Of a stretch of DNA of 64,000 nt, positions 1-64,000 are shown in pieces. A model generated the notes under the pieces. It did not search any database and was not told the origin of the DNA. It saw nothing but the letters and a program-made list of their open reading frames with translations. The translations under genes were made by a program, and so were the position numbers. The stretch lies in the NCBI GenBank assembly GCA_022701275.1, contig CP031740.1, forward strand, positions 1,933,001 through 1,997,000, read 5' to 3'. This stretch comes from Microcoleus vaginatus PCC 9802 (GTDB lineage: Bacteria; Cyanobacteriota; Cyanobacteriia; Cyanobacteriales; Microcoleaceae). The first letter of the stretch is position 1. The number at the start of each line of letters is the position of its first letter.

Positions 1-292
1 AGATTCCAGAGCACTGGATTTTTCTGCTAGCTGTTGCTGCAAAGATTCCAGAGCACTGGATTTTTCTGCTAGCTGTTGCTGAAACTCGTGTTCTCGGTGT
101 TCTCTTTCGGCGACTTGCTGCTGCAAAGATTCCAGAGCACTGGATTTTTCTGCTAGCTGTTGCTGAAACTCGTGTTCTCGGTGTTCTCTTTCGGCGACTT
201 GCTGCTGCAAAGATTCCAGAGCACTGGATTTTTCTGCTAGCTGTTGCTGAAACTCGTGTTCTCGGTGTTCTCTTTCGGCGACTTGCTGCTGC
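1..292 (-). repeat. 84-bp coding repeat array (28-residue coiled-coil unit)
   Basis: Three near-identical 84-bp units start at about 43, 127 and 211 (plus-strand coordinates), preceded by a 42-bp half unit at 1. The units are multiples of 7 codons (14 and 28 residues), matching heptad periodicity. They lie inside the RHH/coiled-coil gene. Near-identity at the DNA level points to recent amplification. Confidence 0.95.
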
Positions 293-1305
293 AAAGAAGC
301 GATCGAACTTTCGCGTTCCGTCAACTGCTGCTGTAAACTTTCGTAACTTGACTTGGCTACTGTTTCCTGCAATTGGCTTTCGAGATTTTGCTTTTCGGTA
401 GCTAATTGCTGCTGCAAAGAAGCGATCGAACTTTCGCGTTCCGTCAACTGCTGCTGTAAACTTTCGTAACTTGACTTGGCTACTGTTTCCTGCAATTGGC
501 TTTCGAGATTTTGCTTTTCGGTAGCTAATTGCTGCTGCAAAGAAGCGATCGAACTTTCGCGTTCCGTCAACTGCTGCTGTAAACTTTCGTAACTTGACTT
601 GGCTACTGTTTCCTGCAATTGGCTTGCGAGATTTTGCTTTTCGGTAGCTAATTGCTGCTGCAAAGAAGCGATCGAACTTTCGCGTTCACTCAACTGCTGC
701 TGTAAACTTTCGTAACTTGACTTGGCTACTGTTTCCTGCAATTGGCTTGCGAGATTTTGCTTTTCGGTAGCTAATTGCTGCTGCAAAGAAGCGATCGAAC
801 TTTCGCGTTCCGTCAACTGCTGCTGTAAACTTTCGTAACTTGACTTGGCTACTGTTTCCTGCAATTGGCTTTCGAGATTTTGCTTTTCGGTAGCTAATTG
901 CTGCTGCAAAGAAGCGATCAAACTTTCGCGTTCCGTCAACTGCTGCTGTAAACTTTCGTAACTTTCTTGCAGCGGATTTGGCTTTACACTCACCGATTCC
1001 GATAGAGTTTCTGCCGTTACAGCGTCATTAAACTCGCTTTCTTCGGCTGTTTCCCCTTGCAAGTCGGGGGCCTCTACCTGCGTTTCTTCACCTTTTTTCC
1101 AAGTTACAGTAACTTCCGTCTTGTCCTTAGAAATATCCAGAGCGCCTTGTGCCAAGCGTTCTAGGAGTTCCGACCTTGATATTCCGAGCTTGCGAGCGAT
1201 CACATTTAATCGATCGGCACTAGAAGAAGTCAGCGAAAGTCCGACTTTGACTTTACTTTCTGAATTGGAACTAACTACATTGCGATTTTTTTTGACCATT
1301 GGCAT
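1..1305 (-). CDS. Ribbon-helix-helix protein with long coiled-coil repeat tail, C-terminus beyond window
   Basis: 435 codons are visible and the gene runs off the left edge. The first ~50 residues (MPMVKKNRN..., VKVGLSLTSSSADRLNVIARKLGISRSELLERLAQ) resemble an RHH DNA-binding domain of the CopG/MetJ class: a basic strand, then two helices with an SRSELLERL turn. An acidic linker follows. The rest is predicted coiled coil, with about 5.5 copies of a 41-residue unit (core SLQQQLATEKQ) followed by 28-residue units (core LQQQVAEREHREHE). ATG alternatives exist at 1314 and 1299; the AGGAAA at 1312-1307 best suits 1299, so the exact start is uncertain. The architecture recalls KfrA-like DNA-binding coiled-coil proteins, but the DNA-binding fold differs. 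Function unknown; inferred to be a DNA-bound oligomeric filament or tether. Confidence 0.85.
   Translation of the reverse strand, partial: MPMVKKNRNVVSSNSESKVKVGLSLTSSSADRLNVIARKLGISRSELLERLAQGALDISKDKTEVTVTWKKGEETQVEAPDLQGETAEESEFNDAVTAETLSESVSVKPNPLQESYESLQQQLTERESLIASLQQQLATEKQNLESQLQETVAKSSYESLQQQLTERESSIASLQQQLATEKQNLASQLQETVAKSSYESLQQQLSERESSIASLQQQLATEKQNLASQLQETVAKSSYESLQQQLTERESSIASLQQQLATEKQNLESQLQETVAKSSYESLQQQLTERESSIASLQQQLATEKQNLESQLQETVAKSSYESLQQQLTERESSIASLQQQVAEREHREHEFQQQLAEKSSALESLQQQVAEREHREHEFQQQLAEKSSALESLQQQVAEREHREHEFQQQLAEKSSALESLQQQLAEKSSALES
293..965 (-). repeat. 123-bp coding repeat array (41-residue unit)
   Basis: Unit starts fall at 293, 416, 539, 662, 785 and 908, exactly 123 bp apart; the last copy is partial. 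Only a few substitutions separate copies (for example GAG/GCG encoding E/A, and Ser/Thr variants), so the array has been homogenised or recently expanded. It preserves the reading frame of the coiled-coil protein. Confidence 0.97.
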
Positions 1306-1320
1306 TTTCCTCATGCCAAC

Positions 1321-1338
1321 CTACACTTATTAGTGTAG
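1321..1338. promoter_or_regulatory. Palindromic operator candidate upstream of the RHH gene
   Basis: CTACACT-TATT-AGTGTAG is a perfect inverted repeat with 7-bp arms and a 4-bp spacer. It lies 6-30 bp before the possible start codons of the minus-strand RHH gene. RHH regulators commonly bind such short palindromes in their own promoters, so autoregulation is inferred. Confidence 0.5.
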
Positions 1339-1353
1339 TGGCTGAAGCTTCTA

Positions 1354-2125
1354 TTAAAATTTATTCTTGTTACTTACCAATTGTGCCAGCTTCCGTTCCC
1401 AATTGAACAAAAATCCTTGAATATACTCTTGCGTCCATTCCTCGCCGTAGAACCGCTTAAACATTCCCTGGGCCGAGTTTTTTTCGGCACGATACCGCAG
1501 ATAGCACAGTTGAGCTTGTCAGATACTATCTAACTTTGTGCCCGATGTCACCGATTCGGCGCGATCAACCAAATCCAAATCACCCGCCACATAGTCTTTG
1601 AACGCTGCAAAAACGCGAGTTTCCACAACTTCCGTTTCCTTGGGGCGATTGCACAGAAACGGCCACGAGAAAAACTGCTTCGCTTCCTCTGGAAAGCCGC
1701 CACCCCAGGGAAGGTCCGGTTGATGAGCTTGAAAAATATGTTTGATGCCCAGTACACTTAGCCTGGTAGTGAGCGTCGCCGCCAAACAGAGGCTGCATAT
1801 CCAAAGTAATTAAATGGCAACCCGGCAGCGTTACAAAATCCGCCTCAAAAAACGGCAAATCAAAGTTAAGATGCGGGAATCTCACAAAATTGAGAACTTG
1901 CAACCTGCTGCCGCCTTGAACGTGAGCCACCCCAAACTACTGCAAATTCGGGGATGCAAAAGCCTAACTGGTAGTTAGGATTTCCTGAGTTTGTTTTTTT
2001 CCTTTGCCGACTGTAGCTTCTTTGAGTTCAAACCCTTGTGGAATCTGGTAAGACTGTAAGTCTAACCAATTTTTTATTTTAGCGATCGCCGCATCTAAAA
2101 AAGCCTGATAAAGAGTGATATCGAT
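1354..2125 (-). pseudogene. pebB: Decayed pebB (phycoerythrobilin:ferredoxin oxidoreductase)
   Basis: Reading the minus strand across frames recovers a nearly full-length ferredoxin-dependent bilin reductase: [19 protein letters not shown] near the N-terminus, [18 protein letters not shown], then [35 protein letters not shown], and finally [19 protein letters not shown] with EYIQGFLF. It is broken by in-frame stops (after ILTTS near 1965, before FGVAHVQG near 1936, before [10 protein letters not shown] near 1517) and by a frameshift near 1740. No ATG is found at the expected start. The family reduces 15,16-dihydrobiliverdin to phycoerythrobilin. PebB is favoured over PebA from the remembered N- and C-terminal motifs; the family call is firmer than the paralog call. 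Confidence 0.85.
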
Positions 2126-2304
2126 TTGAGATTTGAGATTTTACATCCTCAATCCACAGGTTGATAGTAAAAAATAAAGTTTTTTTCCTGCCTATTTGAG
2201 ATTTAAGATTTGAGATTTTACCTACTCAATCGAGAGGTTTGTAGTCATGACTAAAGTTCTTACGGCGAACTTGTTTTTTTGAGAAATATATGTAAACTTA
2301 GTGG

Positions 2305-2502
<198 letters not shown>

Positions 2503-2547
2503 TTAAGGGCAGCTACCAATGTCTGGTGGATCTTGTAAGCCCTTGTT

Positions 2548-3204
2548 TTACAGCGAAGCTTCCAAAGTCGCACCTGCAACCCGATGATCTCGATCTTTTG
2601 CCAAATAGCTCACAGCAGCGCGAGCTTGAGGATTGTCAAATTTGCTCAGCGCGCGAGCAACTCGCAGCCGAATTCCCCAGTAATCGGCGCTCACAAGAGG
2701 TAATAATTGCTGCAAAGCCTCTTCTTGCTTCTGGGTATTGGCCAGCAGACCAAATCCGTCAATTGCTACTTCCTGAACTGGTACATCTTCGCCGCCAAGA
2801 CCGATCGCACAAATTTCAAATATTGCATCAGGACACTGCATTTCATACAGCGGAGCCATAATGCTGCGGCGGACGAGCCAATTGTCATCGCGGCGAAAAG
2901 CTTCGACTAAATGAGAAATGGCCTCGGTTCCGAACCTTGACAAAGAGTTAGCGGCTTCTGCTCGCACGTTCGGATCGCGATCGAACTGCATCATTTTTAA
3001 CAGCGCCGCAAAAGCTTCCGCAGTTTGAATCTGCCGCAATCCCATCGCCACGAACGATCGCACCATAAACTCGCGATCGTCCACTTTGCTCAGCAACATC
3101 GGCAGCGCCACCGCAGAATCGCACTTTCTCAGAGCCGTTACCCCCCGCAGCCTGTCTTGAGAATCCGAACTTTGCAGCGCTGCTTGGATTTCGCTAATTT
3201 CCAT
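2548..3204 (-). CDS. HEAT-repeat protein, possible phycobilin lyase/NblB-like
   Basis: 218 residues made of about five HEAT/PBS-lyase-type repeats (for example DRDPNVRAEAANSLSRFG, DNWLVRRSIMAPLYEM, DYWGIRLRVARALSKFD). It is short and entirely alpha-solenoid, like CpeZ/NblB-type proteins that attach or remove bilins on phycobiliproteins, and like many other HEAT proteins. Its position directly upstream of the pebA/pebB relics on the same strand suggests it once belonged to a phycoerythrin gene neighbourhood, but unlike them it is intact. The bilin role is inference; the HEAT fold is clear. ATG with MEISEIQAAL is the natural start. Confidence 0.85.
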   Translation of the reverse strand: MEISEIQAALQSSDSQDRLRGVTALRKCDSAVALPMLLSKVDDREFMVRSFVAMGLRQIQTAEAFAALLKMMQFDRDPNVRAEAANSLSRFGTEAISHLVEAFRRDDNWLVRRSIMAPLYEMQCPDAIFEICAIGLGGEDVPVQEVAIDGFGLLANTQKQEEALQQLLPLVSADYWGIRLRVARALSKFDNPQARAAVSYLAKDRDHRVAGATLEASL

Positions 3205-3498
3205 AAGCCAATTATATATTTTTGTTACGTTTATTTACAATTTTAGCAATTATTCCCGGATTTTGGGCCGATTTAAAAAAAATTCACTGCTGAATAAGAA
3301 ATTTTGTGGGTATTTAAGCGAACTTTTGTATTAGTAATGAAGGCAATCAGTACCCTATTTATTTGAGGAGGCGGAGGCATCCTTTATTTTTTTAAATAGG
3401 TTTTAACAGCAGCTTTTTTACCAGCATCGGCTTGGGCGGAGTGCAGAATAGAATCATTTTTAACCCCAATTTTCGGAGATAAAAGCGCAATTTAAAAC

Positions 3499-4401
3499 CT
3501 AATTATCCCGCGCATAAAATCCCAAATGATTGGAAACTGGACGTTCTTGCATGGGGATTTTATTCTGAATCGGAGCATTCAACAGTTTCGCTCCTGACGG
3601 CGATGCTACTGCAAAAGTTACGGACCCGCCACCATCTAAATTTAGCACATTCTCGGCTCCCAACTGCATCGAAATATCAGTTATTTCGCTCAATTTCAGC
3701 CCTTCACTGTAAAGCCTCTGCTTGCCGTCTACCAGAATTAACCACAACTTGTCGCCTGTTTGGTCGATCGCCGCCACTGCACGGGGATAGGGTTTATCCT
3801 GTTTGCGTTCTTCCTGACTTTGTGCTACGGGTTTGCCATTTTTTACCAGCAAAGTATCTCCGGCAACTGCATAGGCTGTCCCCGCAGGACAACTGCCGTT
3901 TTCGATTATTTGAGCGCGGTTTTTGGCATCAAAACAAAGGGCGGGAAAGCCTGAACTTGGTTGAGAATAAGCTTGGCTTTTGGCAATGGCCTGTCCGACA
4001 TTATTTACTCGATCGCCGCTGCGGGGATAGTAATCCCAAGGTGCTTTCTCGATGCAGGGATAAAAAAAATTGCCGTTGACTGCTAATTGCAATTTAAATT
4101 CTTTCAGGAATTCAGTAGCGGTGCGGGCATTGGTTTCTGTTAAATCGGGTGTTGGGTTTCCGGGAGTGACAAAAATTCCTATTCCCGGCGCTTTTAGGTC
4201 GATGCTAACAATGTGAATTAGGGTGGGACGCGGATTAGTCCGAAATTCCCTGCGGTAGTCTATTCCTTGAAAGAGCGATCGGGCTTCGTTGGTTTGTTCG
4301 GGACGCAAAAAGTAGGGAATGTTGTAGAGTAGTATTGGTGCGAGCAATATTCCGAGACCGAGAATCTGCCAAATTTGTTTGAGGGTGGGTCGATAAGTCA
4401 T
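3499..4401 (-). CDS. Phosphodiester glycosidase (NAGPA-like) family protein, membrane-anchored
   Basis: 300 residues. One N-terminal hydrophobic segment (about 12-32, IWQILGLGILLAPILLYNIP) should anchor it with the rest outside the membrane. The body carries hallmarks of the family related to N-acetylglucosamine-1-phosphodiester alpha-N-acetylglucosaminidase: LAVNGNFFYP, PRAVAAID, LNLDGGGSVTF and a terminal RPVSNHLGF. It probably hydrolyses a sugar phosphodiester in cell-surface polymers; the substrate is unknown. It stands alone, divergent from the pentapeptide gene at 4473. Confidence 0.85.
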   Translation of the reverse strand: MTYRPTLKQIWQILGLGILLAPILLYNIPYFLRPEQTNEARSLFQGIDYRREFRTNPRPTLIHIVSIDLKAPGIGIFVTPGNPTPDLTETNARTATEFLKEFKLQLAVNGNFFYPCIEKAPWDYYPRSGDRVNNVGQAIAKSQAYSQPSSGFPALCFDAKNRAQIIENGSCPAGTAYAVAGDTLLVKNGKPVAQSQEERKQDKPYPRAVAAIDQTGDKLWLILVDGKQRLYSEGLKLSEITDISMQLGAENVLNLDGGGSVTFAVASPSGAKLLNAPIQNKIPMQERPVSNHLGFYARDN

Positions 4402-4472
4402 ACCATTTTAGATTTTAGATAGGGGACGGGAACACTGACAGATTTATATATTTTCCAGCATCCTCTACTAAT

Positions 4473-5282
4473 ATGAAGTATTCGGATTCCAATAATTTTA
4501 GCAATCAAATTTTACGAAATCGATCGTTCCAAGGACAAGTTCTTAACGGTGCTGATTTCAGCGGTGCGGATGTTAGAGGCTGCAATTTTAGAAATGCTCA
4601 GTTAGCGGGTGCGAATTTTCTCGGTGCGAAAATCGGGCTTTCTGGGCGACAGAAAGCTGTTTTGAGTGCTGGGGCGATCGCGATTTGTTTGGTTGTGGGC
4701 GATGTTCTGACTCGACTGATTTTGGGAGCTCAAGGACAAATACCGGACTCTCGCAGTTGGCCTTTTGTTCTGTTGCTGTACGGGGTTTTGAGCGCTGCTG
4801 GTTTCGCTTCGGCGATCGCCAGCAAACAGCCAAAAACCTCAAAAGCGGGTAGATTGGCACAAACAATTTCTGCTATTCTATCAGGAGCTTTGTTGGGGTT
4901 TTTCTATGCTGGCACTGCAACTAATAATAATTCCCAGGCTGCTCTTGCTGGAATGGCGATCGGCGGGGTGTTAATGTTTTTTGTGAGTTCCCGGATTCGT
5001 GGCCAATTTGCACAAGTGGCGATCGCATCGGCTGGAAGTGTGGCGACTTACGCAGCGGCTTTTTTGTTCAGTGCAACGGCGAGCGCTTTTCTGAGCACTC
5101 ACCAACTGTTTTGGGGTATGTGTTTCGGTTTGCTGTCGCTGCTGTATCTTTGGTTTGCGTTTGTGTCTTTCTCGGCTATTGTTCGAGAGATTGGAAATGC
5201 TGAGGGTACTTCGTTCAGAGGGGCAAATCTCGTTGATGCTAAGTTCGATATAAATTACCTCAATCTAAAATCTCAAATTTAA
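4473..5282 (+). CDS. Pentapeptide-repeat membrane protein, probably 3'-truncated
   Basis: 269 residues. Residues ~18-50 are pentapeptide repeats (LNGADFSGADVRGCNFRNAQ). About six hydrophobic segments follow (roughly 65-235), then a lone terminal pentapeptide stretch (SFRGANLVDAKFD). The last ~10 residues are translated from the AATCTAAAATCTCAAATTTAA-type spacer repeat, and a decayed toxin gene follows at once. A longer terminal pentapeptide block was therefore probably lost when the junction formed. Function unknown; probably inner-membrane. Confidence 0.8.
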   Translation: MKYSDSNNFSNQILRNRSFQGQVLNGADFSGADVRGCNFRNAQLAGANFLGAKIGLSGRQKAVLSAGAIAICLVVGDVLTRLILGAQGQIPDSRSWPFVLLLYGVLSAAGFASAIASKQPKTSKAGRLAQTISAILSGALLGFFYAGTATNNNSQAALAGMAIGGVLMFFVSSRIRGQFAQVAIASAGSVATYAAAFLFSATASAFLSTHQLFWGMCFGLLSLLYLWFAFVSFSAIVREIGNAEGTSFRGANLVDAKFDINYLNLKSQI

Positions 5283-5301
5283 AATCTCAAATTCCCTAAT
5301 T

Positions 5302-5367
5302 GACATTTATTTCCTAACCCACGCTGAATACGACAAAGACAAATGGAAAAATGATCCTTACTTTTGA
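5302..5367 (+). pseudogene. 3' relic of a HigB-type toxin gene
   Basis: The frame from 5302 reads YFLTHAEYDKDKWKND then PYF and a stop at 5365-5367. This matches the C-terminal end of HigB mRNA interferases (typically ..VLTHAEYDKGKWK). It overlaps the start of the antitoxin gene at 5351, as expected for a higBA operon. Everything upstream is missing; the pentapeptide gene ends 20 bp away. Confidence 0.75.
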
Positions 5368-5601
5368 TGGAGCCGCTTATAGCTACTTGCTTGCAGAAAT
5401 TGCTCCTAGGGCGATCGAAACCGAAGAGGAATACGATCGCCTCCTGGCAGTGGCAGAACGGCTAACGTTCGCTAAAAACCTCACTCCAGAGGAGAGAGCT
5501 TTATACAAGTTGTTAGTCACGCTGATTGAAGTTTATGAGAGAGAAAATTATCCGATCGACAAATCGGAGCCTCATGAGATTTTGCAACACATCGTGACAA
5601 C
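5351..5601 (+). pseudogene. 5' half of a HigA-like antitoxin gene, interrupted by an IS
   Basis: The first ~82 residues (IETEEEYDRLLAVAERL, LTPEERALYKLLVTLIEVYERENYPID, PHEILQHI) match the N-terminal part of HigA-type antitoxins of the kind with a C-terminal HTH. The open reading frame continues a few codons into the inserted element and stops at 5620 within its terminal hairpin. The missing HTH half lies at 7448-7603. Translation alone would yield a truncated protein without the DNA-binding domain. Confidence 0.85.
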
Positions 5602-5760
5602 TCCCACCGTCAACCGCTAAAAGCGGTCTGACGGGGGCTTCTCAAATTCACAAATGAGAGTTCTTGTCTCACAGGCTGTCTACTGACTAAGCCTCCACAA
5701 GCAGCAAACGGTTGTCCTACCGTCCGTTTAAGTATGTTCAGTGAAGCGTTTAAATCTCTG
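5596..5760 (-). ncRNA. Predicted TnpB guide (omega) RNA region
   Basis: In IS200/IS605 elements an RNA from the 3' end of tnpB and the element end guides TnpB, with the guide read from DNA just outside the end. Here the RNA would read leftward, with its guide from about 5600 down to 5580, inside the interrupted higA-like gene. This is inferred from element geometry; the RNA 5' boundary is a guess. Confidence 0.35.
5603..5637. repeat. IS end hairpin, tnpB 3' side
   Basis: Stem-loop with inner stem ACCGC/GCGGT, loop TAAAA, and an outer stem CGTCA/TGACG extended by CCC/GGG. The tnpB stop codon and its last codons (RQTAFSG) are encoded inside it. This is the element end that also shapes the 3' scaffold of TnpB guide RNAs. 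Confidence 0.8.
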
Positions 5761-6872
5761 TCCAAACAAACCGAACAATTGGGGCAATTATGAATACGAA
5801 CAGACAGGTCTTTAACAACTCTTTCTTCACAATTAAAACACTCCATACTAGTGCCTTTAGCATCAACTTCTTGGGTATGCTTACCGCGTCTTACCGCTAC
5901 TGCTTGCAATATATTCAAGAACGTCCGCCATGCAACATCAAGTATTGATTTAGCTAATCTGGTTCTAGCTAGACCCTTGATATTCAATTTCTCGAATCCA
6001 ATCAGATCGTAAGTTGTACATAAATAATGAGCTACAGAATAATGAAAATCTTTGCGTTGACGGGCAATATGCAGATGCAACCTAGCAACTTTATTCGCTT
6101 GTTTTTGATAGTTGTTAGACCCCTTTTCCTGTCTGGCTAACTTGCGTTGTCTCCGTGCTAGAACAGCTTGAGCCTTGCGGTAGAACTGAGGAACGGCAAT
6201 TGCTTCAGCGTCACTAGTAGTTAGAAACTTTTCTAATCCAACATCAATTCCCACCGCAGATTTAATTTTATCAACAGGTAAGGAAGTCGGTACTGTGTTA
6301 TCTTCAAGTGCGAAACTTACATACCAACCATCCGCTTTGCTAACGATTGTTGCTTGTTTAATATCGAAACCGTCGGGTATCGGACGGTGCAAGATTACGG
6401 GAATCTCACCAATTTTAGATAACTTTAAAGCGCTACTAGTTAAGTGCGCTCCTGCTTTGGCAGAATTGACTCTTGGAAATGTAATCGAACAAATATCACC
6501 CTGTTTCTTAAACCTGGGTTTACCGCCTCTCTTACCGCTTTTATCGGGGACTAACCATCGTTGCCAAGCCTTATCCAACCGCATTAAATTTTGCTGTTGG
6601 CAGTCAGCATAAATATCTTTATATTCAGGAAATAATGATTTTGTTTCCTTTAAATTTGCAGCTTGTGAATAGTAATCAACTCGTGCAGGAATCTCACCAA
6701 TTGGCTCACTTATCAGACTGCATCTATCGATTGAAGAGCGGGTGCGACGAAGGTAATCTAATCTTTGTCCAACAGCATAGTTCCAATGCCGACGCAACAA
6801 TTCACCCCAGTGGATCAAAGTCGCCGCCTGTTCTTGGTTTGGTTGCAATCGGTACTGATAAGTGAGTAGCAT
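5610..6872 (-). CDS. tnpB: TnpB RNA-guided nuclease of IS200/IS605 element
   Basis: 420 residues, full length for the family. N-terminal helical region with YQYRLQPNQEQ; RuvC-I aspartate in VGIDVGLEKFLTTSD (~209); RuvC-II glutamate in IGFEKLNIKGLART (~292); a zinc ribbon with CFNCEE and CPNC; RuvC-III aspartate in LDRDLNASLNIL (~375). All three catalytic acids are present, so the nuclease is probably active. It starts 27 bp from the divergent tnpA remnant, so the two promoters overlap. The last codons run into the terminal hairpin. Confidence 0.95.
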   Translation of the reverse strand: MLLTYQYRLQPNQEQAATLIHWGELLRRHWNYAVGQRLDYLRRTRSSIDRCSLISEPIGEIPARVDYYSQAANLKETKSLFPEYKDIYADCQQQNLMRLDKAWQRWLVPDKSGKRGGKPRFKKQGDICSITFPRVNSAKAGAHLTSSALKLSKIGEIPVILHRPIPDGFDIKQATIVSKADGWYVSFALEDNTVPTSLPVDKIKSAVGIDVGLEKFLTTSDAEAIAVPQFYRKAQAVLARRQRKLARQEKGSNNYQKQANKVARLHLHIARQRKDFHYSVAHYLCTTYDLIGFEKLNIKGLARTRLAKSILDVAWRTFLNILQAVAVRRGKHTQEVDAKGTSMECFNCEERVVKDLSVRIHNCPNCSVCLDRDLNASLNILKRTVGQPFAACGGLVSRQPVRQELSFVNLRSPRQTAFSG

Positions 6873-6898
6873 AGAATTATTATATCATGCTTAGTGCT

Positions 6899-7309
6899 AT
6901 GAGCTATAACAAAGGCTACCGTTGCGTATATTCGCTTAATATTCACAAGCGTGCTAGTGACAAAGTACCGAAAAAAGGTCATCAACCAAGAAATTCTTTC
7001 ATAGGCTGCCTGAAATCCTTGCCACCACTTGTGAAAAGTGGGGTAGCAAGTTAACAGATTTCAACGGTGAACCCGACCACGTTCACCTAGTCATTGACTT
7101 CCCGCCAGATGTCGAGAAAAGCGACGCTTGTCAACAACCTTAAGACCATTTCAAGTCGATTAATTCGCAAGGAATTTGCTGATATTGTTAACCTAATTTA
7201 CAGTAAACCAGCGTTCTGGACGGGTGCCTATTTCGTTGCCAGTTGTGGCGGCGTTACCGTTGAACAAGTTAGAAAATATGTCGAAAACCAGAGTGATATC
7301 GCAGAGTAA
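6899..7309 (+). pseudogene. tnpA: Frameshifted tnpA (Y1 transposase) of the IS
   Basis: Stitching frames gives MSYNKGYRCVYSLNIH, then VLVTKYRKKVINQEIL, then EILATTCEKWGSKLTDFNGE with PDHVHLVIDFPPDVEK, then TLVNNLKTISSRLIRKEF and KYVENQ to the stop. This is a complete IS200-type HUH transposase (HVH motif; Tyr in KYVENQ) with frameshifts near 6948, 7001 and 7120. The first fragment stops early. Transposition would require a TnpA supplied by another copy. Confidence 0.9.
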
Positions 7310-7401
7310 TTGTCGGTTCGTCACCCACCCCACTCACTCTTTGAGCTAGGCGTCAAAGTTGTTCGGGGGTGGGATTCCTCACCCACCTGCTATCCCCCTC
7401 G

Positions 7402-7430
7402 CCACCCACCGCTAAAAGCGGTCTGGTGGG
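7402..7430. repeat. IS end hairpin, tnpA side
   Basis: CCCACC-GCTAAAAGC-GGT..GGTGGG stem-loop, sharing the ACCGCTAAAAGCGGT core with the opposite end. The interrupted antitoxin frame resumes 17 bp further on. Confidence 0.75.
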
Positions 7431-7447
7431 AGTACCCCGCAGTTTAG

Positions 7448-7603
7448 ATGGAATCCAGCGGCACCCGTCAAGCGGACTTGGTAGGTATCATTGGATCGAG
7501 CGGTGTGGTGTCTGAGGTTGTGAATGGGAAAAGAGCGATTAGCAAGGCACAAGCTAAGGCACTAGGCGATTATTTTAAAATCTCACCTAGCTTGTTCATT
7601 TAA
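7448..7603 (+). pseudogene. 3' half of the HigA-like antitoxin gene
   Basis: 51 residues: ESSGTRQADLVGIIGS, VVSEVVNGKRAISKAQAKAL, then FKISPSLFI and a stop. It is the HTH half typical of HigA antitoxins (ADL..IIG..G.VSE..NGKR.IS). It begins with an ATG by chance at the element edge and lacks the N-terminal half, found at 5351-5601. A free HTH fragment could in principle be translated, but no ribosome-binding site was recognised. Confidence 0.85.
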
Positions 7604-7811
7604 TTTGGAAATTGGGCATTGGGAATAGGGCATGGGTTATTTGTGATTAGAAAAACTACTAACCAGTAACCACTAACTATTACCCATGCCCGATGCCCGA
7701 TGCCCATGCCAGAGGCATCTGACCCTAGGCCGGCAGTCTCTGAATGTTACCGATGGGAGTTGCGGAATTAAGGTATGATTAGTTCAAAGATAAATTTGGA
7801 AAAAACAATTA

Positions 7812-7860
7812 AGTGACGCTCCTAGACCATATCACTGGCGATTGGTGTAGGAGCGTCACT
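7812..7860. repeat. 13-bp perfect inverted repeat, 23-nt loop
   Basis: Arms AGTGACGCTCCTA (7812-7824) and TAGGAGCGTCACT (7848-7860). Not followed by a T-run on either strand, so not a clear terminator. Possibly a small non-autonomous repeat element or a structured RNA. Confidence 0.8.
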
Positions 7861-7938
7861 ATGGTTTTCTACTATTGGCATTATATCGGGGCGTTTATTG
7901 TCGGCGGAGCGCCCGTAATTTACACTCAAACATTGAAA

Positions 7939-7983
7939 AGCGATCGCCCTTGATTTTTCTAAAAGAATGCAAGGGCGATCGCT
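7939..7983. repeat. HIP1-containing 13-bp inverted repeat
   Basis: Arms AGCGATCGCCCTT (7939-7951) and AAGGGCGATCGCT (7971-7983), loop 19 nt. Each arm embeds a GCGATCGC octamer. Role unknown. Confidence 0.8.
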
Positions 7984-8056
7984 CTAATCAAAGTATTTAT
8001 CTCATATCAGAGATTTTGTTTGCAAGCTGTTTTTTTTGCCTAAACAGCTTGTTTAA

Positions 8057-8141
8057 CGGAGAGGGAGGGATTCGAACCCTCGTTAAGTTGCCCTAAACAC
8101 ACTTTCCAGGCGTGCGCCTTCAACCGCTCGGCCACCTCTCC
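8057..8141 (-). tRNA. tRNA-Ser (GGA anticodon)
   Basis: Minus-strand cloverleaf: acceptor GGAGAGG/CCTCTCC, D-arm GGCCGAGCGGTTGAAGGC, anticodon loop CTGGAAA (GGA), a long variable arm, T-arm GAGGG-TTCGAAT-CCCTC and discriminator G. The length (85 nt) and long variable arm fit class II tRNA-Ser. CCA is not encoded. Confidence 0.97.
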
Positions 8142-8323
8142 AGGGCTAAATTCATTCATTTAGCCACAGCTAAACTATATTAGCAGAACAAATCTGATTT
8201 GGGAAGGGGTAACGGCATAAATTTACTGTTTAATGTGGGTAGGGTGTCAAACGACGCGGCTTGGATTCTCCTTCTGGGGTCGCAAACCCCTTCATCTAAA
8301 GGAGTTTGCCCGCCAAACCCCAA

Positions 8324-8351
8324 TCTAAAATCTAAAATCTAAAATCTAAAA
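8324..8351. repeat. TCTAAAA heptamer run (4 copies)
   Basis: Four tandem TCTAAAA heptamers end 4 bp before the ferredoxin start codon. Similar runs occur at about 11601-11628, 11721-11750, 45526-45554 (complement), 48427-48455 and 52544-52564, usually just upstream of genes. They resemble the short tandemly repeated repetitive heptamers known in cyanobacteria. Confidence 0.9.
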
Positions 8352-8355
8352 TTCC

Positions 8356-8724
8356 ATGACTGACTCTTACACAATTAAAATTCATAACAGACAGACAGGC
8401 GATCGCCACACCGTGCGAGTACCCGAAGACCGCTACATCCTCCAAAGCGCCGAAAACCAAGGAGTAGAATTGCCCTTTTCCTGCCGCAACGGCGCTTGTA
8501 CCGCCTGTGCGGTGCGCGTCAAGTCGGGGGAACTGCACCAGCCAGAAGCAATGGGGCTTTCTGTGGAACTGCAAAAAGAAGGTTATGCCCTGCTGTGCGT
8601 CAGCTATCCCCGTTCCAACATCGAGGTAGAGACGCAAGACGAAGACGAAGTGTACGAACTGCAATTCGGTCGTTACTTCGGCAAAGGTAAAGTTAGAGCC
8701 GGTTTGCCGTTGGATGAAGAATAA
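8356..8724 (+). CDS. Plant-type [2Fe-2S] ferredoxin with C-terminal extension (FdC2-like)
   Basis: 122 residues. The cluster motif is CRNGACTACAVRV (C-x4-C-x2-C) with the fourth Cys in ALLCVSYP, giving the plant-type beta-grasp [2Fe-2S] fold. It is longer than photosynthetic PetF (about 98 residues); the extension (EVYELQFGRYFGKGKV...) resembles FdC2-type ferredoxins. Role: soluble electron carrier, probably low-abundance and specialised. The thermonuclease gene starts 34 bp downstream, so co-transcription is possible. Confidence 0.92.
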   Translation: MTDSYTIKIHNRQTGDRHTVRVPEDRYILQSAENQGVELPFSCRNGACTACAVRVKSGELHQPEAMGLSVELQKEGYALLCVSYPRSNIEVETQDEDEVYELQFGRYFGKGKVRAGLPLDEE

Positions 8725-8758
8725 GGCAATTTGATAAATTATCAACTACCAATTATCC

Positions 8759-9274
8759 ATGCTTTATCGATTATGTGCGATCGCCCTTTGTCTGTTGTTA
8801 GCTAGCTGCCAAAAACCAGAAATTCCCCAAGGTACGATCGCCAAAGTAGAAAGGGCCATCAGCGGCCAAACAATCGAAGTTATCAGTACAGCCGACAAAA
8901 TAGCCTTATTAGAACAAATCAGGCTGATTGGTATTGATGCGCCGGATTTAAAACAGCAGCCTTGGGGAGAAGCAGCCAAACAAAGACTAGAACAGCTAAT
9001 TGGGGGAAAACAGGTATTGTTAGAATCCGACATCCAAGAGAAAGACCAGTTCGATCGCAAACTAGCCTACTTGTGGCAAGATAAAATTTTGCTCAACGAA
9101 CAGCTAATCAAAGAAGGTTATGCCCTGGCATCAGTGCGATCGCCCAACACCAAATACCAGCAGCGACTCATCAACGCTCAAGAATGGGCGAGACTCATGG
9201 GTAAAGGTCTGTGGAATCCAGAACGAGCTTTGCGCCAAACTCCCGCAGAATTTCGCCAGCAAAATCGGAAATAA
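8759..9274 (+). CDS. Thermonuclease-like (SNase) lipoprotein
   Basis: 171 residues. The N-terminus MLYRLCAIALCLLLASCQKP is a lipoprotein signal with lipobox LASC, so it should be exported and lipid-anchored. The body is an SNase domain: RLIGIDAPD (catalytic Arg), WGEAAKQ (catalytic Glu) and FDRKLAYLW (second Arg), then ALASVRSPNTKYQQRL. The catalytic residues look intact, predicting a Ca-dependent sugar-nonspecific nuclease at the cell surface or periplasm. Confidence 0.92.
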   Translation: MLYRLCAIALCLLLASCQKPEIPQGTIAKVERAISGQTIEVISTADKIALLEQIRLIGIDAPDLKQQPWGEAAKQRLEQLIGGKQVLLESDIQEKDQFDRKLAYLWQDKILLNEQLIKEGYALASVRSPNTKYQQRLINAQEWARLMGKGLWNPERALRQTPAEFRQQNRK

Positions 9275-9342
9275 TCATGAGTCATTAGTCATTAGTCAAG
9301 GACTAAAAACTCCTCAGTTATAACTAATAACTAATGAGCAAT

Positions 9343-9452
9343 GATTTCATTCTTCCCTCTTCCTTCTTCCTTCTTCCCTCTTCCCTCTTCCTTCTTCCTT
9401 CTTCCCTCTTCCTTCGTGTCCTTCGCGTCTTCGCGGTTCCTACTTCCCTCTT
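9343..9452 (+). repeat. CTTCC(T) microsatellite tract
   Basis: About 75 bp of CTTCCCTCTTCCTTCTTCC-type low-complexity sequence, then a CTTCGCGTCTTCGCGGTT segment, ends just before the IMPase start. It is open in the same frame and so creates a false N-terminal extension (LPSSFFLLPSS...). Confidence 0.9.
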
Positions 9453-9456
9453 CCTA

Positions 9457-10272
9457 ATGACTGACAATCAACTGCAAAACTTCTTAGAAATAGCCACCGA
9501 AGCAGCCCTAGCCGCCGGTTCCGTCCTGAAATCTTTCTGCGGAAAATTAGAAAAAATTCAAGAAAAAGGTCGATCGGGCGATTTAGTCACAGAAGCCGAC
9601 AAAGCCTCAGAAGCCGTCATCTTAGAAATTCTCGGCCGCCACGTACCCGACCACGCCATCCTCGCCGAAGAATCGGGCAAATTAGGGGATGCTAGCAGCA
9701 AATACCTGTGGGCTATCGACCCTTTGGACGGCACAACCAATTATGCTCACCAATATCCTTTTTGGGCCGTGTCGATCGGACTTTTAATTGACGGAATACC
9801 ACAAATTGGAGTAATTTACGACCCTTTTCATAACGAATTGTTTCGGGCAGGCAAAGGATTGGGAGCAACCTGCAACCGTTCCCCGATCGAAGTTTCTCAA
9901 ATCTCAGAATTGAGAACCAGCTTGCTAGTAACTGGCTTTGCATACGATCGGCGCGAAACAGCAGACAATAACTATGCCGAATTCTGTCACCTCACCCACC
10001 TCACCCAAGGCGTGCGGCGCAGCGGTTCCGCATCCCTAGACCTAGCGCACCTGGCGATGGGGCGATCGGACGGATACTGGGAACGGGGACTCGCCCCTTG
10101 GGACGTAGCAGCAGGTGTAGTCATCGTCTCCGAAGCCGGAGGTCAAATTACAGCTTATGACGGCAGTGCCTTTGAGATGAACTCGGGTCGGATTTTGGCC
10201 ACAAACGGCAGAATACACGCCGAACTCAGCGGCGCACTGCTAGCCGTTCCTCCCTTATCTTCTTGGAAGTAG
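9457..10272 (+). CDS. Inositol monophosphatase family protein
   Basis: 271 residues from ATG 9457 (MTDNQLQNFLEIATEAAL), the natural IMPase start. An upstream ATG at 9334 only adds residues encoded by a microsatellite. Metal-binding motifs are complete: LAEESG (Glu), WAIDPLDGTTNYAH (DPxDGT), and WERGLAPWDVAAGVVIVSEAGG (WD near the C-terminus). It dephosphorylates inositol-1-phosphate or related sugar or nucleotide phosphates using Mg2+. In cyanobacteria such enzymes are often annotated SuhB/IMPase; the exact substrate is not visible here. Confidence 0.93.
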   Translation: MTDNQLQNFLEIATEAALAAGSVLKSFCGKLEKIQEKGRSGDLVTEADKASEAVILEILGRHVPDHAILAEESGKLGDASSKYLWAIDPLDGTTNYAHQYPFWAVSIGLLIDGIPQIGVIYDPFHNELFRAGKGLGATCNRSPIEVSQISELRTSLLVTGFAYDRRETADNNYAEFCHLTHLTQGVRRSGSASLDLAHLAMGRSDGYWERGLAPWDVAAGVVIVSEAGGQITAYDGSAFEMNSGRILATNGRIHAELSGALLAVPPLSSWK

Positions 10273-10374
10273 CGCCCCCGCAGCCAAGGATCGGGGGTAG
10301 TACGGGGGTCACAACCCCTTGACTCAAGCTACATTAAAGAATAGTGAAAAGCCAGGAAAGGAAGAGTAAAAGTT

Positions 10375-11295
10375 ATGTCTTTTGAAATGACAAAAGGGCT
10401 GTTCAAGTATGACTTTACGGATCAGCACGCAATTTTGGGAATTCCCTTAGACGCCGAGTTTAACGACATCCGCAAGCGCTACATGAAAATCGCCCGCCGC
10501 TTGCATTCGGATACTTGCTCTTTTGAAAGCCAAGCCGATAAAGATTGGGCTAACCAATTTTTGTCAAAAGTAGTCAATCCGGCCTACAACAAATTTTCCA
10601 AGGAAAGCGATCGCAAAGAATACAGCCTGCTATTAGCAGCCATCGGCAAGCGCGTCGCTAAAGAACAGGCGAAAATGCAAATTGAAAGCGAAGCAGCCAA
10701 ACAGTTAGCTACCGCTAAAGATTGGGAAGAAGCTTACAAAACAGCAGTTAGCAAACTCGCTCTCAAGCAGTACGAATCAGTTAAGGAAACGCAAGAGGCG
10801 ATCAATCAAATTAGCGAACTTAACATGGTTTACCTGCTGCGAAAAGAGCGGGTTGGCGTTGGTGTAACGCCACCTCCGCCGCCCCCAAAAAAAGATCCAC
10901 CACTGGTAGTAGATCCGAAAACAACAAAACAAGACCCGGTGACTCCACCGCCACCTCCGCCCAAACGCGAAGACTCGCCGGCCGAACCCTATTGCCGGCG
11001 AGCTCAAGGATTCATGAACAGCAAAAGTTACGCCAAAGCAATTTTAGAGTTGAAGGAAGGGGTGAAACGCGATCCGAAACACAGCCCGACCCACGCTTTG
11101 TTAGCAATGTGTTACCTTGAACAAAATCAAGCCACAATGGCAAAACTTGAGATGAACAAAGCTTTGGCATCAAATCCTGAAGAACCGACGGCTTTGGAGG
11201 TTAAGAAAAAGCTAGAACAAGCTTCCGCCAAGGGCAAAAAAGGTGACGAGAAACCTGGATTTTTTGCAAGTTTGTTTGGCGGGAAGAAGAAGTGA
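10375..11295 (+). CDS. J-domain-like protein with Pro-rich linker and TPR
   Basis: 306 residues. Residues ~10-90 form a J-like domain (DQHAILGIPLDAEFNDIRKRYMKIARRLHSD) in which the diagnostic HPD tripeptide is HSD. A helical segment follows, then two proline tracts (VTPPPPPPKK, VTPPPPPPKR; ~165-195). TPR-like helices occupy ~203-275 (AKAILELKEGVKRDPKHSPTHALLAMCYL), with a basic tail GFFASLFGGKKK. HSD for HPD should weaken DnaK ATPase stimulation, so it may be an adaptor rather than a classical co-chaperone. Cytosolic, or membrane-associated through the tail. Confidence 0.85.
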   Translation: MSFEMTKGLFKYDFTDQHAILGIPLDAEFNDIRKRYMKIARRLHSDTCSFESQADKDWANQFLSKVVNPAYNKFSKESDRKEYSLLLAAIGKRVAKEQAKMQIESEAAKQLATAKDWEEAYKTAVSKLALKQYESVKETQEAINQISELNMVYLLRKERVGVGVTPPPPPPKKDPPLVVDPKTTKQDPVTPPPPPPKREDSPAEPYCRRAQGFMNSKSYAKAILELKEGVKRDPKHSPTHALLAMCYLEQNQATMAKLEMNKALASNPEEPTALEVKKKLEQASAKGKKGDEKPGFFASLFGGKKK

Positions 11296-11517
11296 AAAGT
11301 TGGGATTTGTGAGTCTTGAATATTTAGAAACGGGTGAAAGGCTCAGCAGTGGAGTGTGATCGAGCCAAACAATCAAGACTTGGCGATCTCAAATCCGATC
11401 GCAGTCGGAATTATACCGTCCGTATGAGCGTCCCGCGATCGCGGGTGATCCAGAAAGAGCGGGACGATCGCACTGACGGGGAAAATGATTATTCCCATGC
11501 AAACGAAAACGCTATCA

Positions 11518-11753
11518 CGCCTTAATTTGTTAAAGTCGAAGGTTAAGCTTGCCTGATTCGACTTTAACCGCGTTCCCTAAAGCTAAGCTTCTAAGCCCAA
11601 TCTAAAATCTAAAATCTAAAATCTAAAATTGATATGACACCTTAATTTGTTAAAGTCGAATGTTAAGCTTGCCTCGTTAGACTTTAACCGCGTTCCCTAA
11701 AGCTAAGCTTCTAAGCCCAATCTAAAATCTTCTAAAGTCTAAAATCTAAAATT
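11518..11753 (+). repeat. Tandem 120-bp duplication upstream of hisZ
   Basis: Two copies exactly 120 bp apart (CTTAATTTGTTAAAGTCGAA at 11521 and 11641) share a hairpin, the ACCGCGTTCCCTAAAGCTAAGCTTCT block and a TCTAAAA run; both end in ATTGATATG. In copy two that ATG is the hisZ start. In copy one it is followed by a stop. The hairpin (GTTAAAGTCGAA 11529-11540 / TTCGACTTTAAC 11557-11568) is perfect in copy one and has a mismatch in copy two. Confidence 0.9.
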
Positions 11754-11756
11754 GAT

Positions 11757-12992
11757 ATGGTTCACCAACCCCCATCCGGCGCAAGAGATTTATTGCCCCT
11801 TGACGTTGCTCAAAAAATTTCGATCGAACGGCGCTTACAGCAGGTTTTTCACCGCTGGGGCTACCACCGGATTATTACCTCTACTCTAGAAAGGCTGGAG
11901 ACATTGATGGCTGGGGGCGCGATCGACCGATCGACCTTAATTCAACTGCAAGACGCCGAGGATGGAGAACTTGGTTTGCGGCCGGAATTGACAGCATCCA
12001 TCGCCCGCGCGGCTGCAATGCGGATGGCTGGGACTCGCTGGCAGCCTCAGCGCCTCTACTACAACGCTAACGTGTTCCGCAAAGGCCCAGATACTGGCTC
12101 AGGCGGGCAACAGGAGTTCTATCAAGCTGGCGTAGAGCTCCTAGGCGCGGGGGGGACGGTTGCGGATGCAGAAGTGCTGCTGCTGCTGTCTGAGTGCTTG
12201 CAGAGCTTGGAAATTGATGACTGGCATTTGGTTTTGGGAGAAGCGGGCTTGACTGCAACATTGCTAGAACCGTTTCCGCCAAACGTGCGCCAAAAAGTTC
12301 GGGGGGCGATCGCCAATCTCGATCGAATTGCCTTGGAAACTTTGCCGCTGTCAACAGAATTGCGAGAAAGAGCATTGCTATTATTTGACTTGCGCGGCCG
12401 GCCAGAAGAGGTGTTGCCAATTGTTGCCAAGCTGGATTTAGATTTGCCGCAGCAAGCCGCGTTAAATAATCTCAAATCGGCGATCGAATTGCTGCACCAA
12501 TGCCAGTCAAAAATTCCCAATCTCAAATCCCACATTCACCTCGATTTGAGTTTAATTCAAACATTTGACTACTACACTGGAATTGTGTTTGAAGTTGTCA
12601 GCAGCAGCAAGACAGGACAGCGAGTTTTAGGACAAGGAGGACGCTACGACCAACTGTTGGGACTGTTCGACCCCCAAGGGCAAAATTCCCCCGGCATCGG
12701 GTTTTGTCTGAATATTGAAGATTTGCATCAAGTGTTGCTGACAGAGGGGCAATTGCCCACCCAGACGCCAGCTAGCGACTGGTTGGTTGTGGCTCAAACT
12801 CCTGAAGCTAGTGCCGCCGCGTTTGCTTACGCTCGCAAACTCCGAGACTCTACTCACCTAGTTCGGGTGGAAATAGATTTGGAGAGTCGGGAGACAGCAG
12901 AGTCGGCGCGGGAATACGCGCGCGATCGACGAATTACTCAAATTGCTTGGGTAAATGCCGAAGGATTGCCAACAATTGAAATGGTAAATTAG
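11757..12992 (+). CDS. hisZ: ATP phosphoribosyltransferase regulatory subunit
   Basis: 411 residues, related to histidyl-tRNA synthetase but of HisZ type: MVHQPPSGARDLLPLDVAQK at the start, LQDAEDGELGLRPELTASIARAAAMR (motif 2-like), FDYYTGIVFEVVSS and LGQGGRYDQLLGLFD. It forms the complex with short-form HisG that catalyses the first step of histidine synthesis. The anticodon-binding domain of true HisRS is absent; a shortened C-terminal domain (SDWLVVAQTPEASAAAF) replaces it. The duplicated hairpin leader may affect its expression. Confidence 0.93.
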   Translation: MVHQPPSGARDLLPLDVAQKISIERRLQQVFHRWGYHRIITSTLERLETLMAGGAIDRSTLIQLQDAEDGELGLRPELTASIARAAAMRMAGTRWQPQRLYYNANVFRKGPDTGSGGQQEFYQAGVELLGAGGTVADAEVLLLLSECLQSLEIDDWHLVLGEAGLTATLLEPFPPNVRQKVRGAIANLDRIALETLPLSTELRERALLLFDLRGRPEEVLPIVAKLDLDLPQQAALNNLKSAIELLHQCQSKIPNLKSHIHLDLSLIQTFDYYTGIVFEVVSSSKTGQRVLGQGGRYDQLLGLFDPQGQNSPGIGFCLNIEDLHQVLLTEGQLPTQTPASDWLVVAQTPEASAAAFAYARKLRDSTHLVRVEIDLESRETAESAREYARDRRITQIAWVNAEGLPTIEMVN

Positions 12993-13136
12993 GCTAATTG
13001 GTTATTGGTAATTAGTAGTTGGTAATTGGTTAAAAATCACCGGATATGATATCATGTATCCTGCTGATTGAGAGAAGGTTTTGCCAATTGCTAATTGCTA
13101 ATTCCCGATCTACCTAAAATGTTTTGAGAGAACACT

Positions 13137-13364
13137 ATGGCACACACTATTGTTACGAATATTTGCGAGGGAATTGCTGATTGCGTTGGCGCTTGTCCGG
13201 TTGCTTGCATTCACCCCGGCCCTGGCAAAAATGTCAAGGGTACTGATTGGTTTTGGATTGATTTTGATACCTGCATTGACTGTGGCATTTGTTTGCAGGT
13301 GTGTCCTGTCGAAGGTGCGATCGTTCCAGATGAGCGGCCTGAGTTGCAGCAAACTCCCTCTTAA
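13137..13364 (+). CDS. Bacterial-type iron-sulfur ferredoxin
   Basis: 75 residues with two cysteine clusters: CEGIADCVGACPVACIHP and CIDCGICLQVCPVEG. The second is a canonical CxxCxxCxxxCP [4Fe-4S] motif. The first has wider spacing, as in 7Fe/8Fe ferredoxins. A soluble low-potential electron carrier conserved in cyanobacteria. A stand-alone gene between hisZ and a Uma2 gene. Confidence 0.93.
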   Translation: MAHTIVTNICEGIADCVGACPVACIHPGPGKNVKGTDWFWIDFDTCIDCGICLQVCPVEGAIVPDERPELQQTPS

Positions 13365-13452
13365 TTGCAACTTGATTGCAATTGAGGGTTAGATAGCTAC
13401 ATTAACTAAGGGGTAAGGTGCGCGACCGGGCGCACCCTACAGTAACTTTTTT

Positions 13453-13486
13453 ATGAACCGCAGAGGGCGCAGAGGACACAGAGAAG
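13453..13486. repeat. Dispersed GAACCGCAGAGGGCGCAGAGG element
   Basis: Intergenic copy of a G/C-rich repeat (ATGAACCGCAGAGGGCGCAG then AGGACACAGAG). A related copy is embedded in frame in the TPR gene at about 50376-50410. Confidence 0.7.
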
Positions 13487-13544
13487 CAGGGTGAGAAATA
13501 TTGGAAAAATCTAACTTTTAGATATCTAAGTGAGGTAATTAATT

Positions 13545-14156
13545 ATGTTACTTTTAGATCCAAAAACTCTCGAACCGGCTACCGAACAACGCATTATTTT
13601 ATATGATGTGAGTTGGGAGCAATACGAGCAGCTTTCTGATATGTTTGTCGATGAATTTCCCAGGATGACGTACTTGGAAGGAACGTTAGAAATTATCATG
13701 ACGACTTCGCCAGAACACGAAAGGCTCAAAACACTTATTGCCCGGTTGATAGAAACCTATGCGGTTGAAAGGCTAATTAATCTCAACGGTTACGGAAGTG
13801 CTACATTTCGTCGCGAAGTTGTGAGACGGGGATCTGAACCAGATGAGTGTTACTGTTTGGGTTTACTTGCAGAAGTCCCGGATATTGTGATAGAAATTGC
13901 TCTGACTAGCGGCGGCGTTGACAAGTTGGAGGTGTATCGCGGTTTGCAGGTTCCTGAAGTCTGGTTCTGGGCTAACGAGCAATTTTCTCTTTACCGCTTG
14001 CGGGAGTCTGGTTATGAGTTAATTTCGAGTAGTGAATTTTTTCCTGAGTTAGACTTTTCTGTATTGAGTCAATATGTAGGATATGTTAACCAGACTGAAG
14101 CTGTTATTGCTTATAGAACTATTTTGCAAACAGCTACAGGAAGCTCAAATCAATAG
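13545..14156 (+). CDS. Uma2-family (PD-(D/E)XK) endonuclease-like protein
   Basis: 203 residues with the Uma2/DUF820 pattern: ISWEQYEQL-type opening (VSWEQYEQLSDMF), YLEGTLEIIMTTSPEHERLK, PDECYCLG, PDIVIEIALTSGGVDKLEVYRGL and VPEVWFW. These proteins have a restriction-endonuclease-like fold and are greatly expanded in cyanobacteria; their biological role is unsettled. The acidic and lysine positions (PDIVIEI, DKLEVY) look intact. Stand-alone gene. Confidence 0.92.
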   Translation: MLLLDPKTLEPATEQRIILYDVSWEQYEQLSDMFVDEFPRMTYLEGTLEIIMTTSPEHERLKTLIARLIETYAVERLINLNGYGSATFRREVVRRGSEPDECYCLGLLAEVPDIVIEIALTSGGVDKLEVYRGLQVPEVWFWANEQFSLYRLRESGYELISSSEFFPELDFSVLSQYVGYVNQTEAVIAYRTILQTATGSSNQ

Positions 14157-14254
14157 ACATCTCCAGAAAAGCCAGTATTGAACAGGCAAGATGCCTGTTC
14201 CACAATTTAAAAAAAGCAGATCGCACTTTACAAAAAAAACTACAATAAAATCCT

Positions 14255-14734
14255 ATGCAGCCGATCGCACTTTCCGACTCTCACATTTTATCCATGCGTA
14301 CCCACGCCGAAAGCGCTTATCCTGAAGAATGCTGCGGTTTGTTGCTCGGTCGAGTTACTGGCGGTGTTAAAACTTTGGTAGAAGTTTGGCCGACTGACAA
14401 TGCTTGGAGTGCTGAGGCTGAGGAGAATTGGCCTGAACAAAAAGGATTGACAGAAAGACGCAGATATGCTATTAGGCCCGAAGATATGTTGCGGGCGATG
14501 AAACATGGGCGCGATCGCACTCTGGATATTATCGGTATATATCATTCTCACACGGATTGTCCCGCAGTGCCCTCAGAGTGCGATCGGACATTGGCCTGGG
14601 CCGAATACTCTTACATCATTGTGTCAGTCCGAGAAGGCTGTTCGGAAGACCTCCGCAGTTGGAGTCTTGACGGAGAGGGGAACTTTCAAGCAGAGGAAAT
14701 TCGCCTAGTGGAACCGACTGAGATTAAGAAATAA
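14255..14734 (+). CDS. JAMM/M67-family metallopeptidase
   Basis: 159 residues. The JAMM zinc site is complete: Glu in YPEECCGLLLG (~25), then HSHTDCPAVPSECDRTLAW (HxHx7Sx2D, ~97-110). Prokaryotic members remove or process ubiquitin-like sulfur-carrier proteins. The next gene, 79 bp on, is a MoeB/E1-like activator with a rhodanese domain, the usual partner in sulfur-carrier activation, so the pair probably works on a ThiS/MoaD-like carrier encoded elsewhere. Confidence 0.92.
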   Translation: MQPIALSDSHILSMRTHAESAYPEECCGLLLGRVTGGVKTLVEVWPTDNAWSAEAEENWPEQKGLTERRRYAIRPEDMLRAMKHGRDRTLDIIGIYHSHTDCPAVPSECDRTLAWAEYSYIIVSVREGCSEDLRSWSLDGEGNFQAEEIRLVEPTEIKK

Positions 14735-14813
14735 TTAGTAAAAATAACAAACACGCAAAAATGCGAAAGATTCAGATAGGATGTAATTCAAAATCTGCGC
14801 TACACACAATATC

Positions 14814-15986
14814 ATGCTAAATCCTAATCTGGACGAGATCCAGCTCAACAAACAAGAATACGAACGCTACTCTCGCCACCTGATCCTGCCCGAAGTTGGA
14901 TTGGAAGGGCAAAAGCGTCTCAAAGCTGCCAGCGTGCTCTGCATCGGTACGGGAGGCCTCGGTTCGCCGCTGCTGCTGTATTTAGCAGCCGCCGGTGTTG
15001 GCCGCATTGGGATTGTAGACTTTGATGTTGTAGACCATTCTAATTTGCAGCGGCAAGTAATTCACGGCACTTCTTGGGTTGGGAAACCGAAGATTGAGTC
15101 GGCTAAAAATCGGATTTTAGAAATTAATCCTTTTTGCCAGGTTGATTTGTACGAAACTCGCGTTAGTTCGGAAAATGCGATCGACATTGCCACTCCTTAC
15201 GATATCATTATCGACGGTACGGACAATTTCCCTACTCGCTATTTGATGAACGACGTTTGCGTGCTTTTAAACAAGCCCAACGTCTACGGTTCTATCTTCC
15301 GATTTGAAGGGCAAGCAACAGTTTTCAATTACGAAGGCGGCCCGAATTACCGCGATTTGTACCCAGAACCCCCGCCTCCTGGGATGGTTCCTTCTTGTGC
15401 AGAAGGCGGTGTTTTAGGCGTTTTGTGCGGAGTTGTCGGTTCTATCCAAGCAACGGAAGCTATCAAGATTATCTTGGGTCAAGGCACTACTTTGAGCGGC
15501 AGACTGTTGCTTTACAATGCCTTAGATATGACGTTCCGGCAATTGAAACTGCGGCCTAATCCAGTGCGTCCGGTAATTGAAAAGTTAATCGATTACGAAG
15601 AATTCTGCGGCATTCCTCAATCAAAAGCGCAGGAAGCAAGTCAGCAAACGCAAATTCCTGAGATGACTGTCGCAGAACTTAAAGAGTTAATCGACAGCGG
15701 TGCGAAGGATTTTGTACTGTTAGATGTTCGCAATCCCAACGAGTATCAAATTTGTCAAATTCCTGGGTCGGTTTTGGTTCCTTTGCCGGATATCGAACAC
15801 GGCGCAGGTGTCGCTAAGGTCAAGGAATTGTTGAACGGCCACCGCTTGATTGCACACTGCAAAATGGGCGGACGTTCTGCGAAGGCTTTGGGGATTTTGA
15901 AGGAAGCGGGAATTGAGGGAATTAATGTTAAGGGCGGGATTACTGCTTGGAGTGAAGAAGTAGACCCGTCTGTACCTCAATATTAA
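14814..15986 (+). CDS. moeB: MoeB/ThiF-like adenylyltransferase with C-terminal rhodanese domain
   Basis: 390 residues. The N-terminal E1-like domain has GTGGLGSPLLLYLAAAGVG (ATP loop), DFDVVDHSNLQRQ, DGTDNFPTRYLMND and PSCAEGGVLG. The C-terminal rhodanese domain (~285-390) has the active Cys in HCKMGGRSA. It adenylates and sulfurates the C-terminus of MoaD/ThiS-type carriers for molybdopterin and thio-cofactor synthesis. The paired zinc CxxC motifs of E. coli MoeB are not evident. It follows the JAMM peptidase gene. Confidence 0.93.
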   Translation: MLNPNLDEIQLNKQEYERYSRHLILPEVGLEGQKRLKAASVLCIGTGGLGSPLLLYLAAAGVGRIGIVDFDVVDHSNLQRQVIHGTSWVGKPKIESAKNRILEINPFCQVDLYETRVSSENAIDIATPYDIIIDGTDNFPTRYLMNDVCVLLNKPNVYGSIFRFEGQATVFNYEGGPNYRDLYPEPPPPGMVPSCAEGGVLGVLCGVVGSIQATEAIKIILGQGTTLSGRLLLYNALDMTFRQLKLRPNPVRPVIEKLIDYEEFCGIPQSKAQEASQQTQIPEMTVAELKELIDSGAKDFVLLDVRNPNEYQICQIPGSVLVPLPDIEHGAGVAKVKELLNGHRLIAHCKMGGRSAKALGILKEAGIEGINVKGGITAWSEEVDPSVPQY

Positions 15987-16033
15987 GCTCAATCTTTTTC
16001 TGGGGCGGGTGATTTGCCCGCCCGGAACCGGGA

Positions 16034-17590
16034 TTATGGCGGCGGCAACTGTTTATTTCTACTTAGTAGATTCTTGAACTTACCTAGTAGATTCTTGCAA
16101 TTAGCAAGTAACAAAACCCCACCCCAAACTAGAGCCCCGGCACCGAGACTAATCAACAATACGAAGGCAAAAGAATTAATTTCCACCTTCAGGAAAGGCA
16201 AAGGCAAAGCAACAATTTGATTCGGCGGGTCTTGTTTAATTAAATAAGGAGAACTTCCAGCCACTACCCCGGCTACTCCCAAACCAAAGCCGACAGCTTG
16301 AATCGTTACCTCTAGTTTGGCATTCCGATAAGCTTCTTCGATCGCCACAACAGATCGAATTGCCTCGGTTGCTTGGTCTAGCAAGCCGGAACTGTGTGTG
16401 AAATAGCCTAAATCTGCTTGAATCTGCCTTTGAAACTGCGGGCAAGTTTCTTTACTGAATGCTGCGAGGAAACTTAAATCGGCATCACTATCATTGTACT
16501 TTTTAGCTGCTTTGAGGTCAAGATTTATTTCATTTAATTTATTTTGGTAATTTTGGGCGTGAATGGCGATCGTATTTTCCAGCTTCTGCAACTCACTCAG
16601 CATTCGGGCATAATTCACAGCCCGCAGCGGCATCTTAATCATCTGATCTTTGAGATATTCTAATTCCTGCTGCTTTAAACCAGCACCTTTCGATCCCCGC
16701 TGCTGAGATTGTTCCCGCTGCAAATACTTAAAAGTATTGTCAATATCCAGTTCAATTTGTTTGTATTCCTCGCGAGTCACCAGGTAAAGTTTGCGACTAT
16801 CGTGATAAGCGCGAAGAATCTTATTTCGGTACAAAAACAAATCCATAAAATCGCTGTACCGCGTCTCATCCCAGATTTCATCAGTTGCGGAAGTGTTGAA
16901 AAACCAGATAATAACGTGACAGTAACTATCGGGCTGACTCGGATTGCCGTACTCCAAAATCGGACTGCCGAATAACTCGCCTTGACGAGAGAAATCGGGC
17001 AGATTTTGACCAGAAATCAACTTTTCCAGACACTGTTTGCCTAAAGCTTGGAGAAACTGCGAATCTGCCCGCGCCGCCTGATTTTGTTCGACACTCAGCC
17101 CAGCCGTAAGCAGCAGAGTTTGCCCGAAATAACTCTGCACGAAATCCGGCAGCAAGCAGTTATCGGGATTAAACTCTTGGAAGATGCTAACATCGACAGC
17201 AGGTGTTTTAATGCTGTTAACATTTTGAGGAACAAAAATTTTTAAACCCAGGGCATAGCTGTCATTAATTCGCAGCGGTTGGGCAAAACCCTTGAGAGTA
17301 ATTGGTTGATTCTCAACCGAAATCTCCTTATCAAAGGGTAGGGACTTGCGGTTGCCAACAACTTGTTTATTAATCAGGTCAACTCGGAAGCCGACAGGTT
17401 CCTCTTTTTTGTGCAAATAGCTGTCATTAAATTTTGTACTGACTGCTAATTTAGTTTGCAAAATATCATGGCACTTCTGCCACAAACTGGCGAATTCCAC
17501 AGGGGAATGAGACTCTGATTCTAGGGCTTTGCAGAGGTGAAAGGCAAATAAATAGACATTAGGGGCATAGATTTTGCTACTTTGAGTCAT
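16034..17590 (-). CDS. Unknown protein with C-terminal membrane hairpin
   Basis: 518 residues from ATG 17590 (MTQSSKIYAPNVYLFAF), overlapping the end of the 121-residue gene by 14 bp; a longer start at 17653 adds an unlikely basic leader. I do not recognise the family. An N-terminal globular part (~1-270) is followed by a long helical/coiled-coil region (~275-430, with KLENTIAIHAQNYQNKLNEI). Two hydrophobic helices lie near the C-terminus (AVGFGLGVAGVVAGSS ~455 and FAFVLLISLGAGALVWGGVLLLA ~485) with a short basic tail. The tight overlap means translational coupling with its upstream neighbour. Confidence 0.8.
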   Translation of the reverse strand: MTQSSKIYAPNVYLFAFHLCKALESESHSPVEFASLWQKCHDILQTKLAVSTKFNDSYLHKKEEPVGFRVDLINKQVVGNRKSLPFDKEISVENQPITLKGFAQPLRINDSYALGLKIFVPQNVNSIKTPAVDVSIFQEFNPDNCLLPDFVQSYFGQTLLLTAGLSVEQNQAARADSQFLQALGKQCLEKLISGQNLPDFSRQGELFGSPILEYGNPSQPDSYCHVIIWFFNTSATDEIWDETRYSDFMDLFLYRNKILRAYHDSRKLYLVTREEYKQIELDIDNTFKYLQREQSQQRGSKGAGLKQQELEYLKDQMIKMPLRAVNYARMLSELQKLENTIAIHAQNYQNKLNEINLDLKAAKKYNDSDADLSFLAAFSKETCPQFQRQIQADLGYFTHSSGLLDQATEAIRSVVAIEEAYRNAKLEVTIQAVGFGLGVAGVVAGSSPYLIKQDPPNQIVALPLPFLKVEINSFAFVLLISLGAGALVWGGVLLLANCKNLLGKFKNLLSRNKQLPPP

Positions 17591-17942
17591 TGCTGGTATC
17601 TGATTGATTATCTGCTGCGATTTTTTGTTGAATTTTTTTATAACTATCTTCAATGCTTGTACGCAGAGTTTGAGTGATATTGGTTAGTGGCGGTGTTGTA
17701 CTTGGGGTGGGTTCGCCCGCATCGTCGAAATCTTTTCGCAGACAATCTCTTAATTGTTCTCCCAATCCATTTTTGCCACACCATTTGCTGATAGTAAAAG
17801 CAATGGGAAACAATTCATCATCTGCGGATTCTGCTATTTCTTCCTCTAATTGGGGTAATTTTTTCCAGGCTGTCGGCGTGAAGATACCCGGATTTTCGTG
17901 CAGCCATTTGAGAAAGATAGTGATAACTTGTTCAGGTTCCAT
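17577..17942 (-). CDS. Small protein of unknown function coupled to membrane protein
   Basis: 121 residues: an acidic, helical N-terminal part (EPEQVITIFLKWLHENPGIF, WKKLPQLEEEIAES), then a Ser/Thr/Pro linker and a polar tail. The family is not recognised; the size and helical start would suit a small adaptor or effector-associated domain, but this is speculation. It overlaps the following membrane-protein gene, and a CHAT-protease gene lies 255 bp upstream on the same strand. Confidence 0.75.
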   Translation of the reverse strand: MEPEQVITIFLKWLHENPGIFTPTAWKKLPQLEEEIAESADDELFPIAFTISKWCGKNGLGEQLRDCLRKDFDDAGEPTPSTTPPLTNITQTLRTSIEDSYKKIQQKIAADNQSDTSNDSK

Positions 17943-18197
17943 TGTAATTACTCCCGTGATTAAAAAAATCTAAATTCGTAGGCGCAGGTTTCAGCAACAA
18001 TAATTGCCTGAAATCGACAATCTCTCAAACCCGCCCCCACCCAACGAAAAATCATCATCTACATTTTAACATTTGATGCAAATTTCAGGTTGATGTGGGT
18101 TATTGGTGGGGCGGGGGCGGGTTTATCTAGATTGTTGGTAATCGTTATATATTGTTTGTAAAACCCGCCCTTACAAAATCATGATGGCACGCCTAAC

Positions 18198-21100
18198 TTA
18201 ATATCCCGTCGCACAGAATGCCGCCCAATATTTCGGATCGCGGAACGGCTGTTGATGACTCGAAGACGCTAACCATAATTCTACACTTTGTCTGAATTTT
18301 TCATCTAAATTTAACAATCCTACCCAAACTCGACAATCCTCCATACTCACCCCGCGCATCCAGTTTTGTGCCGCATTCAAAGCGACTGCTACTGAATCTG
18401 CCTCCGGCAATTCTTGATAAAATTTAATCATTAAAATTGCTGTGGCAAAATCATCGACAGCCCACAGACTGCTGACAACATTCATGCTACCCGCATACAA
18501 GAAGCCGCTGGGTAAACCAATGTATTCATCGGTCATTGCGGTTGAGTCGGTTAACCCGGTTTCGCAGGCGGAAAGTGTGACGAGACTGCACTGCGGTAAC
18601 TGCAATTCGGCAAAGATTTCTCGCAGGGTGAGGCATTTTTCTGGGATGGCTTTTCTGCCGCTGCGTAGGGTGACATAGCGCTGTTTTTCAGCGGGCTGAT
18701 TTGACTCTGGGGGCGGGGGTGAGGTTTGCGGTTCCAGGGAATCGGCTAAGACTAGGGATGACAGCAGCGGATTGTCAAAGTTGAAAATGCCGTGACAGGA
18801 AAAGTGCAGGTAGTTGGCGTTTGAGAGGTTTTCTCGGTTTTCGTTGAGGGCGGTTTTTGTGGCTTGTTTTTTGAGTAAAATTTGATGGGGATTGAATCGG
18901 GTTTTGATGGTTTCTACTTCCATGTCGGCGTTGAATAAGTCTTCGGTGGGATTCTGGAGGGCGAATAGTTGTTGCTGATTGGGTGGGGCGGAGTTTCTGG
19001 TGGTGAGGCGATTTTTTACGAGTTCCAGCAGTTGCAAGCTGGGGGCGTATTTCACGCCGGCGGGGAAGCCGTCGAGGAGGTAGCCGCGAAAGTTTGTTTT
19101 TTCTTTAAAGCGGGTTTCTGAGGTGAATTGTAGGGCGTGGAGGGGGAATAAGTGCAGGTAGCGGTGGGGTACTAGGATTAGTTGTTTGCAGTTGGGGGGG
19201 ATGTGGGTGATTATCTCGTTTAGTCGCAGGATTTCTGAGAGTTTGTGGAGTTTTTGGGATAGGGTGTTTTGCCAGGTTTTGTTGGTTTTTTGGTTGCGGT
19301 ATTCGTCGAGATAGTTTTTTTTCCAAATTTCTAATTCGGCTATTTCGGTTGTGGTATATGTGACTGGTTTTATGCTGTCGCGGGTGATGATGAAGGCTGA
19401 TCCGCCCCAGCTATCCTCGGAGTTGGAGTTATTGCCGATGTACCATTCTATGATTGCTGTTTCGGTGTCTAAGGTTTGTTGGAATTTGGTGATGTCGATG
19501 GGTTCGACTTTTTGAGTTAGGGAGAATTCTGGTTCTCGCTGTTTTATCTGTTCCAGCAGTTGTGTTAGTTGCTGTAAGGTTGTTTCTAATTTGGCTTTTT
19601 CTTGTTGGAAATATTCGGGGCTGAGGCTGCGGGTTTGGGTTGTGCGTTGTGAGGGAGAGTCATCTGGAACCCCCCCCGGCCCCCCCAAGCTTCGGGGGGG
19701 AGAAAGAGTGGGAGTGGATGATTCTGTTTCTAGGAATTGTTGGGAGGCGGCAATTTGGCGGCGCAGGTTTTGGAGTTGCTGTTTCTCGGTGTCGGTGGCT
19801 GTTTTGGGGTAGATTTCCCTGTTGGTGAAGAGTTCGACTAGGTAGCGGGATTTGCTGCGTTCGATTGTTTGCAGGGCTTTGTCATATTGTTGGTGATTGA
19901 TGCAGGATTGCATCATTTTTTCGTAGATGTTGAGATTTTGTTCGATGATTTCTCGTTTGCGTTTGTCGGATGTGATCCACTCGCGGCTTTGTTCGACTGC
20001 TTGGATGGCTTTTTCGTAGCCGAAGATGGCTGTTTCCCACAAGCTTTCTGCAAATCCTAAATGGCCTAGATTTCTACCTGTTTGCAAACAGTCAATTGGC
20101 CAAGTGGTGGGAGTGTCAACTTCTAAAGCAGCTTTAAAAAGTTGGATCGCCCTTTCTATATTCTCACCCCGTTCTCCCTTGATTCGGTCACTGTAAGCAT
20201 TTGCCAAATTATTTTGAGTCTGTGCCCAATCTTGGGGAAAAGCATCGCGAGTGCGAACTTGTAAAGCAGCTTCAGAAAATGCGATTGCCCTTTCTATATT
20301 CTCACCCCGTTCTCCCTTGATTCTGCTATAGTAAGCAGCAGCCAAATTATTTTGAGTCATCGCCCAATCTTGGGGAAAAGCATCCCGGGTGTAAACTTGT
20401 AAAGCAGCTTCCAAAAGTCGGATCACCTTTTCGATATTCTCACCCCGTTCTCCCTTGATTCTGCTATAGTAAGCATTTGCCAAATTATTTTGAGTCGTCG
20501 CCCAATCTTGGGGAAAAGCATCGCGGGTGCGAACTTGTAAAGCAGCTTCCAAAAGTCGGATCGCCCTTTCGATATTCTCACCCCGTTCTCCCTTGATTCG
20601 GTCACTGTAAGCAGTTGCCAAATTATTTTGAGTCGTCGCCCAATTTTGGGGAAAAGCATCGCGGGTGGAAACTTGTAAAGCAGCTTCCAAAAGTCGGATC
20701 GCCCTTTCGATATTCTCACCCCGTTCTCCTTTGATTCTGTCACTGTAAGCATTTGCCAAATTATTTTGAGTCATCGCCCAATCTTGGGGAAAAACATCGC
20801 GGGTGTAAACTTGTAAAGCTGCTTCATATAATGCGATCGCCCTTTCGATATTCTCACCCCGTTCTCCCTTGATTCTGTCACTGTAAGCATTTGCCAAATT
20901 ATTTTGAGTCTGTGCCCAATCTTGGGGAAAAGCATCGCGGGTGCGAACTTGTAAAGCAGCTTCATAAAATGCGATCGCCCTTTCGATATTCTCAGCCCGT
21001 TCTCCCTTGATTCTGCTATAGTAAGCAGTTGCCAAATTATTTTGAGTCTTTGCCCAATCTTGGGGAAAAGCATCGCGGGTGCGAACTTGTAAAGCAGCTT

Positions 21101-21545
21101 CATAAAATGCGATCGCCTTTTCGATATTCTCACCCCGTTCTCCTTTGATTCTGCTATAGTAAGCATTTGCCAAATTATTTTGAGTCTTTGCCCAATCTTC
21201 GGCATAATCATATCGGTTAAAAATTTTCAGTGCCACCTCGTAGCCTGCAATGGCAATTTCCATATTGCTGCTTTTGCTACCCAGTGGAAACTGTGCAATC
21301 AAGTTACTGAAATTGCCAATATTAATAATAATGTCTCTAGCTTGGCGGAAATTATTTTCTGCTATAATTTTAGTTGCCCATTTACGCAAGAAATCCGCAA
21401 AGTCATCATCGATCCGTTTTCCCTTGGCTTTCAGGATGGCGATTTGTGCTTCCTCGTTGGGGGAGTTAATCAGGGATTCGAGCAGGTCGAAATAGGTTTG
21501 TTTTTTGCTTTTCATTGCACTACCCATGTTTGGGATATTGTACAT
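18198..21545 (-). CDS. CHAT-domain protease-like protein with TPR array
   Basis: About 1115 residues from ATG 21545 (MYNIPNMGSAMKSKKQTYFD); starts at 21527 and 21515 are also possible. The open frame continues to 21752, but only through ACCCGGTTT repeats. Eight 46-residue TPR-like repeats (core TQNNLANAYYSRIKGERGEN) precede a coiled-coil linker and a C-terminal CHAT (caspase-like) domain. The probable dyad is intact: His in LHFSCHG and Cys in TLSACETGL. CHAT-TPR proteins are expanded in cyanobacteria and linked to regulated proteolysis or cell death; the substrate is unknown. A palindromic repeat sits in frame in the linker (about 19668-19702). Confidence 0.93.
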   Translation of the reverse strand: MYNIPNMGSAMKSKKQTYFDLLESLINSPNEEAQIAILKAKGKRIDDDFADFLRKWATKIIAENNFRQARDIIINIGNFSNLIAQFPLGSKSSNMEIAIAGYEVALKIFNRYDYAEDWAKTQNNLANAYYSRIKGERGENIEKAIAFYEAALQVRTRDAFPQDWAKTQNNLATAYYSRIKGERAENIERAIAFYEAALQVRTRDAFPQDWAQTQNNLANAYSDRIKGERGENIERAIALYEAALQVYTRDVFPQDWAMTQNNLANAYSDRIKGERGENIERAIRLLEAALQVSTRDAFPQNWATTQNNLATAYSDRIKGERGENIERAIRLLEAALQVRTRDAFPQDWATTQNNLANAYYSRIKGERGENIEKVIRLLEAALQVYTRDAFPQDWAMTQNNLAAAYYSRIKGERGENIERAIAFSEAALQVRTRDAFPQDWAQTQNNLANAYSDRIKGERGENIERAIQLFKAALEVDTPTTWPIDCLQTGRNLGHLGFAESLWETAIFGYEKAIQAVEQSREWITSDKRKREIIEQNLNIYEKMMQSCINHQQYDKALQTIERSKSRYLVELFTNREIYPKTATDTEKQQLQNLRRQIAASQQFLETESSTPTLSPPRSLGGPGGVPDDSPSQRTTQTRSLSPEYFQQEKAKLETTLQQLTQLLEQIKQREPEFSLTQKVEPIDITKFQQTLDTETAIIEWYIGNNSNSEDSWGGSAFIITRDSIKPVTYTTTEIAELEIWKKNYLDEYRNQKTNKTWQNTLSQKLHKLSEILRLNEIITHIPPNCKQLILVPHRYLHLFPLHALQFTSETRFKEKTNFRGYLLDGFPAGVKYAPSLQLLELVKNRLTTRNSAPPNQQQLFALQNPTEDLFNADMEVETIKTRFNPHQILLKKQATKTALNENRENLSNANYLHFSCHGIFNFDNPLLSSLVLADSLEPQTSPPPPESNQPAEKQRYVTLRSGRKAIPEKCLTLREIFAELQLPQCSLVTLSACETGLTDSTAMTDEYIGLPSGFLYAGSMNVVSSLWAVDDFATAILMIKFYQELPEADSVAVALNAAQNWMRGVSMEDCRVWVGLLNLDEKFRQSVELWLASSSHQQPFRDPKYWAAFCATGY
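19668..19702 (-). repeat. G/C palindromic repeat inserted in the CHAT gene
   Basis: CCCCCC-AAGCTTC-GGGGGG stem-loop preceded by a C-run. Read in frame on the minus strand it encodes LSPPRSLGGPGGV. It lies in the low-complexity linker between TPR and CHAT parts, where an insertion is tolerated. It is the same type as the element at 44704. Confidence 0.75.
20110..21210 (-). repeat. 138-bp coding repeats of the CHAT-TPR gene
   Basis: Eight units with a 138-bp period (for example GCCAAATTATTTTGAG at 20203, 20341 and 20479), highly similar at DNA level, encode the 46-residue TPR-like repeats. Near-identity allows slippage or recombination to change repeat number. Confidence 0.93.
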
Positions 21546-21567
21546 TTTTTGTGTGCTCGGCGCGGGG

Positions 21568-21718
21568 ATGAAGAAACCGGGTTTTTGGGAGTTTTCGGGT
21601 GTTGAGCGATGATGGTCGAAAAAACCCGGTTTCTGGACTCGGCGCGGGGATGAAGAAACCGGGTTTTTGGGAGTTTTCGGGTGTTGGGCGATGATTGTCG
21701 AAAAAACCCGGTTTCTGG
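21568..21718. repeat. Tandem ACCCGGTTT repeat block
   Basis: About 83-bp units beginning GAAACCGGGTTTTTGGGAGTTTTCGGGTGTTG and ending in AAAAAACCCGGTTTCTGG occur twice between alaS and the CHAT gene. Related palindromes lie at 24458-24521 and about 63500-63565. Confidence 0.88.
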
Positions 21719-21735
21719 GCTGGGCGCGGGGATGA

Positions 21736-24387
21736 TTAACCCAACCCTTCAACTAACAGATTGCGAGCAGTTTCCAACGCTTCCTGCAACTTACTTGCAT
21801 CGCGTCCCCCCGCTTGCGCCAAATTAGGCCGCCCGCCGCCTTTCCCGCCGCAAATTTGAGCAATTCCCCCGATAAACTTGCCAGCTTGCAATCCTTTCTT
21901 ATTGACTTCAGGACTAAAAGCTGCCACCAAACTTACCTTATCCGGTTCAGGAATTGATGCCAAAACAACCGCAGCATTTCCTAACTTTTGCTGCAATCTT
22001 TCCGCCGCTGTTTTCAGCGCTTCTGTATCCACATCACCCAATTGAGCTACAATGATTTTGAATTCACCTATCGCCTCAGCCGCACTCAGCAACTGGTCGG
22101 ATTTCGCGATCGCCAATTCCGACTTCACAGCAGCCAAATGTTTCTGAGTATCCTTCAACTCATTCTGCAAATTAGTAATCCGGTTCGGCAATTCTTCAGG
22201 CTTCGCCTTAAATCGATCGCCCAAATCGCGCACCACCTTATCGCGCACGTTCAAATAGTCCAAAACAGCTTGACCGGAAACCGCTTCAATCCTGCGAGTG
22301 CCCGCCGCTACCCCCGCTTCGGAAACAATCTTAAACAGCCCGATTTCTGCGGTATTGCTGACGTGAGTTCCGCCGCACAATTCCATCGAAACGCCGGGAA
22401 AATCGATCACCCGCACTACGTCGCCGTACTTCTCGCCAAACATCGCAGTCGCGCCTTTTTCTCTCGCAAGGGCGATCGGCATTTCTGCAACGACCGCAGC
22501 GTGGGCTTCAGCAATCCAACTATTAACTAAATCCTCAATTTTCTGCAACTCTTCTGCTGTGACAGCGCGCGGAGAATTGAAATCAAATCGCAATCTTTCT
22601 GACGATACCAGCGAACCAGCTTGCGAAATCGAATCATCCACAATTTTTCGCAAAGCTGATTGTAATAAGTGAGTTGCGGTGTGGTTAGCCTGAATTCGGC
22701 GGCGACCGCTGTTGTCAATTTTCGCAGTAATACTATCGCCCACTCTCAGCGTTCCCCGTTCCACAAAGCCGAAATGCACGAAGAAATCCGATTCCTTCTT
22801 CACATCATCAACTCTTACTAACAAACCATCACCATTATCTCCGCTTTTCAAATAACCTTTATCCCCAATTTGTCCGCCGGATTCAGCATAAAACGGCGTT
22901 TGGTTCAACACAACTTGTACCTCGGTACCGGCGGCTGCTTCCTCGACAGATTTGCCGTCAACTAAGATAACTTCCACCTCAGCTAAACTCGACAATTCAG
23001 CATAACCAACAAACTCAGTTCCCTGGATTGTTTCAGCCAACTTATCCAAAGAACCCTGCACCGTCAAATCGATTGTTTGGCGAGCATCTTTAGCGCGAGT
23101 TTGCTGTTCCTTCATCGCCCTTTCAAAGCCGTCCAAATCCACAGAAATTCCCTGTTCCTCAGCAATTTCTTGAGTCAGTTCTAAGGGGAAACCGTAGGTA
23201 TCGTAAAGAGTGAAAGCATCTTGACCGCTGATTTGTTGGTTTGCTTGCTGTTTTGTGTGATCGACAATTTCCTCCAGCAGCTTCTCTCCGCGTTCCAAAG
23301 TCTTGAGAAACTGCGCTTCTTCCCTTGCCAATTCCGCCTTAATTTGAGCTTCTCGCTGCCGCACGTTCGGATAAGCTGCTTCCGAAAGGGCGATCGCACT
23401 TTCAGCCACCCGCACCGTAAATTCGCCCTGAATTCCAATCAGCCGCCCGTGGCGCACCACCCGGCGAATCAAGCGGCGCAAAATGTAACCCCGGCCCACA
23501 TTCGACGCGCGAATTTCGTCCGCAATCATGTGCACCACAGCCCGAATGTGGTCGCCAATTACTTTCAGCGAAACCTTGACTTTTTCATCGCTATTGTGGT
23601 AATCAATCCCGGCAATTTCCGCCGCCGATTGAATGATCGGAAAAATCAAATCTGTTTCGTAATTATTGGGGACTTTCTGGAGGATTTGCGCCATCCGTTC
23701 CAGTCCCAAGCCAGTATCAATATTTTGATTTTGCAGCGGTGTTAAATTGCCCTCTGCATCTTTATTGTACTGCATGAAAACCAGGTTGTAGAATTCAATA
23801 AACCTGCTATCATCTTCGAGGTCAATATTGTCGCCTCTCTCTGGGTAGAAATCATAGTAAATCTCCGAACAGGGGCCGCAGGGGCCAGTCGGGCCGGATT
23901 GCCAGAAATTGTCATCTTCTCCCATGCGCTGAATGCGATCGCCCGGAATGCCAATTTCATCGCGCCAAATCGCAAAAGCTTCGTCATCTTCTCGGAAAAC
24001 GCTAACAACCAAATTGGACGCTGGTAAACCGAAAACTTCCGTGGAAAGTTCCCACGCCCAGGCGATCGCCTGTTTCTTGAAATAATCCCCGAAACTGAAA
24101 TTACCCAACATTTCAAAAAACGTGTGGTGGCGGGCGGTGCGGCCGACGTTTTCGATGTCGTTGGTGCGGATGCACTTTTGAGAAGTGGTGGCGCGCGGTG
24201 ATTCGGCGGTGCGCTGTCCCAGAAATATCGGCTTGAATTGTAGCATTCCGGCGATCGTCAGCAACACCGTCGGATCTTCGGGCACCAAAGAAGCACTCGG
24301 CAACATCTTATGTCCCCGCTGAGCATAAAAGTCGAGGAAGGTTTGGCGGATTTGGCTGCCACTGAGAAACTTAGGAGAAATAGACAT
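21736..24387 (-). CDS. alaS: Alanyl-tRNA synthetase
   Basis: 883 residues from ATG 24387 (MSISPKFLSGSQIRQTFLDFY), the standard AlaS start; an upstream ATG at 24477 would only add repeat-encoded residues. Class II catalytic core (FFEMLGNFSFGDYFK, FWQSGPTGPCGPCSEIYYDF), a full-length editing domain with HTATHLL and CGGTHV zinc ligands, and a C-terminal oligomerisation/C-Ala domain ending GGGRPNLAQAGG. It charges tRNA-Ala and clears mischarged Ser/Gly. A housekeeping, single-gene unit. Confidence 0.97.
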   Translation of the reverse strand: MSISPKFLSGSQIRQTFLDFYAQRGHKMLPSASLVPEDPTVLLTIAGMLQFKPIFLGQRTAESPRATTSQKCIRTNDIENVGRTARHHTFFEMLGNFSFGDYFKKQAIAWAWELSTEVFGLPASNLVVSVFREDDEAFAIWRDEIGIPGDRIQRMGEDDNFWQSGPTGPCGPCSEIYYDFYPERGDNIDLEDDSRFIEFYNLVFMQYNKDAEGNLTPLQNQNIDTGLGLERMAQILQKVPNNYETDLIFPIIQSAAEIAGIDYHNSDEKVKVSLKVIGDHIRAVVHMIADEIRASNVGRGYILRRLIRRVVRHGRLIGIQGEFTVRVAESAIALSEAAYPNVRQREAQIKAELAREEAQFLKTLERGEKLLEEIVDHTKQQANQQISGQDAFTLYDTYGFPLELTQEIAEEQGISVDLDGFERAMKEQQTRAKDARQTIDLTVQGSLDKLAETIQGTEFVGYAELSSLAEVEVILVDGKSVEEAAAGTEVQVVLNQTPFYAESGGQIGDKGYLKSGDNGDGLLVRVDDVKKESDFFVHFGFVERGTLRVGDSITAKIDNSGRRRIQANHTATHLLQSALRKIVDDSISQAGSLVSSERLRFDFNSPRAVTAEELQKIEDLVNSWIAEAHAAVVAEMPIALAREKGATAMFGEKYGDVVRVIDFPGVSMELCGGTHVSNTAEIGLFKIVSEAGVAAGTRRIEAVSGQAVLDYLNVRDKVVRDLGDRFKAKPEELPNRITNLQNELKDTQKHLAAVKSELAIAKSDQLLSAAEAIGEFKIIVAQLGDVDTEALKTAAERLQQKLGNAAVVLASIPEPDKVSLVAAFSPEVNKKGLQAGKFIGGIAQICGGKGGGRPNLAQAGGRDASKLQEALETARNLLVEGLG

Positions 24388-24457
24388 GACAAGAACTGTT
24401 AAGTATGTAAAGATGTAGCAACAATAGAATTTATAGGACTTACGCACGGGTGTCCAG

Positions 24458-24521
24458 AAACCCGGTTTTTCTACCAAAATACTTGCTTAAAATCCTCAAT
24501 TTCGGTAGAAAAACCCGGTTT
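24458..24521. repeat. 18-bp inverted repeat of the ACCCGGTTT family
   Basis: Arms AAACCCGGTTTTTCTACC (24458-24475) and GGTAGAAAAACCCGGTTT (24504-24521) pair with a single mismatch and enclose 28 nt. Located upstream of alaS. Confidence 0.85.
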
Positions 24522-25507
24522 GTTGGTTAGGAGTGCGTGAGTGCTAACTTACATCTATTTGGAGATTCATATCATTATACTTAGTAATGTAAAGACCTAT
24601 CAAGTTTTGCAAATTGTGCTTTACTCCTCCGAAAGGCCATGCTAACTTAATAATAGACACCGGGACAGGAAGAGAAAGGAGGTCGCTATATTTAGAAAGA
24701 AAGTTCGAGGATATAGACATGGTGTCTCCGGTCTAGATTCCCAGGCGCAGCAGAAATTAACCGAACACAACTTGGAATAGTGGCGAACTGCCGATCGAGC
24801 AGTCAAGCCAAACCGCAGTCGAGTCAGACTTATTGTGGTTGCGGATTAAAAGTAAAGCTGCACAAGTTGTAAACCCTAGTAAGTAAAAGTTCTCAACCGG
24901 AAACACATCTCGTTTGTTAAAAAAAACAAAGCTCTCATATTATTGGGTCTGATCGCTGTCGATCGGGCCCTACGCTTTTTTAGATGGCGATCGCATCAAG
25001 AGAAGGTTCGAGGGGCACAGAGGGGCCGAGTTCGGCTGTATAAGTGCTTTCTGCTCAAAGGCTACATCCCTCGGAGCCGATCGGGGAGCGATCGGTGCAG
25101 CTTTTGAGTTATATATTATATATAATGGCACCTAGAGCGCGCCCCGCTTTTTCCCGGGGATCAAGGGCTGTGGTATGAGGCACTGTCAAGATGCGATATC
25201 ATTGAAGATGTCAGTAGAAGACATTAAAACCTACCCCGCTGTCCTGTAGAGCAGCAAATCTACGCTTCTCTGAGCTTGCTGCAAGCCAAGGATAGCAAAC
25301 CGTCTTTTTGGTGACAAGATTAGGCTCAAAAATTTGAATCTCAGGATATTTAGAGTCACAACTCTAAAAAATCCCATCCCCGACGCAGGGATGAGAATTC
25401 AAAAAATAAAAGCCCCCCCACTCAAAAAAGCTAGTGCCACCAACAACGGTCTTAAATCACTAGCACAGTTCTTAAACTCACAATCTCCGGAGATTCTAGG
25501 TACAAGC
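24522..25507. other. Long non-coding spacer between alaS and signalling cluster
   Basis: About 990 bp between divergent genes with no recognisable reading frame. It must hold the promoters for alaS (minus) and for the signalling cluster (plus). An open frame from 25334 leads into the coiled-coil gene but its first 58 residues are unconvincing. HIP1-rich patches (24955-25110) could be structured; I recognise no known RNA. Confidence 0.6.
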
Positions 25508-26116
25508 ATGGCCGAAATAACTAAAGAAGAAATGCGCGAACGGCTGGGAAATATCGACCAGATTCGCGATATAATTTTTGGAGCGCAGCTTAGAGAATAC
25601 GATAATCGCTTCGATAAAATAGATTCCGACTTGTCCATGATGCAGCAAGATATGCAAAGTCGCATCGAACACGTGAAGACAGTTCTGTCTGCAGAAATGA
25701 AGGTGGCCGTTGATTCGTTAGAAAAGAAAGTTAAATCGCTCACCTCAAACACGCAAGAAGAAAGCGCCGACCTCCGTCAGCAAATCGATCGCGTTAACCG
25801 CAAATTCTCCAGCAACATGGAAGCCCTAGACGAGGCGATCGACAATCAAACCAGTTCGCTTCGCGACGAACTCTCCAAAACCAGAGATCGACTATCTGAA
25901 GAAAGCCGCACTTTGAAAACACAAGTGTTTGAAGAGCTCGATCGTCGCTTTTCCATGCTCAGAGATGTTAAAGTTTCTAGAGACGACATGGCAGAAATTC
26001 TGTTTGAACTCGGCATGAGGCTCAAAGGGACAGAATTTGTACCCGAACTTAAAGGCGCTGCTGATAATAAGTTAAATACCGAATTTCTGTTGCCGGAGCG
26101 CCACCATAACGGATAA
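25508..26116 (+). CDS. Coiled-coil protein, first gene of the GTPase signalling cluster
   Basis: 202 residues from ATG 25508 (MAEITKEEMRERLGNIDQIRD) with TAGGT-type spacing upstream; the open frame reaches back to 25334 without conviction. Residues ~20-150 are continuous heptads (DNRFDKIDSDLSMMQQDMQ, VDSLEKKVKSLTSNTQEE). The end (SRDDMAEILFELGMRLKG) may be a small globular helix pair. No signal peptide. It resembles cyanobacterial coiled-coil proteins found next to OmpA/GTPase genes; partner binding by coiled coil is inferred. The next gene starts 6 bp later. Confidence 0.85.
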   Translation: MAEITKEEMRERLGNIDQIRDIIFGAQLREYDNRFDKIDSDLSMMQQDMQSRIEHVKTVLSAEMKVAVDSLEKKVKSLTSNTQEESADLRQQIDRVNRKFSSNMEALDEAIDNQTSSLRDELSKTRDRLSEESRTLKTQVFEELDRRFSMLRDVKVSRDDMAEILFELGMRLKGTEFVPELKGAADNKLNTEFLLPERHHNG

Positions 26117-26122
26117 TAACGC

Positions 26123-28840
26123 ATGGCTTTACCGAAAGAAAATCCGGCTGACGACAATGAGTTAGAGGGTTTTGTTTCTAAACCTGACGAGTCTGCTGCC
26201 GATGCAGCAACCCAGCTAGAACCCTTGCTGAATCTGTTAGTCGATCTCAAAATTATTGCAGGTTCCAACCAGCAAAATGCAGAGATCGAAGATGACAGCA
26301 GTGGCGAAAATAATCAAGCTGGGGCCCTCGGCGGGTTGATGGATTTGTTAGGTATTTCCTCAGAAAAGCAAGAGGAAGTTGCAGCGAGTGTGCCCGAAAC
26401 TGGCGACGATCGCCAACCGGAGTCTGGCGATTCCCCGCCTGTTGCAGACGAGTTAAAAAGTTTGCTGTTGACTACTCACAAACTCAACACTTCAGAACTG
26501 GAAAAAGGCTATTCCTCAGCTAAAACTATAGATGTTTCCGCGATCGTCCAGCCGGATTTGGAGGAGGAATTACAGCCTGTCGAAGAATTGTCTAACTTGA
26601 CAATAAAAGATTCTCTACAGGAAGTACAGGATCAAAAATCCCACGGGCTCGATCGGCAACAAGATGTTGCCCCTCCCGAAACCGAGTCACAATCCTCGGA
26701 AATTCCCGATAATCCCATAGTTTCCCCAGTCTCAGAGCCACCAGAAACTGCATATTTAGAGCCGGTGGTTGCTTCGCTTCAATCGATGCCAAACTTGGTA
26801 GAACAGCCCACACCGATATCGCAGCCAGGAGAAATATTAGGCCAAATTAAACAGGATTTAAATGAAGCCGACAGCGCGATGGAAAGGCTGCAAAATCTGA
26901 TGTTTGGCGAGCAAATCTCCGATATCGAGCAAGTGAAAAATCTGCTGGCAGAAAACGATTTGCCGGGGGTGCGCCACCTGATGGCAACAATCGACGATAA
27001 ATTAGGAAAATTGGAGCACCAAATCTACGAGCCCCAAGAGTTGATTGAGTTGATGCTGCCTTGGATCGCAGAAATTCTCAGCCGCAAAATTGCTGATTCG
27101 AGAGAAGAAGTTGTTAACGCGATAGTGCCAATTATTGACGAAGTGATTAGGGCAAAAACTCAGGAAAACAAGTCGGCAATGAGTGCGGCAATAGCTGAGC
27201 TGCTTCCCGAGGCACTGGCTCAACAAATAGTGAATTCGCCAGCGGATATTGCTAATGCGATCGCCCCAGAAATCGGTTTGGCAATTAAAGAGCAAATTCG
27301 CCTGGACAAAGAGTCGATCGTCCAGGCCCTCGCACCAGAAATGGGCAAAACGATTACAGCCCAAATAAAACTCGAACGCGACTCTATGGTGGATGCGCTC
27401 TATCCCGTAATTGGCAGTACAATTTCCCGATACATGGCAGAAGCTATCAAGACAATCAATGAAAAAGTGTCAAATGCCATCAGCGTCGAAGGATTCCAGA
27501 GAAAAATTCGCTCCAAAGTACAAGGAGTCTCCGAAGCTGAATTAATCCTCAAAGAATCAGTACCCTTTACCGTCCAAGCAGCCTTCTTAATTCACAAAGC
27601 ATCTGGCTTGATAATTTCCGAAGTTCAAAACTCAGAAAGCTACCAGTTAGAATCAGAAATGGTAGCAGGAATGCTCACAGCTATTCGCAGCTTTGTTAAC
27701 GACTGTATCGTTGGGCCGGGAGAAGTTTCCGAACTAAATCAAATTGAATACGGCGACTCCAAGATTATGCTAGAAGTAGCGGGATATTGCTACATGGCCG
27801 TCGTGATTAAAGGAGAACCGCCCGACTCTTTTATCAAGAAAACACGAGAAACCGTTAGTAATCTCATTCTTAATTACGCTAAAGTAATTCACGAGTTTAA
27901 CGGCGATCCGGGTACTATACCGGAGTCGCTGCACCCGTTCATAAAAACTTTATTCGACCCGCTGCAAAAAGAAAAATCAACAAAACCCCCGATCGCCCTA
28001 GCGGGTATTGGTTTAGCCGCCCTAAGCTTAATCTTAGTACCTTGGGGAATTTATCAGTACCGCAGCAGTGTTGAGCGCCGCCTCGAAGCTAATGCCGTCG
28101 CAGCTTTAGCATCCACTCCCGAATTAGCAGTTTACCGCTTAGATGTTGCAGTTGATGGCAAAACTTTAAAGCTAACGGGAAAGTTGCCAAATCAAGAATT
28201 GCGGGCACAAGCAGAAAAAATAGCCGCATCAACTGCACCGAAATTGCAATTAGATAATAGAATTATAGCTGTAGATGTCCCCCCAGATCCAGTTTTGACG
28301 GCGGCTGAGGTGCAGCGGATTACCGCCGTTTTGAACCAGAGAGAGGGCGTTTCTATTTCTACGCGGTATGGCGATCGCAAACTTACAGTAGAGGGCCGAG
28401 TTAGAGACAGTGCCGACGCACAGAAAATAGCTGAGTCCCTGAAGCAAATTCCCGGCGTTCAGTCGGTCATCAGTACCGTTAAATTAGAGCCGGTGAAAAT
28501 TACAACCCGCATCTACTTCGAGCAAGGAACGACAAAATTAGACTCAACAGATGAAGAAATCATCGCCCGTGTCAAAAATTTCATGGATCAATATCCTCAA
28601 AAACAGATTAAGATAATTGGGCACAGCGATCAAAGTGGAGAACTTGCTAAAAATCAACAGTTGTCGCTCAGACGTGCCACCGCCGTGCGAGATGCTTTAG
28701 TGCGGCAAGGTGCTAACCCGAAGCGACTCCAAACGGTTGGCGTGGCGCATCCTCCTGCCGACGTGGAACCCAATCAACCGCGAATTTTAAGCAGATGCGT
28801 GCTATTTGAACCAATAACTAAGACTATAAACAGTAAATAA
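26123..28840 (+). CDS. Roadblock/longin-like segment, TM helix, BON-like and OmpA domains
   Basis: 905 residues. Acidic disordered N-terminus (~1-250) with helical segments to ~470, including repeated units around ALAPEMGKTITAQIKLERDSM. Residues ~478-610 (FTVQAAFLIHKASGLIISEV, GDSKIMLEVAGYCYMAVVIK) read like a roadblock/longin fold. One membrane helix follows (~625-645, IALAGIGLAALSLILVPWGI), then two BON-like modules (~663-786) and a C-terminal OmpA peptidoglycan-binding-type domain (~792-896, IIGHSDQSGELAKNQQLSLRRA). Topology: the N-terminal part is cytosolic and the OmpA part periplasmic. Roadblock folds commonly regulate small GTPases, and a GTPase gene starts 2 bp downstream. Confidence 0.85.
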   Translation: MALPKENPADDNELEGFVSKPDESAADAATQLEPLLNLLVDLKIIAGSNQQNAEIEDDSSGENNQAGALGGLMDLLGISSEKQEEVAASVPETGDDRQPESGDSPPVADELKSLLLTTHKLNTSELEKGYSSAKTIDVSAIVQPDLEEELQPVEELSNLTIKDSLQEVQDQKSHGLDRQQDVAPPETESQSSEIPDNPIVSPVSEPPETAYLEPVVASLQSMPNLVEQPTPISQPGEILGQIKQDLNEADSAMERLQNLMFGEQISDIEQVKNLLAENDLPGVRHLMATIDDKLGKLEHQIYEPQELIELMLPWIAEILSRKIADSREEVVNAIVPIIDEVIRAKTQENKSAMSAAIAELLPEALAQQIVNSPADIANAIAPEIGLAIKEQIRLDKESIVQALAPEMGKTITAQIKLERDSMVDALYPVIGSTISRYMAEAIKTINEKVSNAISVEGFQRKIRSKVQGVSEAELILKESVPFTVQAAFLIHKASGLIISEVQNSESYQLESEMVAGMLTAIRSFVNDCIVGPGEVSELNQIEYGDSKIMLEVAGYCYMAVVIKGEPPDSFIKKTRETVSNLILNYAKVIHEFNGDPGTIPESLHPFIKTLFDPLQKEKSTKPPIALAGIGLAALSLILVPWGIYQYRSSVERRLEANAVAALASTPELAVYRLDVAVDGKTLKLTGKLPNQELRAQAEKIAASTAPKLQLDNRIIAVDVPPDPVLTAAEVQRITAVLNQREGVSISTRYGDRKLTVEGRVRDSADAQKIAESLKQIPGVQSVISTVKLEPVKITTRIYFEQGTTKLDSTDEEIIARVKNFMDQYPQKQIKIIGHSDQSGELAKNQQLSLRRATAVRDALVRQGANPKRLQTVGVAHPPADVEPNQPRILSRCVLFEPITKTINSK

Positions 28841-28842
28841 TT

Positions 28843-29382
28843 ATGTCAGTTACTATATCTAAAAAAATGTGCATGATTGGCGATTTTGGCGTGGGCAAAA
28901 CCAGCCTGATCCGCCGTTTTGTCGATCAGAAATTCAGCGACGAGTACCTGTCCACTGTGGGAGTAAAAATTTCCCGCAAAATCTTAGAATTAGAAGGCGT
29001 AAAACAGCCGGAAATAGTCACAAAAGCACAGTTGCTAATTTGGGACTTAGAAGGACATACAAAATTCAAAGGAATAGCACCGACTTACTTGCAGGGAGCT
29101 AGCGGCGTTTTAATCGTTGCCGATGTCACCCGCTCCGAAACAGTTGAGCGAATCTCCGAACACATTCAGCTTTTTTCTTCAGTCAATCCTAAAGGTTCAA
29201 TAATCGTCGCTTTGAACAAAGTAGACTTGATTGAGGAGGAAAAATTGGCGCTGCTAGTGGAAATATCCCATGCGATATGTCAAGACAAAGTAATAGCAGT
29301 TTACACGACATCTGCTAAAACAGGCAAAGATGTTGACGAAATTTTCTATAAACTAGCTTACACAATGATAGAACCAGTATGA
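28843..29382 (+). CDS. Ras/Rab-like small GTPase
   Basis: 179 residues with all GTPase motifs: G1 GDFGVGKTSLI, switch I region DEYLSTVGVKI (Thr conserved), G3 WDLEGH (DxxG; Glu before Gly, with His in place of the usual catalytic Gln), G4 NKVD, G5 SAK. It lacks a prenylation tail. His at the Ras-Gln61 position suggests slow intrinsic hydrolysis that could need a partner. It overlaps the following kinase gene by 4 bp (ATGA) and follows the roadblock/OmpA gene by 2 bp, implying one functional unit. Confidence 0.93.
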   Translation: MSVTISKKMCMIGDFGVGKTSLIRRFVDQKFSDEYLSTVGVKISRKILELEGVKQPEIVTKAQLLIWDLEGHTKFKGIAPTYLQGASGVLIVADVTRSETVERISEHIQLFSSVNPKGSIIVALNKVDLIEEEKLALLVEISHAICQDKVIAVYTTSAKTGKDVDEIFYKLAYTMIEPV

Positions 29383-30935
29383 ACCCCATTCTAAAAAAGT
29401 TATTGAACCCGCAACAAATAGAGTATTTTGTAGTAAATCACCATTTCATCATTCAGGAAACCTCCGCCAAAGTGCAGCATTATGCCGATACTCCGGGCGA
29501 CGCGATACCCGGTGCAGATGCTCGCATGAGTTTTCCCGAACTGATTGGCATTGAAAATATCCTCATGTCTATCATTATGGGACGGCTGCCGGGTTTTGAA
29601 GTCAAAGGTATCGCTCGGTTTGCCGACCAAAACCGCCCTTTATACTTTGATATGTTGGCTATCAAATATGAAGACGAACAAGAAGATGTGCCAAGTACAT
29701 TGCTAATTTTGATTGAAGATACCACCGAAAAGATGGTGATGAAGCAATCGTTGATTCAGAGCGCTAATGAAGCTAATCTTTTGGTTAGTGCCTTAGCCGC
29801 TTCTAAAGATTATATAGATAAAGTTATTCGTTCGATGGGCGATGCTTTGTTGGTGACAACAACATTAGGAACTATCAAAACAATCAATCAATCGGCCCAA
29901 TGGTTATTTGGGTATAGCGAAGCAGAATTGATCGGTCGCCCCCTGTCTTTAATCTTACTCGAAGAAACATTAATTTGCCAAGGTCGCCACCGCTATATTT
30001 TGTCTCAGAAAGAGCTGCGTAGAGAACTACAAATAGTCTGCACTAATAAAGCAGGAGAAGAAATTTGGGTAGAATTTTCCTGTTCGCCAATTCAGACCGA
30101 ATTAGAGGGACTTTACGATTTCATTTATATAGGCAGGGACATCACAGAACGCAAACAACAAGAAATAGAAATTCGCGGCTCTTTGGCAAAAGAGCAAGAA
30201 CTCAGACAGGTAAAATCTCGTTTTTTCTCAATGATTGCTCACGAATTCGGCAATCCTCTAAGTACAGTATTATTTGCTACTAAAATCCTCCAAGACTACG
30301 GCGACGAAATCACCCACGCCGAAAAACAAAAATACCTGCAACACGTTAAATCAGCATCTCAACAGATGGCTCAGCTATTAGATGACGTGCGGTTGCTTAG
30401 CAGCGCCGAAGCCGGAAAACTCGAATTCTATCCCGCACCAGTTGACTTAAAAAAATTTTGCAGCGAGTTAGTAGAATCAATTAAAATTAGTTATGGAAAA
30501 AATCATACAATTAACTTTATTTGTCAAGAATTAGTCACGCCCGCGACCAAAAATGATAACGAGTCGCAGGAAACGCAAAACTTGCCCGCACTAGATCCAA
30601 AATTGCTGCGGCACATCTTAACAAATTTGCTGTCAAATGCTGTTAAATATTCGCCGATCGACAGCAATATTTATTTTGAATTAAATTGCCAGAATAATGA
30701 AGAAGCTACATTTAAAATTAAAGACGCAGGCATTGGCATTCCTCTAGAAGACCAAGAACAACTGTTTGAATCTTATTACCGAGCCAAAAATGTCGGAAAA
30801 ATACCCGGTACAGGACTGGGTTTATCCATAGTCAAGCAGTGTGTAGACTTGCACGGAGGTCAAATCGAATTTTCCAGCGAGACAGGGTTAGGCACTACCT
30901 TTATAGTCAAAATTCCATTTTACCAACACAGATAA
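29379..30935 (+). CDS. PAS-containing histidine kinase
   Basis: 518 residues. An N-terminal module (~1-125, KKLLNPQQIEYFVVNHHFII) is shared with the adenylate cyclase encoded next. A PAS domain follows (~145-265, ending YIGRDITERKQQE), then HisKA with the phospho-acceptor in MIAHEFGNPLS (~288). The HATPase domain has the N box LLSNAVKYSP, DAGIGIP and GTGLGLSIVK. No membrane segment, so it is a cytosolic sensor, probably sensing a ligand or the GTPase state. Start codon overlaps the GTPase stop. Confidence 0.94.
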   Translation: MNPILKKLLNPQQIEYFVVNHHFIIQETSAKVQHYADTPGDAIPGADARMSFPELIGIENILMSIIMGRLPGFEVKGIARFADQNRPLYFDMLAIKYEDEQEDVPSTLLILIEDTTEKMVMKQSLIQSANEANLLVSALAASKDYIDKVIRSMGDALLVTTTLGTIKTINQSAQWLFGYSEAELIGRPLSLILLEETLICQGRHRYILSQKELRRELQIVCTNKAGEEIWVEFSCSPIQTELEGLYDFIYIGRDITERKQQEIEIRGSLAKEQELRQVKSRFFSMIAHEFGNPLSTVLFATKILQDYGDEITHAEKQKYLQHVKSASQQMAQLLDDVRLLSSAEAGKLEFYPAPVDLKKFCSELVESIKISYGKNHTINFICQELVTPATKNDNESQETQNLPALDPKLLRHILTNLLSNAVKYSPIDSNIYFELNCQNNEEATFKIKDAGIGIPLEDQEQLFESYYRAKNVGKIPGTGLGLSIVKQCVDLHGGQIEFSSETGLGTTFIVKIPFYQHR

Positions 30936-30992
30936 ATAGATTAATTTTAGATAGTGCGCTACCGAGGGCGCATTCACTACTAAAAATTCAAC

Positions 30993-33818
30993 ATGAAAAC
31001 CCTGTTAAAAAAGCTGTTAGTTCCCCCCCACTTGGAGTACCTAGCACTGGATAAAGACTTTTTAATCCAAGAAACCTCTATCAAAGTGCAGCGGTTTGGC
31101 GAGTGTCCCGAGGAAGTAGTCGCCGGCAACGATGTCCGCATTCCCTTTCCAGAATTGGTGGGAACTGAAGAAATTTTAATCGATATTTTTGAAAAACGTT
31201 TGCCAAATTTTGAAGTAAAAGCGATCACGCGGCTATTAGAAAATGGTTCGCGGCTTTATTTTGATATGTATATTGTCGATTTTGCCAATGACGAGAATTA
31301 TCCGAGATTAATTATATTTTTTCAAGATGTAACTGATAGGATGGCTTTAGAACAAACTCTAGTCCAAGCTACCAATGAAATGGATATTTTATTGAGTACC
31401 TTAGCCACTACTAATAATTATGTTGAAAAAATTATTACTTCAATGGCCGAAGTTTTGTTGGTAACAACAGCCTCGGGAAAGATTAAAAAAGTCAATCAAG
31501 CGGCTCAAGATTTGTTCGGTTACAGCGAATCAGAATTAGTAGGTCAGCAAATAGACGCTCTTGCTGCTTTTGGCTCCTCTTTGCAAGCAGTCAGCCAAGA
31601 GGAGCCTCAACAATCTCAAACTCACACCGAAGTAATTTGCACGGCAAAAAGCGGAAAAAAGCTCACAGTTTCGTTTTCGTGTACGGCGATTTCGACTGAT
31701 ATTAAAGGCGTTTCTGGCTCTTGGCCCGCCGTTCAAGATTTCGTGTACATCGGGCGCGATGTCACAGATAGACAGCGCGCCCGCAAGCGACAAATAACTC
31801 AGTACGTCACCACTCGCATCCTGTCGGCATCCGAAACAATCAAAAAAGCTATAGCAGCAATTCTGCCCGTAATTTGTGACAGCTTGGGATGGGATACTGC
31901 CGAACTTTGGATGCCAGAAGCTGGGGAAAAACTGCTGTCAGAAACTAAGAGAATAACTGCGGTTTCCGACCCCAATTTGCTTCGGTGCGTCGCCAGTTGG
32001 ACAAAACGCTCAGTTTCTATCCCCAAATTTGCCGAATTTACGGAACAAATGACTTGTGCGTTTGGCGAAGGACTACCTGGTTTCGTTTGGGCCAGCGGTT
32101 CCTCTCAGTGGATTGCCGATGTCACCAAAAGCGACAGTTGTATACGCCGCGAAATCGCTGCTGAAGAAGGACTGCACGGAGCTTTTGGTTTTCCAATTTT
32201 GGGCGACTACGACCCTGAAAATTCTGCCAAGTCTGTGTTGGGCGTGATAATTTTTTTCAGCCGCGAAGTGCAGTGTTTTGATGAAGAATTGCTCCCGATA
32301 ATCGCAACCATCGGCAGCCAACTCGGTCAATTCATCAAGCGCAAACAAGCGGAAATAGCTTTGCGGGAAAGCGAAGAACAACTGCGAGACTTATTTGAAA
32401 ATGCTACTGACTTAATTCAAAGTATTGGAGCAGACGGTCATTTTTTGTATGTAAATCGGGCTTGGCGGGAAACTTTGGGCTACACCGAAGCAGAAATTGC
32501 TCAAATGACTGTTTTTGATATCATTCATCCGAACAGTTCCCCCGAGTCTCTGGATATATTGTATCAAGCTCTTACCCAAAAAAGCGTCAATGAAAATACC
32601 TCGTATCCCGCCTCTATTGAAATAATATTTATCACGAAGACTCATGAAAAAATTTTGCTCGAAGGCAGCATAAGCTGTAAATTTGCGGCAGGTTCGCTAG
32701 TAGCGATTCGCGCTATTTTGCGAGACATTACTGCTCGAAAAATGACCGAAGACGCCCTAGCTAAATCTGTGTCTCTGCTGCTAGCAACTTTTGATTCTAC
32801 TGCAGACGGTATTTTAGCGATTGACAGGAGCGGAAAAATCGTCACTTTCAATCGACAATTTGTGGAAATGTGGGGCATACCTAATGAAGTGATGGCACTG
32901 CGAGACGACGCCACAACGATCGCCTTTGTCCTGAACCAACTCAAAGACCCCCAAGCATTTCAAGAGAGAATACAATCACTTTACGAGCAGCCAGAAGCCG
33001 AAAGTTACGACTTGTTGGAATTTCAAGACGGCAGATTTTTTGAACGCTATTCGCAACCGCAGCGGCTGGGAGATACAATTATCGGCAGAGTCTGGAGTTA
33101 CCACGACATTACGGAACGCAAGCAAGCAGAAGATGCCCTGTGGGAAGAACAAGAAAAATCCGAAAAGCTGCTGTTAAATATCTTGCCCAAGGCAATAGCA
33201 GAACGCCTCAAGCAAAACGAAACTACTATTGCCGAATACTTTCCGGAAGTGACTGTTTTGTTCGCCGATATTGTGGGGTTTACTGCTTTGTCTGCCGTCA
33301 TGAATCCGATCGAACTTGTGGATCTCCTAAATAAGATTTTCTCAGGATTCGACCTTTTGTGCGAACGGCACGGTTTAGAGAAAATCAAGACCATCGGCGA
33401 CGCATACATGGCAGTAGGAGGACTGCCTGAACCCAGGGCAGACCACGCAGATGCGATCGCCAAAATTGCCCTAGATATGCAAGCAGAAATAGCCCAATTT
33501 AATGCTAACAATAATAAATATTTTAGCATCCGCATCGGCATTCACAGCGGCCCGGTTGTTGCCGGAGTAATTGGTATAAAGAAGTTTATTTATGATTTAT
33601 GGGGCGACACGGTAAATATTGCTTCCCGCATGGAATCTCAGGGTTTGCCTTGGCGGATTCAAGTGAGCGAAACTACTTATAAATTGTTGGATAATAAATA
33701 TTTGTTTCAGGAGCGAGGAATGATTGAAGTTAAAGGCAAAGGGGGAATGAAAACTTATATTCTCCTGGGTAGAAAATCAGGCAGCTCATCAGTCATCAGT
33801 CATCTGGCTGATGACTAA
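30993..33818 (+). CDS. Multi-sensor class III adenylate cyclase
   Basis: 941 residues. N-terminal module homologous to that of the preceding kinase (KKLLVPPHLEYLALDKDFLI), PAS (~140-255), GAF (~265-455), two more PAS (~460-715), a short coiled coil, then the cyclase domain (~735-935). The cyclase has both metal Asp (LFADIVGFT and IGDAYMAVGG), ATP-selecting Lys (LEKIKTIGDAY) and Asp (IYDLWGDTVN), and the Asn/Arg of NIASRM. Product should be cAMP, a motility and light-response messenger in filamentous cyanobacteria. No transmembrane segment. Confidence 0.93.
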   Translation: MKTLLKKLLVPPHLEYLALDKDFLIQETSIKVQRFGECPEEVVAGNDVRIPFPELVGTEEILIDIFEKRLPNFEVKAITRLLENGSRLYFDMYIVDFANDENYPRLIIFFQDVTDRMALEQTLVQATNEMDILLSTLATTNNYVEKIITSMAEVLLVTTASGKIKKVNQAAQDLFGYSESELVGQQIDALAAFGSSLQAVSQEEPQQSQTHTEVICTAKSGKKLTVSFSCTAISTDIKGVSGSWPAVQDFVYIGRDVTDRQRARKRQITQYVTTRILSASETIKKAIAAILPVICDSLGWDTAELWMPEAGEKLLSETKRITAVSDPNLLRCVASWTKRSVSIPKFAEFTEQMTCAFGEGLPGFVWASGSSQWIADVTKSDSCIRREIAAEEGLHGAFGFPILGDYDPENSAKSVLGVIIFFSREVQCFDEELLPIIATIGSQLGQFIKRKQAEIALRESEEQLRDLFENATDLIQSIGADGHFLYVNRAWRETLGYTEAEIAQMTVFDIIHPNSSPESLDILYQALTQKSVNENTSYPASIEIIFITKTHEKILLEGSISCKFAAGSLVAIRAILRDITARKMTEDALAKSVSLLLATFDSTADGILAIDRSGKIVTFNRQFVEMWGIPNEVMALRDDATTIAFVLNQLKDPQAFQERIQSLYEQPEAESYDLLEFQDGRFFERYSQPQRLGDTIIGRVWSYHDITERKQAEDALWEEQEKSEKLLLNILPKAIAERLKQNETTIAEYFPEVTVLFADIVGFTALSAVMNPIELVDLLNKIFSGFDLLCERHGLEKIKTIGDAYMAVGGLPEPRADHADAIAKIALDMQAEIAQFNANNNKYFSIRIGIHSGPVVAGVIGIKKFIYDLWGDTVNIASRMESQGLPWRIQVSETTYKLLDNKYLFQERGMIEVKGKGGMKTYILLGRKSGSSSVISHLADD

Positions 33819-33862
33819 AAGTGTTGCTAAAGTTAATTAGCAATACTTTTTGACCAAGACTA

Positions 33863-36800
33863 ATGGAACTTGCTAATTTGTCGGCAAATTTACGATCGCC
33901 CGACGAAGCTGTCGATCGCCACCCTGCCACGGTTGGGTCCTCGACTTCACTCGCAGAGGCGATCGCCCTGATGCGGCGGACGAGCAACCCTTGCCCACTG
34001 CCTAATTCACCTGCATTTTCCGACTCAAACGAAACTGTAAAAGCATCTATTAGTTGCGTCTTAGTTGTCGATGAAAATCAGCTAGTCGGACTGCTAAGCC
34101 CGGAAGATGTGCTGAACTTAGCCGCGGCCAAATACGGATGGCAAGGCATGAAAGTTGCCGACGCAATGACGCGGAATTTAATTGTCTTAAAAGAATCAGA
34201 ATTTACAGATCTTATTACCGCATTTAAGCTATTTTGTCAATACTCGATCGATTGCTTGCCAATTGTAGATGAACGGGGTCAGCCAGTAGGTATAGTCAGC
34301 GAAAAAAGGATTCGCCCAGCAATGTATAGCTGGATCGAGGCACGGCATCAAGAAATGGCAAAGCTCCAGGAACAATGGCAACTGTTAGAGGGCAATTGTG
34401 AACGAGAAAAAGTCAGCGATCGCCAAAATGCCGAAAGTGCCATGCAGCAGAGCGAGGCGCGCTACCTGGCGATTGTGGAAGACCAAACCGAACTGATTTG
34501 CCGCTACCTCCCAGACGGTAAAATAACTTTTGTCAATCAAGCTTACTGCCGTTATTTCGGCGTGCAGCCGTTGGACTTGCTCGGCAAATGCTTCCTGTCC
34601 CTGCTGCCAGAAGCAGACCGAGAAATTTTTCAACAGCAATATACTTCTGTGTCTCCCGACAACCCTATTTTTACCTGCGAACACCGAGTAATTTTGCCCA
34701 GCGGGGAAATTCGCTGGCAGCAGTGGATCGATCGGGCGATATTCGACGAGAGCGGACAAATCGTCGAGTATCAAGCTGCAGGCCGCGATGTCACGGATCG
34801 CAAACAAGCAGAAATCGCTTTGCAGCAGCTCAATGCAGAGTTAGAACTGCGAGTGCAGCAGCGGACACAATGGTACGAAATGGCAGTATCGGCCGGCAAA
34901 GTGGGGGTTTGGGACTGGAATTTGGAAACCGGCGAAATCTACATTGCTCCGTCTTTGAAAGCTTTGTTGGGCTATCAGGACGCAGAGATTCCCAACCGCA
35001 TGGAAAATTGGGTGTCTCACGTTCATCCCGACGATCGAGTTGCTGTCGAGGAAGCAGTAAAGGCTTATCTAGAGGGTGTGACAGACATTTATGAAGTAGA
35101 ACACCGGATGCTGCGTAAAGACGGCAGCACCTGCTGGATACTTGCCCGCGGCAGCGCGATCCGATCGGCTTGTGGCAAAGCATTACACCTGACTGGCACT
35201 GACACCGACATTACCGAGCGCAAATTGACCGAAGAAAAGCTCCAAAACTCCGAAGCAGAACTGCTGGCGCTGTTTAATGCCATGACGGATATCGTGCTGG
35301 TTTTCGACGCAAGCGGCCGCTACCTCAAAATCGCCCCCACGGCTCCCGAACTGCTGTACAAACCGGCTCCTGAAGTGGTGGGCAAAACCCTCGCCGAAGT
35401 CTTCCCAGAAGCGGAAGCTAATTTTGCCCTAGCCCACATTCGCCAAACATTGGCATCGGGGCAAACCCACAGAGTTGAATACAGGATGGAAATTGGCTGC
35501 AAGTTATTTTGGTTTGATGCCAGTATTTCGCCGCTGGAGTTCGATCGAGTGATGTGGGTCGCCCGAGACATTACCGCTCGCAAACACGCAGAAGCTGCAC
35601 TGCAAAAGAGCGAGGAAAAGTTTCGCAACTTATTTGACGATGCTCCGATCGCGCTTGGTTTGGCAAGCGTGCGCGACTACCGCACGATCAAAGTGAATGA
35701 AGCTCACCGCCAGATGTTGGGCTACAGCGATTCGGAGTTGGCTACCATGACTTTTACTGAACTCACGCATCCAGAAGATTTACAAGGAGATGTGGAGCAA
35801 GTCAAGCAGTTGGTGGAGGGCCATATTTCTCGCTTCCAAAGGGAAAAACGCTTGATTAAGAAGAATGGCGAGCTGATGTGGGCCAACTTGACGGTAACGC
35901 TGATCCGCGATCGCGAGGGCATTCCTCTCTACAGCATGGGGGCGATCGAAGATATCAGTTATCGTAAGCGGGCAGAAATGGAATTTCAGCAGTTAAAAGA
36001 ACGCCTGCAATTTTTACTGGGTTCTAATCCGGCGGTAATTTTTACAGCCGCACCGATAGGGGACTTTTGTACTACTTACATCAGCGACAACGTTCAGACA
36101 ATCCTTGGCTACGACCCCCAAGAATTGTTAGCAGATTGTAAATTTTGGTCTAGCAGGATTCACCCTGAAGATCGGCCACAATTTCTAGTAAATTTTTTGG
36201 ATTTGTCCGCAGAAAAAAATTGCATTTCCGAGTATCGTTTTCTACACCAAGACGGAATTTACCGCTGGCTAAGGACGGAACTAAAACTATTGGTTGACAG
36301 CAGGGGCATTCCGATCGAAATTATTGGTTACGCCGCTGATATCAGCAATTCTAAATACGCCGAACTCGCTAGGGGGCAGCAGTTCGAGCAAGAACGGCTT
36401 GTGGAGGCGATCGCCCGTCGTGTCCGCCAGTCTTTGCAATTAGAGGAAATTCTCAACACCACGGTTGCGGAACTCCAGCAAGTATTATTAGCCGATCGAG
36501 TTTTGGTTTATCAACTTTTACCCAAAAGGGGCGGGCGAGTCATTGCTGAAGCCGTGGCAGAAGGATGCAGCCAACTCGTGGATAGATATTTTGGCGAAGA
36601 GGTTTTTCCGCCCCAAAGTTATCAGCTTTATTTGCAAGGGCGAATTTCTGCGATCTCCGAACTAGATGACCCCTGCATTACACCTTGTGTGATGGAGTTT
36701 ATGAAACAAATTCAAGTTAGGGCAAAGTTAGTAGTGCCGATTATTCAGCACAGCCAGGTTTGGGGATTGCTGATTGCCCACCAATGCGATCGGCCTCGTG

Positions 36801-37570
36801 ATTGGCAAGAATGGGAAATCAATTTATTTCAGCAGTTGGTGAATCAATTGGCGATCGCGATTCAGCAATCTCTACTTTACCAGCAACTGCAAGCTGAACT
36901 GAGCGATCGCAAACAAGCGGAAGCAAATTTGAAAAACTCCCTCAAAGAAAAAGAAATTTTGCTCAAAGAAATTCACCACCGCGTTAAAAACAACCTCTGC
37001 GTAGTTGCCAGTCTGTTAGAATTGCAATCGAACACAGTTGCCGACCCGCAAGTAAGCAAAATGTTTGAAGAAAGTCAGAATCGCCTTTATTCTATGGCTC
37101 TGATTCACGAAAAACTATACCGCTCGACTAACCTAGCGCAAATTAATTTTGGCGAATATCTCGAAGATTTGGTAAGTAACTTGTTTCACTCTTACAATAT
37201 TAGCAACAACCGAATTCAGTTGCAGGTATTAGCTGAGCCAATTTCCCTAAATCTTGAAACCGCTACTCCCTGCGGTTTAATTGCCAATGAATTGGTTTCA
37301 AATACCTTGAAACACGCTTTTCCTGATGGCACAACTGGTACAGTTAGTGTAGAATGCTATCAAACGGGCGATCAAGAAATCAACCTCTTAGTTAAGGACA
37401 ACGGTATTGGCTTTCCTCAAAACTTAGATTTTCGGAAAACTCACTCGATGGGGTTTCAAGTTGTCTGCACTTTAACCGAGCAGTTAGAGGGAACTATCGA
37501 AATATCCAGAAAATTGGGTACATCTTTTCACTTAAAATTTAACGAGTTAAACTATTTTCAAAGATTGTAA
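33863..37570 (+). CDS. CBS-multiPAS-GAF histidine kinase (HisKA_2 type)
   Basis: 1235 residues. A CBS pair (~20-160, VADAMTRNLIVL, PVGIVSEKRIRP), five PAS/PAC units (~190-845), GAF (~850-1010), then a HisKA_2 kinase core with EIHHRVKNNLCVVASLLELQ (~1036) and a HATPase with ANELVSNTLKHAFPDG and DNGIGFP. HisKA_2 kinases usually phosphorylate separate receivers; the receiver-kinase gene begins 4 bp downstream. Soluble. The CBS pair suggests adenine-nucleotide sensing, which would fit with an adjacent cyclase. Confidence 0.93.
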   Translation: MELANLSANLRSPDEAVDRHPATVGSSTSLAEAIALMRRTSNPCPLPNSPAFSDSNETVKASISCVLVVDENQLVGLLSPEDVLNLAAAKYGWQGMKVADAMTRNLIVLKESEFTDLITAFKLFCQYSIDCLPIVDERGQPVGIVSEKRIRPAMYSWIEARHQEMAKLQEQWQLLEGNCEREKVSDRQNAESAMQQSEARYLAIVEDQTELICRYLPDGKITFVNQAYCRYFGVQPLDLLGKCFLSLLPEADREIFQQQYTSVSPDNPIFTCEHRVILPSGEIRWQQWIDRAIFDESGQIVEYQAAGRDVTDRKQAEIALQQLNAELELRVQQRTQWYEMAVSAGKVGVWDWNLETGEIYIAPSLKALLGYQDAEIPNRMENWVSHVHPDDRVAVEEAVKAYLEGVTDIYEVEHRMLRKDGSTCWILARGSAIRSACGKALHLTGTDTDITERKLTEEKLQNSEAELLALFNAMTDIVLVFDASGRYLKIAPTAPELLYKPAPEVVGKTLAEVFPEAEANFALAHIRQTLASGQTHRVEYRMEIGCKLFWFDASISPLEFDRVMWVARDITARKHAEAALQKSEEKFRNLFDDAPIALGLASVRDYRTIKVNEAHRQMLGYSDSELATMTFTELTHPEDLQGDVEQVKQLVEGHISRFQREKRLIKKNGELMWANLTVTLIRDREGIPLYSMGAIEDISYRKRAEMEFQQLKERLQFLLGSNPAVIFTAAPIGDFCTTYISDNVQTILGYDPQELLADCKFWSSRIHPEDRPQFLVNFLDLSAEKNCISEYRFLHQDGIYRWLRTELKLLVDSRGIPIEIIGYAADISNSKYAELARGQQFEQERLVEAIARRVRQSLQLEEILNTTVAELQQVLLADRVLVYQLLPKRGGRVIAEAVAEGCSQLVDRYFGEEVFPPQSYQLYLQGRISAISELDDPCITPCVMEFMKQIQVRAKLVVPIIQHSQVWGLLIAHQCDRPRDWQEWEINLFQQLVNQLAIAIQQSLLYQQLQAELSDRKQAEANLKNSLKEKEILLKEIHHRVKNNLCVVASLLELQSNTVADPQVSKMFEESQNRLYSMALIHEKLYRSTNLAQINFGEYLEDLVSNLFHSYNISNNRIQLQVLAEPISLNLETATPCGLIANELVSNTLKHAFPDGTTGTVSVECYQTGDQEINLLVKDNGIGFPQNLDFRKTHSMGFQVVCTLTEQLEGTIEISRKLGTSFHLKFNELNYFQRL

Positions 37571-37574
37571 AAAG

Positions 37575-38693
37575 ATGAGTTGTGCAGAAAAATTAATTAA
37601 TATTTTGATTGTCGAAGACGAACTCTTAATTGCTAAAAATCTATCCCCAAAATTAGAAAAATTAGGATATCAAATCGCCGATATCGTTTCTTCAGGAGCG
37701 GATGCAATCCAGCGCGCCCGCGAACTAAGACCCGATTTAATTTTAATGGATATAGTTATCAAAGGCGACATTGACGGCATAGAAACAGCAGCAATAATTA
37801 ATCAAGAATTAGATATACCAATTATCTATACAACTGCCTATGCTGACGACGAAACTTTGCAGCGAGCCGAAAAGACTGGTTCTTACGGCTACCTGCTCAA
37901 ACCTTTTAAAGAAAGAGAAATGCACGCTACTATCAAGATAGCACTGAGCAAACATCAAGAAGCAGTTAGTCTGAAAAAAATAATGGCGTTAGCAGCAGAA
38001 AAAAATGAAAATAGAGCCCGCTTTATTTCAATGGCTTACCACGATTTAAACACTCCTTTAACTACCATACAGTTATCTGCTGAAATGCTAGAAGATAGCG
38101 AATTGCAGGGAACCATCGGAACTACGAATACAAATGTTGATCGGATTAAAAGAGCCGTCAGTAATATGAGTGGGCTGCTGGAAGATATTTTAATGCTTAG
38201 CAAAGCAGAATCAGGTAAAATTTCCTTAAATTTAAATCAGATTAATGCGACGGATTTATGCAATTCTATTTTAGAAGAACTGCAACCTATCGTCACCGAC
38301 AAACACCTAGTACATTTCCGCAGTCACACAAATCCGCTGCACGCCAATCTCGATGCCAAACTACTGCACCACCTTCTGACTAATTTGCTTTCAAACGCCA
38401 TTAAATATTCTCCAAACGGTGGTAAGGTCAGTTTAGACTTAAGCTGCGAAAATCAACAAATAATTTTGTGCGTTCGAGATGAGGGAATTGGGATGACACC
38501 GGAATATCAAGGAAAACTATTTCAGCAGTTTGAACGGGGTGCTAATGTAGGCAAGATTAAAGGATCGGGTTTGGGACTCTGCATTGTCAAACACATAGTT
38601 GACCTGCACGGCGGTACAATAAGTGTGGAAAGTGCGATCGACAAAGGTACTACATTTATTGTCGCGCTGCCTTTTTTAGTTAATAGTCAGTAG
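37575..38693 (+). CDS. Receiver-histidine kinase hybrid
   Basis: 372 residues. The N-terminal receiver has acidic pocket VEDELL, phospho-acceptor in LILMDIVIKGD (~57), and Lys in LLKPFKE. HisKA follows, with the acceptor in MAYHDLNTPLTTIQL (~156), then a HATPase domain with LLSNAIKYSP, DEGIGM and GSGLGLCIVKH. It probably receives phosphate from the HisKA_2 kinase just upstream and passes it on or acts as a kinase gated by its receiver. Last gene of the cluster; the output regulator is not encoded here. Confidence 0.93.
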   Translation: MSCAEKLINILIVEDELLIAKNLSPKLEKLGYQIADIVSSGADAIQRARELRPDLILMDIVIKGDIDGIETAAIINQELDIPIIYTTAYADDETLQRAEKTGSYGYLLKPFKEREMHATIKIALSKHQEAVSLKKIMALAAEKNENRARFISMAYHDLNTPLTTIQLSAEMLEDSELQGTIGTTNTNVDRIKRAVSNMSGLLEDILMLSKAESGKISLNLNQINATDLCNSILEELQPIVTDKHLVHFRSHTNPLHANLDAKLLHHLLTNLLSNAIKYSPNGGKVSLDLSCENQQIILCVRDEGIGMTPEYQGKLFQQFERGANVGKIKGSGLGLCIVKHIVDLHGGTISVESAIDKGTTFIVALPFLVNSQ

Positions 38694-38703
38694 TCAGTAG
38701 TCA

Positions 38704-40008
38704 TTAGTCATCTATCCTTCTTCCTTCTTCCTTCTTCCTTCTTCCTTCTTCCTTCTTCCTTCTTCCTTCTTCCTTCTTCCTGACATCCGTTACATCCGTT
38801 ACATCCGTTACAGAATCCGTTGCCGAACTTCCTTCTGCGATAAATCTATGGGGAGACAAAAGCTCGATCGCCCTATCTTCTTCTCCCCCCGCCGCCTTCG
38901 CAAATCGCTCAGCCAAAGCAGGTACAATCACCAAAGGATTGCTGAGACCAGAAAAAACGTGCAATCCAGGGCGATCGGCAATCGGCCCCACTACAGGCAA
39001 ATTATCAGCGCTAAATGCCACAATACACTCGTGCCAAGTTGCCGGTAAACCTGCCAAATCAGGCAAAACTTTGCTGATTCCTGCACGAATTGCCGTTTCG
39101 CTCGTTTCGCGATCGACTGTAGCATTCAAATCGCTCAAAGTGCGCGACAATTGCCCAATCCGCAAACTCCCATCCTTAAACCCAATTGCACCCGAATCTA
39201 AAATCGGCGGCTGTAACTCTTTACCCGGTTCATCCCAAAGAAAATCCACCTCACTTCTACTCGATTCAGCTTCCAATTCAAAACGTTTTAATACCGCAGG
39301 CATCACCAAAGTCCGGAGTTTCAAATCCACAGGTGCAGTTTCCAAAATCTCCGTGCGCGTAAAATAAACTCCCACAGAAACACCAGCCGCCTTCAGCAAA
39401 CTCCGACTCCAACCTCCAGCACAAACCACAGCATTTTCACAACGATAAATTCCTTGCGCCGTCTTGACTCCCGAAATCCGATTTCCCTCTTCTATAAACC
39501 CAATTACTTCAGCAAATTCTATCGTTCCTCCCAACCGCAGAAACCCTTGACAATAAGCTTTATTTGTGGCTGTCGGCGAAATGTGGCCGTGACGCACAGT
39601 CAGAGCTCCGGCGATCGCACTTTTATTCAGCAAAGGTTCCAGCTCCCCAGCTTCTGCAACGCTCAAAAGCTGCGGAACAATCGCAAAATGCGCGTAATTA
39701 GCCGCCGCTTTTTCCGCATCAGTACCCGCATCAATTGTCAGCAACAAATCCAACTCGCGAAACTCAGTATCAGCATCTAATTCCGCCGATAAATTGCGGT
39801 GGCGTTCGATACCTTCCCGACACAATTGGCGAGTTAAATCAGTCGTTCCCGACCAATAAGCCAAGCCACCGTAACTAAAACGAGTCGCATTTTGCAGGGT
39901 AGCATCTCGTTCCAAAAGCAGCACAGCAAAACCTTTTTTTGCCAGTTCGTAACTCAGTGCAGCACCCGTAATGCCACCGCCGACAACAATCCAATCGTAA
40001 CTTTTCAT
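38704..40008 (-). CDS. FAD-dependent oxidoreductase (DAO/glycine oxidase-like) with repeat-encoded tail
   Basis: 434 residues from ATG 40008 (MKSYDWIVVGGGITGAALSY); the upstream ATG adds a basic leader. FAD-binding GxGxxG (VVGGGITGAALSYELAKKG, LLLERDA), a DAO-type middle part, and a C-terminal GPIADRPGLHVFSGLSNPLV region. After ~395 the protein becomes VTDVTDVTDV and then tandem RKKEEGR units encoded by microsatellites (38716-38812), not family sequence. The original stop was probably lost when the repeat arose. Likely oxidises an amino or hydroxy acid; substrate unknown. Confidence 0.9.
   Translation of the reverse strand: MKSYDWIVVGGGITGAALSYELAKKGFAVLLLERDATLQNATRFSYGGLAYWSGTTDLTRQLCREGIERHRNLSAELDADTEFRELDLLLTIDAGTDAEKAAANYAHFAIVPQLLSVAEAGELEPLLNKSAIAGALTVRHGHISPTATNKAYCQGFLRLGGTIEFAEVIGFIEEGNRISGVKTAQGIYRCENAVVCAGGWSRSLLKAAGVSVGVYFTRTEILETAPVDLKLRTLVMPAVLKRFELEAESSRSEVDFLWDEPGKELQPPILDSGAIGFKDGSLRIGQLSRTLSDLNATVDRETSETAIRAGISKVLPDLAGLPATWHECIVAFSADNLPVVGPIADRPGLHVFSGLSNPLVIVPALAERFAKAAGGEEDRAIELLSPHRFIAEGSSATDSVTDVTDVTDVRKKEEGRRKKEEGRRKKEEGRRIDD
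38716..38812. repeat. CCTTCTT heptamer and ACATCCGTT nonamer microsatellites
   Basis: About nine CCTTCTT heptamers followed by three ACATCCGTT units. They encode the terminal tail of the FAD oxidoreductase. A seven-base unit means any single copy gain or loss would change the frame and the protein's end. Confidence 0.93.
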
Positions 40009-40219
40009 GGGCAACTCAAAGAAAAGGAAAATATCATGCTTAGATTTTAGCTTACGTTTTTTCGGAACCAATCGAAAAACCTCTACCTACAGGAAGAGGC
40101 TGCCTGCGATCAGCATAACTGAAACTTCCACCCCTCGGGAGATGTTTGTGCAGGGAGATTTTTCGTTCAATAGTAGGAATTAGAGTCAGCAAAAAATTAG
40201 AAATACCAGAGAGGTTTTT

Positions 40220-40498
40220 ATGAGTATCGACAAACCAGGCAAAGATATGGAGCGCACGGTCAATCCGGGCGATCGCATTTCCGACGAACCGCAAACCCTC
40301 GAAGAAAAAGCCCAGCAACTGGCGGTAGACCACGTGCCAGACATCACGGGCGATGTTGTTACAGTTCCAACTTATGTGATGGTAGAAGAAGCCGATGGGG
40401 AAAAGAAAGCCCTGCACCACGTCAAAGACGCCGATGAAATTTCCGACGTAATTCGCCAGGCCCGCGTTGACGAAAATGGCGAGCGGATTTGGGATTAA
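40220..40498 (+). CDS. Small soluble protein of unknown function
   Basis: 92 residues, charged and acidic (RTVNPGDRISDEPQTLEEKA, VPTYVMVEEADGEKKALHHV). No signal peptide or membrane helix. Ribosome-binding site AGAGAGG lies ahead of ATG 40220. The family is not recognised. It precedes a DUF2231 gene by 50 bp on the same strand, so both may share a transcript. Confidence 0.75.
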   Translation: MSIDKPGKDMERTVNPGDRISDEPQTLEEKAQQLAVDHVPDITGDVVTVPTYVMVEEADGEKKALHHVKDADEISDVIRQARVDENGERIWD

Positions 40499-40548
40499 GT
40501 TCAATCCAATAAAAACGGCTTTGTTGTACAAAAGTTATCGTAGAAATC

Positions 40549-41088
40549 ATGGAAACAAATCCCAGAAATAGTACGCCCTATCCCAATCTTCCGCCGATTC
40601 TCGAAAGTCTCGACTCAGAGTATCGCGACGCCGGCATTACGAGTTCAGTTGCAATTGCAGGCCATCCGCTTCACCCCGTACTCGTACTGTTTCCGGTAGC
40701 CTTTTTAGTAGGAGCAGCCGGCACCGACATAGGTTATTGGCTGACCAGCGATCCGTTTTGGGCGAGAGCTTCGGTTTGGCTGATGGGTGTCGGTTTTGCT
40801 GCGGGGATTTTGGCCGCAATCACGGGCTTTTTAGATTTTTTCAAAGTTAAAAGAGTGCGCGAACGCAGTGCCGGTTGGTTGCACATGGGCGGCAATATCG
40901 CGGTTATGGTACTTACCCTGATTAACCTGGTGTTGCGACAAGGAAATCCGGCTGAGCCGATCGTATATACAGGTTTAGCAATTTCGGTCGTCGTGGCAGC
41001 CTTGCTGGGCATTACAGGCTGGTACGGCGGCGAACTAAGTTTTCGCCACAAAATCGGCGTCATCGGCCCTAGCAGTCATAATTCCTAG
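40549..41088 (+). CDS. DUF2231-family membrane protein
   Basis: 179 residues. Motif GHPLHPVLVLFPVAFLVGA opens a four-helix membrane domain (helices near 45-65, 75-100, 115-130, 138-160). GHPLHP...FP is typical of DUF2231 proteins, whose histidines may bind a metal or haem. Function unsettled. About 40 soluble residues precede the domain. Confidence 0.9.
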   Translation: METNPRNSTPYPNLPPILESLDSEYRDAGITSSVAIAGHPLHPVLVLFPVAFLVGAAGTDIGYWLTSDPFWARASVWLMGVGFAAGILAAITGFLDFFKVKRVRERSAGWLHMGGNIAVMVLTLINLVLRQGNPAEPIVYTGLAISVVVAALLGITGWYGGELSFRHKIGVIGPSSHNS

Positions 41089-41155
41089 GTTTCTGACCAT
41101 TTGTAATAGGGACTTCCGTCCCTCTTCAGCGGGTAATTTAGGACTAAAGTCTTGA

Positions 41156-41476
41156 CTACAAACTTAAAGATTGTCCCAGCCAATTGAGATAAGCATCGCT
41201 GCCAGCGATAATAGGAATAGCAATAATTTCGGGAACTTCATAGGAATGGAGTTCCTGAACTTTTGTTTTTAAAGCCTCAAATTTAGCCATATCAGTTTTA
41301 ATCACCAACTGCCACTCTGACTCGGCATGAATCTCGCCTTGCCAAGTATAAATAGAGCGAATTGGCGATAAACTCACACAAGCAGCCAGCTTGTGTTCAA
41401 CTAAAGATTTAGCGAGATTCTCTGCCTCCGCCTCCGATGGCACAGTTACCAGCACCACCCCAAAATTAACAGTCAT
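41156..41476 (-). CDS. cutA: Divalent cation tolerance protein CutA
   Basis: 106 residues, full length. Family pattern: VLVTVPSEAEAENLAKSLVE, KLAACVSLSPIRSIYTWQGE, then EWQLVIKTDMAKFEALKTKV and YEVPEIIAIPI. CutA forms a stable cytosolic trimer that binds copper and other divalent ions. No neighbour on the same strand supports a specific role. Confidence 0.96.
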   Translation of the reverse strand: MTVNFGVVLVTVPSEAEAENLAKSLVEHKLAACVSLSPIRSIYTWQGEIHAESEWQLVIKTDMAKFEALKTKVQELHSYEVPEIIAIPIIAGSDAYLNWLGQSLSL

Positions 41477-41749
41477 AACGATTTTAGATTTGAGATTAAA
41501 GAATTGATTTCAACCGACAACCTTGAGCGTAATTCTTTGTAGCTACAGGGCAATGCCTTGTCAGGCGCGGATATCTACCACTTTTAATAATTCTAGTTAC
41601 CGGATTTAATCGATCCTGTCGCCTCTAAATTTTACAGTCAAGTTGGATGAAATTCTTGTGGGGAGTAGGGGTGGGGTGGGATGGCCGCCCAAAAATCCAA
41701 TTCAGATACGCAATTACCAATTCCCCACTTCCAAATTCCCCCTTCCCCA

Positions 41750-42649
41750 TTACCCATTTTTAATTTCCGTAACTTCCCAAGAATTGACTCTGCCCGCTCC
41801 AGCTAAGGAAAAATAGCGCCTAGTAGATTCCGGCAAAATAGCTCCCGCCAACAAAGCATTATCTAAATTAGCTCCTATTAAGCTCGCCTCGCTCAAATCT
41901 GCTGCCATCAAATCAGCTTGACACAGCTTCGCCCAATTCAGATTTGCCCCTCTCAAACAACTTCCCTTCAACTTAGCCCCGGTTAAGTTTGCTCCCGCCA
42001 ACTTCACCCCTCGCAACTGAGCCGCGCTGAAATTTGCTCCCGTCAAATTCGAGCCTTCCAAATTAGCTCCCATTAGTTTAGCTTCACTCACGTTGACGCC
42101 GCTCAAATCTGCACCGCAGAGATTCACCCCTGTCAACTGCGCTCGCCGCAGACTGACTCCGGTTAATTGAGCTCCAAAAAGTTTTGCACTATTGAGCTTT
42201 GCACCATACAGGTTGGCCCATTTAAAATTAGCTGCCGTCAGATTTGCGCCCAGCAAGTTAACTAATTGCAAGTCGGCGCTACACAAATTGGCATTCCACA
42301 ACACAGCACCGCGCAGGTTGGCGCCAGTTAAAGTTGCGCCACTTAACTTTGCTCTGGGCAATTTTGCTTTTACCAAAAAAGCTCCGCTGAGATTAGCTTT
42401 TGTCAAATCTGCGCCCGAAAGTTGGGTTTCGCCCATTTTGGCAAAACTCAGATTTGTTCTTTGTAACACTGCGCCTTGGAGTGTTGCTTTGGTGAGAAAC
42501 GCTCTGCTGAGGTTCGCCCCGGAAAGATTAGCTCGTGAAAGGTTGACTCCGATTAAGATTGCTCCGCTGAGGTTTGCCCCGCTGAGGTCGGCTCCAGTAA
42601 AATCTCTGTGTCCTTTTTCGTAATTGTTGAGCAGTTCACTAACTTCCAT
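41750..42649 (-). CDS. Pentapeptide-repeat protein
   Basis: 299 residues, of which ~15-280 are continuous A(D/N)LxX pentapeptides (ADLSGANLSGAILIGVNLSR...), predicting a long right-handed quadrilateral beta-helix. No signal peptide or membrane segment. The C-terminal cap reads RRYFSLAGAGRVNSWEV. Such proteins are numerous in cyanobacteria; some mimic DNA, most are uncharacterised. A 17-bp direct repeat (AGAAAGGAAACTGTTTT, twice at about 42714-42750) precedes it. Confidence 0.93.
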   Translation of the reverse strand: MEVSELLNNYEKGHRDFTGADLSGANLSGAILIGVNLSRANLSGANLSRAFLTKATLQGAVLQRTNLSFAKMGETQLSGADLTKANLSGAFLVKAKLPRAKLSGATLTGANLRGAVLWNANLCSADLQLVNLLGANLTAANFKWANLYGAKLNSAKLFGAQLTGVSLRRAQLTGVNLCGADLSGVNVSEAKLMGANLEGSNLTGANFSAAQLRGVKLAGANLTGAKLKGSCLRGANLNWAKLCQADLMAADLSEASLIGANLDNALLAGAILPESTRRYFSLAGAGRVNSWEVTEIKNG

Positions 42650-42902
42650 AGGGCATCATACCTTCTATGATTGTGGGGTTTCGATCCAGAAATCTTTACT
42701 GTTAAGGTTGTTTCAGAAAGGAAACTGTTTTAGAAAGGAAACTGTTTTAGCGTTTGCCTCAAACGGTATAAATTTCATTAACATGACTTCCTGTTTAAAG
42801 GCAATCTCTTAATAAAGATTTTATATCTTCCACGCGGTAGCGATCGCCATTTCGGTATTTTTGAATTAAAAGTTAATGTTTTGTGACATAGATAGTCCTT
42901 GC

Positions 42903-45416
42903 TTAACGATCGACCGTTATTCGCAATTTCAGGCGCAGCGCGCCCTTGAATCCTGCGGGAGGTTGCCAGGAACTCAAGGCCTGCTTGAGAGTCTCTACGG
43001 CGTCTGTTGCTTGCATCGTCGAGGTTTGATGGTCGATCGCCACTCGGGCAACGCGGCCTTCTTGTACCGATAACTCCCACACCGTTTCACCGCTAACCCC
43101 CGCCGGGAGATTAACAGATTGCAGGTATTGAGTCAAAGCGGCGAGTGCCCCGGCATCCAACCCTTCGGCGCTAACTACTTGGAGGCGAGAAACCTTTGGC
43201 TGCGAGGGTTGCAACTGACCGTAACCGGGCTGCCGCGGCATAGCAGGAGCTGGACTCACGGGTGCCGAGTTGCGATTCGAGGTAACGCTGCGAGTGCCGC
43301 CTCTAGTTGGCTCTGCCCCCTCCGACTGGAAAATACCTTCATAGCTGACACCCTGCGGCAATTCCACAGGCACTTGCACTCGACGACGAGTTCCATCTGG
43401 TTCGACTCGCACTTCTTCGCTCACAGCCACAAAAGCCGTGTATTCCGACAGCAAGCGATAAGTCAGAGCAGTATTAGTCACAGCTTCCACCAGAGATTTA
43501 GTCTCACCACCAAACATTTGATTCATTAAATCTTTAATGCGCGATCGCCCCCAAAGTTGAGCTACCGCCGGATTGCCAAAATCCGTAGCGCCTGCTGCGA
43601 CTGAAGTTGACTCCCGCTGCCGCGCGCCGGCGGATCGAGCAAAATTAACAGGTAAAACTTGCTCGTAAGCTTTGCCGCCGGCAAGAGTGCCGCGGATGCG
43701 AAGTTGGCCGTTAGTTCGATCGCTCTTTTTGCCAAACAAAACCAGCGGCTGACTCGCAAACAAGTCTGGAGGTGCGATCGGATAAATCTCTGGTTTTTCC
43801 CCCATTCCTTCCCAACTAATTTGAATATTAGTCAATACCGGACGATTAATTTCCCGAAAAAACTTGTCTGCCGCTTCTGCCGACGGTTCATCATGACGAA
43901 TTACTTGAGACGTGCCTCTTCCCACTTCCGCCAAACGGTTAATCAAAAACCGATTCACCGAACCGCCGACACCAAAACTATAAAGTCGATTTCCCGGTTT
44001 CAGACTCCCCTGAACCCGCGCTAGCACTTCATTTTCATTACCAATGTAACCGTCAGTAATTAATACAATACTCCGCAGCCTTCCCGTTGCCGCCGCCGGA
44101 AAATTCATCACTGCTTGAATGCCGTTAAGCAATTCACTGCCACCGTTAGCCTGCAACTTTTCGATATAATTAATTGCTTTTTGTCGATTTTCGGGAGTAT
44201 TTGCTAAAGGAGTTGTGGAAAGCGCTTTGGCAGTATTTGCAAAATCAATAATAGTAAAAGTATCGGTGGGATTCAGCCCTTGAATAAAGCGCCGCATCAA
44301 CTCCTTAGATTTTGCCAGCGGTTCGCCCTGCTGAGAACCGGAAGTATCCATCAGAAACACGACATCTTTAGGTACAATTTCATTAGTTTTGTAATTTAAT
44401 GCCGGAATTAAATAAGTAGCAAAATGACCGCCCCGCTTGTCGGATTGAGTCAAAATAGTTGCCCGAGTGTTTTCGCCCGCGACTCGATAGCGCAGAATTA
44501 AATCTTTATTGGGAATTGTGTCTGAATTGGCTAATTGGACTTGCACAATATTGCCGCTGCGGTCAGTTGTAATTTGATGGGAAGTAGAGCGAACATCGCC
44601 GATCGCAACTCCGGCATCTATTTCTACCGAAACAGCGATATTGTGACCCGATCGTGTTCCCGGAGGCAAAACAGGCGGGTTAATGCGATCGGCATCGGTA
44701 TTAACCCCCCCCTGCCCCCCCCTTACTAAGGGGGGCGTCGAATTTCTCGAAATATAGCGTGGCCCTACCACCATTGGAAACACAAATTCATAATCGCCGC
44801 CGGCAAACTTGAGACTTTCCGTGTAGCGAATCGTAACTTCAATTTTTTCTCCGGGTTTGATATTAGCGAGAGACTGAGTAAAAATATTGTCGCGTTCTTG
44901 TTCCAACAAACCAGCAGTCCGGCCTTGCTTTCTGGCTTGTTCGTAAATTTCCAAAGCTTCCTCGCGGAGTTTGATATCAGCTTTAATAGTTCGTGACCCT
45001 ATTTTAATTTCCATATCGTCCACCGCCGCTTCGTCGGGCAAAGGAAATATATAAACAGCTTCTATAGATTCAGGAAAAGGATTTTCAAACTTCTGAACAA
45101 CTTCGACGCGGGAGATATTGCCAGCTATTTTGGCTTTAACTTCAGTCTGCTTGAGAGGAAAGACTTGTTCTGAGGTCGTATTTGGAGTTTTGACGAACAA
45201 ACCGCCGACTCGACAGCGAGTTTCCGGCGATCGTCCGCCATTGCAATTAACATCGTTACTAGCGAGGATTTTCGGCGACACAGAGGAATAATTTTCCCCA
45301 AGAGCTTTGGCCTGCGCCACATTTGGAACCAGCCACGCGCCACACTCGATGGCTGCGAGCAATGCGATACCAGCAGAAAGCAACCGTTGAGGGGATAGAA
45401 CGCAGACAAACTTCAT
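42903..45416 (-). CDS. VIT-VWA domain secreted protein
   Basis: 837 residues. Signal peptide-like N-terminus (LLSAGIALLAAIECGAWL...VAQAKA). VIT domain (~75-230, VQKFENPFPESIEAVYIFPL), then a VWA domain with MIDAS VFLMDTSGSQQG (~355) and VLITDGYIGNE, and a C-terminal Pro/Arg-rich region before a final conserved module. The arrangement is that of inter-alpha-trypsin inhibitor heavy-chain-like bacterial proteins, probably periplasmic or surface protein-binding. A palindromic repeat is inserted in frame at 44704-44738 (TPPLVRGGQGG). Confidence 0.92.
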   Translation of the reverse strand: MKFVCVLSPQRLLSAGIALLAAIECGAWLVPNVAQAKALGENYSSVSPKILASNDVNCNGGRSPETRCRVGGLFVKTPNTTSEQVFPLKQTEVKAKIAGNISRVEVVQKFENPFPESIEAVYIFPLPDEAAVDDMEIKIGSRTIKADIKLREEALEIYEQARKQGRTAGLLEQERDNIFTQSLANIKPGEKIEVTIRYTESLKFAGGDYEFVFPMVVGPRYISRNSTPPLVRGGQGGVNTDADRINPPVLPPGTRSGHNIAVSVEIDAGVAIGDVRSTSHQITTDRSGNIVQVQLANSDTIPNKDLILRYRVAGENTRATILTQSDKRGGHFATYLIPALNYKTNEIVPKDVVFLMDTSGSQQGEPLAKSKELMRRFIQGLNPTDTFTIIDFANTAKALSTTPLANTPENRQKAINYIEKLQANGGSELLNGIQAVMNFPAAATGRLRSIVLITDGYIGNENEVLARVQGSLKPGNRLYSFGVGGSVNRFLINRLAEVGRGTSQVIRHDEPSAEAADKFFREINRPVLTNIQISWEGMGEKPEIYPIAPPDLFASQPLVLFGKKSDRTNGQLRIRGTLAGGKAYEQVLPVNFARSAGARQRESTSVAAGATDFGNPAVAQLWGRSRIKDLMNQMFGGETKSLVEAVTNTALTYRLLSEYTAFVAVSEEVRVEPDGTRRRVQVPVELPQGVSYEGIFQSEGAEPTRGGTRSVTSNRNSAPVSPAPAMPRQPGYGQLQPSQPKVSRLQVVSAEGLDAGALAALTQYLQSVNLPAGVSGETVWELSVQEGRVARVAIDHQTSTMQATDAVETLKQALSSWQPPAGFKGALRLKLRITVDR
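44704..44738 (-). repeat. G/C palindromic repeat inserted in the VIT-VWA gene
   Basis: Runs of C followed by CCCCCCCTTACTAAGGGGGG form a stem-loop. In frame it encodes TPPLVRGGQGG between the end of the VIT domain and NTDADRINP, a surface-loop position. It is of the same kind as the copy at 19668. Confidence 0.85.
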
Positions 45417-45760
45417 AGCTGTTTTTTTTAGCAGACTTGAGGTGCTTTGTCTACCATGACTTTACGCTTCGCGAAACGTTCCTGAGTTAGCTTTCTGGGA
45501 AAAATGACTGAGCGCGTAGGGCTGATTTTAGATTTTAGATTTTAGATTTTAGATTGACTCGTCTAGGGGCGGACTGGGCGCTGGAACTTTTGTCGAAGCC
45601 ATGATTGCTCAGGGCGACTGCTGTCGGCCGCTCGATCCGTATTTGGGTGAGGTCGGTTGGGGCGATCGTCCGCGAACCCCAACCTAGAAGATTGTAGGAT
45701 AGTTAAATAATTAAATAACTCTAACCTCAACTTTTCAACCTCTAATAAATTGCAATTACC
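45417..45760. other. Intergenic region with TCTAAAA-type run
   Basis: Holds the VIT-VWA promoter region, a complement-orientation TCTAAAA run (45526-45554) and unrecognised sequence. No reading frame of note. Confidence 0.6.
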
Positions 45761-46096
45761 CTGAATTTTATCAATCCTAAAACCGATTTTCCCTTTAATA
45801 AAATTTTCGGTTCGGCTGAGAGTAAGGACATTTTGATTAGTTTCTTGAATGCCCTGCTCTACGAAGCACAGCCAGTCATCGAAGACTTAGAAATTATTGA
45901 CCCTTATTTAGCTCCCAAAATCAAAGGAGTCAAAGATACTTACTTGGATGTCAAAGCTAAGATTGATGGCAACAAAACGGTAATTATTGAAATGCAAGTA
46001 TTGAATGTAGAGTCATTCTTAGAGAATTTAGGGGAGGCCGTCTTAGAGTTGGCCAGTGTGTCAGATTTGAGAGATCGATTGCAGAAATATTTTTGA
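45761..46096 (+). pseudogene. Relic of an Rpn/PD-(D/E)XK transposase-like nuclease
   Basis: The frame reads NFINPKTDFPFNKIFGSAES, KDILISFLNALLYE, LDVKAKIDGNKTVIIEMQV, then jumps to LGEAVLELASVSDL. The first part is the N-terminal nuclease core of Rpn-family recombination-promoting nucleases (KTDFAFKKIFG..., D...EMQ). The middle ~150 residues are missing and only a C-terminal scrap is fused on. No ATG lies at the expected start (CTG at 45761; TTG at 45833). Decayed by internal deletion. Confidence 0.8.
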
Positions 46097-46350
46097 GGAA
46101 GGGAAAAGAAGTCTTGGGAGTTGGTGGTTTTCTCAAAAGATCGATCGCCCTTGACTGGTATCCGCGCAAAGCGAACTGATGAACAATCAACAGTTTTGAA
46201 ATTGGCCTACGAGCTTAAAACCCCTGCAAACCGCCCGATCGAGGTCGTGCGCCACTCATCGTATCCCCACCCGTATTTGAGAAATGGTCAAACACTGCTG
46301 GACAATTTTTGATTTTAGCTCTTAGAGTTGAGTGTTACCTTCTTAAATGA

Positions 46351-48033
<1,683 letters not shown>

Positions 48034-48082
48034 TCTCATCTCATGTTCGAGCGATTAGTTCTGATATATTAGATGTCTGTAG

Positions 48083-48144
48083 GGGCGGGTGAGAGTACAC
48101 AATATTCAAATCAGGCAGACAATGGATCGTACTCTCACCCGCCC
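48083..48144. repeat. 16-bp perfect inverted repeat, 30-nt centre
   Basis: Arms GGGCGGGTGAGAGTAC (48083-48098) and GTACTCTCACCCGCCC (48129-48144). It lies in the 480-bp gene-free stretch between pyrG and the orphan at 48513, about 50 bp after pyrG. No T-run follows, so it looks more like a small repeat element than an intrinsic terminator. The rest of the stretch holds GGCAGAAGG-type and TCTAAAA-type repeats. Confidence 0.85.
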
Positions 48145-48512
48145 AACCCAACAATCGGATTTGATTGGGGTCGCACTTACCGGACATGATATCGGGCAGC
48201 ATTCTCAACCAGTGAAAAATCTCACCCCTGAGCCCTAGCATAGGGGTTGGGAGAGAGTACCCGAAGGGAGAAGGCAAAAGGCACAAGGTAGAAGGCAGAA
48301 GGCAGAGGGTAAAAATGCTCATATTTTTACTTAACTTTTTAGCTTTGATTTCAAAGGTGATACCAGTTAAAAAAAAATGCAACTTTAGGCAAGTTCCAAA
48401 CCCTGATAGTCATCAGTCATGCCCAATCTAAAATCTACAATCTAAAATCTAAAATGGTATGAGTTGTCAAACTATCCTAAAATACCAGGAAACACAGGTT
48501 TGAGGAGGCTTT

Positions 48513-48935
48513 GTGGCTTATTGGAGCAAAATTACTTATGAGAAAAGTACATACATAATTGACCTTGACACTATTAGTGCTTTTTCTAGCGAACTGGATA
48601 ACAAGCGTCTCACATTTTGGCTGCCTAATAGCAGTCAGCCGATTATCCTCAATCCCCAAGGGAATTATGAGGCTTACAAGCAAGTTCTCGATTACCTCAA
48701 AAAAACCCTTGATCGCAATTCAAGAGGATCGTGGATTAAAATTCATTATGACCGCAAAGAATTTGCGATCGATATGAGTCGAATTAGCTCTTTTGCTTGC
48801 GAACAAAACGGTCGGCTAAGCTTTTGCCTGCCTGACAGCGCAACTAATATTGTTATCCTCCGCCAAAGCAACCCGGAGGCTTATCAAGAAATTCAGGAAT
48901 ACATTAAAAAGACGACTGGGCAATCTCTGCCATGA
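48513..48935 (+). CDS. Orphan protein with internal duplication, GTG start
   Basis: 140 residues. Start GTG at 48513 with a strong GAGGAGG site 8 bp upstream. Two ~65-residue copies align: WSKITYEKSTYIIDLDTIS...LTFWLPNS with WIKIHYDRKEFAIDMSRIS...LSFCLPDS, each followed by a YxxxxxYLKKT-like helix. The result is a pseudo-dimer of a small alpha/beta unit. No family recognised, no export signal. A T-tailed hairpin follows. Confidence 0.85.
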   Translation: MAYWSKITYEKSTYIIDLDTISAFSSELDNKRLTFWLPNSSQPIILNPQGNYEAYKQVLDYLKKTLDRNSRGSWIKIHYDRKEFAIDMSRISSFACEQNGRLSFCLPDSATNIVILRQSNPEAYQEIQEYIKKTTGQSLP

Positions 48936-49049
48936 AAAGTCATTAGTCATTGAAGGATAAAGGGAGACTCTGTTTAGTAACTTCTCACATTCATTTAATT
49001 TTTTTTAGGTAAAATGCTTAGGTTGCACCGTAAGTTTAGATATGAAAAA

Positions 49050-49075
49050 AGCGCAGTAAAATGCGCTGCCTTTTT
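49050..49075. terminator. Intrinsic terminator between convergent genes
   Basis: AGCGCA-GTAAAA-TGCGCT hairpin followed by GCCTTTTT, and preceded by an A-run (49045-49050) so that it works on both strands. It separates the plus-strand orphan from the minus-strand ROK gene. Confidence 0.8.
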
Positions 49076-49084
49076 AAATTTTAA

Positions 49085-49972
49085 CTATTGAGCAAGCTGC
49101 CAAGCTAATTTGGCTGCCCCTACCATGCCTGCTTGATTGCCCAATTCAGCAACCAATAACTGCAAATCTTCGCGAGAACTCGGCAGAACCCGCCGCTCAA
49201 TTTCTTCTCGAACCTGCGGCAAGAAAAATTCAGAACCTGCACTAATTCCACCGCCGATAATAATAGCTTCCGGCGTCAAAATATAAATGAGACTTGCCAA
49301 ACCGATACCCAGATAGCGCCCGTAATTTTGCCAATATTCTAAAGCTTTGGCATCTCCCGACTTGGCTAAATTTGCTAATTCTACAGGTTCCAAACCCGTT
49401 TCCCGGCGAATTGCTTGCACCGAAACGTACTGTTCTAAAGAACCGCGATTGCCACTGTTGCACTCCGGGCCGTCGGGATTTATAGTAATCAATCCTAGTT
49501 CTCCGGCCGCGCCTTGATGACCTACAAATAGTTTGCCGTCTAGGATAACTGCACCGCCGACTCCTGTACCTAAAGTTATTAAAATTAGGTCTTTAAAGTG
49601 CCTTCCTGCGCCCAACCAAGCTTCTCCCAATCCGGCACAGTTGGCATCATTTGCTAACATGGTCGGCAGTCCGGTTTTAGCTTCCACCCAGTCAGCGAGG
49701 GGGACGTTATGCCAGTTTTTGAGGTTAATTGCTACTCTCGCTATTCTGCCAGCGGCGTCTGCGGGGCCGGGAGTGCCGATGCCGATCGCACTTACAGCAT
49801 TTTCCACCGGATTCAGTTGTAAAATAGCATCGGTCATTGTAGCTAAAACGGCTTCTGGCGTTGCCGGTTGAGGAGTTGGGACAGTTAAGGATTGATGACA
49901 AATGCCGTCTTCGCTAAATCTGCCGAGTTTAATTGCGGTTCCGCCTAAGTCAATGCCGATTACTTGTGTCAT
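49085..49972 (-). CDS. ROK-family sugar kinase (glucokinase-like)
   Basis: 295 residues. Phosphate-binding GIDLGGTAIKLGRF, LANDANCAGLGEAWLGAG, TLGTGVGGAVI and GGGISAGSEFFLP. The usual zinc motif CxCGxxGCxE is replaced by CNSGNRGSLEQY, so two zinc cysteines are missing, a variant that may be normal in cyanobacterial members. Predicted to phosphorylate glucose or a related hexose with ATP. No HTH, so an enzyme rather than a ROK repressor. Confidence 0.92.
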   Translation of the reverse strand: MTQVIGIDLGGTAIKLGRFSEDGICHQSLTVPTPQPATPEAVLATMTDAILQLNPVENAVSAIGIGTPGPADAAGRIARVAINLKNWHNVPLADWVEAKTGLPTMLANDANCAGLGEAWLGAGRHFKDLILITLGTGVGGAVILDGKLFVGHQGAAGELGLITINPDGPECNSGNRGSLEQYVSVQAIRRETGLEPVELANLAKSGDAKALEYWQNYGRYLGIGLASLIYILTPEAIIIGGGISAGSEFFLPQVREEIERRVLPSSREDLQLLVAELGNQAGMVGAAKLAWQLAQ

Positions 49973-50196
49973 TCGATGTGGGTTTTGGATGCAATAAGGT
50001 GGGACTAACTTTAATAGTATAAACCTATTGTATGTGCGCCTAGCACAGCTTATAAATTAAGTTTGTAGTGAGGACTGAAGTCCTCAAACTTCTCTTTTAA
50101 ATGTATGATAATTAGCCACGCAAACGATCATTAATTATTAATAGTATCATGTCGAGCGCAATACCTCGTAAAAATTGTATATAAAAGCGAGTTCGC

Positions 50197-50901
50197 CTAT
50201 TTAATTTCGCCTAACTTACGTTGCGCTACCTCTCGGTTGTGCAAAGCATCGTGGTAGTCTGGTTTGAGAGCAATTGCCTGGTTATAAGATGCGATCGCTT
50301 CTTCAAACCGTCCTAAATTATACTGCTCATTACCTCGATCGCACCACGCCTCAGCCTCTATATTAACTTCCGATTCTGCCTCCGCACCCTCAGCGCCTCT
50401 GCGGTTCACTTCCCCAGAAAAACCCAAACCATCCCCAACAAACACCGCCTCAATCACCTTCCCCTTTGTATCCTCCTCCTCAACCTCCGGCAGCGGAAAC
50501 CGTGTCAATATCTCCCGCCCAATTTGCCTCGCAACCTCTGACAATTCCCCGCTGCCAATTCTACCTAACAATACCAGCCGCTGCGCCAATTCCTGAAGCG
50601 ATGCCACGGCATCTGTAGCAGCGGTGTCATCATGTTCGCCCTCTAACAATCTTTTCCCAAACCGTCGCAACCAAGCAGCCAATTCACCATCTTTAAGGCG
50701 TTTTGCGATCAAGAATCCCGCTACATCCCCTCGACTCCAGCCGGCATTCACCCCTTCCAGGATTTCCATGAATTTCGACTCGTATTCCGCGTCAGTTAAG
50801 GTTGGGCGGATGGTGGTATTTTCTGGCGGGGTGGGTGGGGTTTGGGTTCCCAATATTCGCTGAATTAGTCGTTTGAAGAATTGCCAAATTTTGTTTAGCA
50901 T
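50197..50901 (-). CDS. TPR protein with cyanobacterial CHAT-associated N-terminal region
   Basis: 234 residues. The N-terminal part (ESKFMEILEGVNAGWSRGDV, LKDGELAAWLRRFGKRLLEG, LAQRLVLLGRIGSGELSEVA) is familiar from cyanobacterial TPR/CHAT proteins. The C-terminus has one or two TPR units (AWCDRGNEQYNLGRFEEAIA, SYNQAIALKPDYHDAL). The linker contains NRRGAEGAEAE, encoded by a dispersed DNA repeat (50376-50410). No CHAT domain is present. Probably an interaction module. Confidence 0.85.
   Translation of the reverse strand: MLNKIWQFFKRLIQRILGTQTPPTPPENTTIRPTLTDAEYESKFMEILEGVNAGWSRGDVAGFLIAKRLKDGELAAWLRRFGKRLLEGEHDDTAATDAVASLQELAQRLVLLGRIGSGELSEVARQIGREILTRFPLPEVEEEDTKGKVIEAVFVGDGLGFSGEVNRRGAEGAEAESEVNIEAEAWCDRGNEQYNLGRFEEAIASYNQAIALKPDYHDALHNREVAQRKLGEIK
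50376..50410 (-). repeat. Dispersed CGCAGAGG element in frame in the TPR gene
   Basis: Minus-strand GTGAACCGCAGAGGCGCTGA then GGGTGCGGAGGCAGA, encoding VNRRGAEGAEAE. Related to the intergenic copy at 13453-13486. It sits in the linker before the TPR units. Confidence 0.8.
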
Positions 50902-51043
50902 TTGTGCGGTTTGGAGGGTGGCTATGGTCTATTTTATAGCAATTTACATAGAGATTGTCGGCGATAATATCTGTAGGGACACGGCGCCTTGCCGTGTCCG
51001 GGATTGCGACGCACAGCAAACAATCACATGAAGTAGAATTAAT

Positions 51044-52267
51044 CTACTTTAAAAGCGGATAATACAGTTCTCCTGTTGAGTTGATATAACCGGCCCTATC
51101 GCCCGCTAAATCCCCCGTTCCCATAAATACGTCAACTCTCCCCGCACCTTTGATTGCACCGCCAGTATCTTGATCCAAAACGTACCGATTCACGGCATTT
51201 TGTTCGAGTTGTCCCGCCGCATTCGGATAAGGGAGTTTTGTACTAATTAATGCTAGTGCGCCGGGGGGCATTAAAGCTTTATCGGTGGCGATCGACCTTT
51301 CGGCAGTTACTGGCACTCCAATGCTTCCTGTGGCTGGAACTCCGTTAGTATCCCGGAAGAATACAAAGCTTTCATTTTTCGGCAAATATTTGTTCATATC
51401 TGCGGGAAAGTTGGTGAAATATTCCCTTAGTTTCGGCAAATTTAACTCTTCTAAAGTAAACTTTCCGTCTTTAACTAATTCTCGCCCGACTCCTGTATAA
51501 CTGTGACTGGTTTTGCCTGCAAAACCGACTGTCATGACGCTACCATCTGTTAGCTGCAATCTCGCCGAACCTTGGACATGCACGAGAAATGCTTGGAAGC
51601 GATCGCGCAACCAAACTAATTCTAATCCCCGCAGCAATCCTTTACTTGCCTGCAAAGCATCTTCGCCTTCTAATTGCAATCTTGTCGGGTGAGGTTTCGG
51701 CCAAGATGCCATGTTTGGCGGCATCCGGTACAGGGGATAACGGTATTCGGAATTAGGCGTGCGAGAGGCTGCATAAGTCGGCTCGAAATAACCTGTAAAT
51801 GCAACTGTTCCTTTGCCATCTTTGCCCGTGGATTTGTAAAATACAAATTCGCGCTTGACCGATTCCTGAAGTTGTGCAGGAGTGGTGGAACTGACAACTA
51901 ATTGGCGAAATCGATCGAGGGAACGGCGGACTCGATCGCGCGTAACTCCTGCTACTGGATAGCGGCTGTAAGCAGTGGCGGCGGCCGATGTATTGAGATA
52001 GCGGAGGCTGTTGTCGATCGACCTTAACAGCAATTCCCGATCGCCCGGTTTGCCATTTTCGCCCCAGATTTGAGCGTCAAACGCGATCGACTCCAATTCA
52101 CTCGCTTGTAACTGATTTACACTAATGGGTTGCAGCGACGGAACTGCAACGGCGGGCACCGAAAAAGCGATCGCCAAAACGCAACAGGCGATGGCTAATA
52201 GCTGATAGCGAAAAATCTTGCTCAATTTCCAATCTTTCCTACTCAATTGATACTTTTCCTTATTCAT
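51044..52267 (-). CDS. mltA: Membrane-bound lytic murein transglycosylase A
   Basis: 407 residues. N-terminal hydrophobic segment (~20-40, YQLLAIACCVLAIAFSVPAVAV) for export. MltA barrel with TGYFEPTYAASRTPNSEYRYPLY and RLQLTDGSVMTVGFAGKTSH, and a 3D domain with catalytic Asp in DQDTGGAIKGAGRVDVFMGTG. Cleaves peptidoglycan glycan strands to 1,6-anhydro ends. It overlaps the preceding 84-residue gene by 8 bp, so the two are translationally coupled. Confidence 0.95.
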   Translation of the reverse strand: MNKEKYQLSRKDWKLSKIFRYQLLAIACCVLAIAFSVPAVAVPSLQPISVNQLQASELESIAFDAQIWGENGKPGDRELLLRSIDNSLRYLNTSAAATAYSRYPVAGVTRDRVRRSLDRFRQLVVSSTTPAQLQESVKREFVFYKSTGKDGKGTVAFTGYFEPTYAASRTPNSEYRYPLYRMPPNMASWPKPHPTRLQLEGEDALQASKGLLRGLELVWLRDRFQAFLVHVQGSARLQLTDGSVMTVGFAGKTSHSYTGVGRELVKDGKFTLEELNLPKLREYFTNFPADMNKYLPKNESFVFFRDTNGVPATGSIGVPVTAERSIATDKALMPPGALALISTKLPYPNAAGQLEQNAVNRYVLDQDTGGAIKGAGRVDVFMGTGDLAGDRAGYINSTGELYYPLLK

Positions 52268-52514
52268 CGTATCGTTCGACGCTAGAAGTAAATACCGGTT
52301 CTACCCGAATTGCGAGAACGCTGGTAGGCCGAACTACCATGTATTCGCCTTGAATATTTTTGATCGGGACATTAACAAATTCTGACGAATCTTGTTTGGG
52401 AACCAGAGTTTTATACCACTGTTGAAAATCTTGCAGCGTTGAAAAACGGATTTCTTCGCGGTGGCCGCCTTCAAGCAGCAGGTGCACGGAATATTCGCTG
52501 GGAGTTCTAGGCAT
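52260..52514 (-). CDS. Small conserved cyanobacterial protein upstream of mltA
   Basis: 84 residues (EYSVHLLLEGGHREEIRFST, DFQQWYKTLVPK, NIQGEYMVVRPTSVLAIRVEP). Soluble, alpha/beta, no catalytic motif seen; family name not recalled. It overlaps the mltA start. A degraded copy of its first ~18 codons lies just upstream at 52568-52623. Confidence 0.85.
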   Translation of the reverse strand: MPRTPSEYSVHLLLEGGHREEIRFSTLQDFQQWYKTLVPKQDSSEFVNVPIKNIQGEYMVVRPTSVLAIRVEPVFTSSVERYDE

Positions 52515-52567
52515 AGGAGATAGGGAGAGTTGTTGGAGTACAATCTAAAATCTAAAATCTAAAATTG

Positions 52568-52623
52568 ATGTGGTTGCCCTCAAGCAACAGGTGCAGGGAA
52601 TATTCGCACTTGTGTTCTAGGCA
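52568..52623 (-). pseudogene. Broken 5' copy of the 84-residue gene
   Basis: From ATG 52623 the DNA matches the start of the 52260-52514 gene (MPRT..., then after a 1-base shift EYSLHLLLEGNH), then ends at a TCTAAAA run. The flanking TTGTTGGAG and TCTAAAA blocks recur behind both copies, so a ~200-bp tandem duplication carried the gene's 5' end with its leader. Confidence 0.8.
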
Positions 52624-52994
52624 TATCTTTATTTTTGATTTTTGATTTTAAACTTTTGGAACGATTCCATATTTTACCTCTTCCTCGGCGCATTCCCTCA
52701 TCTAGTAGGTTGGATTGAAGGAGAGGGGGAGAGTGGGACAGTTGTTGGAGAAAAATCTCAATCTAAAATCTAAAATCCAAAATCTTAAATCGATTGACGG
52801 CGGCCCCCCTATGCGGCTACGCTGTGAAATTAAGGTTGCTTTGCTTGCAGAGGAGGCAGCCCGCGTCGCTCAAAAATCTAGTTGCACTCCCTCCGCTTTG
52901 CTCCGCCCAAAGCTGCTACCAACAGCAATGGACAGCTAACCGCCAAACTGAGTAAGCAGTATGGAGGCTAATTGAGAATCTTAACATTCTCTGT
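52624..52994. other. Gene-free stretch before the 79-residue gene
   Basis: Contains the duplicated leader repeats of the small gene (52720-52790), CTAAAATC-type repeats and unassigned sequence. Nothing recognisable as coding. Confidence 0.6.
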
Positions 52995-53037
52995 AGCCGC
53001 CCTGCTCTGTGTTAACGTGCGGGGCGGCTGGGTTTTT
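52995..53037 (+). terminator. Hairpin-T terminator or attenuator in a leader
   Basis: AGCCGCCC (52995-53002) pairs with GGGCGGCT (53022-53029) and is followed by GGGTTTTT. It ends about 39 bp before ATG 53076, and a second weaker hairpin GGTTTTC/GAAAACC follows. Because nothing coding lies just upstream, it may end a leader transcript of the 79-residue gene (attenuation). Confidence 0.7.
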
Positions 53038-53075
53038 GGGTTTTCCTAGAAAACCAAAAACCAGGAGACCATATT

Positions 53076-53315
53076 ATGTCACAGGAATTCGTACCTGACG
53101 ATAACTTGTCCGATCGTCCAAATGACGACTCAGCAGTATCCGAACAGGAAGTCGTGCGGATAACGGTTGTCGGTTCCCGCGCCGCCGTGTTAGAAACCAT
53201 CCACACCTTGGACCGACTGGGATTTGCCCAAGTCGGCGATTGGAGCCCGCCGCAGCGAGGTGCAAAGCCGGGACAAGTGATTAGCGTACTCATTCGCCGA
53301 TCGCGCAAAGCCTAA
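53076..53315 (+). CDS. Small conserved protein of unknown function
   Basis: 79 residues. AGGAG ribosome site 12 bp before ATG. The acidic N-terminus is followed by a compact alpha/beta part (EVVRITVVGSRAAVLETIHT, LDRLGFAQVGDWSPPQ, VISVLIRRSRK). Resembles small cyanobacterial conserved proteins; no function known to me. A hairpin-T structure immediately upstream suggests leader-based control. Confidence 0.85.
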   Translation: MSQEFVPDDNLSDRPNDDSAVSEQEVVRITVVGSRAAVLETIHTLDRLGFAQVGDWSPPQRGAKPGQVISVLIRRSRKA

Positions 53316-54063
53316 AAATAGGCTGAAATACGCTAGGGAAACGACACCGTGCCTTTCCTCCTGTCAACAAACACGTTAAACCCTCAGTCCGAGAGGGGTT
53401 GAAACCCCTTCCTCAAAACTCAAGTCCTCGCTATGAGGACTCAGAAGAACACTTTTAAACTCATTAGTCCTCTTGAGAGGACTTTAGCTATGAGACAGGG
53501 AATTCATTCCCTGGCGGACTGACGGGCGGGTGGGAGGACTGGCGGACGATGGGCTTAAGTTGACACGCTTTGGATACGGCCCGGCCGTGTCCTCCATCGC
53601 CGCGTCTACATGGCTGGATCTCTGATTGTCACCTCTTCGGAGGGCGATGGCGTCCCGCCCCGCAAGCTACGGGAAATTTCATCATCCAACCCGGTTAATT
53701 CTACCCGTTCCCCACAGTCAAGACAGGCCTTGGCTGAAGTCTCTACAATGATTAATCAGGCGGAATACAGGGATTGTGTATTTTAGAACACGATTTGACT
53801 GCAACACTTAAAATAGTCTTGATTTACCGATCGACCGCACCCTTTTCTCATCAATATTTCTGGTTAGCTGGGGGTGTCTGTCAGCCGGAGTTGCGAGGTT
53901 CTGCTTCCAAAATGCTGAGAATGGTGCACAATTTCAAATTAACAACAAAACTTGCACTATTTTGAGTAAGCTTTGGGGGGAACAGCTCAGAAAGCCTGTT
54001 TCTAAGACTGAGGCAAAATATCAAATTAATCCTCCACTTTGTCCAATTACTAATTACGAACCT
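53316..54063. other. Repeat-rich non-coding spacer before carB
   Basis: About 750 bp with GTCCTC..GAGGACT hairpin-like repeats (53420-53490), a GGACTGACGGGCGGGTGGGAGG patch and no convincing frame. An in-frame ATG at 53962 would extend carB by 34 residues lacking family resemblance. Confidence 0.6.
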
Positions 54064-57000
54064 ATGCCCCGTCGTCAAGACTTAAAAAAGATTCTTCTCA
54101 TTGGTTCCGGCCCAATTGTTATCGGTCAAGCGTGCGAATTTGACTATTCAGGAACACAAGCTTGCAAAGCTTTGCGAGAAGAAGGTTTTGAAGTAGTGTT
54201 GGTCAATTCCAACCCTGCAACGATTATGACCGATCCGGAAACTGCCGATCGCATTTACATCGAACCTCTAACGCCAGCCATCCTCGAACAAATCATCGCT
54301 AAAGAAAGACCTCAAGCAATTTTACCGACAATGGGCGGTCAAACGGCGCTAAATTTAGCAGTTGCCGTGGCTAAAAATGGCGTCTTAGAAAAGTACAACG
54401 TCGAGTTGATTGGTGCTAAGTTGCCAGCAATTGAAATGGCAGAAGATCGGCTATTATTTAAGGAAGCGATGGCGCGAATTGGGGTCGCCGTTTGCCCTTC
54501 GGGAATTGCCAACACTCTCGACGAAGCCAAAGCCATTGGTCACCAAATCGGCAGTTATCCGTTAATTATTCGTCCTGCTTTTACAATGGGAGGCACGGGA
54601 GGCGGCATTTCTTACAATCAAGAAGAGTTTGAAGAAATGGCCCAAGGCGGGATTGATGCCAGTCCAGTATCGCAAATTTTGATCGAACAATCTTTGATTG
54701 GTTGGAAAGAGTACGAACTGGAAGTAATGCGGGATTTGGCAGATAATGTGGTGATTATTTGTTCGATCGAGAATCTCGACCCGATGGGCGTCCACACCGG
54801 CGATTCTATCACCGTCGCCCCGGCGCAAACTCTTACAGACAAAGAATATCAGCGCCTACGGGATGCTTCGGTGAAAATTATTCGCGAAATCGGAGTTGAA
54901 ACCGGCGGTTCCAATATTCAATTTGCCGTCAATCCTGTCAACGGAGATTTCATCGTTATTGAAATGAATCCTCGGGTTTCCCGTTCCTCCGCCTTGGCCT
55001 CGAAAGCAACTGGTTTCCCCATTGCAAAAATGGCGGCAAAATTAGCGGTAGGTTACAGCCTAGACGAAATTTCCAACGATATCACCAAGAAAACTCCGGC
55101 GTCTTTTGAACCGACAATTGACTACGTAGTGACGAAGATTCCCCGATTTGCCTTTGAAAAGTTCCCTGGTTCCGAACCGACTCTGACAACGCAAATGAAG
55201 TCTGTTGGGGAGGTAATGGCGATCGGGCGCAGCTTCAACGAATCCTTCCAAAAAGCGCTGCGGGGATTGGAAACAGGCCGCGCAGGTTTCGGGTGCGACA
55301 AACCGGAAAAGTTGCCGAGTTTGGAACAAATTCGCGCCGGATTGCGGACGCCAAATCCCGATCGCATTTTTACAGTTCGCCACGCGATGATGATGGGAAT
55401 GTCGGTGGAAGATATCTTCGAGTTCACAGGAATCGATCCTTGGTTTTTGGATAAAATGCAGGAATTGCTGGAAACTGAGAAGTTCTTGAAACGAACCCGG
55501 TTGGATCAGTTGACAAAAGAGACAATGTTTGAAGTAAAGCAGTTGGGATTTAGCGATCGCCAAATTGCTTACGCCACCAAAACATCGGAAGATCAAGTCC
55601 GCGCTTACCGCAAACAGTTAGGCGTAGTGCCGATTTACAAAACAGTCGATACCTGTGCCGCTGAATTTGAAGCGTTTACACCGTATTATTATTCCACCTA
55701 CGAAGCGGGAGCGGCAATTTGGGACTTGGGCGATGAAGAAAAGAAGATTTCGCCTGTGGGCCACAGTCTGGCGCCGGAGTCGGAAGTTTTGTCTTCTACC
55801 AAGCGAAAAGTGATGATTTTAGGTGGCGGGCCGAACCGGATCGGCCAGGGAATTGAGTTTGATTACTGCTGCTGTCACGCTTCCTATTCCCTAGGAGAAG
55901 ACGGCTTTGAGACAATTATGGTCAACTCAAACCCCGAGACGGTTTCGACGGATTATGATACGAGCGATCGCCTGTATTTTGAACCGCTAACAAAAGAAGA
56001 TGTTCTCAACATCATCGAAGCCGAAAATCCAGAGGGAATAATTATCCAGTTTGGCGGCCAAACGCCGCTGAAATTAGCGCTTCCTTTACAAAAAGCTCTG
56101 GAAAATCACCCCGATGTACAAACAAAAATCTGGGGAACTTCGCCGGATTCCATTGATACTGCAGAAGACAGGGAGCGATTTGAAAAGATTCTGCGGGAGT
56201 TGGATATTCAGCAAGCTGCTAACGGTTTAGCCCGTAGTTTTGAGGATGCTTTAATAGTAGCTCAACGGATCGGTTATCCGGTAGTGGTGCGGCCGAGTTA
56301 CGTGTTGGGCGGGCGAGCAATGGAAATTGTTTATTCCGATACGGAATTGGAACGTTACATGACCTATGCCGTCCTAGTAGAACCCGATCATCCGATTTTA
56401 ATTGATAAGTTTTTGGAGAATGCGATCGAGGTGGATGTCGATGCGATCGCCGATGTTACTGGCAATGTGACGATCGGCGGTATTATGGAGCACATCGAGG
56501 AAGCGGGAATCCACTCCGGCGACTCTGCTTGTTCTATCCCTTACCAAACGCTTTCTGATGCAGCTTTGGCAACTATCCGCCGCTGGACAGTAGAATTAGC
56601 AAAATCCCTGAAAGTAATCGGGTTGATGAATATTCAATTTGCTGTTCAAGGGGAACAAGTTTTCATCTTGGAAGCTAATCCGCGAGCTTCTCGAACAGTG
56701 CCTTTTGTGTCCAAGGCGATCGGGGTTCCCTTAGCAAAAATGGCGTCGCGAGTCATGTCTGGCAAAACTCTAGAAGCTTTGGGTTTTACTGAAGAGATTA
56801 TACCCATTCATGTTTCGGTAAAAGAAGCAGTATTGCCCTTTGCGAAGTTCCCGGGAGCTGATACCTTGTTAGGGCCAGAAATGCGCTCAACCGGCGAAGT
56901 AATGGGAATTGACACCGATTTTGGCAAAGCCTTTGCCAAAGCTCAACTCGGCGCGGGGCAAATGATGCCGCTGTTTGGAACCGTGCTGGTTTCGATGCGC

Positions 57001-57375
57001 GATCGCGACAAACTAGCAGTTGTACCCGTTGTCAAGGAATTCTTAGAATTGGGTTTCAAAGTAGTCGCAACTCACGGGACACGCAAAGTTTTGCAAGAGC
57101 AAGGTTTAGAGGTAGATTTGGAATTGAAAATGCACGAAGGGCGGCCGAATTTGTTGGATTCGATCAAGAATGAGAAAATTCAACTAATTATCACCACACC
57201 TTCGGGCGAAGAATCCCGAGCCGACGGAATCTTTATCCGCCGCACAGCTTTGACTTACAAAATCCCGATTATTACGACAATAGCCGGTGCCAAAGCGACA
57301 GCAGCGGGAATTCGATCGCTCAAATCCAACCCGATGGAAGTAAAAGCAATTCAAGACTATTACCCGCAAATCTAG
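54064..57375 (+). CDS. carB: Carbamoyl-phosphate synthase large subunit
   Basis: 1103 residues from ATG 54064 ([21 protein letters not shown]), the standard start. Two homologous ATP-grasp halves: carboxy-phosphate domain with [20 protein letters not shown] and [19 protein letters not shown]; carbamoyl-phosphate domain with [20 protein letters not shown] and [14 protein letters not shown]-terminal MGS-like allosteric domain with [14 protein letters not shown]. Makes carbamoyl phosphate for arginine and pyrimidines with CarA, encoded elsewhere. Confidence 0.97.
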
Positions 57376-57384
57376 ACTGCGAAA

Positions 57385-57475
57385 CACTCAAATGTAGGGT
57401 GTGCACCGCGCACCTTACCCACAACGTAGGGTGCGCACCACCAAAACCTAAACGTAGGGTGCGCACCACCACAAC
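57385..57475. repeat. GTAGGGTGCGCACCACC repeats
   Basis: Three imperfect copies of (A)CGTAGGGTGCGCACCACCA with AACCTAA spacers between carB and the convergent small membrane-protein gene. Spacing is irregular and no cas genes lie nearby. Confidence 0.88.
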
Positions 57476-57715
57476 CTAATCTGCATCAGAATCTAAAGCT
57501 CCGCTAGACAGCATCAACCTCGGCCAAACTAACAAGAAAAAACTCATCCAAGCTAATAAAGGAATCGCGACTAAAACAGTTATCCAAACAGTTTTAAATA
57601 AAAACCAACTACCGCTAATCAGACTCGTGCCAGTCAAAAGAATCGACCAAGGCTGACACCACCAAGGTTTGTAATTCCAAGGATTAATAGCTTTTTTTTC
57701 AGAAACAGATTTCAT
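57476..57715 (-). CDS. Small two-helix membrane protein (DUF6737-like)
   Basis: 79 residues: N-terminal NPWNYKPWWCQPWSI, then two hydrophobic helices (~25-43 and ~46-66), then an acidic tail. The W/P-rich opening is typical of a small cyanobacterial membrane-protein family (I recall DUF6737). Function unknown; possibly thylakoid or plasma membrane. Confidence 0.8.
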   Translation of the reverse strand: MKSVSEKKAINPWNYKPWWCQPWSILLTGTSLISGSWFLFKTVWITVLVAIPLLAWMSFFLLVWPRLMLSSGALDSDAD

Positions 57716-58022
57716 ATTTTAAGTTAGCTTTATTGAACAAAAAAAAGGCTCGAAGGTGAATTATTGCCTGACTGTGGGAATTATAAGATTGAACCTGACT
57801 TGGCAGTTCGGCGATTTGTCGATCGTACCACGGCAAGCAGCTACTTTCTGTTTTTTGACCGCAGGTATCCTATTCTTTAATCAAAAAGAGAAAATCGAAA
57901 ATCGATTGAGGTAAATGGTAAAATGCGATCGCCCTAGCAATTTGCACTTAAATTTGTTACTGACTTGATAGAGTAAAGTAACAAACCTAGAAATCGAGCC
58001 ATTCCCAGGTCAACCCCGAACC
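57716..58022. other. Promoter region of the TerY-type cluster
   Basis: About 307 bp between divergent genes with no frame of interest. It must contain the start signals for the VWA gene at 58023 and the small membrane gene; no specific operator was recognised. Confidence 0.55.
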
Positions 58023-58685
58023 ATGAGACTAGACGAAGCCGTAGAATTTGCCGAAAACCCAGAGCCACGCTGTCCCTGCGTCCTTCTGCTGGACACCTCC
58101 GGCTCCATGCAAGGCGCACCCATAGATGCCTTGAATGAGGGGCTGGAAATCTTTAGGAATGACCTAATTAAAGATGAACTAGCTAAAAAGCGAGTCGAAG
58201 TCGCGATTATTTCATTTGACAATCATATCAAAGTCGTGCAAGACTTCGTGACCGCCGACCAGTTCGAGACGCCACTGCTGACAGCTCAAGGACAAACCCA
58301 CATGGGCGCCGGCATTCAGCAAGCGCTAGACACCATTGCCGCCCGCAAATCCGAATACCGCAACAACGGCATTACCTACTACCGCCCGTGGGTATTTATG
58401 ATTACCGACGGCGAACCTCAAGGCGAATCCGACGATGTTGTGGAAATAGCAGCACAGCGGATTAAAGAGGAAGAAACTAACAAGCGCGTGGCATTTTTTG
58501 CAGTCGGAGTGGAAGGTGCTAATATCCCCCGTCTCGCGCAAATTGTCGAGCGCACGCCTGTAAAATTGAAAGGATTAGACTTTAGAGAGATGTTCATCTG
58601 GCTGTCGGCTAGTATGCAGAGAGTTTCTCACTCAAAAATTGATGAACAAGTAGCACTGCCGCCACCCGGATGGGGAACAGTTTAG
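58023..58685 (+). CDS. terY: TerY-like VWA domain protein
   Basis: 220 residues that are essentially one von Willebrand A domain. MIDAS: LLLDTSGSMQGAPI (DxSxS), Thr in GQTHMGAGI and Asp in FMITDGEPQGE. The C-terminus LPPPGWGTV is usual in TerY-type proteins. In TerY-P triads, VWA, PP2C and protein kinase act together in chemical-stress or phage-response systems. The PP2C and kinase genes follow on the same strand (58869 and 63666). Cytosolic, no signal peptide. Confidence 0.92.
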   Translation: MRLDEAVEFAENPEPRCPCVLLLDTSGSMQGAPIDALNEGLEIFRNDLIKDELAKKRVEVAIISFDNHIKVVQDFVTADQFETPLLTAQGQTHMGAGIQQALDTIAARKSEYRNNGITYYRPWVFMITDGEPQGESDDVVEIAAQRIKEEETNKRVAFFAVGVEGANIPRLAQIVERTPVKLKGLDFREMFIWLSASMQRVSHSKIDEQVALPPPGWGTV

Positions 58686-58728
58686 TCATTAGTCATTAGT
58701 CCTTAGTCATTGGTCATTAGTAAGTGAC

Positions 58729-58800
58729 AAGCGGTAAGGTGTGGTGTGCATCGCCCTACATAATAAGTAAGGTGTGGTGTGCATCGCACTACATAATTAG
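58729..58800. repeat. Tandem GGTGTGGTGTGCATCGC repeat
   Basis: Two copies of about 37 bp (AAGGTGTGGTGTGCATCGCC then CTACATAAT) between the VWA and PP2C genes, preceded by TTAGTCATTAG-type repeats. Spacer decoration; no gene. Confidence 0.85.
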
Positions 58801-58868
58801 GGATAAATAAACCCGCCCTGACTTTGCATAGTTGTGAATTTACGAAGTTTTGAATTAAAGAGTTATAA

Positions 58869-59642
58869 ATGCAGAATTCATCCTTTAATTGGCAAGTTGT
58901 AGCGGCATCGGTGATAGGTACGAGCCACGAAAAAAGATCGCAGCCCTGTCAAGATGCCCACTGCTGGCGTCTCTTGCCGAACGGTGTTTTGGTAGCCGCA
59001 GTTGCCGACGGCGCGGGCTCGGCAGCACTCGCAGAAGTTGGGGCGAAAATTGCTGTGGAAGCGGTTGTAGAAACGATTTGCGGGCAACAGGAAAGGCTGC
59101 CTCAAAATGACGACGAATGGCAGGTATTCTTAACAGCATCACTGCAAGTCGCGCGGACACAGGTGGAAGCAGAAGCGGCAGTGCGGGAAGTGGCTGCGAG
59201 AGATTTAGCCTGCACTTTAATTGCTGTTGTTGCTACGCCGGAATTAATCGCAGTTGCTCAAATCGGCGACGGTGCGGCGGTAGCAGGTGACAGTGCAGGA
59301 AATGCGATCGGCCTGACTGTACCTCCCTGCGGCGAATACATCAACGAAACCATTTTTTTGATTTCGCCGAATGCAATAGAAACAGCGCAATTTCAGGTAC
59401 TGCGGGAAAAACTGCGACACTTGGCCGTGTTTTCCGACGGCTTGCAAATGCTAGCTCTCAAAATTCCGGAAGGCACGCCGCACGGGCCGTTTTTTGCGCC
59501 TTTGTTTCGGTTTTCTGGCGAGTGGAAAGAAGAAGAAGATGCGAAACAGCAGTTAGAGTCATTTTTGCGATCGCCCCGCGTTTCCGAACGCACCGATGAT
59601 GACTTAACATTATTGTTAGCAACTTTTTCGAGTAATGTCTGA
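58869..59642 (+). CDS. PP2C-family serine/threonine phosphatase
   Basis: 257 residues. Metal motifs: HEKRSQPCQDAHCW, VAAVADGAGSAALAEVGA, AQIGDGAAVA, FSDGLQ and RTDDDLTLLLA, i.e. the conserved Asp residues of PPM phosphatases. No sensor domain. In TerY-P triads the phosphatase opposes the linked kinase. 38 bp before the membrane-protein gene. Confidence 0.93.
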   Translation: MQNSSFNWQVVAASVIGTSHEKRSQPCQDAHCWRLLPNGVLVAAVADGAGSAALAEVGAKIAVEAVVETICGQQERLPQNDDEWQVFLTASLQVARTQVEAEAAVREVAARDLACTLIAVVATPELIAVAQIGDGAAVAGDSAGNAIGLTVPPCGEYINETIFLISPNAIETAQFQVLREKLRHLAVFSDGLQMLALKIPEGTPHGPFFAPLFRFSGEWKEEEDAKQQLESFLRSPRVSERTDDDLTLLLATFSSNV

Positions 59643-59680
59643 TTTGTTCAAATCCACTTACAAAAGCCGGATAACAAATT

Positions 59681-60439
59681 ATGACTACTCAACGAATTAG
59701 TGCCATAAACTTGTTGCGAGACACCTTTGCTCTTGTGGGCGCTATATACCCAGCCCTGTTCAGGATAAACTCTCCCCATTTGATATATTTCGTGGTGAAT
59801 ACTTTTGGCGGAGATGCCATGCTGAATATTTATGGTATGACTCAACATGAACTAGAGGCAGCAAGTGTTTGTTGGGGCATTTTTTACTGGTTTTTGGCAG
59901 TTCCTTTCTTGTTTGGAGCTACTACTTTCTACACTTATCGAAGTTTTACTGGAAATCAAGTAACTGTGATTGCTGCTTTTATTCAAGCAAAAAAAAGATT
60001 GCTAAAACTTGTTGAGGTTTATTTATTGTCTGTGGTGCTGATTTTTACAGTCATTACGTGGTGTCTGCGGGGTTTTCCTTTGGTATGGTTAATAATTATA
60101 CAAATAATACTAATTCCGGGGCTTTATGTGTCATACCGCTTAATGTTTTTATTATATGCTATCGTCATTAATAACAATTCGGTGCTGGAAAGTTTTAAGA
60201 GCAGTTGGCAATTAACTAAAAGGCGCTGGTGGTTGGTATTTCGCTCGATGTTACTGATATATTTGGTATTTTTGGTGCCAGTAAGATGGATTTCTGAATT
60301 AATCGGTTTAAGATGGCCAAATTTGCTAGGAACTCAGCTTGTCGGTAATGTACTGGGATTTATAGCCGGACTACTGATTAATGTTTATTTGGTTTTATTG
60401 TACCAGCGCCTGCGGGAATCAGCAGCAGCTACTCAATAG
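59681..60439 (+). CDS. Multi-helix membrane protein inside the TerY-P locus
   Basis: 252 residues with about five hydrophobic segments (near 68-90, 115-135, 138-165, 190-210, 222-243). The pattern (SYRLMFLLYAIVINNNSVLE, FKSSWQLTKRRWWLVFRSML) resembles the glycerophosphoryl-diester-phosphodiesterase-type/YciC-like membrane family (integral proteins with repeated SW..T). Exact family unsure. Not a normal member of TerY-P triads; its co-orientation and 38-bp spacing suggest it is the envelope end of this version. Confidence 0.8.
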   Translation: MTTQRISAINLLRDTFALVGAIYPALFRINSPHLIYFVVNTFGGDAMLNIYGMTQHELEAASVCWGIFYWFLAVPFLFGATTFYTYRSFTGNQVTVIAAFIQAKKRLLKLVEVYLLSVVLIFTVITWCLRGFPLVWLIIIQIILIPGLYVSYRLMFLLYAIVINNNSVLESFKSSWQLTKRRWWLVFRSMLLIYLVFLVPVRWISELIGLRWPNLLGTQLVGNVLGFIAGLLINVYLVLLYQRLRESAAATQ

Positions 60440-60588
60440 ACATCTCCTCAAATAAAGTTAAGGGCTGGCAGGATACTTACCCACAAAAATTTTGCGATAT
60501 GTCTAATGAGCGGTGAAAATTTGGCGCGGTTCTATAATAAAATCGAGGTGTCAACAATTCTGGTTTAGTTTGTACAGTAGGTCGTCAT

Positions 60589-61281
60589 TTGCAAGCACAA
60601 GAGATTAAGGATCAGCTCAACTCCCTAATTAGCGACGCAGATCTAATAGATCCGAGTTTAGCGAGAAGATTGGATGAAATCAATCGCTGGGTGAAAGATG
60701 TTAAACCCGGTTCGCTAACTGCTAAGAAATTTGTGATGGCTTTTTTGCTGCAGCTTATCCGAGATTCTCAGGTTTGGCTGGCCGTTCAATCTCTACCTTC
60801 GGAAAGAGAACAAAAAGCCGCGTTTGAGTTAATGACGCCGGGGGAAAGGTATTGGTACAGCTATCTATTTCCTAAATGGCTGAGCGAAACCGATCGCAAA
60901 TTTTACATCTGGAAACAAAAACTGAAAGCTGGTAAATTCGATCCGGCTGACGATCTCGTCATTCGAGCGATCGCAGCCCGAATTGTCGATCGCCAAGGCA
61001 CTGTTTTTTATCGATATGTTGCCGATCTTTCTATGGCAACCGATTCCATCGTTAGCAACCGCCAACAGCAGCCCCTCTGCATTCAAGTGACTACTCTTTC
61101 GGATGAGTTCTCTGAACAAAAATATCACAATTGGCAACAAACTCTTCAAGATTGGGGGATTGACAGAGGATTATTTTTAAGTTATGATAAAAATGATGCA
61201 AATTTCTTGAACCAGTTAGTTAACATTGCATTATATAATAGTGATAATTTGCCTGCAGGTCGTTACCTCAAGTTCCCGTAA
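60589..61281 (+). CDS. Unknown protein, possible nuclease-like C-terminal part, TTG start
   Basis: 230 residues from TTG 60589 with AGGTC 7 bp upstream. Helical N-terminal half (KDQLNSLISDADLIDPSLAR, FVMAFLLQLIRDSQVWLA). C-terminal half (LVIRAIAARIVDRQGTVFYR, QPLCIQVTTLSDE, KYHNWQQTLQDWGIDRGLFL) has a strand pattern reminiscent of PD-(D/E)XK proteins, but without a clear catalytic lysine, so this is only a guess. Found between the membrane protein and the RNase III-like gene. Confidence 0.75.
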   Translation: MQAQEIKDQLNSLISDADLIDPSLARRLDEINRWVKDVKPGSLTAKKFVMAFLLQLIRDSQVWLAVQSLPSEREQKAAFELMTPGERYWYSYLFPKWLSETDRKFYIWKQKLKAGKFDPADDLVIRAIAARIVDRQGTVFYRYVADLSMATDSIVSNRQQQPLCIQVTTLSDEFSEQKYHNWQQTLQDWGIDRGLFLSYDKNDANFLNQLVNIALYNSDNLPAGRYLKFP

Positions 61282-61634
61282 ATCAAGCAGATATGCTGCT
61301 GAGAATACTTCGACTGCTCCCAACTCGGTGAAAAAGAAATTTTGACTAACTCACATATTGCACCATTCTCGACAATGCCAAAAAGCTAGTACCCAGCCAG
61401 ATTCCCGCACAAGGGAAAACAGACTAAAATTATTCCTCCCCCTTTTCTGGTTCCGGGAGGGGTCTGCCAGACGGTGGCAACAGGTGCTTGATACGAAGGC
61501 TAAGCAACGGGAAGATTTACCGCAGCAATAAATCTTGTGAAATAACTAGCAACTCGGCCTAAATTGAATTGAGATTTGATTTAATCGCCGTGAATAGTTG
61601 GAAATAAAATCAAATTACATCAAAATCAAATACT
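61282..61634. other. Gene-free gap inside the TerY-P locus
   Basis: 353 bp with no convincing frame. It may carry a separate promoter for the RNase III-like gene. A CCCCTTTTCTGGTTCCGGGAGGGG stretch (about 61439-61462) can fold weakly. Confidence 0.5.
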
Positions 61635-63401
61635 ATGACTGTACAAGGTACGAACGCAGTTGAAAATAACTTGCAGAAAGTCTGGGAAGAATTGGAAGCC
61701 GCCAGAATAATGCAGGATGACTGGATGAATTACGGGGTAGATTTTGTAGATTTGTATGTGGAAGATGCTGGCGGTGATTGGTTGGAAAAGTGGGGAAAAT
61801 GTGAAGAAGAATTAGAGCTAATAAAAATTAAAAAGGTAGATATTGAAGCAGTCAAGACAGCGATCGACATTTCCAGCTTTCAGCAGACAAAATTGCTGGA
61901 AATCGCCTTGAATTGCCGTTACAATACCAGCGATTACCCCGATCGCCCCGAGGAGTCTCCCGCTTGGCAAGAGGTTAAGTACAAACGGCTGTCACTCTTA
62001 GGCGGAGCGATTTTCGGTGCAGTTGTTACCGATTACCTGTACCGCGAATATCCAGAACTCGCTCCCGATGCTATCTCAACTTTAAAAGCTCGTTTAGCAG
62101 ACCCGAAAAAGCTGGCGGAATTTGCACAAAATTTGAAATTAAACCAACTAGATTGGCGCGTCTGGAATCGGAAAAAAACAGACGAAAGCGAGTACAATAG
62201 ATTGCTTTCGGAGACTTTTGAGGCTTTGTTTGGCGCGATTTACTTGGAGTTAGACCGCGATTTTTTCCGTGGGGAAAACTGGCTGATTCAGCACTTGATT
62301 GAACCAAATGTTAGCCAGCATCTGGATCTAACTCAGCGGCGACAAATGGGGCTAGAAAACGAGGTGAAACGGCGGGAAATCCTGGGTGCGGATATTCTAG
62401 ATGCGATCGCGATCGACTATTTGTATCACCGCTTTCCCGAACGCAACAGCAGCCAGCTAACTCGCTGGAAAAATATGTTAGTGGCCAAAGAGATTTTCCC
62501 CAAAGACTTTAAGGCCAAATTAGGCAGTCATTACCTAGAGTTGGAGAGCAATTTCTCGCGTACCCGCGACTGGTTGGTGGATAACTTTATCAAAAGCGCA
62601 GTTGACGAACTGCTAGAGGAAAGCGACACTCAACCCGAATATCTGATTGATAGTGCCAACCCTGACTCGCTGCCAGAATTGGTCAGCCGGATTACCGACA
62701 AAAAGTGGAAAAATGAATTTGTGAGAGTTGTCAGCATTTTGCAACCGGCTGACGAAATTTTGCTGCTGATGCAACAAAAATTAGACAGTATGGCGGCTAA
62801 AGATGAAACCTTGCAGCAGTTGCTAATCTGGGCAAATCACAAGTCTCAGTTAGTGCAAAGGAATTTTAAACCAGTCGAAATTCGCGCTTTTTATGTTGCC
62901 TTAGTTTGCGTCCTCGATTTGGCTTTGACTCGCGTCCTCGATCCGAGTTTGAAGTTTGATAGATCGAAAGTTCGCAAGTTTCGGAATTGTTTGGCAAAAG
63001 CTGGAAAAAAGGTAGAATTTGCGGATGTTAACGAGTGTCTGAAATTTGCTTGTGATAATGATGTGGCGAGTATGTTGGTTGGCATTTTGGCGCTGGATAT
63101 TGAACCAGAACTTAAACAAATGCTGGCACAATTTCAGACTCAGATGCCTGATTTGCAAAACTGGAAAAAGTGGCGCAAAGAGTGCGGTTGCAGTTGGCTG
63201 GCAAAATTCAAAACAGCGATCGGCTACAATCGAGACTTTCGCCCCCAACAGAAAACTTTGCTGAAACAGTATTACTATGCCCAAAACTTGCTGGTGGAAT
63301 GCCTCAACAGCGATAATTGTCAGGTGACACCGGCCGTCAGACAAAAAATTGAGGATAAAATGTTGTTATTGTCGGTGGATTTGAAGCTGGTTCACATTTA
63401 A
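61635..63401 (+). CDS. Double RNase III-like protein with divergent active sites
   Basis: 588 residues. First RNase III-like fold ~85-225 (LLEIALNCRYN, YKRLSLLGGAIFGAVVTDYLY, LLSETFEALFGAIYLELDRDF); second ~230-320 (KRREILGADILDAIAIDYLY, LGSHYLELESNF, WLVDNFI). The canonical ERLEFLGDA signature is changed to KRLSLLGGA and RREILGADI, losing most metal ligands, while DAFEAL becomes ETFEAL. Residues ~330-588 are helical and unassigned. No dsRBD is seen. Perhaps an RNA-binding or inactivated nuclease domain in a TerY-P locus. Confidence 0.75.
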   Translation: MTVQGTNAVENNLQKVWEELEAARIMQDDWMNYGVDFVDLYVEDAGGDWLEKWGKCEEELELIKIKKVDIEAVKTAIDISSFQQTKLLEIALNCRYNTSDYPDRPEESPAWQEVKYKRLSLLGGAIFGAVVTDYLYREYPELAPDAISTLKARLADPKKLAEFAQNLKLNQLDWRVWNRKKTDESEYNRLLSETFEALFGAIYLELDRDFFRGENWLIQHLIEPNVSQHLDLTQRRQMGLENEVKRREILGADILDAIAIDYLYHRFPERNSSQLTRWKNMLVAKEIFPKDFKAKLGSHYLELESNFSRTRDWLVDNFIKSAVDELLEESDTQPEYLIDSANPDSLPELVSRITDKKWKNEFVRVVSILQPADEILLLMQQKLDSMAAKDETLQQLLIWANHKSQLVQRNFKPVEIRAFYVALVCVLDLALTRVLDPSLKFDRSKVRKFRNCLAKAGKKVEFADVNECLKFACDNDVASMLVGILALDIEPELKQMLAQFQTQMPDLQNWKKWRKECGCSWLAKFKTAIGYNRDFRPQQKTLLKQYYYAQNLLVECLNSDNCQVTPAVRQKIEDKMLLLSVDLKLVHI

Positions 63402-63412
63402 TTTTGATAGCG

Positions 63413-63570
63413 CGGACGGGCGGGGCGCCCATCCCACCAATGGACGGACGGGCGGGACGCCCATCCCACCAATGGAAACAGGGCTTACCCACTCCCACCC
63501 AAGAAACCGGGTTTTTTACCGAATCTGCGGGCTGCAACGCGTCTTTTGGTGAAAAACCCGGTTTCGACGC
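63413..63570. repeat. GACGGGCGGG 32-bp repeats and ACCCGGTTT palindrome
   Basis: Two copies (32 bp apart) of GGACGGGCGGGGCGCCCATC then CCACCAATG, followed by AAGAAACCGGGTTTTTT...AAAAACCCGGTTTCG, the same palindrome family as at 21568 and 24458. Confidence 0.85.
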
Positions 63571-63665
63571 ACCGGTGCCTAAGTCCTAACAAAGGTAAGA
63601 TTTAATGGGCAAGTCAAGTTTATTGAGTGATGGCTTCCAAATCCTGTATCCCATAACGGAATTCT

Positions 63666-64000
63666 ATGCAGTTGCAGCGCCAATTTAGCGGACAACTGAT
63701 TGCGATCGACACCAAAACCGCGATCGCCAGTGGCGGTGAAGGTCGCATCTACCCGATCGCCCAAGACTCGTCCCTTGTAGCAAAAATCTACCACAAACCG
63801 ACAGACGAAGACGGCGACAAACTCACAGTCATGTTCAGTATGCCGCCGGATGCGCCGATCGCCGAACCCGGGCACGCTTCCATTGCTTGGCCGATCGATT
63901 TGCTGCATACTGTCGGCGGGCGAGAAAAAATCGTCGGTTTTGTGATGCCGCGCGTCAACAAAGTGATGCCGGTACACACTTTCTACACTCCCAAAACCAG
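63666..64000 (+). CDS. Protein kinase of the TerY-P triad, cut by window end
   Basis: The first 111 codons are visible from ATG 63666 (MQLQRQFSGQLIAIDTKTAI). Glycine-rich loop ASGGEGRIYPI, catalytic Lys in LVAKIYHKP, then IAWPIDLLHTVGGREKIVGF with VMPRV, typical of the DNA-binding/helix-hairpin-helix kinases paired with TerY-like VWA and PP2C genes. The HRD and DFG motifs would lie outside the window. Confidence 0.88.
   Translation, partial: MQLQRQFSGQLIAIDTKTAIASGGEGRIYPIAQDSSLVAKIYHKPTDEDGDKLTVMFSMPPDAPIAEPGHASIAWPIDLLHTVGGREKIVGFVMPRVNKVMPVHTFYTPKT

Follow-up and report, generated by a model that had tools for sequence, protein, structure and literature searches.

A Group 1 Rup-type GTPase locus of Microcoleus vaginatus with a predicted longin-like domain in its envelope anchor and an adenylate cyclase among its outputs

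The cluster at 25508-38693 of the window (the whole 64,000-nucleotide stretch of Microcoleus vaginatus PCC 9802 DNA that was analysed) raises the question of how a protein with a wall-binding domain, a Ras-like GTPase, an adenylate cyclase and several histidine kinases might work together. The original prediction took seven same-strand genes, separated by 6, 2, -4, 57, 44 and 4 bp, to be a new system. The arrangement is confirmed by the coordinates of the seven plus-strand ORFs, whose starts and ends in the ORF list are those of the seven genes given below; the first starts at an ATG at 25508, the ORF program opening the same frame at a TTG at 25334. Both neighbours of the cluster lie on the opposite strand, alaS at 21736-24477 and an oxidoreductase-like gene at 38704-40071 (names taken from the translations, not from a family search). 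Promoter-like matches (28, against 22.0 in shuffled sequences, sd 4.7) and terminator-like matches (14, against 17.5, sd 4.8) were both near expectation.

The claim of novelty does not survive, since a four-gene core of this kind was published in 2014 by Wuichet and Sogaard-Andersen. As described in the accessible part of that paper (PMC4316618), the Group 1 Rup set consists of a GTPase, a coiled coil, a conserved domain that often comes with a transmembrane helix and OmpA, and an output protein, typically GGDEF/EAL or a kinase, with a conserved glutamine; cyanobacteria are listed among the hosts. According to the same part, the anchor domain is of unknown kind, Rup is predicted not to interact with MglB homologues, and no Rup member had yet been experimentally characterised; it also presents Rup as the prokaryotic family from which the eukaryotic Ras superfamily derived. 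The core in the window corresponds to this description in its Ras-like GTPase without the G3 glutamine, its coiled coil, its domain plus transmembrane helix plus OmpA, its signalling output with a conserved N-terminal region (hereafter the N-module) and glutamines that may include the one of the paper, and its cyanobacterial host. It departs from it in that the anchor domain is modelled here as a longin and the N-terminal region as a PAS fold, and in that an adenylate cyclase is a recurrent output. The locus is hence of a known type, to which it adds a cAMP branch and a predicted longin-like domain not named before, and it is the predicted folds and the cAMP branch that appear new in the literature searched. 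That literature, which leaves out most subscription journals, held no paper on a bacterial or prokaryotic longin, 'longin-like domain' being the only wording met, and none of the titles and abstract starts among the matches listed dealt with an experiment on Rup or with Rup in connection with a longin or a cyclase; both results are weak evidence of absence. Of other sources accessible in part, a 2026 preprint on MfpD (PMC13015309) repeats only the MglA/Rup split, a 2016 paper deals with archaeal Rabs (PMC4915359) and a further one with Asgard (PMC10933270).

The features of the cluster are as follows; NCBIfam agreed with Pfam at the domain level for its proteins.

25508-26116, plus strand: coiled-coil-type protein of 202 aa, encoded by the gene that opens the Rup core (Pfam matches all below cut-off; BLASTP)
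26123-28840, plus strand: anchor protein of 905 aa, with a variable N-terminal region, helical region, longin-like domain (predicted), transmembrane helix, two BON stretches and OmpA
27569-27955, plus strand: predicted longin-like domain, anchor residues 483-611, strand-strand-helix-strand-strand-strand-helix-helix
27986-28054, plus strand: putative single transmembrane helix, residues about 622-644 (hydrophobic stretch, kept in an alignment of 66 anchors)
28079-28744, plus strand: post-membrane part, two BON stretches and OmpA (Pfam; best stretches residues 653-705 and 798-874)
28843-29382, plus strand: Ras/Rab-like GTPase of Group 1 Rup type (Pfam Ras 9.6e-29; best solved relatives Rab-type; motifs)
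29379-30935, plus strand: output 1, histidine kinase with N-module, PAS, HisKA and HATPase_c (Pfam, alignment, structure model)
29379-29822, plus strand: N-module of the kinase, predicted PAS fold plus 32-residue helix (structure model, Foldseek)
30993-33818, plus strand: output 2, class III adenylate cyclase with N-module, PAS, GAF, PAS and PAS (Pfam, alignment)
33234-33767, plus strand: catalytic domain of the cyclase, residues 748-925 (Guanylate_cyc 4.7e-67)
33863-37570, plus strand: accessory CBS-PAS-GAF-HisKA_2 kinase (Pfam; clear orthologues in close relatives only)
37575-38693, plus strand: accessory receiver-histidine kinase, receiver-HisKA (Pfam; clear orthologues in close relatives only)

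The extent of the conserved unit was determined in 291 genomes sampled from the cyanobacterial phylum. Relatives of the GTPase (E 1e-25 or better) and of the middle domain of the anchor (E 1e-10 or better) were each found in 33 of them, 32 genomes being common to both; the exceptions were G103, with the GTPase only, and G193, with the anchor only. Two sets of loci were then compared. One comprised the surroundings of GTPase genes in other genomes (37 loci), found without the P-loop Phe pattern; the other, the best 80 of at least 545 confirmed candidates, lies close to the query, was found with patterns that include this Phe, and holds 81 GTPase genes, those with too little flanking sequence being left out of the denominators. 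The 37 loci contained the anchor domain in 33 cases, a coiled-coil homologue (by BLAST) in 30 and an N-module adenylate cyclase in 13. In the 80-locus set the anchor was upstream of the GTPase (up to 4.5 kb) in 65/73 and the coiled coil in 50/65, an N-module protein started no more than 1.5 kb downstream of the GTPase in 66/76, and an N-module cyclase occurred within the locus in 21/60. For 67 pairs the median gap between anchor and GTPase was 8 bp, with six gaps exceeding 1.3 kb. GTPase and anchor, often with a cyclase, are therefore neighbours in related genomes, as had been anticipated. Their adjacency is not obligatory, since GTPase loci without an anchor occur in both sets (4/37 and 8/73) and an anchor may stand alone. 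Nor do the core genes always keep the same order: in four loci (L097, L098, L099 and L102) an N-module gene sits between anchor and GTPase.

The last two kinases do not share this distribution. Clear orthologues (near 900 and 580 bits) were present in only two of the 37 loci (L033 and L034), the low scores at the others coming from common PAS or kinase domains. In the 80-locus set they were detected at >120 bits and 45% identity in 11 loci, many other contigs ending too early; among these 11, L081 matched the last kinase alone, and in L077 and L079 the match covered just a short part of the first. All 11 belong to Microcoleus, Tychonema, Oscillatoriales and one further cyanobacterial record. 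The core is far more widely conserved than the full set, and we reject the proposal that all seven genes form one conserved system, as the last two kinases are clear only near Microcoleus and Tychonema. A role in gliding or polarity, also put forward for the cluster, was likewise abandoned: nothing was found in its support, and the genes are carried by 33 of the 291 sampled cyanobacteria, by Pleurocapsa and Xenococcus records and by rhizobial plasmids. Pleurocapsa and Xenococcus are not known to glide.

The rhizobial copies were found by tblastn against plasmids, which with the anchor domain (E 0.01) and with the GTPase (E 1e-12) yielded four records each, one from Nostoc and three rhizobial. 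In the plasmid of Mesorhizobium sp. WSM1497 the order is hypothetical protein, OmpA family protein, Rab family GTPase and adenylate/guanylate cyclase. The first of these proteins is related to the coiled coil that has the equivalent position in the window (BLASTP 2e-13), and the cyanobacterial profiles matched the anchor domain at 8.8e-34 and the GTPase at 7e-52, E-values that refer to a very small set of frames. The N-terminus of the cyclase reached only E 7e-4 with the N-module profile, in a similarly small set, and an HHalign probability of 9%, so that an N-module is probable at best there. These results show that a related gene set exists in a second phylum, and the rhizobial copies may provide experimental hosts.

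The anchor has a conserved domain, a putative inner-membrane helix and an OmpA domain (Pfam, 2.7e-17), in agreement with the Group 1 Rup neighbour, and also two BON stretches before OmpA that the original prediction lacked. The product of the gene before it had no Pfam match over the cut-off and many sub-cutoff ones to coiled-coil families. Residues 478-610 of the anchor had been called roadblock/longin-like, and the structure model agrees, with a predicted fold of that type, nearest to longins, and a core at 483-611. Neither of the two outcomes named beforehand as counting against the original prediction, a different fold here or GTPase and cyclase genes apart in relatives, was thus observed. 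The model (a 215-residue stretch predicted with 60 sequences) is of moderate overall confidence, with a mean pLDDT of 66.7 and a pTM of 0.60; its core blocks lie at 72-90, some parts at 83-90, residues 111-130 at only 55-59, and the long N-terminal helix is unreliable. It depicts a five-stranded sheet, the longin order of elements and a C-terminal helix pair, with a confident helix at 191-201. In Foldseek, the first rows were AP2 sigma, Ykt6, COPI and Rag complex chains (E 1.9e-4 to 9e-4), nine rows were at 0.001 or below and TRAPP chains came at about 1e-3, with low TM-scores over the query (0.29-0.46 among the 50 rows listed). VIA-align gave 12.4 for chain D of the Bet3-Trs33-Bet5-Trs23 complex (taken to be Trs23), 12.3 for Sec22b, 12.2 for Vamp7, 11.6 for Fuzzy-Inturned, 11.4 for 3cue_C (Bet5) and 10.4 for Mon1-Ccz1, against 10.9 for an Asgard roadblock and 10.2-10.5 for MglB, which is thus only about 2 Z units under the best row. 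At the level of the model, the roadblock/longin fold class is well supported; the preference for longin over roadblock, which comes mainly from longer alignments and the confident C-terminal helix, is held with less certainty. Rows less than 1 Z unit apart count as ties, and their order thus favours neither an exchange factor nor an effector. Moreover, since longin domains are found in SNAREs and adaptor coats as well, a longin fold does not by itself prove exchange. Conservation among anchors peaks in the helix just before the domain (anchor residues 421-440), in the first core helix (511-530) and in a strand (551-560). The face for the dimer and the GTPase is made, in roadblock/longin pairs, by the core helix and the strands next to it.

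Profile searches assigned the domain to neither family. Robl_LC7 was absent from the 6 Pfam families matched by the anchor at E 0.1 or better, and from the 3 matched at 0.001 by a lone anchor paralogue of the same genome; with longins ranking highest by structure, we reject membership of the roadblock (MglB) family. For longins, the Fuz_longin_1 profile matched the lone paralogue at E 8.7e-4 in the scan of the host genome, and this was also its best match across the 291 genomes (24.4 bits, E 1.3e-4, below the cut-off of 26.1), the next-best being at 0.0066 (stops inside). No member of the anchor domain passed the Pfam longin cut-off, and 38 of 39 anchor domains had no match in the longin profile scan of the 291 genomes. 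With the longin profile PF19036, 52 of these genomes had some match with an E-value of 1 or less, none over the cut-off; a single one was an anchor and the rest were weak, and among 14 control genomes 2 likewise gave sub-cutoff matches. When 60 anchor domains were run through hmmscan (25 of the 36 matched families listed), Fuz_longin_1 turned up in one of them at E 0.092, and unrelated families were more frequent or better (DUF6120 in 11 members; DUF6831, best 0.0017). Finally, hmmsearch of solved structures with two anchor-domain alignments returned nothing below E 0.4 and nothing significant, TRAPP Bet5 topping the second search at E 0.4. The lone paralogue is a second anchor of 1203 aa (L152:7417-11028, minus strand, at about 5.13 Mb of the host genome, which forms a single contig of 6.7 Mb), 46% identical to that of the window over 622 aligned positions and with a longer helical N-terminal region; pdxA adjoins it and no Rup GTPase gene lies beside it. 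Anchors of 1213 and 1203 aa were also observed at matches in L154 and L155.

The gene directly after the anchor encodes, as foreseen, a Ras-like GTPase. The 60 solved relatives listed, out of 675, bear a Rab, Sec4, Ypt or general GTP-binding name, and none of these 60 is an MglA by name. Its motifs are intact. By Ras numbering, Phe15 (codon 28885-28887) occupies the position of Ras Gly12, and His72, after the G3 DxxG, that of Gln61. The Gly12 position holds Phe in 35 and Tyr in two of the 37-locus GTPases, and Phe in 82/82 of those of the 80-locus set, a figure partly built in by search patterns that include the P-loop Phe. At the Gln61 position His, Ser, Asn, Arg or Lys was found in 75/82 and Gln in 7/82, so that the missing G3 glutamine is not a strict feature. 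Phe at Gly12 and the usual loss of Gln61 make an ordinary arginine-finger GAP unlikely, which suggests that control is probably exerted at the loading step.

The kinase and the cyclase share an N-terminal module, as had been claimed, with 42% identity. Its model (pLDDT 87.1) presents a PAS fold followed by the 32-residue helix, and the 50 best solved matches in Foldseek were PAS, LOV or PAS-containing proteins; few N-modules reached the Pfam PAS models (PAS_9 in 6/68). Gln123 and Gln127 are nearly invariant and both lie in the long helix of the model, and Gln127 is kept in 5/5 N-modules whose GTPase has its own Gln. In relatives the N-module stands at the front of kinases and hybrid kinases, of adenylate cyclases and of GGDEF proteins, which indicates that the outputs change while the head is kept. 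Eighteen N-module proteins of the 80-locus set matched neither kinase nor cyclase; among the 10 that were scanned, four had GGDEF and the other six had no GGDEF or cyclase domain, one of them with a weak HisKA match. The cluster accounts for two of the three clear N-modules of the host genome. The third is on a PAS-GAF-GGDEF protein (L153:6603-8759, plus strand, at about 4.53 Mb), far from the Rup genes, and c-di-GMP may thus be a further branch. A single origin of the cyclase branch was considered and dropped: the N-module tree (a quick method with few columns and long branches) needs 11 label changes, of which the starred branches force only 1, and it shows neither one origin nor many. In the cyclase itself the two metal Asp, the Lys/Asp for adenine, the Asn and the Arg are present in 30/30 aligned sequences, including those of the window and Mesorhizobium. 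We take these residues to be metal-binding, adenine-selecting (the Lys/Asp pair being ATP-selective) and transition-state residues, and with all of them intact the enzyme should make cAMP. The genome contains 35 Guanylate_cyc matches over the cut-off, so a cyclase near a GTPase means little alone; it is the common N-module that ties this one in.

We believe, with a probability of about one half, that the locus encodes a signalling module of the published Group 1 Rup type, built on a small GTPase and tethered to the envelope, in which a longin platform loads or holds the GTPase. The basis of this mechanism is the gene order, the folds at the level of models, the intact cyclase residues and the related set in a second phylum. 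The OmpA domain would hold the anchor to peptidoglycan, one helix would cross the inner membrane, and the cytosolic longin domain would probably dimerise, helped by the helical region before it. To judge from fold and gene pairing, this platform may load the Rup GTPase with GTP or hold it, much as longin pairs act on Rabs. In its GTP-bound form, Rup would in turn act on the PAS-type N-modules that head the outputs, and by way of the long helix there it would set the activities of histidine kinase and adenylate cyclase at the same site. If the neighbour is a longin platform, this gives a partner for Rup, the step at which it is likely to be regulated and a way of testing the idea directly; Rab-like signalling of bacteria would also be linked to cAMP.

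The same observations can be read differently. The longin might be an effector or scaffold that GTP-loaded Rup binds and that brings the PAS-headed outputs to the wall, loading being spontaneous or due to another protein. Exchange is not the function of many longins (SNAREs, adaptor sigma, zeta), chains of which occur in the structural matches, and the second anchor of the host genome has no GTPase gene beside it; yet the tight pairing of anchor and GTPase and the matches to RabGEF longins (TRAPP, Fuzzy-Inturned and Mon1-Ccz1) fit a regulator at least as well, and we regard the effector as a possible but less probable reading. That the anchor is instead a GAP platform, as MglB is for MglA, with the N-module glutamine completing catalysis in trans, seems to us improbable. 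A glutamine role of this sort was raised by Wuichet and Sogaard-Andersen in the accessible part of their paper (PMC4316618), but in our model both glutamines are in the helix and not in a loop, the retention of Gln127 beside Gln-bearing GTPases does not favour supply in trans, and Phe/Tyr at the Gly12 position in 37/37 would stand in the way of an arginine finger. A group of independent signalling genes, neighbours by position and with no common pathway, would be compatible with the many class III cyclases of the genome and with the last two kinases being a local addition; the recurrence of the core across cyanobacteria and alphaproteobacterial plasmids, and the N-module that ties kinase and cyclase to the locus, make such chance company very improbable.

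Under the preferred reading of a longin platform for Rup, a close comparison is with the longin RabGEFs (TRAPP, Mon1-Ccz1 and Fuzzy-Inturned), with which the anchor shares a longin-type fold in the model and, here, a place beside a Rab/Ras-type GTPase; in contrast to them it is bacterial, is joined to a peptidoglycan-binding half past the membrane and does not match them significantly in sequence. MglA-MglB and, as described in PMC4316618, the actinobacterial conservon (CvnA-D) likewise combine a small GTPase with a partner of the roadblock/longin superfamily, the conservon also with a histidine kinase, but the anchor differs in having no Robl_LC7 match, a longin order of elements (in the model) and an OmpA tether, and its GTPase is nearest to Rab-type structures. 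It is conceivable, if doubtful, that we are dealing with a bacterial counterpart of the eukaryotic longin-Rab pairing, tied to the wall and steering cAMP and a phosphorelay, which predates eukaryotes or has moved between domains of life. The two folds were compared in an earlier study by Zhang and colleagues. In its accessible part (PMC3521125, 2012), longins are related to MglB-type roadblocks by circular permutation, with GTPases bound similarly.

Apart from the cluster, the window contains two tandem arrays, one of 123-bp units (5.5 copies) at 283-964 and one of 138-bp units (7.8 copies) at 20118-21199. Besides, seven-base and nine-base repeats at 38715-38812, in the 3' end of the oxidoreductase-like minus-strand ORF, give a simple repeated peptide.
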